A stretch of 41,993 nucleotides of DNA from a virus, in IMG/VR virus record IMGVR_UViG_3300008735_001084, positions 1 through 41,993 of that record. One strand, written 5' to 3'. Both the position numbers and the translations under genes were made by a program. How positions within the stretch are numbered: the first letter of the stretch is position 1; each line of letters opens with the position of its first letter. Shown here piece after piece: positions 1 to 41,993 of this stretch. The notes under the pieces were generated by a model. That model made no database searches. It was given only the letters and a program-made list of their open reading frames with translations, and had not been told where the DNA came from.

Positions 1-1
1 A

Positions 2-508
2 GGAGGCACAAGTGCTGGAAATGTTGCAACAGTTAATGCACCATTAGGCAAAGGTAAAATGATTAGGCGAGAGAAACCTGTTAGTGCTGACGCTAACAAA
101 GTAGGAATGTTTCCAAAAGTAGTTAAAGGAAAACCAGTAGGTGAAAATATGAAAGATCAAATTAAAGAAGGTGTGTTAGATGCCTCCGACGAAGATGGCT
201 GGATGGCAAAACAACAACTTTACAAAACAGCCCAATACGCTATTCAACTTCATCAAATGATTGGCGATACAGATAATTTAGAACCTTGGATTCAATCAAA
301 GATTACAAAGGCTGCAGATTATATGAGTTCTATTAAACATTATTTAGAATACGAACAAGTTAATCCGCACTTATCTGACGAGCCGGCAGAAGAAGCTCAA
401 ATAGAACTTGCACCTAGTATGGAATCTGTAAATCCTAGAGTTAAAAAGGGATTGAATAGAATTTTTAATTCAGCTCAAGAAGAACTTGCATCTAACTTAG
501 TGAAGTGA
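2..508 (+). CDS. Partial virion-associated protein (5' end cut off by the window)
   Basis: The reading frame is open from base 2, so the true start lies upstream and at least 168 residues are visible. The first internal ATG is at 59. The protein is hydrophilic, has no membrane segment and no motif I can name. A Trp-containing helical region with ExWIQSKITKAADYM near residues 95-115 resembles helical segments in uncharacterised T4-like marine phage proteins, but that is from memory and weak. It ends 3 bases before the next gene, which carries a lysozyme-like domain, so a structural or assembly role is likely by context only. Sure as a gene, unsure of function. Confidence 0.7.
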   Translation, partial: GGTSAGNVATVNAPLGKGKMIRREKPVSADANKVGMFPKVVKGKPVGENMKDQIKEGVLDASDEDGWMAKQQLYKTAQYAIQLHQMIGDTDNLEPWIQSKITKAADYMSSIKHYLEYEQVNPHLSDEPAEEAQIELAPSMESVNPRVKKGLNRIFNSAQEELASNLVK

Positions 509-511
509 AGT

Positions 512-3142
512 ATGGGCTATGGTATTGATGAGAAGGAAAAAATTTTATTTGAACGAGAATTGGAAAAATTATTAGAAAAGCCTTCTTCTACGTTAAAGGG
601 TCCGAGATTTGGTCAAGATCTTGTACCTATACATATGTTAAAGCGGCCATTTAAAAAACTGCCAACTACAAGTATAGAACCAGAACAACCAAAACAACAT
701 GCAAAAATCAAAGATCCGTATTTAATACCACCGATACCTCAACCAATAAAACCTATATTAAAAAAAGGAGGATCTACTATACTTCCTCCACCGTCTTTGC
801 TAACGCCAAGTAAAAGACCAGTAGTCCCGGCATTAGCAAAACCTGAAATACAGGTAAAGCAACCTGCTATATCAAAAGTCGAATTACCAAAAGTTACATT
901 TCCTAAACCTGAAATAAAGCAAGCAAAGCCATTTAAAATTGATATACCAATCACAAAACCTGATCTTGCTAAAATTAAAGTAGATGTACCTAAAGTAGGA
1001 TTACCTAGTTTTGAAAAACCAAAAAAGCCTGCATTACAAATTACACCAAGTAAAATTAAAATAGATCCTAAAAAACCAGTAGTAAGCCCTGTAAAAATAG
1101 CAAAAGTACCGCAATTAGAGCCACCACCTAGTGGACTAGTTGGTAAAGATAAATTTGTTGTCAAAATAGATAAACAATATGTTTTAAAAATGGATAAAAC
1201 TGGTAGATACTACAGACAAAATATCAAAAATCCAGGCGATACAAATTGGATAAAATATAAAGATGCAGCCGAAATAATAAAAAAACATCAACAGGCCGCT
1301 AAATCACAAGATTACAAACCTGCAAAAAAAACGCAGGCAAATAAACAAGTATTGAAAAAAACAGGAACAGGCGATGCTCCTGAAGAACCATCTAAAAAAT
1401 TACAACAAAAAATAGATAAAGCAAAAGATACACAAACAGTTAAAGATCAAAGTGGTAAAAAGAAGGATAGTGCAATAAAAACAGGAATCGGCCAATCTGG
1501 TGAGAAATTTAAAAAGGCTCAACAAGCAAAATTGGATGCTATGGCTAAAAAGCAACTTGATATAGATGCTAAAACAAAACAACTTCAGGCAGAAATAGAG
1601 AAACAAGCAAAAACTTTAAAAGCTGCAAATAATGAAGAATTTACAGATAAAAAAGGTGTAAAACATACAGTACCTAAAAGAACTTGGAAATCAAAAATAG
1701 GCGGAGGACTCAGGGCGGCCGGAGGAATAGGTATGTTTTTTGCACTCACTGGTTTAGACAAGATAGCAATGTCTCTTGCCGCCGATTCATATGTAAAAGA
1801 CATATCTAAAGAACAAGACACTTTACCAGAAACCGATGTTAGAAAGTTATTGACACCCATGCAATTTAATGGAGGTTATGCTAATACCCCATTATATCAA
1901 CCTATACCATTTACACCTCCAAAGGATCGATTAACTACTGTATTTGTTACTTCGCAACCTAGTAAAGAACAATTTAAAGAATTAACCAATTCTTGGACTA
2001 ATATGTCAATTAAAAATAGAAAAGATATAAAATTCTCAGATGATCTTATTAAAGATAATTTAGTACGAATGATGATACCGAACGGAACTGTTCAAAATAT
2101 TCATTCTAAACGATTATTTGATTTATATAACCAACCAGGTACAGTAATGCAAATTATTCCTACACACGAATACGAAGGACATCCTGATTTTGGTACCAAA
2201 CGAAAAAGAATAGAACGGATGAAGATAGGTACTTCGAATGTAAGTACACTATATATTAGCGGCGAACAAACAGCCCCAACAGGTATATATCATGATGTTT
2301 CAACGGAAGAAGAGGAAGGTGGTACAAAAATAGATGATGAAGGAAATGTTTTATATATACCTATGAGACACGAATTACGATACTACGAAAATCTAATTAA
2401 CTTTACAGACGAAAAAATCGAACCACCTGCCGATTGGTACGCACCTCACTTGAGGAGCACAGATGATAATAAAAAAGAAAAAGAAGTAGCATCGTTGGGC
2501 ATAGAACCAGAAGGACCAGAAGATTTGTTGCCAACAACTGCCGACACCACACTTAAAAGTAACTTTGTTAATATAGGAGAAGTTACAGTCGATGAAGATG
2601 AAATTAAAAATGTTGTTAATAGTACCAAGAAAACAAGAGGAGCACCTAGTACACAAGAAAATTATGAAGAATTAATGAGGTCTTTGTCTATTCAGTCAGG
2701 TGTACCTATAAAATTATTAAAAACATTAGGTGCTACAGAAAGTTTAGTAAGTCCTAGTAATTTAACAAAATGGAAATATAGAGGCGACCAACATATGGGC
2801 AAAGAAGGATCTTTTGGTATTTTTCATGTTAGGTGGGGTATTGCTCAACCAGGAGCAGTAAATGATTTCAATATTCGACATGGCACAAAATATACATGGA
2901 GAACGGTTGCAACCGATCCTCTTAAAGCAGCTACAATCGGAGCTTGGTATTTTAGCTTTTTATTAAAAAAATATAAAGGTAATGTAATAGACACATATGC
3001 TCATTACACAAGTGGTTCTGCTACTAGTCCTAAAGGTAGAAAAAATGCCAAAAGATTTATGAAAAATTATAAAATGTTTGAAGGTATAAACTTTTCTAAA
3101 AAAAGTGCTATCCTTGAAGGTATGAGTAAGGTAAATATCTAG
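512..3142 (+). CDS. Large tail-associated protein with C-terminal lytic transglycosylase-like domain
   Basis: 876 aa. Residues about 60-210 are a low-complexity Pro/Lys-rich stretch built of repeated KP and PK units. Residues about 270-380 are Lys/Gln-rich and probably coiled coil. A Gly-rich hydrophobic segment near 395-425 could be a membrane or fusion helix. The C-terminus (about 720-860) looks like an SLT-type lytic transglycosylase: ATES with candidate catalytic Glu743, then GSFGIFHVRWG, then a helical DPLKAATIGAWYF segment and an AHYTSG element. The likely role is local cleavage of host peptidoglycan during DNA injection, as for virion muralytic proteins. The M15 peptidase gene follows directly. 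No standard RBS stands out because the start lies close to the previous stop. Gene call is firm; the enzymatic domain is inferred from motifs. Confidence 0.78.
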   Translation: MGYGIDEKEKILFERELEKLLEKPSSTLKGPRFGQDLVPIHMLKRPFKKLPTTSIEPEQPKQHAKIKDPYLIPPIPQPIKPILKKGGSTILPPPSLLTPSKRPVVPALAKPEIQVKQPAISKVELPKVTFPKPEIKQAKPFKIDIPITKPDLAKIKVDVPKVGLPSFEKPKKPALQITPSKIKIDPKKPVVSPVKIAKVPQLEPPPSGLVGKDKFVVKIDKQYVLKMDKTGRYYRQNIKNPGDTNWIKYKDAAEIIKKHQQAAKSQDYKPAKKTQANKQVLKKTGTGDAPEEPSKKLQQKIDKAKDTQTVKDQSGKKKDSAIKTGIGQSGEKFKKAQQAKLDAMAKKQLDIDAKTKQLQAEIEKQAKTLKAANNEEFTDKKGVKHTVPKRTWKSKIGGGLRAAGGIGMFFALTGLDKIAMSLAADSYVKDISKEQDTLPETDVRKLLTPMQFNGGYANTPLYQPIPFTPPKDRLTTVFVTSQPSKEQFKELTNSWTNMSIKNRKDIKFSDDLIKDNLVRMMIPNGTVQNIHSKRLFDLYNQPGTVMQIIPTHEYEGHPDFGTKRKRIERMKIGTSNVSTLYISGEQTAPTGIYHDVSTEEEEGGTKIDDEGNVLYIPMRHELRYYENLINFTDEKIEPPADWYAPHLRSTDDNKKEKEVASLGIEPEGPEDLLPTTADTTLKSNFVNIGEVTVDEDEIKNVVNSTKKTRGAPSTQENYEELMRSLSIQSGVPIKLLKTLGATESLVSPSNLTKWKYRGDQHMGKEGSFGIFHVRWGIAQPGAVNDFNIRHGTKYTWRTVATDPLKAATIGAWYFSFLLKKYKGNVIDTYAHYTSGSATSPKGRKNAKRFMKNYKMFEGINFSKKSAILEGMSKVNI

Positions 3143-3162
3143 TAAGCTCCCAGGAGAAATAA

Positions 3163-3627
3163 ATGAAAATCACAAAAAACTTTTCATTAAAAGAAATGAC
3201 TTTTTCAGATACAGCAATAAGAAGAAATATTCCCAATGAGCCAGGTATACAAGAAATTATAAATTTAACAGCTCTTTGTTGTAACATTCTTCAACCAGTA
3301 CGTGATCATTATGGAAGATCTGTACGTATTAATTCAGGATATAGATCTGTTAAATTATGCGAAGCAGTAGGCAGTTCTGGAAGATCACAACATGCCAAAG
3401 GACAAGCCGCAGATTTTGAAATTAACGGATTATCAAATAAAGAATTAGCGACATGGTGTTATAAAAATTTAGACTTTGATCAAATCATATTAGAGTTCCA
3501 TGATCCGACAGGAGATCCTAATAGTGGTTGGGTTCATTGTTCTTATCGAAATGACGGTACAAATAGGCACATAGGATTAATTATTAATCAAAAAACCAAA
3601 GGAAAGTATCTTCCTTGGAAACCATAA
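3163..3627 (+). CDS. M15-family peptidoglycan peptidase (endolysin-type)
   Basis: 154 aa. The zinc-peptidase M15A layout is visible: SGYRS near residues 58-62, SQHAKGQAADFEI with zinc ligands His77 and Asp84, and GWVHCSY with the third ligand His125. This family hydrolyses the D-Ala-containing peptide cross-links of peptidoglycan. There is no signal peptide, so it would need a holin or act as part of the virion. A good Shine-Dalgarno sequence (AGGAGAA) precedes ATG 3163. It sits one base ahead of the membrane-channel genes, suggesting a lysis or entry module. The family assignment is strong; lysis versus virion use is not decided. Confidence 0.85.
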   Translation: MKITKNFSLKEMTFSDTAIRRNIPNEPGIQEIINLTALCCNILQPVRDHYGRSVRINSGYRSVKLCEAVGSSGRSQHAKGQAADFEINGLSNKELATWCYKNLDFDQIILEFHDPTGDPNSGWVHCSYRNDGTNRHIGLIINQKTKGKYLPWKP

Positions 3628-3628
3628 T

Positions 3629-4087
3629 ATGAAAGCACTACTAAGATGGTGGCTTATATTTTGTTTGTCTATTTTAGCAGGCGGGATAGCAGTTTACTTT
3701 GACCTACATAAAAATTTATATAATGCCGATCAAACAAAACTAAGTTTTCTCATTTTAATAGTGTTTATATTAGCATCTCTTTGGACAGGTTGGCGAACTA
3801 AAAAGTCAGAAGAAAAAGCACAAGATGTTAGTATAGGTTGGTTTATATCCGAGTCATGTCTTGCATTAGGTATGATAGGAACTGTAACAGGATTTTTGTT
3901 AATGTTAAGCGGAGCATTTGCAGAAATTGATTTAGCAAATACAAGTACTATACAGAATTCACTTACAAAAATGGCATTGGGCATGAGTACTGCCTTATAT
4001 ACAACATTGATAGGGTTAATCTGTTCGTTAGCATTAAAAATACAATTAGTTAATGTAGAAAACGAGAACAGAATCCATGGACAGTAA
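3629..4087 (+). CDS. MotA/TolQ/ExbB-like proton channel subunit
   Basis: 152 aa with about four hydrophobic segments (residues about 8-27, 39-55, 70-98 and 113-137). The second half has the MotA/TolQ/ExbB core pattern: LGMIGTVTGFLLML followed about 20 residues later by MALGMSTALYTTLIGLICS. Members of this family form inner-membrane stators that pass protons with an ExbD/TolR/MotB partner. Such a partner is the next gene, overlapping by 11 bases. The protein is shorter than typical ExbB (about 240 aa). The cytoplasmic loop between helices is short. Its role in a phage is unknown; candidates are membrane de-energisation at lysis or a superinfection barrier. Confidence 0.7.
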   Translation: MKALLRWWLIFCLSILAGGIAVYFDLHKNLYNADQTKLSFLILIVFILASLWTGWRTKKSEEKAQDVSIGWFISESCLALGMIGTVTGFLLMLSGAFAEIDLANTSTIQNSLTKMALGMSTALYTTLIGLICSLALKIQLVNVENENRIHGQ

Positions 4088-4838
4088 TTCTAAATACAAA
4101 AGCTCATTAGCATTTACTGACCTTTTATTCAACGTACTAATAGGTTTTGCTTTTCTATTCATTGTTGCATTTATTTTAATTAATCCTATAACTGAAGAAG
4201 CAAACATACAAGCAAAAGCAGAATTCATGGTGATAATGGAGTGGGATCCGGACTCATCGTATGATATAGATTTGTGGATGAAAGATCCGACTGGTACAGT
4301 TGTTGGTTTTCCTAATAAAGATGCAGGCTGGTTACATTTAGATAGAGACGATTTAGGCAAAACAAATGATACTATTTTAATGGCTAATGGTGAGCCAAAA
4401 GTTGTTCATTTAAATAGAGAAATCATGACCGTAAGAGGTATTATACCAGGTGAACATATTGTTAATGTTCATTTTTATTCTGCCAAAGGCGCCAGAGAAT
4501 CTAGTAAACCAACTGAAGTAATGATTCAAGTTATTAAAATAAATCCATACTTTGAGGTATATAATGGTATTGAAGTATTGTATAAACCTGCAGATGAGCG
4601 AACCGCTATTAGATTTACTGTAGATAAAAACGGTAATATAATTTCTACAAATAAATTACAAAAGAAACTTGCAGGTTCAATAGATTCTGCCAATACTAAT
4701 ATTTCTTCAGGTCCGACAAGAGCTCAGGTACAAGCACTTCAATACGAATCGCCAGAAGAACAACAATATGAGTCTCTTCCTCCAGTACAAGATTTACCTG
4801 AAGGAAGAAATGAGCATGATGCGTCAGGAGAACATTAA
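4077..4838 (+). CDS. ExbD/TolR/MotB-like membrane protein with periplasmic domain
   Basis: 253 aa. A single N-terminal transmembrane helix (about residues 11-37) begins with FTDLLFNVLIGFAFLF. Asp15 sits where ExbD, TolR and MotB carry the proton-binding aspartate. The remaining ~215 residues would be periplasmic. They contain a beta-rich region with DPDSSYDIDLWMKDPTG that does not look like an OmpA peptidoglycan-binding domain. The tail is Gln/Glu/Pro-rich. The start overlaps the MotA/ExbB-like gene and the stop touches the next membrane gene, so the three are surely co-translated. The channel-partner assignment rests on the helix and gene order; the periplasmic domain is unrecognised. Confidence 0.65.
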   Translation: MDSNSKYKSSLAFTDLLFNVLIGFAFLFIVAFILINPITEEANIQAKAEFMVIMEWDPDSSYDIDLWMKDPTGTVVGFPNKDAGWLHLDRDDLGKTNDTILMANGEPKVVHLNREIMTVRGIIPGEHIVNVHFYSAKGARESSKPTEVMIQVIKINPYFEVYNGIEVLYKPADERTAIRFTVDKNGNIISTNKLQKKLAGSIDSANTNISSGPTRAQVQALQYESPEEQQYESLPPVQDLPEGRNEHDASGEH

Positions 4839-5305
4839 TGATATTTTTTGCATTTTTAATCGTTGCCTGGATTTTACTATTAAGTATATTACTCTGGGAT
4901 TTAATACAAAAAGGACAAAACAAATTATATATGTTTGTATTAATTCCATCTTCGCTCTTGCTCACTGTAACTACATATGTTACAATACAAGGGTTATTGG
5001 GTTATCCTACTGAAAGTATTAAGAAGGGTAAATTTATGTTATTGTCTTCAGCAGTAAAAGAACCTGACTGGATCTATTATTGGGTTATACACGAAGGCGA
5101 TAAAGATCCAATAGCATACAAAGTTCCGTATTCAAAACCTGAGCATCAAAATCAAGAAAAGGCAAGTGGTAAAATGGAGCAAGGACAAATGATTGAAGGA
5201 GAATTTAAACAAGGTCAAGAAAACGATGCAGGCGAAGGAACTAAGTATGGTGAATTTGAATTTTATAATTTTGATTTTACTAAAAAACTTCCAAAAGGAA
5301 CATAA
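4838..5305 (+). CDS. Two-helix membrane protein, third member of the channel set
   Basis: 155 aa. Hydrophobic segments at about residues 2-22 and 31-52 are followed by a hydrophilic domain of about 100 residues rich in Glu, Gln and Lys, with EGEFKQGQE-like acidic stretches. The start ATG shares one base with the previous stop (TAATG), implying tight translational coupling with the ExbB- and ExbD-like genes. I do not recognise the family. It probably belongs to the same membrane complex by context. Confidence 0.65.
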   Translation: MIFFAFLIVAWILLLSILLWDLIQKGQNKLYMFVLIPSSLLLTVTTYVTIQGLLGYPTESIKKGKFMLLSSAVKEPDWIYYWVIHEGDKDPIAYKVPYSKPEHQNQEKASGKMEQGQMIEGEFKQGQENDAGEGTKYGEFEFYNFDFTKKLPKGT

Positions 5306-5484
5306 TGAAAGAAGCATACGTCGCAGAGTTAGACGATAAAATAGCACAAATAACAGAAATAGCAAAACAAAAACTTGCAAAAACAGATCCTACCGCAATG
5401 GAAATACACGACATAGATGAAACTTTAGATCGTCTACATAAGTATCATGGTAGAAAAAACATGATCCAAACTTATATTAAATAA
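5305..5484 (+). CDS. Small acidic helical protein
   Basis: 59 aa, starting with ATG that shares a base with the preceding stop codon. The sequence is highly helical with an alternating charged pattern and has no membrane segment or known motif. It closes the membrane-protein operon and ends just before a strong promoter at 5493. No function can be assigned. Confidence 0.6.
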   Translation: MKEAYVAELDDKIAQITEIAKQKLAKTDPTAMEIHDIDETLDRLHKYHGRKNMIQTYIK

Positions 5485-5492
5485 ATTTTTAT

Positions 5493-5521
5493 TTGCAAAA
5501 ATACTTTTTATATGTTATAAT
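5493..5521 (+). promoter_or_regulatory. Strong sigma-70-type promoter upstream of dsbA-like and polymerase genes
   Basis: A -35 TTGCAA (5493-5498) and a -10 TATAAT (5516-5521) are separated by exactly 17 nt. A TG one base upstream of the -10 gives an extended -10 (TGTTATAAT). A ribosome binding site AAAGGAG follows and the next gene starts at 5539. This is the form expected of an early or middle phage promoter read by the host polymerase. Confidence 0.8.
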
Positions 5522-5538
5522 AAAATAAAAGGAGAAAT

Positions 5539-5799
5539 ATGCCACAAAAAGTGTATAGTATTGACGAGATTGCTAAACTAAAGCAATTAGTAAACGAAGG
5601 TGTTCAAGTTACACAAGAGATGCAAGATCTTCGCGAAGGGTTAAGCGATACAGTTAAAGCAATTGCACAAGAACTCGACATTAAAGCAGCTACTCTTAAT
5701 AAAGCAATTAAAATTGCACATAAAGCCTCACTTAATCAATCTAAAGAAGATTTTAGTGCTGTTGAAGATGTATTAGAAGCAGTTGGCAGAACTGCATGA
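5539..5799 (+). CDS. dsbA: DsbA-like double-stranded DNA-binding protein
   Basis: 86 aa. The pattern (LREGLSDTVKAIAQELDI, then a helix LNKAIKIAHKASL, then an acidic tail) matches the small dsDNA-binding protein DsbA of T4-like phages, which binds near late promoters and aids late transcription. It lies directly behind a strong promoter with a perfect AAAGGAG ribosome binding site and overlaps the polymerase gene by 4 bases. The assignment rests on recalled similarity and neighbourhood; small size lowers certainty. Confidence 0.65.
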   Translation: MPQKVYSIDEIAKLKQLVNEGVQVTQEMQDLREGLSDTVKAIAQELDIKAATLNKAIKIAHKASLNQSKEDFSAVEDVLEAVGRTA

Positions 5800-8459
5800 G
5801 TTATGTAGACGCCTTCTTCGAAAGAGAAAAAGACGCAATACATATTGTAGAGCGTGTTAACGGTAAGCGTGAATACATGTCGTATCCTGCTCGATATGTC
5901 TTCTATTATTCAGATATGCGAGGCAAGTATAAATCCATATTTGGCACTCCACTTAGCAGAGTAAGCACTACAAGCGGTAAAGCATTTCATAAAGAAAAGA
6001 AACTACAAGGTAATAAACGATTGTTTGAATCGGATGTTAATCCTGTGTTTCGTTGTTTAGAAGACAACTATTTAGGCAAAGAGGCGCCAAATTTAAACAA
6101 GTGTTTCTTCGATATCGAAGTAGACTTTAAACAGGAAAAGGGCTTTGCTGATCCGTCTGATCCATTTTCTATGATTAATTCTGTAACAATGTGGTGCAGT
6201 TGGTTAGATAGTCTAATCACATTTACTATACGGCCTAAGACTGTAGAACGTACAGAAGCAGAAGAAATATGTGGTAAATTTGAAAACACAATGCTCTGCA
6301 ATACAGAAGAAGAATTGCTAGAAAACTTTTTAGCAATAATAGAAAATGCAGACATATTAAGTGGTTGGAATAGTGAAGGTTATGATATTCCGTATACAGT
6401 AAACAGAGTTGCTAGAGTATTAGGCAAAGAGCGTATGCGAGATTTTTGTTTGTGGAAGCAGTATCCACGCAAAAGAGAATTTGAAAAGTTTGGTAAAGAT
6501 TTAGAAACATTTGATTTAATAGGTAGAGTACATTTAGATTATTTAGAATTGTATCGCAAATATACATATCATGAAATGCATAGTTATAGACTAGATGCAG
6601 TAGGTGAATATGAAATTGGCGAAACTAAGGTAGCATACGAAGGTACATTAGATCAACTATATAACAATGATTATGAAAAATTTATAGCATACAACAGACA
6701 AGATACAATGATGCTAAAGAAAATGGATGACAAATTACAGTTCATTGATTTAGCAAATGTGTTAGCCCATGCTAATACGGTATTACTGCAAACAACAATG
6801 GGGGCAGTAGCAGTTAGCGACCAAGCAATTATAAACGAAGCACATAGCCAAGGATTACAAGTACCTGATAAAAAACAAAAAAGCGAAGACGAATTTAGTA
6901 CTGCCGCAGGTGCTTATGTAGCACAACCAAAAATAGGAATGCATGATTGGATAGGTTCTATGGACTTGAATTCACTATATCCTAGTGTAATTCGTGCTAT
7001 GAATATGGGACCAGAAACAATTATAGGACAATGCAGACTAGAAAAAACGTACAACATGGTACGTGAAAAAATGGGTAACAAATCTAGTTTTGCAGAAGCA
7101 TGGGAAGGTATATTTTGCACATTAGAATTTGATTTAGTGCGAGATAGAGATGTCGCAGAAAAGATTACTGTAGATTGGGAGAACGGAGAAACAGATCAAT
7201 ATACAGGTGCTGAGATATATGACTTAATACACAATCAAGGTAATCCGTGGGGTATATCCGCAAACGGTACTATTTTTAGACATGATATAAAAGGTATTAT
7301 TCCAAACTTATTAGAGCGTTGGTATGCAGAGCGTAAAGTTATGCAAAAAAGTTTGCAAGAAGCAATAGACGCCAACGACAAAGAAAAGATAGAATTTTGG
7401 GATAAAAGACAACTTGTAAAGAAAATTAACTTAAATAGTTTATATGGAGCTATTCTAAATCCAGGATCTAGATTTTTTGACCTAAGGATGGGTCAAAGTG
7501 TTACGTTGACTGGCAGATCTATAGCAAAACATATGTCCGCACAGGTCAACAAGGTACTTACAGGAGAGTACGATCATGTGGGTTCAACTATCATTTATGG
7601 TGATACTGATAGTGTTTATTATAGTGCTATACCAGCTCTCAAGGATGAAATAGCAAATGGTAATGTTGAATGGGATAAAGAGAAAGCGATAAAGTTATAT
7701 GATGCAATAGGCGAGGAAGTAAATTCATCATTTCCACAGTTTATGAATAACACATTTGGTATTACTATAGAAAGTGGAGAAATTATTGCAGCGGCAAGGG
7801 AAATTGTTGCTTCAAGAGGTTTGTTTATTAAAAAGAAAAGATATGGCATCCTAGTTTATGACCAAGAAGGTAATCGCAAAGATACCGATGGCAAACCAGG
7901 AAAACTAAAAGCCATGGGCTTAGATCTTAAACGTAGTGATACTCCAGAATTTATGCAACGATTTTTAGAAGAAATATTGTTTGAAGTATTAGATGGCAAG
8001 CAAGAAACTGATATTCTGGATAGAATAAAATCATTTAGAGAGAATTTTAAAGAACGCCCTGGTTGGGAAAAAGGTACACCTAAGCGTGTTAATAACCTTA
8101 CAAAGTATACCAACATGTTTGAGCGTACAGGTAAATGTGGTGTAGGTCATGTTATGGCCGCTATTAATTGGAATAGATTACGCAAAGCATATTCAGATAA
8201 TTATTCTATGGAAATTACAGACGGTATGAAAACTATTGTTTGCAAACTAAAGAATAATCCGATGGGTATGACAAGTGTAGCATATCCAATTGATGAATTG
8301 CATTTACCGCAATGGTACAAAGATCTTCCATTTGATCATACAGAAATGGAGCGTACAATTATCAATAAGAAAATTGATAATCTTATTGGCGTGTTAAACT
8401 GGGACCTTAAGGAAACAGAAAGCACAAACACATTTGATTCATTATTTGAAATAGCATAG
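5796..8459 (+). CDS. 43: Family B replicative DNA polymerase (T4 gp43-like)
   Basis: 887 aa, the usual length for T4 gp43. The N-terminal 3'-5' exonuclease Exo I motif FFDIEVD gives Asp106 and Glu108. Polymerase motif A is SMDLNSLYPS near residues 388-397, motif B is KKINLNSLYGA, and motif C is YGDTDSVY near 601-608 with catalytic Asp603 and Asp605. The enzyme copies the phage genome and works with the clamp encoded at 17837. ATG 5796 overlaps the dsbA-like stop by 4 bases, so both come from the 5493 promoter. The reading frame is intact with no intein. Confidence 0.97.
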   Translation: MSYVDAFFEREKDAIHIVERVNGKREYMSYPARYVFYYSDMRGKYKSIFGTPLSRVSTTSGKAFHKEKKLQGNKRLFESDVNPVFRCLEDNYLGKEAPNLNKCFFDIEVDFKQEKGFADPSDPFSMINSVTMWCSWLDSLITFTIRPKTVERTEAEEICGKFENTMLCNTEEELLENFLAIIENADILSGWNSEGYDIPYTVNRVARVLGKERMRDFCLWKQYPRKREFEKFGKDLETFDLIGRVHLDYLELYRKYTYHEMHSYRLDAVGEYEIGETKVAYEGTLDQLYNNDYEKFIAYNRQDTMMLKKMDDKLQFIDLANVLAHANTVLLQTTMGAVAVSDQAIINEAHSQGLQVPDKKQKSEDEFSTAAGAYVAQPKIGMHDWIGSMDLNSLYPSVIRAMNMGPETIIGQCRLEKTYNMVREKMGNKSSFAEAWEGIFCTLEFDLVRDRDVAEKITVDWENGETDQYTGAEIYDLIHNQGNPWGISANGTIFRHDIKGIIPNLLERWYAERKVMQKSLQEAIDANDKEKIEFWDKRQLVKKINLNSLYGAILNPGSRFFDLRMGQSVTLTGRSIAKHMSAQVNKVLTGEYDHVGSTIIYGDTDSVYYSAIPALKDEIANGNVEWDKEKAIKLYDAIGEEVNSSFPQFMNNTFGITIESGEIIAAAREIVASRGLFIKKKRYGILVYDQEGNRKDTDGKPGKLKAMGLDLKRSDTPEFMQRFLEEILFEVLDGKQETDILDRIKSFRENFKERPGWEKGTPKRVNNLTKYTNMFERTGKCGVGHVMAAINWNRLRKAYSDNYSMEITDGMKTIVCKLKNNPMGMTSVAYPIDELHLPQWYKDLPFDHTEMERTIINKKIDNLIGVLNWDLKETESTNTFDSLFEIA

Positions 8460-8466
8460 GATATAT

Positions 8467-8643
8467 ATGACATTTACAGAGTATTGTGTAACATTAGAAA
8501 CTATTATTAAAGACACTACGTCACAATTAAGTGACGAAGAGTTAGATCAAATCAACTCATCTATTGAAAACTCAAAAGCAGGTACTGGTAAAATTTGGCT
8601 AGAAGATTTTGTTGATGCGGAAGCTAAATTCCGTAATAGATAA
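8467..8643 (+). CDS. Small conserved-looking hypothetical protein
   Basis: 58 aa, ATG 7 bases after the polymerase stop. It is acidic and helical with one Trp and one Cys and no known motif. The stop codon TAA at 8641 is part of an ATAAATA late-promoter-like motif. Function unknown. Confidence 0.6.
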   Translation: MTFTEYCVTLETIIKDTTSQLSDEELDQINSSIENSKAGTGKIWLEDFVDAEAKFRNR

Positions 8644-8646
8644 ATA
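8640..8646 (+). promoter_or_regulatory. ATAAATA late-promoter-like motif
   Basis: ATAAATA as in the T4 late promoter consensus TATAAATA, here with G as first base. It lies 35 nt upstream of the phosphoribosyltransferase start. A short inverted repeat GTAGG/CCTAC (8652-8666) lies in the leader. Confidence 0.45.
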
Positions 8647-8680
8647 ACCATGTAGGGGAAGCCTACTAGAACACAAGCCA

Positions 8681-9238
8681 ATGAATTATATCTGGTACAG
8701 TTGGAAGGACATGATGCTAGATGTCAACGCAATCGTTAGACAACTAGTACTCTCAGAATATATGCCGCAAGTAATTGTAGGTATTGCACGAGGGGGCCTT
8801 ACACCTGGAGTCATGTTATCACATTGGTTAAACCTTCCTTTTAAACCTATTCATGCAAGTCTGCGTGATTTCCCACATTGGGAAACATACTTACCTAAAC
8901 CAACCGATGACCGTATATTAGTCGTTGATGATATATGTGATTCGGGCGAAACTTTCGTAAAAATGTCAGAGCATATTAAGAACCCTACGATGGTTGAATT
9001 GCAGACAGAAGTTCGTTTCGCAACCCTTTGGTGGAATAATGAATGTGACTTTAAACCGCATTATTGGGTAAGAGATTGTGCAAAAGATTCAGGAAAAATT
9101 TGGATTCACTTTCCATGGGAGGCTTGGTGGTCTAGTCCACTACAAACAGAAAATGACTCGGAAGGAGGATTAAATGAAGAAAATTTTAGGCATACTAACA
9201 TTCGCCGCCCTACTCGGGGCGATTTTAAGTCCAAGTAA
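8681..9238 (+). CDS. Phosphoribosyltransferase-like protein (xanthine/guanine type), C-terminally extended
   Basis: 185 aa. The type I phosphoribosyltransferase PRPP-binding motif is clear: ILVVDDICDSGETF near residues 84-97. An upstream VGIARGGLTPG loop is the usual PRPP/PPi loop of hypoxanthine/xanthine-guanine enzymes. The domain ends with FPWEAWW, like the paralogue at 27913 (FPWEEWW). Such enzymes join a purine base to PRPP to give a nucleotide. Unlike the paralogue, which stops 3 residues after this motif, this protein runs on for about 35 residues. Its last 65 bases overlap the start of the next gene in another frame. The extension therefore looks accidental, created when DNA was joined downstream. 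The exact base specificity is not readable. Confidence 0.8.
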   Translation: MNYIWYSWKDMMLDVNAIVRQLVLSEYMPQVIVGIARGGLTPGVMLSHWLNLPFKPIHASLRDFPHWETYLPKPTDDRILVVDDICDSGETFVKMSEHIKNPTMVELQTEVRFATLWWNNECDFKPHYWVRDCAKDSGKIWIHFPWEAWWSSPLQTENDSEGGLNEENFRHTNIRRPTRGDFKSK

Positions 9239-10262
9239 TTTACTTGCAAAAAAAGCATCCATTGGATTTGTCCTAGTAGGACCATCTACTGATGGTGGAT
9301 GGAGCATGAGGCACCATCAAGGTTTTCATTCTCTATCAAAACATGGATATAATGTAGAGGGCGTAGAATCAGTTGCAGAAGCTGATAGTGAGCGAGTATT
9401 TAAAAAGCTCTCAAGAAAACATGATATTGTATTTGGTACCTCTTTTGGATTCATGGAACCAATGGTAAGAGCGGCCAAATCAAGACCAAAAACAATCTTC
9501 ATGCATGCCACAGGTTACAAAGGCAATGACACGAACATGGACAATTATGTTTGTCATTCCTTTCAAGCAAGATACCTCTCAGGTATTGCCGCCGGTATGA
9601 TGACTAAAACTAATAAAATTGGAGTTGTAGGATCACATCCAATTCCAGAAATTATTAGAAACATTAACGCTCTAACACTAGGGGCCCAATTAGTTAATCC
9701 TGATGTTAAAGTTTCAGTAATATGGATTAACTCTTGGTTTGATCCACCAAAGGACATGGATGCGGCAAAAGTGTTAGCAGACCAACAGAACGATGTTCTT
9801 TTTACTACTACAGATTCTCCAAGTGTGGTTACCTTAGCACAACAACGTGCAGAACAAGGACAAGAAATTTGGAGTATGGGTAATGATGCACCAATGGGAC
9901 AATATGGCCCAGATAGATATGTCACAGGTATGATGTTTAACTGGAATGTATTGTATAAACGTATTGCTGATCTATATAGCGAAGGTAAACTGCAAATGGG
10001 TCAACGATGGAATTGGGGGTTAAAAGAAAATTGTGTAGGTCTTTCGCCATGGGGTAAAAATGTACCAGGCGAAGTAGTAAATAAAGTTGAGACAATTAAA
10101 ATGAATTGGATCAACGACGAAATGGATGAATGGTATCCATTTTCTCAAGGCGTTACAAAGCAAGATGGGAGCAAAGTAGCGGCAGGTGTAATTAAGCGAC
10201 CTGAACTTGAAACAATGCAATACTATGTCGAAGGTGTTGTAACTCAATTCCCTATAAAATAA
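9174..10262 (+). CDS. BMP-family (PnrA/Med) substrate-binding lipoprotein-like protein
   Basis: 362 aa. An N-terminal signal peptide (about residues 1-25, ending LLAKKA) is followed by FVLVGPSTDGGWSMRHHQGF, the first strand and ligand loop of the basic membrane protein family (PF02608). Known members bind nucleosides or purines for ABC uptake. No lipobox Cys is evident, so it is probably a soluble periplasmic protein. A strong GGAGGA ribosome binding site precedes ATG 9174, although this lies inside the preceding phosphoribosyltransferase gene. It is the first gene of an ~8-kb transport and salvage cassette. No BMP-type ABC partner (RBS-like ATPase and permease) follows directly; an NCS2-like permease does. 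Confidence 0.85.
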   Translation: MKKILGILTFAALLGAILSPSNLLAKKASIGFVLVGPSTDGGWSMRHHQGFHSLSKHGYNVEGVESVAEADSERVFKKLSRKHDIVFGTSFGFMEPMVRAAKSRPKTIFMHATGYKGNDTNMDNYVCHSFQARYLSGIAAGMMTKTNKIGVVGSHPIPEIIRNINALTLGAQLVNPDVKVSVIWINSWFDPPKDMDAAKVLADQQNDVLFTTTDSPSVVTLAQQRAEQGQEIWSMGNDAPMGQYGPDRYVTGMMFNWNVLYKRIADLYSEGKLQMGQRWNWGLKENCVGLSPWGKNVPGEVVNKVETIKMNWINDEMDEWYPFSQGVTKQDGSKVAAGVIKRPELETMQYYVEGVVTQFPIK

Positions 10263-10278
10263 ACTCTAAGGAGAAAAC

Positions 10279-11412
10279 ATGGAAGGAATGATGGAAAATA
10301 TTCTAACTGCAATTGCAGTTGTGATTAATGGTATTCCGCAGGGTATTTTAGCGTTAACATTTGGTTTCGCTGCGTTCCCGACGGCAATAGCATTTGTCAT
10401 TGGTATCATCGGTTCAGCAGTCTTTATGTCTGTGGCAACCATTTCCTTCCAAGCAGAAACAATCACTTTAGCCGGTACTCTAGGTAAAAATATGAAAGAA
10501 CGACTTTCATTGATTTTCTGGGGTGCCGCTCTATTGTTGATACCTTCTTTGCTTGGAATGAATGAAGCATTAGTTGACTTTATAGGACCTTTAGTTGTCA
10601 CTTCAATGATGGCTGGTGTAGGTATTATGTTAGCAAATGTTTCTGTAGATTTATTTAAATCAGAAAAATGGACAGGTGGAGTATCTGTTATTAGTGCATT
10701 GCTTGTTTGGTTTTGGACAAAAGATTTAGCACAAACAATTATTTGGTCTGTAATTATATCTACTGGTTTTTATGTATTACTAAAATTTAATGAGGAATTA
10801 CGAGAAAAATTAGGTGTAGAATTAGAAGAAATTGTAGTAGATAAGTCACGTGAAAAATTTACAACAGGTAATATCCAATGGGATTTTTGGACAAATAGAA
10901 ACATTGTTATTGGTGCATTATCATTAGCATGTTTAAATATCGGTGCTAACATTTCATTTGGTAAAATTACAGGTTCTATTGCAGGTGCAGAAACCAATAT
11001 TGATCACCTTGCAATTTATTCTAGTTTAGCAGATATGGGCTCGGCATTTTTTGGTGGAGGACCTGTTGAAGCAATTATTTCAGGTACTGCAGCGGCTCCA
11101 AATGCTGTTATTGCATCCTGTATTATGATGGGTATTATGGCAGTTATCCTTTTAAGTAAAGCACTTCCGTGGATAGGACAATATGTACATAGAGCATCTA
11201 TTGCAGGTTTCCTTTTTGTATTAGGTGCGTTTGTTACGTTTGCAACAAATATTGCAGGCGCTATTAGCATTGGCGGTTCCTTTGCAGGACCATATGGATT
11301 TGGACCAGCAGGAATGGTTATTGGTGCGACAGCATTTGTTACTGCAAAGTTTAATCCTTTTTATGGTTTAGTTGCAGGATTTGTTACTCAACTGATCATG
11401 ATGGGAGCATAA
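10279..11412 (+). CDS. NCS2-like nucleobase permease
   Basis: 377 aa with about ten hydrophobic segments. The pattern FIGPLVVTSMMAGVGIML near residues 110-130 resembles the conserved region of xanthine/uracil/guanine-hypoxanthine permeases (NCS2, AzgA-like). A second Gly-rich re-entrant segment GGPVEAIISGTAAAPN follows near residues 258-275. The protein is somewhat short for AzgA (about 430-450 aa). It has a clear AAGGAG ribosome binding site. The neighbours (BMP protein and phosphoribosyltransferase) support import of a purine base. An alternative is another multi-pass transporter of similar size, so the family call is moderate. Confidence 0.62.
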   Translation: MEGMMENILTAIAVVINGIPQGILALTFGFAAFPTAIAFVIGIIGSAVFMSVATISFQAETITLAGTLGKNMKERLSLIFWGAALLLIPSLLGMNEALVDFIGPLVVTSMMAGVGIMLANVSVDLFKSEKWTGGVSVISALLVWFWTKDLAQTIIWSVIISTGFYVLLKFNEELREKLGVELEEIVVDKSREKFTTGNIQWDFWTNRNIVIGALSLACLNIGANISFGKITGSIAGAETNIDHLAIYSSLADMGSAFFGGGPVEAIISGTAAAPNAVIASCIMMGIMAVILLSKALPWIGQYVHRASIAGFLFVLGAFVTFATNIAGAISIGGSFAGPYGFGPAGMVIGATAFVTAKFNPFYGLVAGFVTQLIMMGA

Positions 11413-11413
11413 T

Positions 11414-11992
11414 ATGACATGGGGCGAAAGTTTTAAAGATGAGTTTTATGAGATAACAGTTGCAGGACTCACTCGCAAATTGCCCAAAGTTAAGATTAAC
11501 GACGAGCTCGCAATCGCGAGCTTTGTTATGTTTGGGGATACAGAGCTAGTAGAGAGATGTGCTGAACATCTTACTGCAAAATTTTCCGTAAGCGGTATAG
11601 ATTATCTTGTTTGTCCTGAAGCAAAAGCAATTCCTTTAATTCATGCTTGTGCTAGAAATTTAGGAATAGATTATGTTGTTATACGTAAGTCTGTTAAAGG
11701 ATATATGACTGATCCAATAACAGAAAAAGTTGAATCGATTACAACAATAGGTGAACAAAATCTTGTATTAGATAAAGTTGACATTGATAAAATAAAAGGT
11801 AAAAATGTTGCTATTATAGAAGACGTGGTTTCAACAGGAGGCACTATTGCCTCTGTAGAAAAATTATTAAACAAAGTTGAAGCAAATGTTGTTTGTAGAG
11901 CGGCAGTTTTACTAGAAGATGCAGGATACGAAAATCCTGATTTGGTATATTTAGAAAAATTACCAGTTTTTAAACCGCCTGTACAGGCATAA
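11414..11992 (+). CDS. Adenine/xanthine phosphoribosyltransferase-like enzyme
   Basis: 192 aa. The PRPP motif VAIIEDVVSTGGTIASVEKLL lies near residues 136-156, typical of APRT and Xpt enzymes. The N-terminal CPEAKAIPLIHACARNLGI matches the substrate-recruiting region of APRT-like proteins. It would turn an imported base into a nucleotide with PRPP. It starts 2 bases after the permease stop. A GC-rich 7-bp hairpin (11505-11522) lies inside the gene. It is not a close paralogue of the two other phosphoribosyltransferases in this window. Confidence 0.85.
   Translation: MTWGESFKDEFYEITVAGLTRKLPKVKINDELAIASFVMFGDTELVERCAEHLTAKFSVSGIDYLVCPEAKAIPLIHACARNLGIDYVVIRKSVKGYMTDPITEKVESITTIGEQNLVLDKVDIDKIKGKNVAIIEDVVSTGGTIASVEKLLNKVEANVVCRAAVLLEDAGYENPDLVYLEKLPVFKPPVQA
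11505..11522 (+). repeat. GC-rich hairpin inside the phosphoribosyltransferase gene
   Basis: Perfect inverted repeat AGCTCGC-AATC-GCGAGCT, 7-bp stem and 4-nt loop. It is unusual in such AT-rich DNA and uses rare GC-rich codons. No T-run follows, so it is not a classical terminator. Confidence 0.5.
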
Positions 11993-12006
11993 ATCAAGGA
12001 GATAAA

Positions 12007-12939
12007 ATGAAAAAACTGTTAGTAAGCATAGTTGCATTTGTATTTGCAACGTCTGCATTTGCTAGAGAAGTTACATTACTCATGGATTGGTTTCCACAAG
12101 GTAATCAAAGCGGATTCTGGCAAGCACAATTTGATAATCAATATCACGATGATGTGAAGATTACAATTAAAGCCGGTGGTCCAAAAGTTAGAACTACTAC
12201 CGCAGTAGCATCCGGACAAGTCGAATTTGGCCTTAACGGATCAGATAGTGTTATGATGGCTAATGCCAAAGGAGCAGGACTCAAAGCAATTTTTGTGAGT
12301 CTTAATCATGTGCCGTACACTCTTGTGTTTCATCCTAATCAAGGTATTAAAACCGTTAATGATTTAGAAGGTAGACCTTTTGCAGTTGTAATGGGAATTA
12401 CATATTGGAAATGGGTAAAATATAAGTATGGTGTATCTGCCAAAGAATTTCCTTTAACAGGTGACTTAGGGTTGTTTGCAAGAACTCCTCGACAATTTCA
12501 GCAGGGATATTCAATCTTTCTTCCTGCAAGATTAGATGCAAAAGGAATTGCTAACGAACAAATTACTTTAGAAAGTCTAGGTTATAGACCATATAGTGTA
12601 TTGTTTACAAGTGATAAGATGATTAAAGAAGAACCTGAATTGGTACAGGCAGTTGTCGATCGTCTTAGTATTTCCTTTCACAAGTCATTAGTAGATCCAA
12701 AACCTACTATGGATTTAATTCTATCTAAGAGTAAGAAAGTTACACCTGCTGTTCATATGAATGCACTTGAGCTTATGAAGAGAGATTTTCTTCCTAAAGA
12801 TTGGAGCAAGATAGGATGTCAAGATCCTAATCGATGGGTTGAGCTTTCGAAGCAGTTAAAAGATATTGACGTGCTACCGGCCGATTTTAATCCACATGAC
12901 TCTTATGACACATCTTTTAAGAAGGGTTGTTTTAACTAA
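12007..12939 (+). CDS. NMT1/THI5/SsuA-type periplasmic substrate-binding protein
   Basis: 310 aa. A clean signal peptide (residues 1-19, cleavage after AFA) is followed by VTLLMDWFPQGNQSGFWQA, the signature start of NMT1/THI5-like binding proteins. Members bind thiamine-pyrimidine precursors, sulfonates, nitrate-like or nucleobase-like ligands. The later motifs (VASGQVEFGLNGSDSV and NDLEGRPFAV) fit the family. The ligand cannot be told from the sequence. The ABC ATPase and permease follow directly, completing an importer. AAGGAG ribosome binding site is present. Confidence 0.88.
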   Translation: MKKLLVSIVAFVFATSAFAREVTLLMDWFPQGNQSGFWQAQFDNQYHDDVKITIKAGGPKVRTTTAVASGQVEFGLNGSDSVMMANAKGAGLKAIFVSLNHVPYTLVFHPNQGIKTVNDLEGRPFAVVMGITYWKWVKYKYGVSAKEFPLTGDLGLFARTPRQFQQGYSIFLPARLDAKGIANEQITLESLGYRPYSVLFTSDKMIKEEPELVQAVVDRLSISFHKSLVDPKPTMDLILSKSKKVTPAVHMNALELMKRDFLPKDWSKIGCQDPNRWVELSKQLKDIDVLPADFNPHDSYDTSFKKGCFN

Positions 12940-12942
12940 GGT

Positions 12943-13656
12943 ATGATTAGTGTAAAGAGCGTCACAAAACATTTTGATGAAGTTCATGCACTATCAGAAG
13001 TAAATTTAGATATTGCCGCAGGCGAATTCATTACAGTAGTAGGACCATCCGGTTGCGGCAAATCTACTTTACTTCGAATTATTGCAGATATAACTTCTCC
13101 ATCTAATGGTAATACAGAAAAGCCAGACAAAGGTGCATTTGTTTTTCAAGATGCAGCTCTGTTACCTTGGCGAACAGTACAAAAAAATGTAGAACTATTA
13201 ATGGAGTTAGAAAAAGTAGACAAAGTAGAACGTAAACATAAAGCAGAACAAGCATTAGCACAAGTAGGATTAACAGGTTTTGAAGAGCGATACCCTCACG
13301 AACTATCAGGTGGTATGAAAATGCGATTGTCTCTTGCTAGATCGTTGGTGCTGAAACCAGAATACTTATTATTAGATGAGCCTTTATCAGCAGTTGACGA
13401 ATTAACAAGAGAAGTATTACAAGAAGAGATACATGAGCTATGGAAGAAAGAAAAGTTTACTGCCATTCTTGTTACACATAATGTAACAGAAGCAGTATAT
13501 TTGTCTGACCGTGTAATTGTAATGTCACCTAGACCTGGTAAAATTACATATGATGTAAAAATACCATTTAAGCAACGAACTCAAGCCTTAAGATCAAAAA
13601 CTCAATTTACTAAATTAGTAAACGATATCTCAGGAAAGTTACGAACATGGAAATAA
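12943..13656 (+). CDS. ABC importer ATPase (SsuB/TauB/ThiZ type)
   Basis: 237 aa, standard length. Walker A GPSGCGKSTLL (about residues 34-44), Q-loop FVFQDAALLPW, signature LSGGMKMRLSLARSL (about 124-138), Walker B YLLLDEPLSAVD, and the switch His in LVTHNVTEA are all intact. The ATPase powers uptake together with the binding protein at 12007 and the permease at 13736. It starts 3 bases after the previous stop. A complete ABC importer is rare in phage genomes. Confidence 0.95.
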   Translation: MISVKSVTKHFDEVHALSEVNLDIAAGEFITVVGPSGCGKSTLLRIIADITSPSNGNTEKPDKGAFVFQDAALLPWRTVQKNVELLMELEKVDKVERKHKAEQALAQVGLTGFEERYPHELSGGMKMRLSLARSLVLKPEYLLLDEPLSAVDELTREVLQEEIHELWKKEKFTAILVTHNVTEAVYLSDRVIVMSPRPGKITYDVKIPFKQRTQALRSKTQFTKLVNDISGKLRTWK

Positions 13657-13657
13657 A

Positions 13658-13732
13658 ATGGGAACAATTATTATTTACGGTTGTGCATTTATTATTATAT
13701 ATGGTATTATATTTTACTACGCAAGCAGGTGA
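13658..13732 (+). CDS. 24-aa hydrophobic peptide between ABC genes
   Basis: ATG 13658 begins just after the ATPase stop and the frame ends with TGA 13730-13732, three bases before the permease start. The peptide is almost entirely Ile, Tyr, Phe and Gly and would form one short membrane helix. It could be a small subunit or simply a coupling leader for the permease. Not proven to be translated. Confidence 0.4.
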   Translation: MGTIIIYGCAFIIIYGIIFYYASR

Positions 13733-13735
13733 ATA

Positions 13736-14497
13736 ATGAAAAATATTTTACCACCTATATTAGTTTTAATTTTATTTTTATTCATTTGGTCTGTGGCTGC
13801 ACATATGTATAACTTACCATTTATGTTACCTGGGCCAATGGCAGTGGCAGAAGCATTTATTAATGATTTTGAAATTGTAGTAATAGGTGCCAGTATAACA
13901 ATACAAGAAGCATTATTTGGTTATCTATCGGCGATTCTTATAGGTATTACAGTAGCGGCGATTATGAGCCAATCAAAGATACTAGAACGTAGTTTCTATC
14001 CATATGCTATTCTTTTACAAACAGTACCGGTTGTTGCAGTTGCACCTTTAATAGTATTATGGTTTGGCTTTGAAATGCGGTCTGTTATTATTGTTAGTTT
14101 TATTATATCTTTATTTCCAATTATTAATAACACATTACTAGGTCTTAAATCTACATCTATAAATTTAGTAGAACTATTTCGGTTACATAATAAATCAAGA
14201 TTAGTTGCATTTTACAAGTTACGATTACCTGCCGCAATACCAAATATTATAGCAGGTTTAAGAATATCTGCAGGACTTTCTGTAATTGGTGCAATAGTAG
14301 GAGAGTTTATTATTGGTAGTGGAAGTATGGCAGGAGGCCTAGGAGTGCAAATTATATATGCCCAAGCAGAATTAGAAACTGCATTAGTAATGGCATTAAT
14401 ATTATCTGCAACAATTATGGGGTTTGCATTTTTTATGATGGTCACAACATTAGGACATTTTTTATTACGCAAATGGCATGAATCGGAGATAGCATGA
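13736..14497 (+). CDS. ABC importer permease (SsuC/ThiX type)
   Basis: 253 aa with about six transmembrane helices. The BPD-type EAA loop is visible as KLRLPAAIPNIIAGLRIS (about residues 160-178) followed by VIGAIVGEF. This is the membrane channel of the importer whose ATPase and binding protein precede it. The stop overlaps the next gene by 4 bases (ATGA). Confidence 0.93.
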   Translation: MKNILPPILVLILFLFIWSVAAHMYNLPFMLPGPMAVAEAFINDFEIVVIGASITIQEALFGYLSAILIGITVAAIMSQSKILERSFYPYAILLQTVPVVAVAPLIVLWFGFEMRSVIIVSFIISLFPIINNTLLGLKSTSINLVELFRLHNKSRLVAFYKLRLPAAIPNIIAGLRISAGLSVIGAIVGEFIIGSGSMAGGLGVQIIYAQAELETALVMALILSATIMGFAFFMMVTTLGHFLLRKWHESEIA

Positions 14498-15246
14498 TAT
14501 CAATTTTAGACTTTAAAGATCTAAATAAAAAATTTGTAAAAAATGAACCATTTGATCATGTTGTCATCGATAATTTTTGGTCTGAAGATATAGCAAAAGA
14601 ATTATTATCAGAAATGAGTGATATGCCACAAAATAAAATGGTTACACGTTATCTTTCACCTTTAGAAAATAAGATCGCTATCCCTCATTGGGATCTATTT
14701 AAGAGAACAACATACCGTGCATTTTATTATCTTAATTCAGATTTTATACCAAAATTGCAAAAAATAAGTGGCATTGATAATTTGATACCGGATATTGGAT
14801 TACATGGTGGTGGATTACATTTTCATCCGACCAACGGCATTTTAAATATGCATAAAGATTATTCTATACATCCAAAATTGGGAACAATGAGAAAATTAAA
14901 TTTAATAATTTATATGAATCCAGAATGGAAAGAAGAATGGAACGGTCAGTTGGAATTTTGGTCACATGATGAAAAAAATAATTTACCCAATGAAAAAATA
15001 AAAAGTATTATGCCAATTTTTAACCGAGCAGTTTTATTTGATGTTTCTCAAAATGGCTGGCATGGTTTACCTGTGCATACTAAACAACCAGATCATATAT
15101 ACAGACAATCTATGGCCGTATATTATATGATTAAATCTACAAAAAATGCTGAACGAAGGCCTAAGGCGTTATTTGCTCCGCGATTAGAACAAAAAAATGA
15201 TGAAAAAATAATTAAATTTATTCATGAAAGAGCAGGTCTTATATGA
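14494..15246 (+). CDS. 2OG-Fe(II) oxygenase, prolyl-4-hydroxylase-like
   Basis: 250 aa. The iron-binding triad is visible: MHKDYS (His and Asp) near residue 125, the distal His in NGWHGLP near 190, and the 2-oxoglutarate-binding Arg in YRQSMAVYY near 210. An N-terminal FDHVVIDNFW segment is typical of phage and marine 2OG oxygenases of this class. The substrate is unknown. It is translationally coupled to the ABC permease and to the next gene. Base composition is more AT-rich than its neighbours. Confidence 0.8.
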   Translation: MISILDFKDLNKKFVKNEPFDHVVIDNFWSEDIAKELLSEMSDMPQNKMVTRYLSPLENKIAIPHWDLFKRTTYRAFYYLNSDFIPKLQKISGIDNLIPDIGLHGGGLHFHPTNGILNMHKDYSIHPKLGTMRKLNLIIYMNPEWKEEWNGQLEFWSHDEKNNLPNEKIKSIMPIFNRAVLFDVSQNGWHGLPVHTKQPDHIYRQSMAVYYMIKSTKNAERRPKALFAPRLEQKNDEKIIKFIHERAGLI

Positions 15247-16274
15247 AAAGTACAATTAAAAGAAGAAAACTAGGATTAACACATCTAACGGGAGGAAATG
15301 CAGGCGGATTTACCTTGTATGCTCCACAAACAGGAAACGGCCGGGTAGTATTAATTGATATATACGGTAACGTAGAACATGAATGGCAAATGCCTGTGCG
15401 ACCAGGGCGTGATGCAGTTATACTACCAAACAGCAATTTAGGTTATAATGGTAGCAATGAACGATCTGCTCATTTATATCCTGCATGGGATATTTGGCAT
15501 GGTGGTCACTTTATGGAAGCAACACCTGATGGCGATATTGTTTGGGAACATGAAGACATATATCATCATCATGATGCTCAATGGTTAGACAATGGTAATT
15601 TGCTCTATACAGTTGCAGCAGAAGTACCTATTAAACAATGGGAGGGACAATCTGATATTGTAAGGGAAGTAAATCGCAAAGGTGAAGTTGTATGGGAATG
15701 GAGAGCATGGGAGCATTTAACAAAAGAAGAATATCCTATTCATGAATGCTTTAATGATGATCATTGGCCAATGATAAATGGAGTATACCAATATAATGAT
15801 ATTGTTTACTTGAGTTTGCGTACATCATCTGGTATCATAGGTATAGATAAAAAAACAGGATTTCGTTTTTTTGAAGTTAAATACCCAGAAGTTGCACAAC
15901 AACATTGTCCTGTTATAACAGAAAATGGTTTGTTATGTTTTGATAATGGTAATATTCGTCCTGGTTCAATACATCATTCACGTATCGTAGAATTTAATCT
16001 TAACACTAAAGAGTTAGTATGGAGTTATGTAGACGACATGCCTCCTGCGTTCTTTTCGCCATATATGGGTAGTGTAGAACGATTATGGAATGGCAATACA
16101 TTTATTTGTGAAAGTGCTTTTGGCAGACTATTTGAAGTTACACCAGAAGGAGAAACTGTATGGGAATATGTTATACCCGACTTTGCAGAATATCCAGAAC
16201 CACTTAATAAGTTTATTACTGGTGAACATAATAGTTGCTTCAAAGCCCATAGATATCCGGAGGGACCTAAATGA
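15243..16274 (+). CDS. Arylsulfotransferase (ASST)-like beta-propeller protein
   Basis: 343 aa without a signal peptide. Repeats of the type GxVVWEWRAWEH, GDIVWEHEDIYHHHDAQW, KELVWSYVDD and GETVWEYVIPD mark propeller blades, as in the ASST family. His-rich HHHDAQWLDNGN resembles the region around the ASST active site. Family members transfer sulfate between phenols or act as PQQ-like propellers. Four-base overlaps couple it to oxygenases on both sides. This suggests the three act on the same compound, perhaps the one imported. The exact reaction is not known. Confidence 0.72.
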   Translation: MKSTIKRRKLGLTHLTGGNAGGFTLYAPQTGNGRVVLIDIYGNVEHEWQMPVRPGRDAVILPNSNLGYNGSNERSAHLYPAWDIWHGGHFMEATPDGDIVWEHEDIYHHHDAQWLDNGNLLYTVAAEVPIKQWEGQSDIVREVNRKGEVVWEWRAWEHLTKEEYPIHECFNDDHWPMINGVYQYNDIVYLSLRTSSGIIGIDKKTGFRFFEVKYPEVAQQHCPVITENGLLCFDNGNIRPGSIHHSRIVEFNLNTKELVWSYVDDMPPAFFSPYMGSVERLWNGNTFICESAFGRLFEVTPEGETVWEYVIPDFAEYPEPLNKFITGEHNSCFKAHRYPEGPK

Positions 16275-17218
16275 TACCAATAATAGATTGGAACGATAAA
16301 GACATTGTACCTAAGATGTATAATGCTTATAGTACATGTGGTTTTGCAGTTTTTACAAATGTTTATAATCAATGGTTACCAGAGTTTAATGATTGGAAAC
16401 AACTTATGCAAGAGTTCTTTGACTTACAGTTAGAAACAAAACAGAAGAACAAATATAGCGGAGTCGAAGATAACATTGGTTATCATTGGATGGGTTTTGA
16501 ACGAACAAATCCCGACTCGCCTGGAGACTTAAAAGAAACATATAATTGGGTTACACCTGATCGTATGACAGATCAATATTATCCTTTAGACATACCTGAA
16601 TTCAAACCATTAGCTCAAAAGATTCTACGTATAGCAGAGTTATTAAGTTACGACTTCATTTATATGTTTGAAGAGATGTTTGACTTGCCTAGGGGAAAAT
16701 TAGTTGAAGAACATTTACATGGCAATTCTACAATGAGAATGATACGTTATCCTGCCTATGACGGAGAAATACAACCAGGACAAATAAGAGGTAGTTCGCA
16801 TACTGATTATGGCACTTGTACATTACTATGGAGATTTGACGACACTCCTGGTTTGCAAGTATATGATAGAAAACAAAAAGACTGGATAGACGTACCTGTA
16901 GTAGAAAACTCGATTGTGATGAATACAGGTGATTTATTACAACGATGGACAAACGACACATTAAAATCTACACCACATAGAGTTGTGAACTCAGACATGA
17001 CAAAAGATAGAATATCAATGCCATATTTTGTTGATGCTGGACGTAGGACTACTGTAGAAAATATTACAAACGAACCAGCCAAGTACGATCCTATTAATGC
17101 TTATGAATATCTTAAATGGCGTTTATCTTTATCGCACGATACAGATTATATTCCAAGTGCAGAGATTGTTATGCAAGGCGAGCAACATATTCCTAAGCAT
17201 CAAGAGTACGAAAATTAA
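16271..17218 (+). CDS. Isopenicillin N synthase-like 2OG-Fe(II) dioxygenase
   Basis: 315 aa. The C-terminal 2OG-Fe(II) domain has the classical pattern: SSHTDYGTCTLLW (His and Asp), STPHRVV (distal His), and RISMPYFVD (Arg-x-Ser for the co-substrate). The N-terminal half has the DIOX_N-like IPIIDWND start. The family oxidises small molecules. It is the last gene of the cassette that began at 9174. Its final codons form the left arm of a perfect inverted repeat (17202-17240). Confidence 0.88.
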   Translation: MIPIIDWNDKDIVPKMYNAYSTCGFAVFTNVYNQWLPEFNDWKQLMQEFFDLQLETKQKNKYSGVEDNIGYHWMGFERTNPDSPGDLKETYNWVTPDRMTDQYYPLDIPEFKPLAQKILRIAELLSYDFIYMFEEMFDLPRGKLVEEHLHGNSTMRMIRYPAYDGEIQPGQIRGSSHTDYGTCTLLWRFDDTPGLQVYDRKQKDWIDVPVVENSIVMNTGDLLQRWTNDTLKSTPHRVVNSDMTKDRISMPYFVDAGRRTTVENITNEPAKYDPINAYEYLKWRLSLSHDTDYIPSAEIVMQGEQHIPKHQEYEN

Positions 17219-17240
17219 ATGATTTAATTTTCGTACTCTT
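17202..17240 (+). repeat. Perfect 39-nt inverted repeat at cassette end, plus a direct repeat
   Basis: Two 19-nt arms pair perfectly around a single central G. The left arm includes the stop codon of the dioxygenase. A 17-nt block starting TACGAAAATT at 17207-17223 recurs in direct orientation at 17243-17259. The structure could act as a terminator or mRNA 3' stabiliser, or mark a recombination junction. There is no long T-run immediately after the right arm. Confidence 0.8.
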
Positions 17241-17281
17241 ATTACGAAAATTAAATGATAACATAATTTTAACATGACAAC

Positions 17282-17289
17282 TATAAATA
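17282..17289 (+). promoter_or_regulatory. Consensus T4-type late promoter TATAAATA
   Basis: Exact TATAAATA, 55 nt upstream of the ATG at 17344. It lies inside the longer open frame that begins at 17274, which argues that the real downstream start is 17344. Confidence 0.6.
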
Positions 17290-17343
17290 ACTTTGAAATG
17301 AAAGTAAGTAAGAAAGCAAAATTAATCAAAAAGGTTCAGAGCA

Positions 17344-17780
17344 TGGAATTTAATAATCCTATTATTCAAACATTACTAGGTTTAGTAATATTTTACATTG
17401 GTTTAAAAATGTTCTCAGGCGGAATGAAAGCAATGGGAAACATAGATCACCTTCAATGGTTTTTGGGTAATCCAATTTATATGTTTGTTGGTGGAATCAT
17501 AATGACACTATTATGGCAATCGTCTTCATTGTCTACTACTGCAATTATAGGATTAGTCGCAGGCGGAGCATTGCCACTTCCAGCAGCAATAGCCGCAGTT
17601 CTTGGAGCAAACATAGGAACTACTGGCACTATTTGGTTGGCAGGACTTTTAGTATCCGACGGAATGCCTACTGGTATTACAAAACAAATTGCAATGGTAC
17701 ATACAGGAGTTAATATGCTTATGGCAGTTATTCTGTTACCATTTGTAAATCAATTCGCAAAATTTATGTCTAAGTTTTAA
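17344..17780 (+). CDS. Half-size Na+/phosphate symporter-like membrane protein
   Basis: 145 aa from ATG 17344, with AAAAGG about 10 nt upstream; a start at 17274 is open but sits before the TATAAATA motif. Hydrophobic helices hold the Na/Pi-cotransporter (NptA, SLC34-like) repeat signature: GGIIMTLLWQSSSLSTTAIIGLVAGG with the QSSS substrate motif, then GANIGTTGTIW. Full NptA proteins contain two such inverted repeats and often a PhoU domain. Only one is present here, so the protein would have to dimerise to transport. A role in phosphate uptake fits marine phage biology but is inferred. Confidence 0.75.
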
Positions 17781-17781
17781 C

Positions 17782-17810
17782 TTGACATTAACCTTTCGGC
17801 GTGTTATAAT
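17782..17810 (+). promoter_or_regulatory. Near-perfect sigma-70 promoter upstream of the sliding clamp
   Basis: TTGACA (17782-17787), 17-nt spacer, TATAAT (17805-17810) with a TG extended -10 (TGTTATAAT). The clamp gene starts at 17837 behind a TAGGAG ribosome binding site. Confidence 0.85.
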
Positions 17811-17836
17811 ATATAAAATTATCTAATAGGAGACTT

Positions 17837-18583
17837 ATGAAAGATATTCTTTTGGATGTAGTCGACCACACAGCTGGCCTTGGCTTCATTGAAAATGTTA
17901 AAGTAACAGGAACAGATGCAGAAACGGCATTTGAAGCCATGGATACAGATAGAACTGTTATATTAAATGCAAAGACTACTAACCCTGTCGCCGAGTTTGT
18001 AGGCGAGTTTGGTATGGGTAACTTAGGCTTTCTAAATGGTATTGTTAATCTTGATAGCTATAAAGCAGAAGAAGGTAAAATTAATGTTAACAATCGTGAA
18101 CGCAATGGCGAACAAGTATTAGAGTCGTTGACATTCGAAGATCAATATGGTAACACAGATCAATATAGATTTATGAGCAAAGAAGTTGTAGAACAACAAC
18201 TTAAAACAGTTAAATTTAAAGGAGTAAACTGGAATGTATCGTTTGAACCTACTAAACAATCTGTTCAGGAGCTCGCCCAAATCGCAAGCATCTATGCAAC
18301 AATCGAGCCAACCTTTTCGGTTAGAACTGAAAATGGTAATGTTGTTATCGGCGTTGGTACTGACGACGGTAGCGGACATGCTGGCAAGCGGATTTTTGCT
18401 AGGAACGTAGAAGGTGAGCTAAAGCAGAACTGGAGTTGGCCATTACAACAGGTGCTAAGTATTCTTAAGTTAGGAATGTCAGGTACCTGTGTAATGAGCA
18501 TTTCAGATCAAGGTGCATTGCAAATTTCTATTGATAGCGGACTTGCAACTTATAATTATATTTTACCAGCAATGAATAAATGA
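17837..18583 (+). CDS. 45: DNA polymerase sliding clamp (T4 gp45-like)
   Basis: 248 aa, close to T4 gp45 (228 aa). It shows the two-domain clamp pattern with an internal KFKGVNWNVSFEPTKQSVQELAQIASIY region and a C-terminal IDSGLATYNYILPAMNK end typical of cyanophage and T4-like clamps. As a trimer it rings DNA, tethers the gp43 polymerase and, in T4, activates late transcription at TATAAATA promoters. That would link it to the late motifs seen in this window. Its own strong promoter is at 17782 and its stop overlaps the dpdA start by 4 bases. Confidence 0.85.
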   Translation: MKDILLDVVDHTAGLGFIENVKVTGTDAETAFEAMDTDRTVILNAKTTNPVAEFVGEFGMGNLGFLNGIVNLDSYKAEEGKINVNNRERNGEQVLESLTFEDQYGNTDQYRFMSKEVVEQQLKTVKFKGVNWNVSFEPTKQSVQELAQIASIYATIEPTFSVRTENGNVVIGVGTDDGSGHAGKRIFARNVEGELKQNWSWPLQQVLSILKLGMSGTCVMSISDQGALQISIDSGLATYNYILPAMNK

Positions 18584-20109
18584 AGACTAGGAAAAACTTA
18601 ACAGAAAGCAATAGAGATTATGCAGTCTTTCTTCCTAGTATAAGTGGATTTTATAATACATTTATATCTAAACAACAACACGGAGAGTATGTTCCTAAGG
18701 ACAGAATTCCTGCGGAGTTTGAAAATGGTATAGAAGGCTGTAATTTTCTTAATGCAGATAAAGGGTATTTTAATTACAAATGGTCATTGTATTCTGCAGG
18801 TCATGCACAACTTGATATTGCAAAAAGCGATGTCGAAGAAAGCATGGTACAGAAGCGTGACAAACAAAAGACTTGGTGTCTTGCTGATAGTGGCGGATTC
18901 CAGATAGGTAAAGGTATTATTAACTTTGACTGGGAGAACTTTTATGAAAAGCCTGGTGATATTAATTATATTGGTAATGCTGATGCCGTTAGGAGTAAGA
19001 TTCTTAATTGGCTCGAGCATACCGCTGACTATGCCCTCGTACTGGACATACCGTCATGGGCTGCCGATCCCGTTAACCGTAAACGGACAAAAATGTCTAG
19101 TTATGCCGAAACACTCAAAGCCACATTGTATAATAACGATTGGTTCGTTAAGCACAGACAAGGAAATGTAAAGTTTCTAAATGCTTTGCATGGTATGGAT
19201 TGGGCTTCTGCAACTGAATGGTATAATGCAGTAAAGCATTTTCCATTTGAAGGTTGGGCATTTGGTTCTAATAATATGCGGAATATATATCTTGCTTTAC
19301 GTAGGATGATTGTTTTGCGTGACGATAAGTTATTAGAAAAAGGCGAAAACGATGTCATACACTTCTTAGGTACATCACGTTTAGATTGGGCATGTATGCT
19401 TACAACTATACAACGCTGTTTGCGTGAGCATGTAAACGAAGATATGATGGTTACATTTGATTGTGCTAGTCCTTTTATAGCAACAGCACATGGACAAATG
19501 TACACACAACATGTACATAGAAACAATCGCTTTAGTTATATAATGGACAAAGCAGTAGATACAAAAGATTTGTCAGGTAGTGATATTCCGTGTCCGTGGA
19601 GCAGTCCTATTGCAGAACGTATGACAATGGGCGACATTTGTTATTACAAGCCAGGTGACTTAAACAAACTAGGCAAAGAAGGTAAAACTAGTTGGGATAG
19701 TTTCAGTTACTTTCTTATGATGGCACATAATGTATATCAGCATATAGAATCTGTACAACGTGCCAACATACTTGCAGATTGTGCAAGTATTGTGCATAAA
19801 CCTAAAATTACAGAATGGCGTAAAGTAAAAGCAACAGGCAACGAAGATGAATTTAGTCCTTGGGTGCCACGTAATTTAATTTACTTTAACGAAGTATGTA
19901 AAGATATATTTAAAGCAGAAAATCCTATGACACTAATTGAAAAAGCAGAAGGACTATTTGCAGATATTAGTGATAAACGCACTCGTAGATCGTCTGCGGC
20001 AGTATTTAATTCGCTATTTGAAGTCGAAGACGTAGGTGACGATAACGATGCAGATACATTTGATCAAAATGATGATAAATTAGAAGCATTAGAACAAACT
20101 GTTCAATAA
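18580..20109 (+). CDS. dpdA: DpdA-like DNA guanine transglycosylase (7-deazaguanine insertion)
   Basis: 509 aa. It carries the tRNA-guanine transglycosylase hallmarks: CLADSGGFQIGKG with the general-acid/base Asp103, and VTFDCASPF with candidate nucleophile Asp294. Between them lie NALHGMDW, GWAFGSNN and HFLGTSRLD, which match the barrel strands of TGT. The CxCxxC zinc site of tRNA enzymes is not seen, as expected for phage DpdA proteins that act on DNA. Known DpdA enzymes exchange guanine in DNA for a 7-deazaguanine base, protecting DNA from restriction. Here it is co-translated with the sliding clamp, consistent with modification following replication. FolE, QueE and a QueD-like protein occur downstream in the same window. 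The C-terminal ~60 residues are acidic. Confidence 0.87.
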   Translation: MKTRKNLTESNRDYAVFLPSISGFYNTFISKQQHGEYVPKDRIPAEFENGIEGCNFLNADKGYFNYKWSLYSAGHAQLDIAKSDVEESMVQKRDKQKTWCLADSGGFQIGKGIINFDWENFYEKPGDINYIGNADAVRSKILNWLEHTADYALVLDIPSWAADPVNRKRTKMSSYAETLKATLYNNDWFVKHRQGNVKFLNALHGMDWASATEWYNAVKHFPFEGWAFGSNNMRNIYLALRRMIVLRDDKLLEKGENDVIHFLGTSRLDWACMLTTIQRCLREHVNEDMMVTFDCASPFIATAHGQMYTQHVHRNNRFSYIMDKAVDTKDLSGSDIPCPWSSPIAERMTMGDICYYKPGDLNKLGKEGKTSWDSFSYFLMMAHNVYQHIESVQRANILADCASIVHKPKITEWRKVKATGNEDEFSPWVPRNLIYFNEVCKDIFKAENPMTLIEKAEGLFADISDKRTRRSSAAVFNSLFEVEDVGDDNDADTFDQNDDKLEALEQTVQ

Positions 20110-20112
20110 ATA
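20105..20112 (+). promoter_or_regulatory. AATAAATA late-promoter-like motif directly before a start codon
   Basis: AATAAATA ends only 4 nt before ATG 20117 and overlaps the dpdA stop. The same block (AATAAATA, four bases, ATGCG) occurs at 41745. If it is a promoter, the transcript would start at or next to the start codon. Confidence 0.4.
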
Positions 20113-20116
20113 CTAT

Positions 20117-21034
20117 ATGCGATTGAAACAACTAAAAGTAAATGAATCTTTAGTAAAATATCCAGAGCGTATATACAAAGCATTTTCTGCACACTTAGAG
20201 CAAGAGATTCTTAACTACATGTATCATTATAAAATCAGTAGAGATAATTTCGAACCTGAACATAAGAACATCAAAGGCATGATTGCTAAAGTAGCAAACA
20301 GAAAAGGTGTTACCATTGAGCAGGATTGGAAAAAGGGCAGGAATAACAAAATAGAAATTGATGTCACACCCAAAGACTTTCCAAGTAGATATACACCTAA
20401 GACACAAAAAGAAGATGCATATGCTAATTTACAAATAGTTTACAAACCTAGTGCAAACGAAGATGCCGAAGGCACACATCAAACAGGTGTTCGAAACAAT
20501 AAATGGCTTCATAGAGTTAAGATTATCGTAGGCGATATTATGGAAGATTTGCTAGAGCAAATTGATCCTAAGGAGCAGTTTAGGCAAATACATTATATAT
20601 TGCAACGTCTTAATTCTACTCTTAGACATGAGCTAATGCATCTAACACAAGAGTTTACATTGAGGAAAACTACTTCTAAAAAGTTTAATCAAAAAACAGG
20701 CGAGTGGGAAACAGACGATATTGCATACACCGGACAAACAGATCTTAATCCAGGCTACGGTGACGAAGAATTGGCAAAAGATCATCCCGAGTTTGGTCGC
20801 CGATCGCATAACACAAGTCCAATGGAATTTGATCCTATGATAGAATCAGAAGCATCACGTTTTAGATATACATTCTATGACAGGACTCGTCCATTGAATC
20901 CGCAAATAAAACATTATATAGAAAATAGTGAATTCTTTAACTTTTTAAAAGGCGACAAATTACACGAACCTGATCCACGCTATCCAATGGCAATAAAAAA
21001 GTTCACAAAAAGAGTACAAGAATACTTGACATAA
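20117..21034 (+). CDS. Putative zinc metalloprotease with HELMH motif
   Basis: 305 aa, no signal peptide or membrane helix. RHELMHLTQEF near residues 173-183 fits the HExxH zinc-protease motif. A later acidic segment FDPMIESEASRF could supply the third ligand Glu. The N-terminus MRLKQLKVNES resembles the MRFKELITE start of the protein at 38911 and, loosely, the capsid targeting sequence of T4 internal proteins. That would place it inside the capsid. No Shine-Dalgarno is seen; an AATAAATA motif lies just upstream. Protease activity is inferred from the motif only. Confidence 0.65.
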   Translation: MRLKQLKVNESLVKYPERIYKAFSAHLEQEILNYMYHYKISRDNFEPEHKNIKGMIAKVANRKGVTIEQDWKKGRNNKIEIDVTPKDFPSRYTPKTQKEDAYANLQIVYKPSANEDAEGTHQTGVRNNKWLHRVKIIVGDIMEDLLEQIDPKEQFRQIHYILQRLNSTLRHELMHLTQEFTLRKTTSKKFNQKTGEWETDDIAYTGQTDLNPGYGDEELAKDHPEFGRRSHNTSPMEFDPMIESEASRFRYTFYDRTRPLNPQIKHYIENSEFFNFLKGDKLHEPDPRYPMAIKKFTKRVQEYLT

Positions 21035-21054
21035 ATACTTTGATATGCTACAAT
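21026..21054 (+). promoter_or_regulatory. Sigma-70-type promoter overlapping a late-promoter motif
   Basis: TTGACA (21026-21031), 17-nt spacer and TACAAT (21049-21054) with TGC extended -10. The spacer contains CATAAATA (21030-21037), so the same DNA may serve early and late transcription. AAGGAG follows at 21061. Confidence 0.75.
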
Positions 21055-21096
21055 ATACAAAAGGAGAAATCGCTTGGGGTCTTGGTATACAGGTCC

Positions 21097-21321
21097 ATGT
21101 CGGTTAATGGTAGGCAAGAGATAGTAAAATATGACTATGGCAGGAAGGAAGTAAACCTTAGAGATTATGGAGATAATATATTCTTGGGTAACGATCTTAA
21201 CGATGAGGAAATTATTTCGTGCATAAAGGCTTACAGGATAAAACAGGCAGAGGACGAACGAATAAAAAACATGACGTTTTGCCAGAAACTGAAGAAGGAA
21301 TGGCAGAAACTAGTGGCTTAG
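21097..21321 (+). CDS. Small hypothetical protein
   Basis: 74 aa from ATG 21097. The open frame extends upstream to 21040 but that part overlaps the promoter. The AAGGAG at 21061 is too far from this ATG, so a non-ATG start between 21079 and 21085 (GTC/TTG) or a short leader peptide from TTG 21074 is possible. It is charged and soluble with an acidic centre and a Lys-rich end. No family recognised. Confidence 0.5.
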   Translation: MSVNGRQEIVKYDYGRKEVNLRDYGDNIFLGNDLNDEEIISCIKAYRIKQAEDERIKNMTFCQKLKKEWQKLVA

Positions 21322-21425
21322 GGGGCATCGCCGAATCACGTAACAGCGGCGGACTACCTGGCCTTTTGGATATTTTGCAAAACATAAAAAATGCTGAGAG
21401 ATTACGAAACTGGAAAATCCGCTGA
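21300..21425 (+). CDS. Very small Gly-rich protein
   Basis: 41 aa, starting inside the end of the previous gene directly behind GAAGAAGGA. It has a Gly/Ser-rich first half and an amphipathic helix in the second half. Translation is plausible but the ribosome binding site is close to the ATG. Function unknown. Confidence 0.4.
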   Translation: MAETSGLGGIAESRNSGGLPGLLDILQNIKNAERLRNWKIR

Positions 21426-21900
21426 TGTAAACTTCTTTGTAGGAACAGAAGTGGAAAACACACAAGCAAAAGGCCTTCACACATTATTTGTGACAGGCCT
21501 TCAGCCTACTAGTAAAATAATTAAATATGCCGAACAAAACGAAGTTCAACATATTTACTTAGGTGCTAATCATTCTTTTGTTCCTAATGTAGGATGGAAC
21601 TATAATACTGTGAAAAAATGTATTGCTGAAGGATATACAGTATCATTAAATTATCCTATTAATTATCATAATAATGTTAAAAAAGAATTAAAAGAATTAT
21701 ATATACATATAAATTTTATACCACAAATAAGTTTTCAATTTGAAGGTATAGAAAACGAAAATCCTAATTTAAATTTAAAAATAGATGATATTGACTTTGA
21801 AGCAACAAATGATGGTGTTTGGTGTTTTGATTTAAAAGATGTTTGTAATGATAATAACAAAACATCTTGGAGTCAATATAAAGACGACAAAATACTATGA
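21391..21900 (+). CDS. Hypothetical protein
   Basis: 169 aa, overlapping the preceding small frame. It begins MLRDYETGKSADVNFFVGTEVENT and has alternating hydrophobic strands, suggesting an alpha/beta fold, with an acidic C-terminus. A 30-nt hairpin (21471-21500) lies within the coding sequence. No motif that identifies a function. The stop overlaps the next start by 4 bases. Confidence 0.65.
   Translation: MLRDYETGKSADVNFFVGTEVENTQAKGLHTLFVTGLQPTSKIIKYAEQNEVQHIYLGANHSFVPNVGWNYNTVKKCIAEGYTVSLNYPINYHNNVKKELKELYIHINFIPQISFQFEGIENENPNLNLKIDDIDFEATNDGVWCFDLKDVCNDNNKTSWSQYKDDKIL
21471..21500 (+). repeat. Intragenic hairpin
   Basis: Arms AGGCCTTCACA and TGTGACAGGCCT pair along about 11 bp with one bulge. 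It lies in the coding sequence and has no T-run after it, so termination is doubtful. Confidence 0.4.
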
Positions 21901-22067
21901 GTGATAAAAAAATTACTTTAATCGAAGACGACGAATCGACTGCTGATTTGTTAAAGACCATGGTTAAAACATTAGAAGCAATGGATTGGAAACTATGGGA
22001 ATTGTACCAAACTGCTCAGCGTGTAGAAAAATATTTAGGAATCACAAAAGATGAAAATGATGAGTAA
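21897..22067 (+). CDS. Small acidic helical protein
   Basis: 56 aa, ATG overlapping the preceding TGA. Acidic N-terminus and a Trp-containing helix (AMDWKLWELYQTAQRVEKYL). It overlaps the QueD-like gene start. It may be a small binding protein; no family recognised. Confidence 0.6.
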   Translation: MSDKKITLIEDDESTADLLKTMVKTLEAMDWKLWELYQTAQRVEKYLGITKDENDE

Positions 22068-22488
22068 AAAACGAATTTGGGTAACATTTCAAAAGGAAGG
22101 CTTGCATAAATGGCCTGATGCAACTAACTATCCTGGTGTAGAGTTTTTAGCAAATGAGCATAGACATATGTTTCATTTTAGAGTTGACTTAGAAGTATTT
22201 CATGATGATCGTGAAGTAGAATTTATTCTGTTTAAACGTGAACTAGAAGGACTATACACAGAAGGTACATTGCAGTTAGATTATAAGTCTTGCGAAATGA
22301 TGGCAGATGATTTAGGCAAATACATTCAAGAAAAATATCCTAGAAGGAGTTTTTCTGTACAAGTATCCGAGGATGGTGAAAATGGTTGTGTGGTAGACTT
22401 TTCAGATATAACACCAACAAAGCAACCTATTCCACCACAACCTAAAAAAGTTTACTCCGATGGCAGAGGTAGCACATATGAGGCATGA
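22060..22488 (+). CDS. QueD/PTPS-like protein (possible 7-deazaguanine pathway enzyme)
   Basis: 142 aa from ATG 22060; ATGs at 22051 and 22057 are alternatives. The fold pattern of 6-pyruvoyl/6-carboxy-tetrahydropterin synthases can be traced. A first zinc His16 lies in GLHKWPD. His34-Arg-His36 takes the place of the HGH motif and is followed by the FHFRVDLEV strand. A helix CEMMADDLGKYIQEKY follows, then a VQVSED strand with the conserved acidic residue. The catalytic Cys normally a few residues before HGH is missing. It may therefore be a QueD-derived enzyme such as the reported CDG decarboxylase DpdL rather than a true QueD. FolE and QueE in the window support a pathway role. Confidence 0.6.
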   Translation: MSKKRIWVTFQKEGLHKWPDATNYPGVEFLANEHRHMFHFRVDLEVFHDDREVEFILFKRELEGLYTEGTLQLDYKSCEMMADDLGKYIQEKYPRRSFSVQVSEDGENGCVVDFSDITPTKQPIPPQPKKVYSDGRGSTYEA

Positions 22489-22697
22489 ACACTAAAAAGT
22501 TTAAAGAAATATTAGAGCAATCTACTCATATAGATAGCGTAGCAGATTATGAAATTCGTCGCTATACAAATAGCGGCGGATATGTTATAATAGATACACT
22601 AGGAGACTTTGTTATATTAGATGAATATAATGTGGCTGATGTCTGTAGCATAATATTCGAGGACTTAATAAATGAAAAAATCATCACAACTAATTAA
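22485..22697 (+). CDS. Small hypothetical protein
   Basis: 70 aa, ATGA overlap with the QueD-like gene and 26-base overlap with the halogenase gene. It has a beta-hairpin-like centre (GGYVIIDTLGDFVILDEYNV) and no known motif. Probably soluble. Function unknown. Confidence 0.6.
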   Translation: MNTKKFKEILEQSTHIDSVADYEIRRYTNSGGYVIIDTLGDFVILDEYNVADVCSIIFEDLINEKIITTN

Positions 22698-24243
22698 AGA
22701 TGTTGTAATAGTAGGCGGCGGTGCCGCAGGTTGGTGGACTGCCGGTTTTCTTTCTTGTAAAAATCCTGAATTAAATATAACTTTAGTAGATTTCGACAAA
22801 GTACATCCTATTGGCGTCGGCGAATCTATGCTTCCTTTAATAAAAGAATTTTTTAATAAAATGGATTTAAAGGAATCTGTATGGATGAAAGAAACAAAAT
22901 CTATATATAAAATAGGAAACAGATTCTTAGATTGGTACAATAAAGGCGATGATAGATTTTTATCTTTTTGGTGGAATTTTGATGATAGATTAATAAGAAG
23001 TTCTTTGTACAATAGACCTGGGCCTGAAATTTTTTGGGGACAAAAAAAAGAAGCAAGATTTACTGATTATTGGTTACACTTATATTTTAATAAAGAAAAA
23101 ACCAAAGAAGATTTTTTTTATGATATACAAGATGCAGCGGGATTACTAGAGAATAAATGTTCTCCGGTAGATTTAAATGGAAATTCATATTTGTCTAATT
23201 GGGCAGGATATGCTTACCATATAGATGCTATAGGTTCTATAAAAATAATACAAAATAATGTGGCATTACCTAATGGAGTTAAACATATAAATGGTATGGT
23301 TACAGATGTTATCATAAAAGATGATAACATAAATTATATTAAATTAGCAGACGAATCTATTATTAAAGGTGATTTATTTATAGATTGTTCGGGGTTCGCT
23401 CGAATATTAATGAACAAATTTGACACTTCTTTAAAATTATATCATACAACATTTAACGATAGTGTTTGTGTTTCACCAATAAAATACAATAATTATAACA
23501 AAGAAGTAGTTCCATATACAGTTTCTGCTGCAAAAGAAAACGGTTGGCAATTTATTATTCCCTTAACTTCTCGTATTGGTAGTGGTTATATATATTCATC
23601 GAAATATATGTCTGACAATGAAGCGAAAGAAGCATTTGTATCTTCATGGCCTAATAACAAAATGTTGTTAGACGAACCCCGAATTATTAAATGGATACCT
23701 TCACGATTAAAAAAATCCTGGCAAGGTAATGTTTGTGCAATAGGCATGTCATGTGGTTTAATAGAACCTTTAGAAGCAAATAGTTTATATATTTCTCAAT
23801 ATGCAATTGAAACATTATCAAATTTATTAATCAAAAAAAATTATATGTTAGATCAAAATATACAATCAATTTTTTGTAAATTTACTGATGTAATATATGA
23901 TCAGACAGCAGAATATCTATCTGCTTGGTTTTTATCTACTAACAGAACAGATACAGAATACTGGAGAGATTATAAAAAACTAGGAGAAAAAGAAAAAATC
24001 AAAGAATTAATCGAAAGCCATTATGCATCTAAATATGATCCTTCAAGGCACGGTTTAAATGCCGATAGCACATGGACTCCGTTGGGATTATTTACTAATA
24101 GTTTTTCTAAAAAATCTATCACCAAAGTAAATCCAAATCTAATAGAAAATGCCAAAGCCATGTTCGAATATAATAAAAAAATAACAATTAATAATGGAAA
24201 AATATTACCAAAAATTTGGGAGGTTTGCCCGTATGATCCTTGA
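22672..24243 (+). CDS. Flavin-dependent tryptophan halogenase-like enzyme
   Basis: 523 aa, normal family length. FAD-binding VIVGGGAAGWWTAG (residues 12-25) carries the GxGxxG-W variant typical of this family. GVGES (48-52) follows, and YKIGNRF contains Lys80 at the place of the catalytic Lys79 of PrnA. GWQFIIPLTSRIGSGYIYSS matches the Trp-halogenase core. GLIEPLEANSL carries the Glu that pairs with the catalytic Lys. Such enzymes use FADH2, O2 and halide to halogenate aromatic compounds; a viral member (VirX1 of a cyanophage) is known to be active. A reductase partner is not seen here. GAGGA precedes the start. The DNA is more AT-rich than its neighbours. Confidence 0.9.
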   Translation: MKKSSQLIKDVVIVGGGAAGWWTAGFLSCKNPELNITLVDFDKVHPIGVGESMLPLIKEFFNKMDLKESVWMKETKSIYKIGNRFLDWYNKGDDRFLSFWWNFDDRLIRSSLYNRPGPEIFWGQKKEARFTDYWLHLYFNKEKTKEDFFYDIQDAAGLLENKCSPVDLNGNSYLSNWAGYAYHIDAIGSIKIIQNNVALPNGVKHINGMVTDVIIKDDNINYIKLADESIIKGDLFIDCSGFARILMNKFDTSLKLYHTTFNDSVCVSPIKYNNYNKEVVPYTVSAAKENGWQFIIPLTSRIGSGYIYSSKYMSDNEAKEAFVSSWPNNKMLLDEPRIIKWIPSRLKKSWQGNVCAIGMSCGLIEPLEANSLYISQYAIETLSNLLIKKNYMLDQNIQSIFCKFTDVIYDQTAEYLSAWFLSTNRTDTEYWRDYKKLGEKEKIKELIESHYASKYDPSRHGLNADSTWTPLGLFTNSFSKKSITKVNPNLIENAKAMFEYNKKITINNGKILPKIWEVCPYDP

Positions 24244-24251
24244 CAAATAAC

Positions 24252-24938
24252 ATGAAAGAAACTAAAATTATAGTAGCATTAGAAACAAAAGATTCTATTA
24301 ATATTGCGCCTAAAATTATAAAATATATAGATGGTTTTAAAATAAACCATTTATTTTGGAGCGAAATAACCCATTGGCCTGATAGAGCATTTAATGGATC
24401 TTTTAAAAGTTTTAAAAATAAAGAATTATTTGTAGATTTTAAATTATGGGACACACCTAATACAGTGAAGCAAGTATTACAAAAGATTGTTGATAAAGGT
24501 GCTACAATGACAACTATAAGCACTTTTAATAACGAAGCAGTATTTGATGTTGCACAAGAATACGCAGAGCAAATTAAATTACTTGCAGTTACATATCTTA
24601 CATCTTGGAATCCGGAAGAGCAAAGACAAATTGCAAAAGACATGCCATATAATATGTGGCGTGATCATGTAGCAAGAATACGACACAAAGGATTCAAAGG
24701 TATTATTTGTAGCCCGTTAGATATAGTTCAAATTAAACATGAAGATTTTATGCACGATTTATATCGTGTTTGCCCAGGAATAAAATATGAATCAGAACTC
24801 AAAGGACAATCAAGAACAACAACACCAAAAGAAGCACAAGAGCTCGGTGCCGATTACTTGGTTATTGGAAGATCTATTACTGAAGCGAGCGATCCAATCA
24901 AAACAGTAAAGGAGATATATGACAGTTTACATAGTTGA
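24252..24938 (+). CDS. pyrF: Orotidine-5'-phosphate decarboxylase
   Basis: 228 aa from ATG 24252, a normal length. IIVALET forms the first barrel strand. The catalytic array DFKLWDTPNT (Asp62, Lys64, Asp67) matches the family DxKxxDxPNT. The C-terminal PGIKYESELKGQSRTTTPKEAQELGADYLVIGRSIT holds the phosphate-binding loops. The enzyme makes UMP from OMP in de novo pyrimidine synthesis. In a phage it would raise the supply of pyrimidine nucleotides. An upstream TTG at 24240 is open but lacks support. Confidence 0.92.
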   Translation: MKETKIIVALETKDSINIAPKIIKYIDGFKINHLFWSEITHWPDRAFNGSFKSFKNKELFVDFKLWDTPNTVKQVLQKIVDKGATMTTISTFNNEAVFDVAQEYAEQIKLLAVTYLTSWNPEEQRQIAKDMPYNMWRDHVARIRHKGFKGIICSPLDIVQIKHEDFMHDLYRVCPGIKYESELKGQSRTTTPKEAQELGADYLVIGRSITEASDPIKTVKEIYDSLHS

Positions 24939-26019
24939 TTTAGAAGCAGTAGAATCTAGATATACTTGTGAATGGAAGTGGCACTTGCCACAGTTATTTA
25001 AACATGCCGTTCCTATCGAAGGCGCAGAAGATATTCCTAAAGCAACTACTCCAGGTGCTTTTTTAAACTTCGGTGGTACTAATATCTATAAAGCAAAACA
25101 AATAGAAACATTTAGCAGAATGTTTTGCGAAGGTACAGTTAAGGAAGGTGATCATTTTCTATTTGCAGATGCTTGGCATCCTGGTATTATATCATTGAAA
25201 TATATGAGTGAGTTACTTCAAGTACCAGTTAAAATACATTCAATGTGGCATGCAGGTTCGTATGATCCACACGATTTTTTAGGAAGGTTAATACATGATA
25301 AGCAGTGGACTTTTGATTTCGAGCGGAGCATATTTCATGCTTCAGATTATAATTATTTTGCTACTAAGTTTCATATTAAAATGTTTGTAGAAACATTATT
25401 TAATTATACATTTACTGGAACATTTAAAGAATCGGCAGATGTGCCTAGTAACCAATTCTTTCACGAAAAACTTAAAAGTAAAATAGTACGCACCGGTTGG
25501 CCTATGAAATATCTCAAAGATGGGTTCTATGAAAAACCAAATCAACAAGAAGAAAAAGAAGATCTAATAGTTTTTCCACATAGGATAGCACCTGAAAAAC
25601 AACCAGAAATATTTAGAGATTTGTCAAAGGCATTGCCTAAATACAAGTGGGTAGTATGCCAAGACGAACAGTTGACAAAGGAAGAATACCATGCTATACT
25701 AAGAAGAGCAAAAATGGTATTTAGTGCCAACTTACAAGAAACATTAGGCATTAGCCCATACGAAGGAGCATTAGTCGGAGCAATACCGTTGGTACCTGAT
25801 AGACTTTCGTATAGCGAAATGTATGATTGGGAATTTAAATATCCGGAAGAGTGGACTAGAAATTGGGGTAGTTATCAACAGAATAAACAAAAAGTTATTA
25901 ATGCAATAGAGCAACGAATGGATGACTATGATAATTTATATCCTAACGTATTAGATCAAGCAGAAAGTTTGTCTAAAAATTATTTTAGTTGTGGCCCATT
26001 ATTGGAGAAAATTCGATGA
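24919..26019 (+). CDS. GT-B-type glycosyltransferase-like protein
   Basis: 366 aa. The C-terminal half has the GT4-like pattern: LIVFPHRIAPEKQPEIFRDL (about residues 213-232), KYKWVVCQDE, then SANLQETLGISPYEGALVGAIPLVPD (about 273-298) with the sugar-nucleotide-binding Glu pair. The N-terminal half has an unusual His/Trp-rich segment. It could glycosylate phage DNA, a tail component or host surface glycan. Start has GGAGA upstream and overlaps pyrF by 20 bases. Not like T4 alpha- or beta-glucosyltransferase in recognisable motifs. Confidence 0.7.
   Translation: MTVYIVDLEAVESRYTCEWKWHLPQLFKHAVPIEGAEDIPKATTPGAFLNFGGTNIYKAKQIETFSRMFCEGTVKEGDHFLFADAWHPGIISLKYMSELLQVPVKIHSMWHAGSYDPHDFLGRLIHDKQWTFDFERSIFHASDYNYFATKFHIKMFVETLFNYTFTGTFKESADVPSNQFFHEKLKSKIVRTGWPMKYLKDGFYEKPNQQEEKEDLIVFPHRIAPEKQPEIFRDLSKALPKYKWVVCQDEQLTKEEYHAILRRAKMVFSANLQETLGISPYEGALVGAIPLVPDRLSYSEMYDWEFKYPEEWTRNWGSYQQNKQKVINAIEQRMDDYDNLYPNVLDQAESLSKNYFSCGPLLEKIR
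25672..25700 (+). promoter_or_regulatory. Intragenic sigma-70-type promoter upstream of the oxygenase-folE pair
   Basis: TTGACA (25672-25677), 17-nt spacer, TATACT (25695-25700) with TGC extended -10. It lies inside the glycosyltransferase gene, about 320 nt before the 2OG oxygenase and 940 nt before folE, with the same spacing as the other early-type promoters. Confidence 0.5.
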
Positions 26020-26642
26020 GACCTATAATAAGAATAGAAAATCTAATACCACAAGATGTATTACATTCAATTTGTGTTACATTATCTCGTTATGATTGGT
26101 CGTATGGTCGAAATGATGTAGGTTCGGATACTGTACAAGACAATATTTTTAATGAAGAAAAATATGACAATAACTATAACGGAATACCGCATTTTCATCA
26201 ATTTTGGTATTCATCTTTATTAGAAATAAATGACATGGACAAATTTAGAGATTTTGTTGTTCATTATGTTATGCAACAGCTTGTAAAAAAAATGCAAAAT
26301 TCTCCTATTACATTTTCTGAAGACAGTAACGAATTAGATTTAAAAGTATTAGATATTCATTTAAATGCTAGAACTTCTTCGCAAACAGGAGCATTTCATA
26401 CAGATCATATTGCATATGATGATAATGTAGAAAATTATACATTAAATATTTTTATAGCTCCTAATTCTTTATTGGATGGAGGATTAGAATTTGAAAATGA
26501 TTTAATACAATTTACTGCCGGTGATGCAGTATTATTTAAATCCGATCTTAAACATAAAGTCCAGCCATTTGAATGGCAAGGATTAAGATTAACCTTGTCT
26601 ATGTTTTTAGAATTTTCACGTACAAAAAAAGGAACAGAATGA
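26016..26642 (+). CDS. 2OG-Fe(II) oxygenase
   Basis: 208 aa from ATG 26016, overlapping the previous stop. The iron triad is readable: FHTDHIAYDD (His and Asp) near residue 127, the distal His in DLKHKVQPFE near 183, and Arg in LRLTLSMF. It has the cupin-type FIAPNSLLDGGLEFEND strand pair. Substrate unknown; the tight coupling to folE suggests it might act on a modified base or a small molecule. Confidence 0.75.
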   Translation: MRPIIRIENLIPQDVLHSICVTLSRYDWSYGRNDVGSDTVQDNIFNEEKYDNNYNGIPHFHQFWYSSLLEINDMDKFRDFVVHYVMQQLVKKMQNSPITFSEDSNELDLKVLDIHLNARTSSQTGAFHTDHIAYDDNVENYTLNIFIAPNSLLDGGLEFENDLIQFTAGDAVLFKSDLKHKVQPFEWQGLRLTLSMFLEFSRTKKGTE

Positions 26643-27292
26643 TAGATTTAACAGGTGTAAAACATTTTTGTAACGACAACATTAGTGAGCATGTTACAGA
26701 AAAAGACCTTAAGAAAATGCAACGTGATATTGAAAAATATTTTCAAAAAGTGCTAGAGTCTCTTAAAATTGATACAGAAAATGATCATAATACACAAGAG
26801 ACTGCAAAACGTGTAGCAAAGATGATGGTGCGAGAAGTTTTTGCTGGACGATATGAACCTAAACCTCGCATAACATCATTTCCTAATGCAACTGCATATG
26901 ATGAACTTTACCTTACAGGACCCATTAAAATTCGTTCAACTTGTGCTCATCATTTCCAGCCTATTGTTGGTAATGCATGGGTCGGCGTATTTCCTGGTAA
27001 AAATGTTATTGGTCTTTCAAAGTTTAATAGGCTTGTAGATTGGATTGCAAGTAGACCACAAATACAAGAAGAAATGACAGTACAAATTGCTGACATTATA
27101 GAACAAGAAACACAAGCAGAAGGTGTTGCAGTAGTAGTAAAAGCAGAGCATATGTGTTTAACACATAGAGGTGTTAAAGAACACGAAAGTGATATGACAA
27201 CATCTGTTGTACGTGGATCGTTGCGTAACGAAGAATCACAAAAACGTGAGTTCTTTAATTTACTTAAAGGTATGAAAGGCTTTTATACATAG
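26639..27292 (+). CDS. folE: GTP cyclohydrolase I
   Basis: 217 aa from ATG 26639, which overlaps the previous stop. Zinc ligands are in place: Cys102 and His105 in STCAHHFQP, and Cys173 in HMCLTHRGV. The core VGVFPGKNVIGLSKFNRLVDWIASRPQIQE is the usual FolE signature. The enzyme converts GTP to dihydroneopterin triphosphate, the first step of both folate and 7-deazaguanine synthesis. With DpdA and QueE present, the second use is likely. A longer frame upstream to 26573 lies in the oxygenase gene and is unlikely to be the start. Confidence 0.95.
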   Translation: MIDLTGVKHFCNDNISEHVTEKDLKKMQRDIEKYFQKVLESLKIDTENDHNTQETAKRVAKMMVREVFAGRYEPKPRITSFPNATAYDELYLTGPIKIRSTCAHHFQPIVGNAWVGVFPGKNVIGLSKFNRLVDWIASRPQIQEEMTVQIADIIEQETQAEGVAVVVKAEHMCLTHRGVKEHESDMTTSVVRGSLRNEESQKREFFNLLKGMKGFYT

Positions 27293-27339
27293 AAGAAAAT
27301 AATCAAGTTAGTTAAATAACATACTAACAGGAATAATAT

Positions 27340-27588
27340 GTGTCATTTAAAGACTTAACATTTATATGTATAGTTATATTAGGCCCTTCGTGGGGAGTAG
27401 CATATTTAACAGAAAAAATAATTTATGTTGTGCCTATGTTAGCAGTATGCACCTTTGTTTGTGCCCAGATGTTTCAGAATAGAAGTAAAAGATTAGAAGA
27501 AGATACTGCAAAAAAAGGGAAAAAAGGCGGAAAAAAAGATGATAACGACTACCCAGAATTTGCACACGGTAAAGACGGAGACCACTAA
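27340..27588 (+). CDS. Small membrane protein with charged tail
   Basis: 82 aa from GTG 27340, with CAGGA upstream. Two hydrophobic segments (about residues 6-22 and 28-43) are followed by a Lys/Asp-rich tail. Function unknown. The stop shares its last base with the next start (TAATG). Confidence 0.55.
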   Translation: MSFKDLTFICIVILGPSWGVAYLTEKIIYVVPMLAVCTFVCAQMFQNRSKRLEEDTAKKGKKGGKKDDNDYPEFAHGKDGDH

Positions 27589-27764
27589 TGCCGACAGAGG
27601 AGTCTACAAAAAACTTAGAGGAAAAGCAATGCGAAGAAGAGCAAAATCCATTTCCGATAAGCTCCACGAAGTTCACAAACCATGGCATCAAAGACCAACT
27701 CAGGACCCTGTACACCACCCTGGAACAATTTTATTTGATCTCACATAGAATAAAAAACCCATGA
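27588..27764 (+). CDS. Small soluble hypothetical protein
   Basis: 58 aa, ATG coupled to the previous stop. Acidic, Glu/Gln-rich N-terminus and a hydrophobic C-terminal helix. A different, overlapping frame (27539-27748) is longer but lacks such coupling and is probably not the gene. Confidence 0.55.
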   Translation: MPTEESTKNLEEKQCEEEQNPFPISSTKFTNHGIKDQLRTLYTTLEQFYLISHRIKNP

Positions 27765-27916
27765 TGACCCAAGTAGACTTAAAACATCTATCAACAACAA
27801 AACTTGTAGAACTTAAACTTATGGTAGAAAAAGAACTAAAGTTTAGAGATAATGTTGGTAAAGAAATCGAAATGAGAAAGCAACAAGAATTAAGAGAACT
27901 AAGAGGAGGCATGTGA
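27764..27916 (+). CDS. Small coiled-coil-like protein
   Basis: 50 aa from ATG 27764 (ATG 27761 also possible). Leu/Lys/Glu-rich and resembling ribosomal protein L29-type helices (LVELKLMVEKELKFRDN). It overlaps the next gene's GTG start, which is preceded by GGAGG inside this gene. Function unknown. Confidence 0.5.
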   Translation: MTQVDLKHLSTTKLVELKLMVEKELKFRDNVGKEIEMRKQQELRELRGGM

Positions 27917-28452
27917 AAAAAACTTATATTAGTTGGGATAAAACAGGAGCATTATTGCATGAAGTAATGCGACAAATCCAAAGCGATAGTGTAAACGATA
28001 CGGCATGCCTGTGGCGACCGGATTATGTAGTAGGTGTAGTCCGAGGAGGATGTTTCCCTGCAGGCATGTATAGTCATTATGCAGGTGTGCCTATGTATAC
28101 GTTAAAAGTACAATTAGCACACGGAGCAGGCGAAAATACAGAAGACGATACTGAAAGTAATACTTGGATGGCCGAAGATGCCTTTGAAGGGAAAAATATT
28201 CTTATACTAGAAGACATTAACGATAGTGGATTTACTCTTAATTGGATTAAAAACGATTGGCGACAAAGTAGTGTACCGACAAGTTCTAAATGGCAAAACG
28301 ATATGATTTTTGGTAGCAATGTAAGAACTGCATGTCTCATAGAAAATAGTGCAAGCGAGTTTGATTGCGACTATGTCGGCATGACAATTAACAAGATTGA
28401 TGATCCACAATGGATTGTTTTTCCTTGGGAGGAATGGTGGAATCAACATTAA
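27913..28452 (+). CDS. Phosphoribosyltransferase-like protein (paralogue of the one at 8681)
   Basis: 179 aa from GTG 27913 with GGAGG upstream. The PRPP motif region ILILEDINDSGFTL (about residues 95-108) and the VGVVRGGCFPAGMYS loop are clear. The C-terminal FPWEEWWNQH is shared with the protein at 8681. It probably forms a nucleotide from a purine base and PRPP. The Glu-Asp pair of the PRPP loop is retained. It is followed without gap by an HIT protein, so both may act in nucleotide metabolism. Confidence 0.8.
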   Translation: MKKTYISWDKTGALLHEVMRQIQSDSVNDTACLWRPDYVVGVVRGGCFPAGMYSHYAGVPMYTLKVQLAHGAGENTEDDTESNTWMAEDAFEGKNILILEDINDSGFTLNWIKNDWRQSSVPTSSKWQNDMIFGSNVRTACLIENSASEFDCDYVGMTINKIDDPQWIVFPWEEWWNQH

Positions 28453-28805
28453 ACAGTTGGCAAGATGCACCATGGCCAGAAGAAAATATAGTGCATCAAA
28501 ATACACAATTTATAGTTTTTAAGGATGGTTTTCCTGTAACGGAAGGCCATTTACTATTTGTACCAACAACAAGAGAACATGTAAATATTGTACAATGTTT
28601 TGGTGCGGCAATTAACTGGGGCGAAAACGGAGTTAGCAATGGCGATTTTGAAGGATATAATGTTGGACTTAATAACGGTGAGACAGCGGGTCAGACAGTT
28701 TTTTGGCCGCATGTTCACCTTATTCCACGACGCAAAGGAGATGTCGACGATCCACGGGGAGGTGTCCGACATGTCATCCCATGCAAAGGAAATTACCAAG
28801 TATAA
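28434..28805 (+). CDS. HIT-family (histidine triad) nucleotide hydrolase/transferase-like protein
   Basis: 123 aa from ATG 28434 (GTG 28437 also possible). The C-terminal GQTVFWPHVHLIPRRKGD matches the HIT motif. The catalytic middle and third His are kept, while the first His of the triad is replaced by Trp. HIT proteins split or transfer nucleotidyl groups. GGGAGG precedes the start and the end overlaps the next gene by 35 bases. The neighbouring phosphoribosyltransferase supports a nucleotide role. Confidence 0.78.
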   Translation: MVESTLNSWQDAPWPEENIVHQNTQFIVFKDGFPVTEGHLLFVPTTREHVNIVQCFGAAINWGENGVSNGDFEGYNVGLNNGETAGQTVFWPHVHLIPRRKGDVDDPRGGVRHVIPCKGNYQV

Positions 28806-29058
28806 AGATAATATACCTAAATTATTATTTTTAACTACTGGTAAAATTACACAACAATTTCAAGAAACTGATGCATTTGTTACTAGAGCTAGATTAGAAT
28901 TTGAAGTAGACGACAAAGTATTTACTTTTAATTTTGCTACAGATGATGATAAAAACATTGTAACAAATTTTGATATTTCACTAGATGGAGAAAACATGAT
29001 CAATGTTCAAGGTAAACATGATACTATGGGTCCTCCAATTAATAACACAATAAATTGA
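28771..29058 (+). CDS. Small hypothetical protein
   Basis: 95 aa from ATG 28771, preceded by GGGGAGG. The frame is open further upstream, but that part duplicates HIT coding sequence in another frame. It appears beta-rich with an acidic centre (EFEVDDKVFTFNF). No family recognised. Confidence 0.55.
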   Translation: MSSHAKEITKYKDNIPKLLFLTTGKITQQFQETDAFVTRARLEFEVDDKVFTFNFATDDDKNIVTNFDISLDGENMINVQGKHDTMGPPINNTIN

Positions 29059-29087
29059 TTGACAAAATGGATAAAAAAACGTATAAT
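29059..29087 (+). promoter_or_regulatory. Sigma-70-type promoter at the start of the AbrB-like gene, upstream of queE
   Basis: TTGACA (29059-29064), 17-nt spacer, TATAAT (29082-29087). Transcription would start near 29094, downstream of ATG 29067. It would therefore serve either a shorter AbrB-like protein from GTG 29109 or mainly queE and the nuclease gene. Confidence 0.65.
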
Positions 29088-29252
29088 TGTAAAGTAGATA
29101 GTTTGAATGTGCAAGACGATGGTAAAACAATAGTTCTTCCTCCCGAAGCACAAGAAGCATTAGGACTTAAAGAAAACCAAAAAGTTGTAATGACAAAAGT
29201 GAATCAAGGAGGCAAGCAAGCAATCTTTGAGATCATAACAGATGAAAATTAA
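29067..29252 (+). CDS. AbrB/SpoVT-like DNA-binding domain protein
   Basis: 61 aa from ATG 29067; GTG 29109 is an alternative start downstream of the promoter. KTIVLPPEAQEALGLKENQKVVM fits the AbrB/MazE swapped-hairpin fold (beta-IVLP-helix-LGL-beta). Such small proteins are DNA-binding regulators or antitoxins. It sits on a perfect promoter and in front of queE, so it could autoregulate this operon. No toxin partner is visible. Confidence 0.5.
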   Translation: MDKKTYNCKVDSLNVQDDGKTIVLPPEAQEALGLKENQKVVMTKVNQGGKQAIFEIITDEN

Positions 29253-30078
29253 ATATTCGGAAATATTTTATAGCATACAAGGCGAAGGCAGATGGGTAGG
29301 TACACCTAGTGTATTCATTCGGTTGTTTGGTTGTAACTTTGAATGCAGAGGATTTGGACAAGGTCGTGACAAGTCTAAGTGGGTGCCTAAAGAACAGATG
29401 CCACATGTAATTGATCCTAATAGGCTTAATTACAAATCATATGAAGACCTTCCAGTACCGACTATAGGTTGCGATACCAGTGCAACTTGGTCACATCTAT
29501 ATAAACATATTGCAACTAACGAGGAATCCTCTGTTGTTGCAAAAAAAGCAGTAGACATGACTGCATATAAAGCATGGGGCAATACGCATCTTATTTTAAC
29601 AGGCGGTGAGCCTATGTTATGGCAACGAGCAATTCCAGAGTTATTATCGCATAAAGAGTTTGATACACTTTCGTATATGACAATAGAAACTAATGCTACA
29701 CAAAAACTTAAACCAGAATTTAAAGATTACTTAATAAAACGAAATGTACATATTACTTGGTCGTGTAGTCCTAAATTAAGCATTAGTGGCGAGGATTGGA
29801 AAGATGCAATTAAGCCAGATGTAGTACAAGATTATGCAAGTATACCTAACAGTGATTTATATTTAAAATTTGTTGTACAAGACAACGAAGATATTAAAGA
29901 AGTAAAAACTGCACATGGTGTATTAGGCAACTTCCCTGTATACTTAATGCCAGTAGGAGGTACAGTAGAAGGATTAGAACTAACCGAAAAGCAAGTAGCA
30001 GAGATGGCTCTAAAATACGGCTATAAATTTAGCCCAAGGCTACATGTAAATTTATTCGGTAATGCATGGGGAACATAA
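29242..30078 (+). CDS. queE: 7-carboxy-7-deazaguanine synthase-like radical SAM enzyme
   Basis: 278 aa. The N-terminus KYSEIFYSIQGEGRWVGTPSVFIRLFGCNFEC is a QueE signature. The [4Fe-4S] cysteines appear to be Cys31, Cys35 and Cys77, the last in the conserved CDTS element. About 41 residues therefore separate the second and third Cys, far more than the usual 2. TGGEPMLWQ is the SAM-binding GGE motif. The enzyme rearranges carboxytetrahydropterin to CDG, the common 7-deazaguanine precursor. The start overlaps the previous gene by 11 bases. Assignment is strong; the cluster spacing is unusual. Confidence 0.88.
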   Translation: MKIKYSEIFYSIQGEGRWVGTPSVFIRLFGCNFECRGFGQGRDKSKWVPKEQMPHVIDPNRLNYKSYEDLPVPTIGCDTSATWSHLYKHIATNEESSVVAKKAVDMTAYKAWGNTHLILTGGEPMLWQRAIPELLSHKEFDTLSYMTIETNATQKLKPEFKDYLIKRNVHITWSCSPKLSISGEDWKDAIKPDVVQDYASIPNSDLYLKFVVQDNEDIKEVKTAHGVLGNFPVYLMPVGGTVEGLELTEKQVAEMALKYGYKFSPRLHVNLFGNAWGT

Positions 30079-30428
30079 TGGGATTATTAGATAGATTTAA
30101 AAAGAAAAAAGAAGAACCTAAGCAGGCTCCTAAGCCTAAAAAGGTACACCCTAAAGATGGCACAGAACCTTGGGTAGATGTAATAGAAGTTAAACTTGAT
30201 AAAGATAATCCTAGTAATGGTTATTTTGAACTTGATTGGAATCGACCATTTGTTGCAATGTTACGTGAAAATGGTTATGAAGGCAGTGGAGACGAAGAGA
30301 TTGTAGATAAATGGTTTAGTGATTTGTGTAAAACTATTGTACGGGAAGAAATAGAGGACGAATACGATCTTCTAGGAGAAGCCCCGAATATTGTTCAACT
30401 CGGAGACGGAAGAAAAGTAATAAAATGA
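30078..30428 (+). CDS. Hypothetical protein with Lys-rich N-terminus
   Basis: 116 aa, ATG sharing a base with the queE stop. Lys/Pro-rich first 35 residues, then an acidic domain with a Trp-containing region PSNGYFELDWNRPFV similar to small conserved proteins of T4-like marine phages (recalled, weak). Overlaps the nuclease gene by 4 bases. Confidence 0.65.
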   Translation: MGLLDRFKKKKEEPKQAPKPKKVHPKDGTEPWVDVIEVKLDKDNPSNGYFELDWNRPFVAMLRENGYEGSGDEEIVDKWFSDLCKTIVREEIEDEYDLLGEAPNIVQLGDGRKVIK

Positions 30429-31408
30429 CACATATACTTGTAGACACAACCAATATGTTTTTTAGAGCAAAACATGTTGTAAGAGGTGAAGACCTTGATA
30501 CAAAAGTTGGCATGGCAATGCATATTATGTTTTCCTCAGTAAACAAAGTATGGCGAGACTTTAATGGCAAACATGTTGTATTTTGTTTTGAAGGGCATTC
30601 ATGGCGTAAACAAGAATACGAACCATATAAACGTAATAGAAAAGAAAAGCGTGAAGCACTTACAGTAAAAGAAAAACAAGAAGAAGAATATTTCTTTGAA
30701 AAGTTTGGAGAGTTTCGGTCCTTTCTTGCTAAAAGAACTAATTGTTCTGTATTACAACACGAAAACTGCGAAGCAGATGATATGATTGCTAGATGGATTC
30801 ATCTGCATCCAGATGTAGACCATATGATTGTTTCAAGTGATTCGGATTTTTTCCAACTATTAAATAATAATGTTAGAATTTATAACGGTATAACTGATAC
30901 CACAATAACCATGGAAGGATATTACAATGGAAAAGGTAAACCTGTTATTGATAAAAAGACCGGACAACCAAAAGAAGCACCTAATCCTGAGTGGCTTCTT
31001 TTCGAAAAATGTATGCGTGGCGACACCTCAGATAATATCTTTAGTGCTTATCCTGGCGTCCGTACTAAAGGTACTAAAAACAAAGTGGGATTACTTGAAG
31101 CATTTGACGATCGAGATAAGCAAGGATATAGCTGGAACAATCTTATGCTTCAGCGGTGGACGGATCATAACGGAGACGAGCACCGAGTGCTGGATGACTA
31201 CGAACGAAATAGGAAGCTCATTGATCTTCGTGAACAACCCCAGCACATTAAAGATGTTATGGATAAGAATATCACTGAGGTTGTTCAACAAGAAAAAGTA
31301 TCCCAAGTCGGCGTACATTTTATGAAATTTTGCGGTACATATAATTTAGATAGAATAGGTCAGCAAGCACAAGATCATGCTTCGTATTTGACTGCTGGAT
31401 ATGCTTAA
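30425..31408 (+). CDS. rnh: 5'-3' exonuclease / RNase H (T4 rnh-like, FEN family)
   Basis: 327 aa, similar to T4 RNase H (305 aa). Metal-binding motifs of the FEN fold appear in order: LVDTTNMFFRA near residue 5, HENCEADDMIARW near 115-127, VSSDSDFFQLL near 137-147, and MRGDTSDNI near 197-205. It removes RNA primers and flaps on the lagging strand, working with the polymerase and clamp. Overlap with neighbours on both sides places it in the replication/modification operon. Confidence 0.9.
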   Translation: MTHILVDTTNMFFRAKHVVRGEDLDTKVGMAMHIMFSSVNKVWRDFNGKHVVFCFEGHSWRKQEYEPYKRNRKEKREALTVKEKQEEEYFFEKFGEFRSFLAKRTNCSVLQHENCEADDMIARWIHLHPDVDHMIVSSDSDFFQLLNNNVRIYNGITDTTITMEGYYNGKGKPVIDKKTGQPKEAPNPEWLLFEKCMRGDTSDNIFSAYPGVRTKGTKNKVGLLEAFDDRDKQGYSWNNLMLQRWTDHNGDEHRVLDDYERNRKLIDLREQPQHIKDVMDKNITEVVQQEKVSQVGVHFMKFCGTYNLDRIGQQAQDHASYLTAGYA

Positions 31409-31836
31409 TGACAGATGAAGAAAGAAATATACTAAGAAAACAAGTAGAAGTTAATATTAAATTAGATTTATACAAACAACCTGTATTTCCATATTTTCAT
31501 TCTATGGGAATATTTGAATTTTTTTATCCTGTAAAAGTAGGAAACGAAGAAGTAGGTTTTTTACATATTTGGTGGAATAAAGATAAACCATCAGGAATAG
31601 TTCAAGGTGGTAAAGAAGCAAAAGGATTTTGGGAATCAATATGGTATGATAAGGCTAGTGACAAACCTAAAATAGAACCATTTGGCCCGCCTATAGTAAA
31701 TCAACAAAAAGTAATGGAAATTATTATAGAGCAAGAAAGAAAACGGCTCGAAAAATTTGCACTCCTAAAACTTCAAGAAGATAAATTAAATAAATTAAAG
31801 GAACCTTCCGGTGTCCTCAAAAAATACCTGTCATAA
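31408..31836 (+). CDS. Hypothetical protein
   Basis: 142 aa, ATG sharing a base with the nuclease stop. It has aromatic-rich stretches (FPYFHSMGIFEFFYP and LHIWWNKDK) and a Lys/Glu-rich helical C-terminus. No signal peptide. Function unknown. Confidence 0.65.
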   Translation: MTDEERNILRKQVEVNIKLDLYKQPVFPYFHSMGIFEFFYPVKVGNEEVGFLHIWWNKDKPSGIVQGGKEAKGFWESIWYDKASDKPKIEPFGPPIVNQQKVMEIIIEQERKRLEKFALLKLQEDKLNKLKEPSGVLKKYLS

Positions 31837-31839
31837 ATA
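31832..31839 (+). promoter_or_regulatory. CATAAATA late-promoter-like motif
   Basis: CATAAATA overlapping the stop of the preceding gene, 18 nt before ATG 31858, with an AAGGAG ribosome binding site (31844-31849) between. A short leader fits late T4-like transcripts. Confidence 0.5.
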
Positions 31840-31857
31840 CTATAAGGAGAGTATTTA

Positions 31858-32145
31858 ATGGCACGGCCACAACCTGATATTCTAATGGAAAGTCAAGATA
31901 ATGGTTTGCTTGTCCAGATTTTAAAAGCAAAACATATTTACGCCGTCTATTACCAAGAAAAGCCTATCAATTTGCGAACGTTAAATACATTAGGTCGGTC
32001 TGGATTAAAATACAAAAAAGCATCTTTTTCTAATCCAGGTCATGCTTTTAACCTAGCAGAAAGATTAAATAAACTGTTTAAAACAACAGAATTCGAAGTC
32101 TATCGCTTTGCGAATGGAGAACAAGTAACTGAAACAATATATTGA
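31858..32145 (+). CDS. Hypothetical protein
   Basis: 95 aa, strong AAGGAG. Basic, mixed alpha/beta, no motif. Late motif directly upstream suggests late expression. Confidence 0.65.
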   Translation: MARPQPDILMESQDNGLLVQILKAKHIYAVYYQEKPINLRTLNTLGRSGLKYKKASFSNPGHAFNLAERLNKLFKTTEFEVYRFANGEQVTETIY

Positions 32146-32148
32146 GCA

Positions 32149-32379
32149 ATGAGTAATATTCAAGAAATATTTGAAGAAAGCCAACAAGCGTTAGAAGATC
32201 TGCAAACAAGGATAGGCAACGAATCTAAAAAATTAAAAGAAAGTTTACGAGAGCAACTCCAGATAAAGTTAGACGCAGATAAACTATATGAAGGGCGTTG
32301 GGTATTTTATCATACTATACTTGCCATAGAACTACTTGTGATAATCATATTGCTATTCGGAATATGGTGGAAACTATGA
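32149..32379 (+). CDS. Small coiled-coil protein with C-terminal membrane anchor
   Basis: 76 aa. Residues 1-45 are a charged, probably coiled-coil helix. Residues about 52-74 (HTILAIELLVIIILLFGIWW) form a membrane helix. Overlaps the protease gene by 4 bases. Might be a lysis or envelope factor; not recognised. Confidence 0.6.
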   Translation: MSNIQEIFEESQQALEDLQTRIGNESKKLKESLREQLQIKLDADKLYEGRWVFYHTILAIELLVIIILLFGIWWKL

Positions 32380-33449
32380 AAAAATATATAGCATTAATAT
32401 TATGTTTTGTTGTGGCTAGTTGCTCTATGGTATATGCAGGCCTCAATAAAGAAACAGTAGAAAAAGTAAAGCAGGCAACCGTTTTTATTGTGATGAAAAG
32501 TTTTAATAATTCATCTATAAATAATCCCGATGGTACAGGATTATGTAGTGGTTTTGTTATTAACGAAAAGCGTCATATAGTCACAAATTATCATTGTATA
32601 CACAATGCAGAAGAATTAAAGTTAGCATTTTATGATAAAGATGATTGGAACGTATATGAAGTAGTAGTTATAGGAAAAGATCCTCTTTCTGATTTAGCAG
32701 TTATTCATATACCAGAACGAAAAAAGCCTTTACCTTATCTAGAATGGTCAGATGAAGAACCGTGGGACGGAATGGATGTATTTGCAGTAGGCCATCCATT
32801 TGGTATGATTTGGTCTGTTACTAAGGGCATCATAAGCAATCAAAAAAGGCATATAAGAACGCCTTATGTTAGATTACTTCAAACAGATGTTGCTATTAAT
32901 TCTGGAAATTCAGGTGGACCTTTAGTAAACACCGCCGGAAAAGTTGTAGGTGTTAATGCAATGATTATTAATCCTTCGCCTACACCTGTAAAAACAAATA
33001 TAGGGATGGCTTTATCTGTACGCAATGACGATGCTAAAGAAATTGTAGACATAATTAAAGAAGGTAAAGAAGTAATAAGGCCTATGTTAGGTGTGCAGAT
33101 AGCAGATTTAACACCGCTAAATAGAGATACAATAGCAAATATGCCAGAAGTAAAAGAAGCCGGAATAACTGTTCCTAATACATTTGGTTGTTTTATTGCT
33201 CCTATGGTAGGTATACCAGAAGGGCTAGAACAGTTTGATGTTATTGTAGGACTAGATGGTAAAGCAATTAATAGGCAAGAAGAATTAACAGATATTATAA
33301 AATCTAAAAAAGTAGGTGATGTTGTTAATCTTTTAATTATACGAGATAAACTTTTTAAAAACGTAAATGTTACACTGAAAAAATTAGAAACTGATCCGAG
33401 CACTTTATATGATAAATCAGGGAAAGTCAACCCTCCGAACAATAAGTAG
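32376..33449 (+). CDS. HtrA/DegP-like secreted serine protease with PDZ-like domain
   Basis: 357 aa from ATG 32376. A signal peptide (residues 1-21) precedes a trypsin-like domain with His73 (VTNYHCIH), Asp106 (PLSDLAVI) and Ser179 (GNSGGP). A PDZ-like domain follows (about residues 235-330). DegP-type proteases act in the periplasm on misfolded proteins. Some T4-like marine phages carry such genes. Role could be trimming of host envelope or virion proteins. A longer frame upstream to 32298 belongs to the preceding gene's frame overlap and lacks a signal peptide. Confidence 0.88.
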   Translation: MKKYIALILCFVVASCSMVYAGLNKETVEKVKQATVFIVMKSFNNSSINNPDGTGLCSGFVINEKRHIVTNYHCIHNAEELKLAFYDKDDWNVYEVVVIGKDPLSDLAVIHIPERKKPLPYLEWSDEEPWDGMDVFAVGHPFGMIWSVTKGIISNQKRHIRTPYVRLLQTDVAINSGNSGGPLVNTAGKVVGVNAMIINPSPTPVKTNIGMALSVRNDDAKEIVDIIKEGKEVIRPMLGVQIADLTPLNRDTIANMPEVKEAGITVPNTFGCFIAPMVGIPEGLEQFDVIVGLDGKAINRQEELTDIIKSKKVGDVVNLLIIRDKLFKNVNVTLKKLETDPSTLYDKSGKVNPPNNK

Positions 33450-33453
33450 GTGG

Positions 33454-33897
33454 GTGTTTACATTAGGATTATTTTATTTCGTACCTCTAGTTGCGGAAGG
33501 CAAAGAGTGCGAACAAGGACCAATTGGTTGGGGGTCAGCCCCAACCACAATTATGGTGCAAGAATGTTATAAAAAATTAGATATGATAAGCAGACAACAA
33601 TGGGGAGCCCCCATTCGCCCTGATTTTGGCCTTGCCCAATGTGCTTGTGTAGTAGATTACATAAGAACAGAATATTTCTGTCAAGAAGATTATAATACAT
33701 TCGCAAACGAAAATCCTAATAATGCTGGCATAATTATAGCAAAATATAGCGAACAATGTATTAAAGATGGCGCAATGGGTCCTAATGTTAAAAAACATTA
33801 TTTAGAAAATGAACAAAAGAACCAAGAACAACAAGAAACCAGTACCCCAAAAGAAGAAAAAAAGTCGCCTAGTTGGAATGACATTATTAATAAATAA
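33454..33897 (+). CDS. Secreted Cys-containing hypothetical protein
   Basis: 147 aa from GTG 33454. A short hydrophobic signal-like N-terminus (FTLGLFYFVPLVAEG) is followed by a domain with six Cys residues, likely disulphide-bonded in the periplasm. The C-terminus is Gln/Glu/Lys-rich. It follows the periplasmic protease closely. No family recognised. Confidence 0.55.
   Translation: MFTLGLFYFVPLVAEGKECEQGPIGWGSAPTTIMVQECYKKLDMISRQQWGAPIRPDFGLAQCACVVDYIRTEYFCQEDYNTFANENPNNAGIIIAKYSEQCIKDGAMGPNVKKHYLENEQKNQEQQETSTPKEEKKSPSWNDIINK
33889..33896 (+). promoter_or_regulatory. AATAAATA late-promoter-like motif
   Basis: AATAAATA overlapping the preceding stop, 41 nt before GTG 33938. Confidence 0.4.
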
Positions 33898-33937
33898 ACA
33901 TAATACTTAATTACTTTAAACCTTTAAGGAAATATGA

Positions 33938-34276
33938 GTGGCGGAACAAACCGAACAAAAACTAATAAACGAAACCAATAATATGGAAGCCTCAGCAAAA
34001 CACGATAATATAGAAAATCGTAGAAAACGTAATTGGTTTGCAAGATATTCAATAACTCTAATTATAGTATGTACATTTTTAGGATTAGTAGGTTTGCTAT
34101 TTTTTGCAGTCCTACCAGATAGTGCAAGAGATTTATTAAATATTTTATTAGGTGCTTATGTCGCAGTATTAGCAAAAGCAACTGATTATTGGTTCAAGGA
34201 AAAGGACGACCCTGAAACCCAAGAAGCAGCAAAATTACATGATGCCGAAACTGAAAATGGTAATGGCAATTTGTAA
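33938..34276 (+). CDS. Holin-like membrane protein
   Basis: 112 aa from GTG 33938 with AAGGA 8 nt upstream. Two hydrophobic segments (about residues 34-56 and 64-82) with a DLLNILLGAYVAVLAKATDYWF pattern are reminiscent of phage holins. Both ends are charged. Holins open the inner membrane at lysis. The size and topology fit, but holins vary so much that this remains a candidate. Confidence 0.5.
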   Translation: MAEQTEQKLINETNNMEASAKHDNIENRRKRNWFARYSITLIIVCTFLGLVGLLFFAVLPDSARDLLNILLGAYVAVLAKATDYWFKEKDDPETQEAAKLHDAETENGNGNL

Positions 34277-34279
34277 GAA

Positions 34280-34303
34280 ATGACATTTAATAAAATATGT
34301 CAT
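34280..34303 (+). repeat. Short inverted repeat after the holin-like gene
   Basis: ATGACAT and ATGTCAT arms, 7 bp, separated by 10 AT-only bases. Weak hairpin in the gap between two modules. Confidence 0.4.
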
Positions 34304-34326
34304 ATCTAAGATTATTTCTATAAAAT

Positions 34327-34354
34327 AGTCTTTTGAAGGTTCCTTCAGAAGACT
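34327..34354 (+). terminator. Strong hairpin, putative terminator
   Basis: Arms AGTCTTTTGAAGG and CCTTCAGAAGACT pair over 13 bp with one G-T wobble and a 2-nt loop. No U-run follows on the + strand (AAAATC does), while a short T-run follows on the minus strand. It divides the lysis-like module from the AT-rich biosynthetic cassette. Confidence 0.55.
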
Positions 34355-34381
34355 AAAATCTATATCAATCATTAATTATTA

Positions 34382-35443
34382 ATGTCTAAATACAAATATA
34401 GTGATAAAAAAATAGTATGGTTTCCGGAAAAATTGCAATCTTTTGTTTCCGGAAAAATAACTGCTCCGATATATGTCAGAATAAAACCATTAAATGCATG
34501 TAATCATAAATGTTATTGGTGTGTATACCATGAATCTGATTTATCAGATATGCATAAAGATATGAAAAATAAAGACATGATTAGTGAAGATAAAATGTTA
34601 GAAATTATAGATGATTTATCATCTATAGGAGTCGAAGCAGTTACGTATTCGGGTGGTGGCGAACCTTTAATGCACCCTAGTATAGAAAAAATATTACAAA
34701 AAACATTACATAAAAATATTGCTTTATCGGTTATTACTAACGGTCAATTTCTTAAAAATGATATAGCATCAATCTTAACAAAATCTAGTTGGATACGAGT
34801 TTCTGTTGATTATTGTGACGAAGATAGTTTTGTTTTTAGTAGAAGAATTAATAAAGTATTTTTTAAAGAAATTTTTAATAATATATACGAATTTTCAAAA
34901 ATAAAAGAAAATAGCTGTGATTTCGGAGTAAATTTTATTATTACAAAAGATAATTTTCATAATTTAAATTATGTAACAAATTTATTAAAAGATTGCGGAA
35001 TCGATAATATAAGATTTTCTCCTATGTGGATTACTAATTTTCAGGAGTATCATAAGCCTATAAAAAACGAAATATTTAAAAAAATAGATGAGTTAAGAAT
35101 ATTAGAAAATGATAAATTTAAGATATATTCATCTTATAATCCTTCTGTTATAGAAAATATGGTTACTACTAGACCTTATAAAAAATGTTATGTGATGCAA
35201 TATAATCCTGTTATAGGAGCAGACCTAAATGTTTATGCATGTCATAACCAAGCATATTCACATGATAGTATTATTACTTCATTGAAAGATAAAACATTTA
35301 CAGAAGCATGGTTTAGTAAAGAGGCAATAGAATTTCACAACAACTTTGAATGTCAAAAAATTTGTACTAGTCAGTGTGCCAGTGATAGAAAAAATCTTTT
35401 TATACATGATTTATTATTAGCCCAAGGAGATAGTTTTATATGA
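34382..35443 (+). CDS. Radical SAM protein with SPASM-like C-terminus
   Basis: 353 aa. The [4Fe-4S] motif CNHKCYWC (residues about 40-47) is followed by SGGGEPLMHP, the SAM-binding motif. The C-terminal Cys-rich end (CYVMQY, VYACHNQ, CQKICTSQCASD) fits an auxiliary-cluster SPASM/twitch domain. The enzyme would carry out radical chemistry on a sugar, peptide or small molecule. It heads a five-gene cassette of clearly lower GC than the flanking genes. Overlaps the next gene by 4 bases. Confidence 0.85.
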   Translation: MSKYKYSDKKIVWFPEKLQSFVSGKITAPIYVRIKPLNACNHKCYWCVYHESDLSDMHKDMKNKDMISEDKMLEIIDDLSSIGVEAVTYSGGGEPLMHPSIEKILQKTLHKNIALSVITNGQFLKNDIASILTKSSWIRVSVDYCDEDSFVFSRRINKVFFKEIFNNIYEFSKIKENSCDFGVNFIITKDNFHNLNYVTNLLKDCGIDNIRFSPMWITNFQEYHKPIKNEIFKKIDELRILENDKFKIYSSYNPSVIENMVTTRPYKKCYVMQYNPVIGADLNVYACHNQAYSHDSIITSLKDKTFTEAWFSKEAIEFHNNFECQKICTSQCASDRKNLFIHDLLLAQGDSFI

Positions 35444-36165
35444 ACAATAGATCTAAACAAGTTAGATTTGATGCTTTTAAATTATCAAAAGCAAATGGAG
35501 GGTATCATTATGGAGGTAGCTTTTCGGCTACTGAAATTTTAATTACTTTATATGATAAAGTATTAACAGATAAAGATAAGTTTATTTTAAGTAAAGGACA
35601 TAGTTGTTGGCCGTACTATGTATTATTAAAAGAAAAAGGATTAAATCCTAAATTAGAAGCTCATCCAACATATGATGATAATAATGGGGTGCATTGTACT
35701 ACTGGTAGTTTAGGTCACGGTTTACCTATAGGAATAGGAATGGCTTGGGCAAAAAAATTAAAAAAAGATCAAGGTAGAGTGTTTGTTCTATTAGGAGACG
35801 GTGAATGTCAAGAAGGAACATTATGGGAATCTTTGTTAATTGCATCTCATAGAAATATAGATAATATTATTGCAATTATTGATCATAATAAAATCCAAGG
35901 AGCAGGATTTGTAAATGAAATATTACCAATAAATTGTATAGAAAAAGTTGCTCAAGAATGTAATTGGCATACTATGAATATAGATGGTCATAATGAAAAA
36001 GAAATTTTAACATCATTAATGTATAGAGAAGCAAATAAACCTTTATTAATAATTGCAAATACTATTAAAGGCAAAGGAATAAGTTTCATGGAAAACAAAC
36101 CAGAATGGCATGCCCAATGGCCAGGAGGAGAATTTGAAAAACAACTTATAGAGGAATTATCATGA
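35440..36165 (+). CDS. Transketolase N-terminal (thiamine-PP binding) subunit
   Basis: 241 aa. The TPP-binding domain is intact: SKGHSCWPYY, GSLGHGLPIGIGMAWA, and GDGECQEGTLWESLLIA...IIDHNKIQ, the GDG-x-N magnesium/diphosphate motif. Split transketolases of this kind occur in sugar and surface-glycan clusters. Its partner is the next gene. The exact sugar substrates cannot be told. Confidence 0.88.
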   Translation: MNNRSKQVRFDAFKLSKANGGYHYGGSFSATEILITLYDKVLTDKDKFILSKGHSCWPYYVLLKEKGLNPKLEAHPTYDDNNGVHCTTGSLGHGLPIGIGMAWAKKLKKDQGRVFVLLGDGECQEGTLWESLLIASHRNIDNIIAIIDHNKIQGAGFVNEILPINCIEKVAQECNWHTMNIDGHNEKEILTSLMYREANKPLLIIANTIKGKGISFMENKPEWHAQWPGGEFEKQLIEELS

Positions 36166-36644
36166 GACGACAATTTGGAAAAACTATTGTAAAATTAGCA
36201 GAAAAAGACGAAAAAATAATTTTATTAATAGGAGATGTAGAACAAGAAATGTTAGAATTTAAGAATAAATTTCCTGATAGATTTTTTAATATAGGTATTT
36301 GCGAACAATCAATGATAAGCATAGCAGCAGGAATGGCAATGGAAGGCTTCCGTCCTATTGTATATTCCATAACATCTTTTTTAATTGAAAGACCATTTGA
36401 ACAAATTAAAATAGATATTGACGAACAAAATTTACCTGTTACATTAATAGGCTATTCTGATTATCCTACCCATGGTCCTACTCAACGACCTCTTAATATA
36501 AAAGGATTGGTAGATTTATTTAAAAATATTACAGGTTATTACCCGCGAAATGCTCAAGAAACAGAAAAAGCAATGATAGATTCATATTTGCGTAATTCGC
36601 CTTCTATTATTTCATTAGAACGAGAAGGTTTGCCTTTTTTTTAA
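36162..36644 (+). CDS. Transketolase pyrimidine-binding subunit, lacking the C-terminal domain
   Basis: 160 aa. It holds the PYR domain with the conserved Glu in NIGICEQSMISIAAGMAMEG, which activates the thiamine ring, and GPTQRP. Usual partner subunits are about 300 aa and include a C-terminal transketolase domain. That domain is absent here. Its end (IISLEREGLPFF) is the normal end of the PYR domain, so this looks like a natural short form or a trimmed gene. Overlaps the N-subunit by 4 bases. Confidence 0.82.
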   Translation: MRRQFGKTIVKLAEKDEKIILLIGDVEQEMLEFKNKFPDRFFNIGICEQSMISIAAGMAMEGFRPIVYSITSFLIERPFEQIKIDIDEQNLPVTLIGYSDYPTHGPTQRPLNIKGLVDLFKNITGYYPRNAQETEKAMIDSYLRNSPSIISLEREGLPFF

Positions 36645-36645
36645 A

Positions 36646-37299
36646 ATGAAGACTGCTTTAATAACAGGTTGTAGAAGAGGACTAGGAAAAGAATTATGTA
36701 ATATCTTTTCTTTTAATGAATATAATTTAATATTAAATGCAAAACATAATAATGATGTTTATAATAATTGTAATTATGTTATTGGTGATATAAATCACGA
36801 CAATACTATAAACAAATTATATGATGCCTGCAAATTTACTGGAATTGATGTTTTAATTAATAATGTAGGAATATATGATGATACTTTATTTTTAGAAAAT
36901 TCTATCAATAATTTTACCAATGTAATTAATACAAATTTTATATCTATAGTAAAATTAACACATAAAATTTTACCATTGATGATAGAAAAAAAAGAAGGTA
37001 TAATAATTAATATAAATTCAATTGCTGGTAAAAATGGTAGCAACCGAGAAACTGCATATTCAGCAAGTAAACATGCACTAAAAGGTTTTAGTGATAGTTT
37101 ACAATTTGAAATAACAAAACTAGGAATCAAAATATTAAATGTATATTTAGGAGCGATGCAAACAGATATGACAATTAATAGAAAAGAATATAAAAAATTA
37201 ATTGATCCTGCTGATGCCGCAAAAACTATTTTTAATCTGGTTAATCAACCTGATTCTCTTCGGATTACAGAAATTGAAATTAATAGAAATAATTATTAA
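36646..37299 (+). CDS. Short-chain dehydrogenase/reductase (SDR)
   Basis: 217 aa. The Rossmann TGCRRGLG (TGxxxGxG) is at residues 7-14. INNVG is the NNxG motif, Ser in INSIAG and YSASKHA (YxxxK) complete the active site. It would oxidise or reduce a hydroxyl/keto group with NAD(P). Part of the AT-rich cassette, likely acting on the transketolase product. Confidence 0.88.
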   Translation: MKTALITGCRRGLGKELCNIFSFNEYNLILNAKHNNDVYNNCNYVIGDINHDNTINKLYDACKFTGIDVLINNVGIYDDTLFLENSINNFTNVINTNFISIVKLTHKILPLMIEKKEGIIININSIAGKNGSNRETAYSASKHALKGFSDSLQFEITKLGIKILNVYLGAMQTDMTINRKEYKKLIDPADAAKTIFNLVNQPDSLRITEIEINRNNY

Positions 37300-38099
37300 T
37301 GAAAGAAATACAAGCATTTTTAGATAATATAAATGTATATGACTGTGGGTATGAGAAAATCCGTATATGAAACAAATCAGATGGAGGATATATTTTATTA
37401 AATGATATTTGTGAAAACACCGATACATTAATTAGTATCGGAATCGAAAATGATGTATCATTTGATATAGATTTTACAAAAAAATACAACAAAACAAAAA
37501 TTAATTTATATGATAATACAATAACTACTCTTCCGGTTTCTCATCCTAATTTTAATTTTTTTAAACTAAACGTAGGTAATAAAAATACCAATACTACAAT
37601 TACTTTAGATAAAATTACAAAAGATTTAAATAATAAAACATTATTAAAAATGGATATAGAGTGGGACGAATGGAAAATATTTGAAAAAATAAACACAGAT
37701 ACATTATTAAAATTTAATCAAATGGTAATAGAATTTCATATTATACATATAGATATTAATAATTTTTTTACATCAAATAATATATTAACACCGTATTTTA
37801 ATAATTTTTATACCGAAGTGTATAATAAATTAAATCAAAACCTTTTTACAAAATATAAAAAAATTTTAAAAAAAATATGTAAACATTTTTATATATTTCA
37901 TATTCATGCAAATAATTCATTGCCTAAGTTATCGGTAAATAATAATTCTTTTATACCATTATTAGAATTAAGTTTTGTTAGAAAAGATTTAATCAATACT
38001 GTAAAAAAAACAAAATGTACATATCCAATTTATAATTTAGACTTTCCTAATAAACATTATAAACCTGATATATCATTAGATTTTATTAATAAAACCTAA
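37299..38099 (+). pseudogene. Methyltransferase-like gene interrupted by an in-frame TGA
   Basis: The frame from ATG 37299 (sharing a base with the SDR stop) would give 266 aa but has TGA at codon 24 (37368-37370). Around it the reading is KIRI-stop-NKSDGGYILLNDIC. FkbM-like methyltransferases often have RIGNKxDGGYVL here, so one change GGA to TGA (Gly to stop) explains it. The rest stays in frame to 38099, with ISIGIENDVSFDIDF and LLKMDIEWDEW. No good internal start follows closely; ATG 37650 would leave only 149 aa. It could be a broken gene, a sequencing error or a recoded stop. Confidence 0.75.
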
Positions 38100-38101
38100 A
38101 G

Positions 38102-38371
38102 TTATGTCCATGGTCTTCCTGGTTGAAGTCCACCTGTATTAGCATTATCGGTTAAGTCGCCTGTATTATCTGTGGCATGATACCGTGTAGGCAATCTTGA
38201 TGCATCAAGTGTATTTAAAGTCCTGTGATAAGGTTTTGTGCTATCAGCAGTACCTGAAATAGTACCATCAATTGCAACTGTTTTACCTTGTCGTTTAGCT
38301 TCTGCTATTTGTAATTTTTGGTCTTGTCTGTCTTTTTTTAATGTTAGGTTTGATATACTGTTTGCTGCCAT
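38102..38371 (-). CDS. Small hydrophilic protein, the only minus-strand gene
   Basis: 89 aa on the minus strand with an AAGGAG ribosome binding site ahead of ATG (38371-38369). Its N-terminal half is Lys/Gln-rich and helical; the rest is Thr/Asp-rich and disordered (repeated DNT and TGD). It is convergent with the methyltransferase remnant (2-base gap). A TATAAATA motif on the minus strand (38396-38389) would start transcription right at the ribosome binding site. Function unknown; late virion protein is plausible. Confidence 0.72.
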   Translation of the reverse strand: MAANSISNLTLKKDRQDQKLQIAEAKRQGKTVAIDGTISGTADSTKPYHRTLNTLDASRLPTRYHATDNTGDLTDNANTGGLQPGRPWT

Positions 38372-38383
38372 ATTAAACTCCTT

Positions 38384-38405
38384 GTAAATATTTATAAATA
38401 TTTAC
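38384..38405. promoter_or_regulatory. 22-bp perfect palindrome carrying late-promoter motifs on both strands
   Basis: The 22 bases read the same on both strands (half-site GTAAATATTTA). They contain TATAAATA on the + strand (38393-38400) and on the minus strand (38396-38389). It separates the minus-strand gene from the + strand gene at 38406. It could be a bidirectional late promoter or a dimeric operator. Confidence 0.7.
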
Positions 38406-38654
38406 ATGGCATATGTAAAAATAAATAAGTGGGAATTGACAACCATTCAAGTTTACTATTACATTCCAGACTATGAACACATAGTCAATTTATTCATGTT
38501 TCAAGACGACGATGTTCCTCCTAAGTATCCGCGAATGCAAAAATTCGTTCAATACTGGGAGGAAAACCTTATAGCAAAAATCGAATCTATAAAAATATCT
38601 AGTGCAAATCAGTCTGATGTTAAGAGAGTAGATAAATACTTTCATATTAACTAG
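38406..38654 (+). CDS. Small hypothetical protein
   Basis: 82 aa, ATG directly after the palindrome, without a usable ribosome binding site. Aromatic-rich and soluble. If transcribed from the TATAAATA in the palindrome the mRNA would be leaderless. No family recognised. Confidence 0.55.
   Translation: MAYVKINKWELTTIQVYYYIPDYEHIVNLFMFQDDDVPPKYPRMQKFVQYWEENLIAKIESIKISSANQSDVKRVDKYFHIN
38632..38638 (+). promoter_or_regulatory. ATAAATA late-promoter-like motif
   Basis: GATAAATA within the end of the preceding gene, 65 nt before ATG 38703. Confidence 0.35.
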
Positions 38655-38702
38655 CGGCAGGCGAAGTAGTATACTAACTCTTATACAAGGGAATGTGCTC
38701 CA

Positions 38703-38873
38703 ATGCACTATAATGTCGTATATCAAAAAAATTTACCCCCTTACGTATATCATTACCAGAACATAGAAGCCACCTCAACAGAAGAAGCTAAAAGGATTTT
38801 TCATGCAAAACGTCCTTATAGAGAATACTCTGATGAAATGGTTATTTCTGTTAACGAACGTAAGGATAAGTAA
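38703..38873 (+). CDS. Small hypothetical protein
   Basis: 56 aa with AAGGGA upstream. Tyr-rich N-terminus (HYNVVYQKNLPPYVYHYQN) and a charged helical C-terminus. Function unknown. Confidence 0.55.
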   Translation: MHYNVVYQKNLPPYVYHYQNIEATSTEEAKRIFHAKRPYREYSDEMVISVNERKDK

Positions 38874-38877
38874 TTTC

Positions 38878-38885
38878 AATAAATA
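38878..38885 (+). promoter_or_regulatory. AATAAATA late-promoter-like motif
   Basis: AATAAATA followed by ATGTAT, 25 nt before TTG 38911, with TTGGAG as ribosome binding site between. Layout fits a late promoter with a short leader. Confidence 0.45.
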
Positions 38886-38910
38886 ATGTATATTAATTGG
38901 AGTTCTAGCC

Positions 38911-39834
38911 TTGCGATTCAAAGAATTAATAACAGAGATAACAGCAGGTCATCGTGTAGAAAAAATGTGGGTCGGACAATACGGTCTTCCTACCCAAAAA
39001 AGAATAGAACACGGTCAGCAAATTATTGGCGAATGGAATAGCAAGTACAACATATGGGTTGTTGCACATAACCCTGGCGCTGATACAGAATTAGAAGTTA
39101 CTACAAAACCTATCCCTCATCCCTTTATAGGCGAATTTAGAAAACAGTTTGGACAGTCATCGGACTTACCGGATGGTTATGAAGATCTACCGCAAGAAGA
39201 ATTTGACAGATTATTACAACGTAAGTATGACGGACCTAGAGAATACCGTGTTATGACATTAACATTAATAGAAGAAGTAATGGTAACTGATGATAACAAG
39301 GTTTATGGTAAAAGAGTTTCCTGGGTCCAAAAAACTCCAGAAGGTGCAGGCTCAGAAATAAACATGGTAGAATTTTATATTTGGCTTATGAATACATTTA
39401 ATACTGCTATTGTTTCTGATTATACACAGAGCAAAGGTGGTGCTTCAATTTGGAAGAAATTGGCAAAAGATCCTAGGGTTGATATGTTTGGATATAGCCC
39501 AGAAGGAAAAGGTAAATTTAGTCAAGTAGATGCTGAAGGCGATGCTGACTTATGGGACACATGGACACGTGACGACAAAGAAATAGTAGACCAAGCTCAA
39601 TCTGCAAGGAAATCTGCTTGGGGAACTACAGAATTAGACCAAGCGGTTTGGCAAGTACATAAAGATTGGAATGAAGGTAAAATTTCAAAAGAAGAAGCCA
39701 AACAAAAAGAAGCAGAAATGCGACAACAAGAAATGGATATAAGGCAAGCAGTATATGACGCACGTGACGAAACCGAATATACTAGACGTAATCAAATTTT
39801 TATTGTTCCTAGCAACCGTAGTATGCATAGTTAG
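38911..39834 (+). CDS. Hypothetical protein with capsid-targeting-like N-terminus
   Basis: 307 aa from TTG 38911 with TTGGAG upstream. MRFKELITEITAGHR resembles the T4 capsid targeting sequence (MKTYQEFIAE) with a possible gp21-type cleavage site after ITE. The middle has Trp-rich segments; the C-terminus (about 230-290) is a charged helical region rich in Lys, Glu and Gln. A late motif lies upstream. It may be an internal head protein delivered with DNA. No enzyme motif seen. Confidence 0.6.
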   Translation: MRFKELITEITAGHRVEKMWVGQYGLPTQKRIEHGQQIIGEWNSKYNIWVVAHNPGADTELEVTTKPIPHPFIGEFRKQFGQSSDLPDGYEDLPQEEFDRLLQRKYDGPREYRVMTLTLIEEVMVTDDNKVYGKRVSWVQKTPEGAGSEINMVEFYIWLMNTFNTAIVSDYTQSKGGASIWKKLAKDPRVDMFGYSPEGKGKFSQVDAEGDADLWDTWTRDDKEIVDQAQSARKSAWGTTELDQAVWQVHKDWNEGKISKEEAKQKEAEMRQQEMDIRQAVYDARDETEYTRRNQIFIVPSNRSMHS

Positions 39835-39949
39835 TTGTTCGCAAAAATGCAGAGATAGCATCTCAAAAAATTTAGAGTGGGACTGTTTAGTAAAACAAAC
39901 AGAAATACCTGATGAGCCAAGAGAGCTGGGACCAGAAAAACTTCGATGA
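39755..39949 (+). CDS. Small lipoprotein nested over two gene ends
   Basis: 64 aa. It starts inside the end of the preceding gene (80-base overlap) and runs 38 bases into the next. A hydrophobic helix (IKFLLFLATVVCIVSC) ends in a plausible lipobox with Cys at residue 28. Small lipoproteins near lysis genes can be outer spanins, but no inner partner is identified. Confidence 0.5.
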   Translation: MTHVTKPNILDVIKFLLFLATVVCIVSCSQKCRDSISKNLEWDCLVKQTEIPDEPRELGPEKLR

Positions 39950-40535
39950 ATTTCATCCACATAAAGAAACAATTTTTGCTGATGTTCCTGTAGACAGAAC
40001 TGCTGTCGATAACCTTCTACGATTAAATTATACTAATCAACTAAGACTTACATTAATGGCTGATACAAAAGCCAATATAATGATAACAGTTTCTTCAATT
40101 GTTTTTTCTATTTGTTTAGCAAATATAACAAATTCTGCATTAACACTTCCGTTATCCTTTTTAGGTTCGTGTTCGACTATATCATTGGTATTTGCTATTA
40201 TTGTTATAATGCCTAAAATAGATTATCCTAGAACAAAAACAGGACATATAGATAAGAACTCACCATTTTATAATCCATTATTTTTTGGACATTTTGCTCA
40301 TATAGATATTAGAGAATATAAAAATGAATATAAAGCTCGACTAATGAAAGACGAATTTATTACAGATGCTCTTGTTAGTGATATATATGGCATTGGTCGT
40401 GTAATTGCTACAAATAAATTTAAGTATTTGCGATATAGTTATATAACATTTTTAATTGGCTTAGCAGGAACTATTGGTTCTTTTTTTATTATAAATTTGC
40501 CAGATATAGTAAATACCTTTAGTAAATTGTTATAA
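39912..40535 (+). CDS. Membrane protein resembling Pycsar effector PycTM (DUF5706-like)
   Basis: 207 aa. The N-terminal helix and first membrane segment LMADTKANIMITVSSIVFSICLANI match the pattern (A)D-x-KA-x-I-M-I-x-V-(N/S)-x-I of the PycTM/DUF5706 family. A second membrane segment (about residues 77-100) and a third (about 175-197) follow. In bacteria PycTM is a membrane effector of cyclic-pyrimidine Pycsar defence that disrupts the membrane. Here no cyclase is near, so a phage use (lysis, exclusion of other phages, or a decoy) is inferred. Confidence 0.6.
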   Translation: MSQESWDQKNFDEFHPHKETIFADVPVDRTAVDNLLRLNYTNQLRLTLMADTKANIMITVSSIVFSICLANITNSALTLPLSFLGSCSTISLVFAIIVIMPKIDYPRTKTGHIDKNSPFYNPLFFGHFAHIDIREYKNEYKARLMKDEFITDALVSDIYGIGRVIATNKFKYLRYSYITFLIGLAGTIGSFFIINLPDIVNTFSKLL

Positions 40536-40546
40536 AGGAATTATGA

Positions 40547-41281
40547 GTGAAACGATTGTGCATATTGTTTGTTGCAATCATACTTACTGGTTGTGTATCG
40601 ACTAATCAATTTTTAGGTATGGGCGGAGCAAACGGAACAAAAGAAAATTTACCTGTAGGTACTGAAGTCCTTTTAGAAATGGCCGAGTACTGTGAAAGAA
40701 TATATGACGAAGGTGAGGAAATAAGAGATAACGAATTCTCATATAATGTGGTTCAAGATCGTAGTGTCACTATTGTTATCATTCGTGGTACTAATAATGG
40801 TAGAAACGTGCTCTCAGATCTCGATGTTAGACCATTCCAAGACAAAAAACTTAGTGCAGGTCTCCATAGAGGATTTAGAGACGCCGCTGAAAAAATAAAA
40901 AACGATCTAATAGAAAATCATGCTTTAGAAGAAATGATTATTTTTACAGGGCATTCTCTTGGCGGAGCAGTAGCACAGATTTTAGGGCTATGGTTTGAAG
41001 ACGATGCATATGAAGTACAAGTTTATACGTTTGGTGCACCATCTGTAATTATGGAACAAGTATGGTTAGACGAACATTTCAGGGTTTATCTAGAAAATGA
41101 TCCAGTACCATTTCTTCCGCCTTTTCCTTATGTACATTGGGGGATTAGAATAAATGCAGAAACATTAGATTGGGATGAAGATCATCCAATAGGAGATGTA
41201 ACTAAAATAGATGCAAGAGACCATTCTATAAAAGAATATAAAAAGGTACTTCAACGTCATGCCACTTCAAACAGTTTATGA
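40547..41281 (+). CDS. Lipase class 3-like lipoprotein
   Basis: 244 aa from GTG 40547 with AAAGGAA upstream. A lipoprotein signal (CILFVAIILTGC, lipobox Cys16) is followed by an alpha/beta-hydrolase domain. IIRGTNN is the oxyanion-hole region, FTGHSLGGAVAQ the nucleophile elbow with Ser137. A later Asp in ENDPVPFLPP and His in DHSIKEY complete a triad. Such enzymes hydrolyse lipid esters. On the outer membrane it could damage the envelope at lysis. Confidence 0.85.
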   Translation: MKRLCILFVAIILTGCVSTNQFLGMGGANGTKENLPVGTEVLLEMAEYCERIYDEGEEIRDNEFSYNVVQDRSVTIVIIRGTNNGRNVLSDLDVRPFQDKKLSAGLHRGFRDAAEKIKNDLIENHALEEMIIFTGHSLGGAVAQILGLWFEDDAYEVQVYTFGAPSVIMEQVWLDEHFRVYLENDPVPFLPPFPYVHWGIRINAETLDWDEDHPIGDVTKIDARDHSIKEYKKVLQRHATSNSL

Positions 41282-41543
41282 AAAGTATAGACCTGCTAGT
41301 GATATATTAATGGAATATTATGCTTATTGTGAATTAAGAGGATTTTTACAAGATGATTGGGAAAAAGAAGATAAAATGTATAAAGCCCAATGCGATAAAT
41401 TATATGAAGAGTATAAAACTGCGGCCGCAAGAGAAAAGGATAGGGAAGAAAACTCAAAATCTGCAAGAATAGCAAAAAAACTTGAAACAATGAAAATGAC
41501 CGAGGATTTAGTCGCTAAAATTAAATTGAGAAATAGTAAATGA
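41259..41543 (+). CDS. Small charged coiled-coil protein
   Basis: 94 aa, overlapping the end of the lipase gene by 23 bases. Tyr-rich first third, then a Lys/Glu/Ala-rich helix. No membrane segment or motif. Function unknown. Confidence 0.6.
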   Translation: MPLQTVYEKYRPASDILMEYYAYCELRGFLQDDWEKEDKMYKAQCDKLYEEYKTAAAREKDREENSKSARIAKKLETMKMTEDLVAKIKLRNSK

Positions 41544-41749
41544 TTAAAGATGAAGTGCCAAAACGTCCTAAAAAATATCCTAAAGGACATATGCAAGAAA
41601 GAGAACGTATTGTAAAAGAATTACGTAGAGTCTACGTAGAAGTATCCACAAAAAATGCATTGTTAAAACTAGATCATGCCTACCGAAAAGTAACACAACT
41701 ACAAAAAGGTAATGTCCTGCCCTGGATCGATTTACCTCAAATCAAATAA
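41540..41749 (+). CDS. Small basic protein
   Basis: 69 aa, ATGA overlap with the previous gene. Lys/Arg-rich with an amphipathic helix, possibly nucleic-acid-binding. The stop overlaps an AATAAATA motif. Confidence 0.6.
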   Translation: MIKDEVPKRPKKYPKGHMQERERIVKELRRVYVEVSTKNALLKLDHAYRKVTQLQKGNVLPWIDLPQIK

Positions 41750-41752
41750 ATA
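41745..41752 (+). promoter_or_regulatory. AATAAATA motif four bases before a start codon
   Basis: Same arrangement as at 20105: AATAAATA, four bases, then ATGCG. Confidence 0.4.
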
Positions 41753-41756
41753 TTGT

Positions 41757-41993
41757 ATGCGGTATCGAGAACTCTTAGAAGATATTAATTGGTCATATCC
41801 TAACTTTGAAGAGGAATGGGGAGAAGTTGTAGGAGACGATCCTGAACTTAGTGCTAGATATAGTAAACATTTTCCTAACAAGGAAACATGGCTTGCTAAA
41901 GCAAAACAAGGAAGTGTTCATCAAGTGACTCCAGAAATGCAAGTGCAAAATACAGATGCATTTTATAATACACCCGAAACAGAATTTGATCAA
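41757..41993 (+). CDS. Partial protein with capsid-targeting-like N-terminus (cut by window end)
   Basis: 79 codons are visible and the frame is open at the window edge. MRYRELLEDINWSY resembles the starts of the proteins at 20117 and 38911. The rest is acidic and aromatic, with no identified domain yet. Confidence 0.6.
   Translation, partial: MRYRELLEDINWSYPNFEEEWGEVVGDDPELSARYSKHFPNKETWLAKAKQGSVHQVTPEMQVQNTDAFYNTPETEFDQ

Follow-up and report, generated by a model that had tools for sequence, protein, structure and literature searches.

The window analysed here is the whole of one IMG/VR virus record (41,993 bases), and it encodes a T4-type DNA polymerase. Among named phages, the closest polymerases are those of Agrobacterium phage Atu_ph07 (48% identity) and Sinorhizobium phage Phosso (47%), and the protein is 82-100% identical in 19 of the 80 IMG/VR loci kept for comparison. 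The initial annotation drew attention to a 22-bp palindrome at 38384-38405, placed between divergent genes and carrying one motif on both strands. Direct reading of the window bears this out: the interval reads GTAAATATTTATAAATATTTAC, and the perfect palindrome is in fact slightly longer, at 24 bp (TGTAAATATTTATAAATATTTACA; Table 1), growing to 30 bp (38380-38409) if one mismatched pair is allowed. It occupies 23 of the 34 bp that separate the two flanking open reading frames (ORFs). As in a bidirectional promoter, overlapping recognition elements are present on both strands, each of them a copy of TATAAATA, a motif that is not otherwise enriched in the window (5 matches against 10 expected). 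No longer perfect palindrome exists in the window, the runner-up measuring 16 bp, and, of 180 windows simulated at Markov orders 1, 3 and 5 (60 per order), 3 contained a perfect palindrome of 24 bp. Across the 85 related loci collected (1.07 Mb) there is one other distinct 24-bp palindrome, identical in L031 and L032.

Table 1. Features of the palindrome, its flanking genes, the neighbouring insert and late-promoter boxes discussed in the text (d, distance in nt from box to ATG)
Feature	Position	Strand	Remarks
24-bp perfect palindrome	38383-38406		Its two ends coincide exactly with the predicted +1 positions of the minus and plus strands, which are 23 bp apart
TATAAATA late-promoter box of the minus gene (predicted -13 to -6)	38389-38396	-	TATA at 38393-38396 common to the plus box
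TATAAATA late-promoter box of usg (predicted -13 to -6)	38393-38400	+	Followed by 5-nt spacer TTTAC, then ATG
AAGGAG, Shine-Dalgarno of the minus gene	38383-38378	-	First A is the predicted +1
89-aa gene	38102-38371	-	Residues 1-88 55% identical to N-terminus of a LamG-domain protein in L002
82-aa Usg-family gene (PF06233)	38406-38654	+	A of ATG is the predicted +1; without Shine-Dalgarno
Insert, about 4.1 kb	34277-38405		Not seen between the counterpart genes of G004 and G006; palindrome forms its right edge
13-bp hairpin, -16.6 kcal/mol	34326-34355	+	Located after gene 33938, ahead of the insert genes; plus strand shows no U-tract immediately downstream
ATAAATA	33890-33896	+	Precedes gene 33938; shared with both relatives, in which usg follows co-directionally downstream
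ATAAATA	20106-20112	+	d=4 to the ATG of gene 20117, as in L007 and L008; d=5 in L017
ATAAATA	41746-41752	+	d=4 to the ATG at 41757; L086 has d=5
ATAAATA, then CTATAAGGAG	31833-31839	+	Box-to-Shine-Dalgarno layout as on the minus side of the palindrome

The 89-aa gene was described as the only one on the minus strand, which is consistent with the ORF list: the remaining minus-strand ORFs of at least 60 aa are overlapped by longer plus-strand ORFs or lie within a low-GC gap. Relatives of its protein were found at two IMG/VR loci, near-identical in sequence, and none in the phage collection or in a set of 35 records (a search run without positive control); a search of 15 records returned the window itself only. 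The LamG-domain protein that it resembles sits 1.3 kb from a terminase gene. For Usg, a single-protein search of IMG/VR returned no relatives and an alignment search returned 119 matches, two of which, among the best 80 of the 119, exceed 50% identity and are relatives already known. The family is carried by two relatives (L084 and L085) and, among 14 control genomes, in Caulobacter only. Gene 38911, a neighbour, had no IMG/VR match by peptide patterns; since G004 carries a homologue at 42% identity, this type of scan misses relatives.

What could two overlapping copies of such a motif do between divergent genes? The T4 late-promoter box is TATAAATA, and a comparative genome paper places it at -13 to -6 (PMC1524935); a review mentions A(-13) replacing T, which agrees with this placement (PMC2988020). 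Applied to the window, the T4 geometry predicts a minus-strand start at 38383, on the first A of AAGGAG, where the initial annotation had also put it, and a plus-strand start at 38406, on the A of the usg ATG, so that the perfect palindrome would run exactly from +1 to +1. Two traits of a leaderless mRNA, an AUG start and no Shine-Dalgarno, are found at usg, the 5' end at the AUG being predicted. The initial annotation overlooked this predicted leaderless plus-strand start, the position of the palindrome at the edge of an insert and the comparable divergent late boxes of T4.

No sigma-70-like promoter match falls at the site: 13 such matches occur in 37400-39300, not one of them with its second hexamer inside the palindrome, and their number is at shuffle level (mean 12.7). 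A search for the late sigma factor gp55 found none in the 42-kb window record and none in the four closest relative records examined, all of which are fragments; the late sigma family phrog_234 is present in 7 of 17 relative records and in all three named phages. Given its fit to the published T4 geometry (PMC1524935) and how the same box behaves in related phages, the proposal of a two-way late promoter is supported by comparison, and the element is probably a bidirectional T4-type late promoter made of two back-to-back boxes that share a central TATA. A phage late sigma of the gp55 family, acting on host RNA polymerase, would open either of the overlapping boxes. In the minus direction, transcription starting at the first A of AAGGAG would give the 89-aa gene a short leader with a Shine-Dalgarno; in the plus direction, a start at the A of the ATG would produce a leaderless mRNA for usg and perhaps also for genes beyond it. 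Because the boxes overlap, we propose that a single polymerase at a time can occupy the site.

The wider behaviour of the box points to the same function. ATAAATA is rarer in the window than in simulations (14 sites versus about 33-37), and 10 of the 14 lie within 65 nt upstream of a gene start, the other four (17283, 23381 on the minus strand, 32517 and 38421) falling inside ORFs. Across the 85 loci it occurs in 199 distinct contexts, below all 20 other permutations of its letters (267-695), and 104 of the 199 have the ATG of an ORF of at least 50 aa within 40 nt. The distances to that ATG are sharply distributed: 40 of the 199 boxes stand at d=5, with d=4 and d=6 accounting for 4 and 2, while the letter permutations have 0-7 sites each at d=5. 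Permutations that overlap the box peak at shifted distances, with up to 21 sites in the 85 loci and up to 30 in a second collection of 80 terminase-region loci (the terminase set). Depletion of ATAAATA is absent from the terminase set (298 sites versus 200-444 for the permutations), and 212 of these 298 are near such an ATG, compared with 12-36% for the permutations. Here 33, 47 and 20 boxes stand at d=4, 5 and 6, two at d=9-17, and a second mode follows at 18-25. The ORFs behind all these ATG counts were called mechanically and are not curated, and the loci are related to one another, making the sites non-independent. Site counts also vary with the rule for removing identical contexts, which differs between the 85-locus and terminase sets, and the terminase-set analysis omits L002 and L003 of the first set.

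The two modes differ in how translation would begin. A Shine-Dalgarno-like motif accompanies 0 of 143 boxes at d=4-6 versus 50 of 101 at d=18-25 (both sets pooled; starts ATG, GTG and TTG), its absence at short spacing being partly forced because the box itself fills much of the stretch tested. The start codon is ATG in 136 of the 143 boxes at d=4-6. The terminase gene itself carries NTAAATA at d=4-6 in 71 of the 80 loci (58 of 66 distinct upstream sequences), in the form of ATAAATA in 36, CTAAATA in 31 and a variant with G or T first in 4. CTAAATA, given as the late box of phage Aeh1 in PMC1524935, thus occurs in this set as well; the short spacing is seen at 42 of its 116 sites in the terminase set versus 5 of its 161 in the polymerase set. 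Of 188 [AC]TAAATA sites with d=4-6, 13 are preceded by an intrinsic terminator whose end lies 2-28 nt from the box; with a single mononucleotide shuffle of each site, the count is 0 of 188. At those 13 sites the message should therefore start anew near the ATG. Terminators 2-9 nt before a late box with a leaderless-type start are found in L097, L098, L101, L103, L105, L156 and L159. The d=5 peak could in principle be an artefact of stop-start overlap, with the TAA of the box ending the preceding gene. This was rejected, since that TAA is the stop of a frame of at least 60 codons at only 15 of 142 sites with d=4-6, and a role as stop codon is therefore absent from most of them; of the rest, another such stop is close by at 112, the script classed 7 as divergent, 6 are of other kinds and 2 lie near a contig end.

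Short spacing looks like a lineage-specific trait, as ATAAATA at d=4-6 is absent from the stretches surveyed of T4 (40 kb), Syn9 (50 kb), Atu_ph07 (50 kb), Phosso (32 kb) and Vibrio phage 2.275 (17 kb). In PA5oct 2 of 26 ATAAATA sites have it (42 kb surveyed). One site in this cultured Pseudomonas phage (L301:36101) has the box 5 nt ahead of the ATG; the gene, at 144985 of NC_071039, encodes a structural protein, and its annotation carries mass-spectrometry evidence. Orthologous genes can also switch mode: gene 38911 has a Shine-Dalgarno-led TTG in the window and a box 5 nt before an ATG in L086 (L086:10300). The leaderless side of the palindrome would be the new element at this locus, as part of a clade-wide pattern. 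On comparative sequence grounds it is likely that a large, mostly uncultured clade of the T4 superfamily has fused its late promoter to the start codon, with the box at -13 to -6 of the AUG, so that the terminase, head-closure and many other late genes would be leaderless, and that its divergent late genes share a palindromic core with one leaderless and one Shine-Dalgarno side. If so, a whole phage clade would move its late genes to Shine-Dalgarno-independent initiation purely by promoter placement, which would matter for the late-infection use of ribosomes by phages and for the calling of gene starts in such genomes. Phage transcripts in general are often leaderless, according to PMC5312081. 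In the literature found, covering titles and abstract openings, with most subscription papers outside its scope, none reported leaderless late mRNAs in T4-superfamily phages.

The two-way design recurs in other phages. An IMG/VR scan for the pattern CTCCT, 3-9 nt, TATTTATAAATA, 4-6 nt, ATG found 35 stretches, the window record not among them. ORFs of at least 40 aa flank 22 of the 35 on both sides (13 lack them), against a rough chance rate of 9% per site, and these 22 form 10 groups by their plus protein (the largest with 11 members) and 11 by their minus protein (the largest with 10). L273, the locus tested for the largest group, encodes on its ATG side the head-closure protein gp4, 35% identical to T4 gp4 and aligned from residue 1, so that its start codon is very likely correct; the Shine-Dalgarno side matches the baseplate tail-tube-cap family, with no match to T4 gp53. 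The phrog_234 late sigma is present in 4 of the 24 hit records examined from the 35. Looser divergent pairs, in which each side has its own late box and ORF, occur in L088, L090, L114, L121, L151 and L154. A face-to-face pair in L031 was excluded as a two-way case for having no plus-strand ORF of 50 aa within 60 nt of its plus box.

These two-sided sites bear on whether both boxes of the palindrome are functional. The minus promoter alone could be real, with usg read from upstream transcripts and the plus box a by-product of symmetry. A palindromic site mirrors any box automatically, and two relatives have usg in the same orientation as gene 33938, without a late box of its own. However, the plus box has exactly the 5-nt spacing that peaks across the clade, usg in the window lacks a Shine-Dalgarno and stands behind a gene on the opposite strand, and the two-sided design elsewhere needs just a 12-16 bp palindrome. 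A one-sided promoter is accordingly improbable.

Known systems offer parts of this arrangement. Like the T4 late promoters, which depend on gp55, gp33 and gp45, the element has the box TATAAATA and no -35, and in related contigs such boxes stand ahead of virion genes (terminase; gp4 and tail-tube-cap). Closely packed divergent late boxes are already present in T4: at 4/53 and inh/segE, pairs of divergent late boxes form an inverted repeat between divergent genes, as here. At 4/53 two TATAAATA boxes stand face to face, 7 nt apart, with a Shine-Dalgarno on both sides, and at inh/segE TATAAATA faces AATAAATA, as read from the printed sequence. Unlike the 4/53 pair, the boxes in the window are back to back, have a TATA in common and would leave one side leaderless. 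Many boxes in the present set also lie 4-6 nt from an ATG, whereas in the 40-kb stretch of T4 the ATGs found within 40 nt lie 14-35 nt away. Bacterial sigma-70 bidirectional promoters similarly share the symmetry of the -10 element, which is here replaced by a late phage sigma box. In Escherichia coli, 18 bp between the two starts is commonest, and 10 bp and the 23 bp predicted here are also common, according to PMC12825309. Leaderless mRNAs likewise have an AUG at the 5' end, here a predicted one, and no Shine-Dalgarno; unlike other examples, they would be a systematic feature of one late promoter class in a phage clade.

The relatives also suggest how the site arose. In G004 and G006, usg (72-73% identical) runs in the same direction as the homologue of gene 33938. 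It starts 4 nt past the stop of that homologue in G004, as read from the sequence; in G006 one more short open frame precedes it, and it has a Shine-Dalgarno. No late box lies directly upstream of usg in either relative, and its start reads GTGGC in both, versus ATGGC in the window. The window has here an insert containing a radical SAM/SPASM gene, a transketolase split into N and C parts, a short-chain dehydrogenase (SDR) gene, an orphan gene and the minus-strand gene, with a GC content of 18-29% for all of them except the last (38%). An assembly chimaera is unlikely, as the counterparts of the genes flanking the insert are neighbours in G004 and G006. Probably the site came into being as the insert separated usg from the operon led by gene 33938. 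In the simplest history the insert would have carried the minus gene with its own late promoter, and the mirrored promoter would have given usg a new start. If this holds, one 24-bp symmetric element can equip an inserted gene block with a promoter for both sides.

Why is the palindrome so long? Its 6-bp outer arms are not accounted for by promoter function, because a 12-bp core suffices elsewhere (perfect palindromes of 12-16 bp in the 35 scan hits). The arms may be a mutational scar: template switching or quasi-palindrome correction would have copied the minus promoter, as far as its +1, in inverted form and so supplied usg with a promoter after the insertion; this concerns the origin of the site and is compatible with its being a bidirectional late promoter. 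The mirror ends exactly at both predicted +1 positions, the usg start reads ATGGC where the relatives have GTGGC, and identical 5-nt spacers would be unlikely in independent promoters (0.0009 for five-versus-long pairs, 0.0015 column-wise, 0.0097 for all pairs). A match at the one-in-a-hundred to one-in-a-thousand level could nonetheless be chance, and no intermediate sequence is known, which leaves the scar a plausible but tentative explanation.

Could the arms also act in RNA? In a transcript reading through the site, the usg ATG could be masked by a hairpin from which late transcripts, starting inside the palindrome, would be free. For the 41-nt stretch concerned, the computed fold has -9.4 kcal/mol (z -4.3) and pairs both the A of the ATG and the following GG, and a comparable mechanism is described for the T4 genes e, soc, 49 and I-TevI in PMC3014915. 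Against a general rule, 142 leaderless-type sites fold barely better than their shuffles (mean z -0.6), and read-through into usg is itself presumed, so we regard a masking hairpin as rather unlikely. An intrinsic terminator was rejected: the palindrome lacks a U-tract and, should the predicted starts hold, would be absent from both late RNAs.

The initial annotation had also suggested an operator for a dimeric protein, which would here regulate both genes. Perfect dyad symmetry between divergent genes is what such an operator would look like, and the arms TGTAAA/TTTACA resemble regulator half-sites, presumably of a TyrR-like kind. The TyrR-like arrangement TGTAAA-N6-TTTACA was rejected, its spacing being mismatched to the site. 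The search for other copies went against the suggestion: the window holds no second copy within 3 mismatches, IMG/VR has no exact copy, and among 167 loci (1.95 Mb) there is none within 3 mismatches, one at 4 and one at 5, with TGTAAA-N12-TTTACA restricted to this site. An operator is thus very improbable, and a bidirectional late promoter remains the preferred reading.

Elsewhere in the window, a run of transport and metabolism genes at 9174-16274 comprises a PnrA-like binding protein, a phosphoribosyltransferase, an NMT1/THI5-type binding protein, a 2OG-Fe(II) oxygenase and an arylsulfotransferase-like gene, together with a permease-like gene and ABC transporter-like genes, the permease and transporter labels coming from reading alone. 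A gene of the tryptophan halogenase family (phrog_2928, E 8e-86) lies at 22672-24243.
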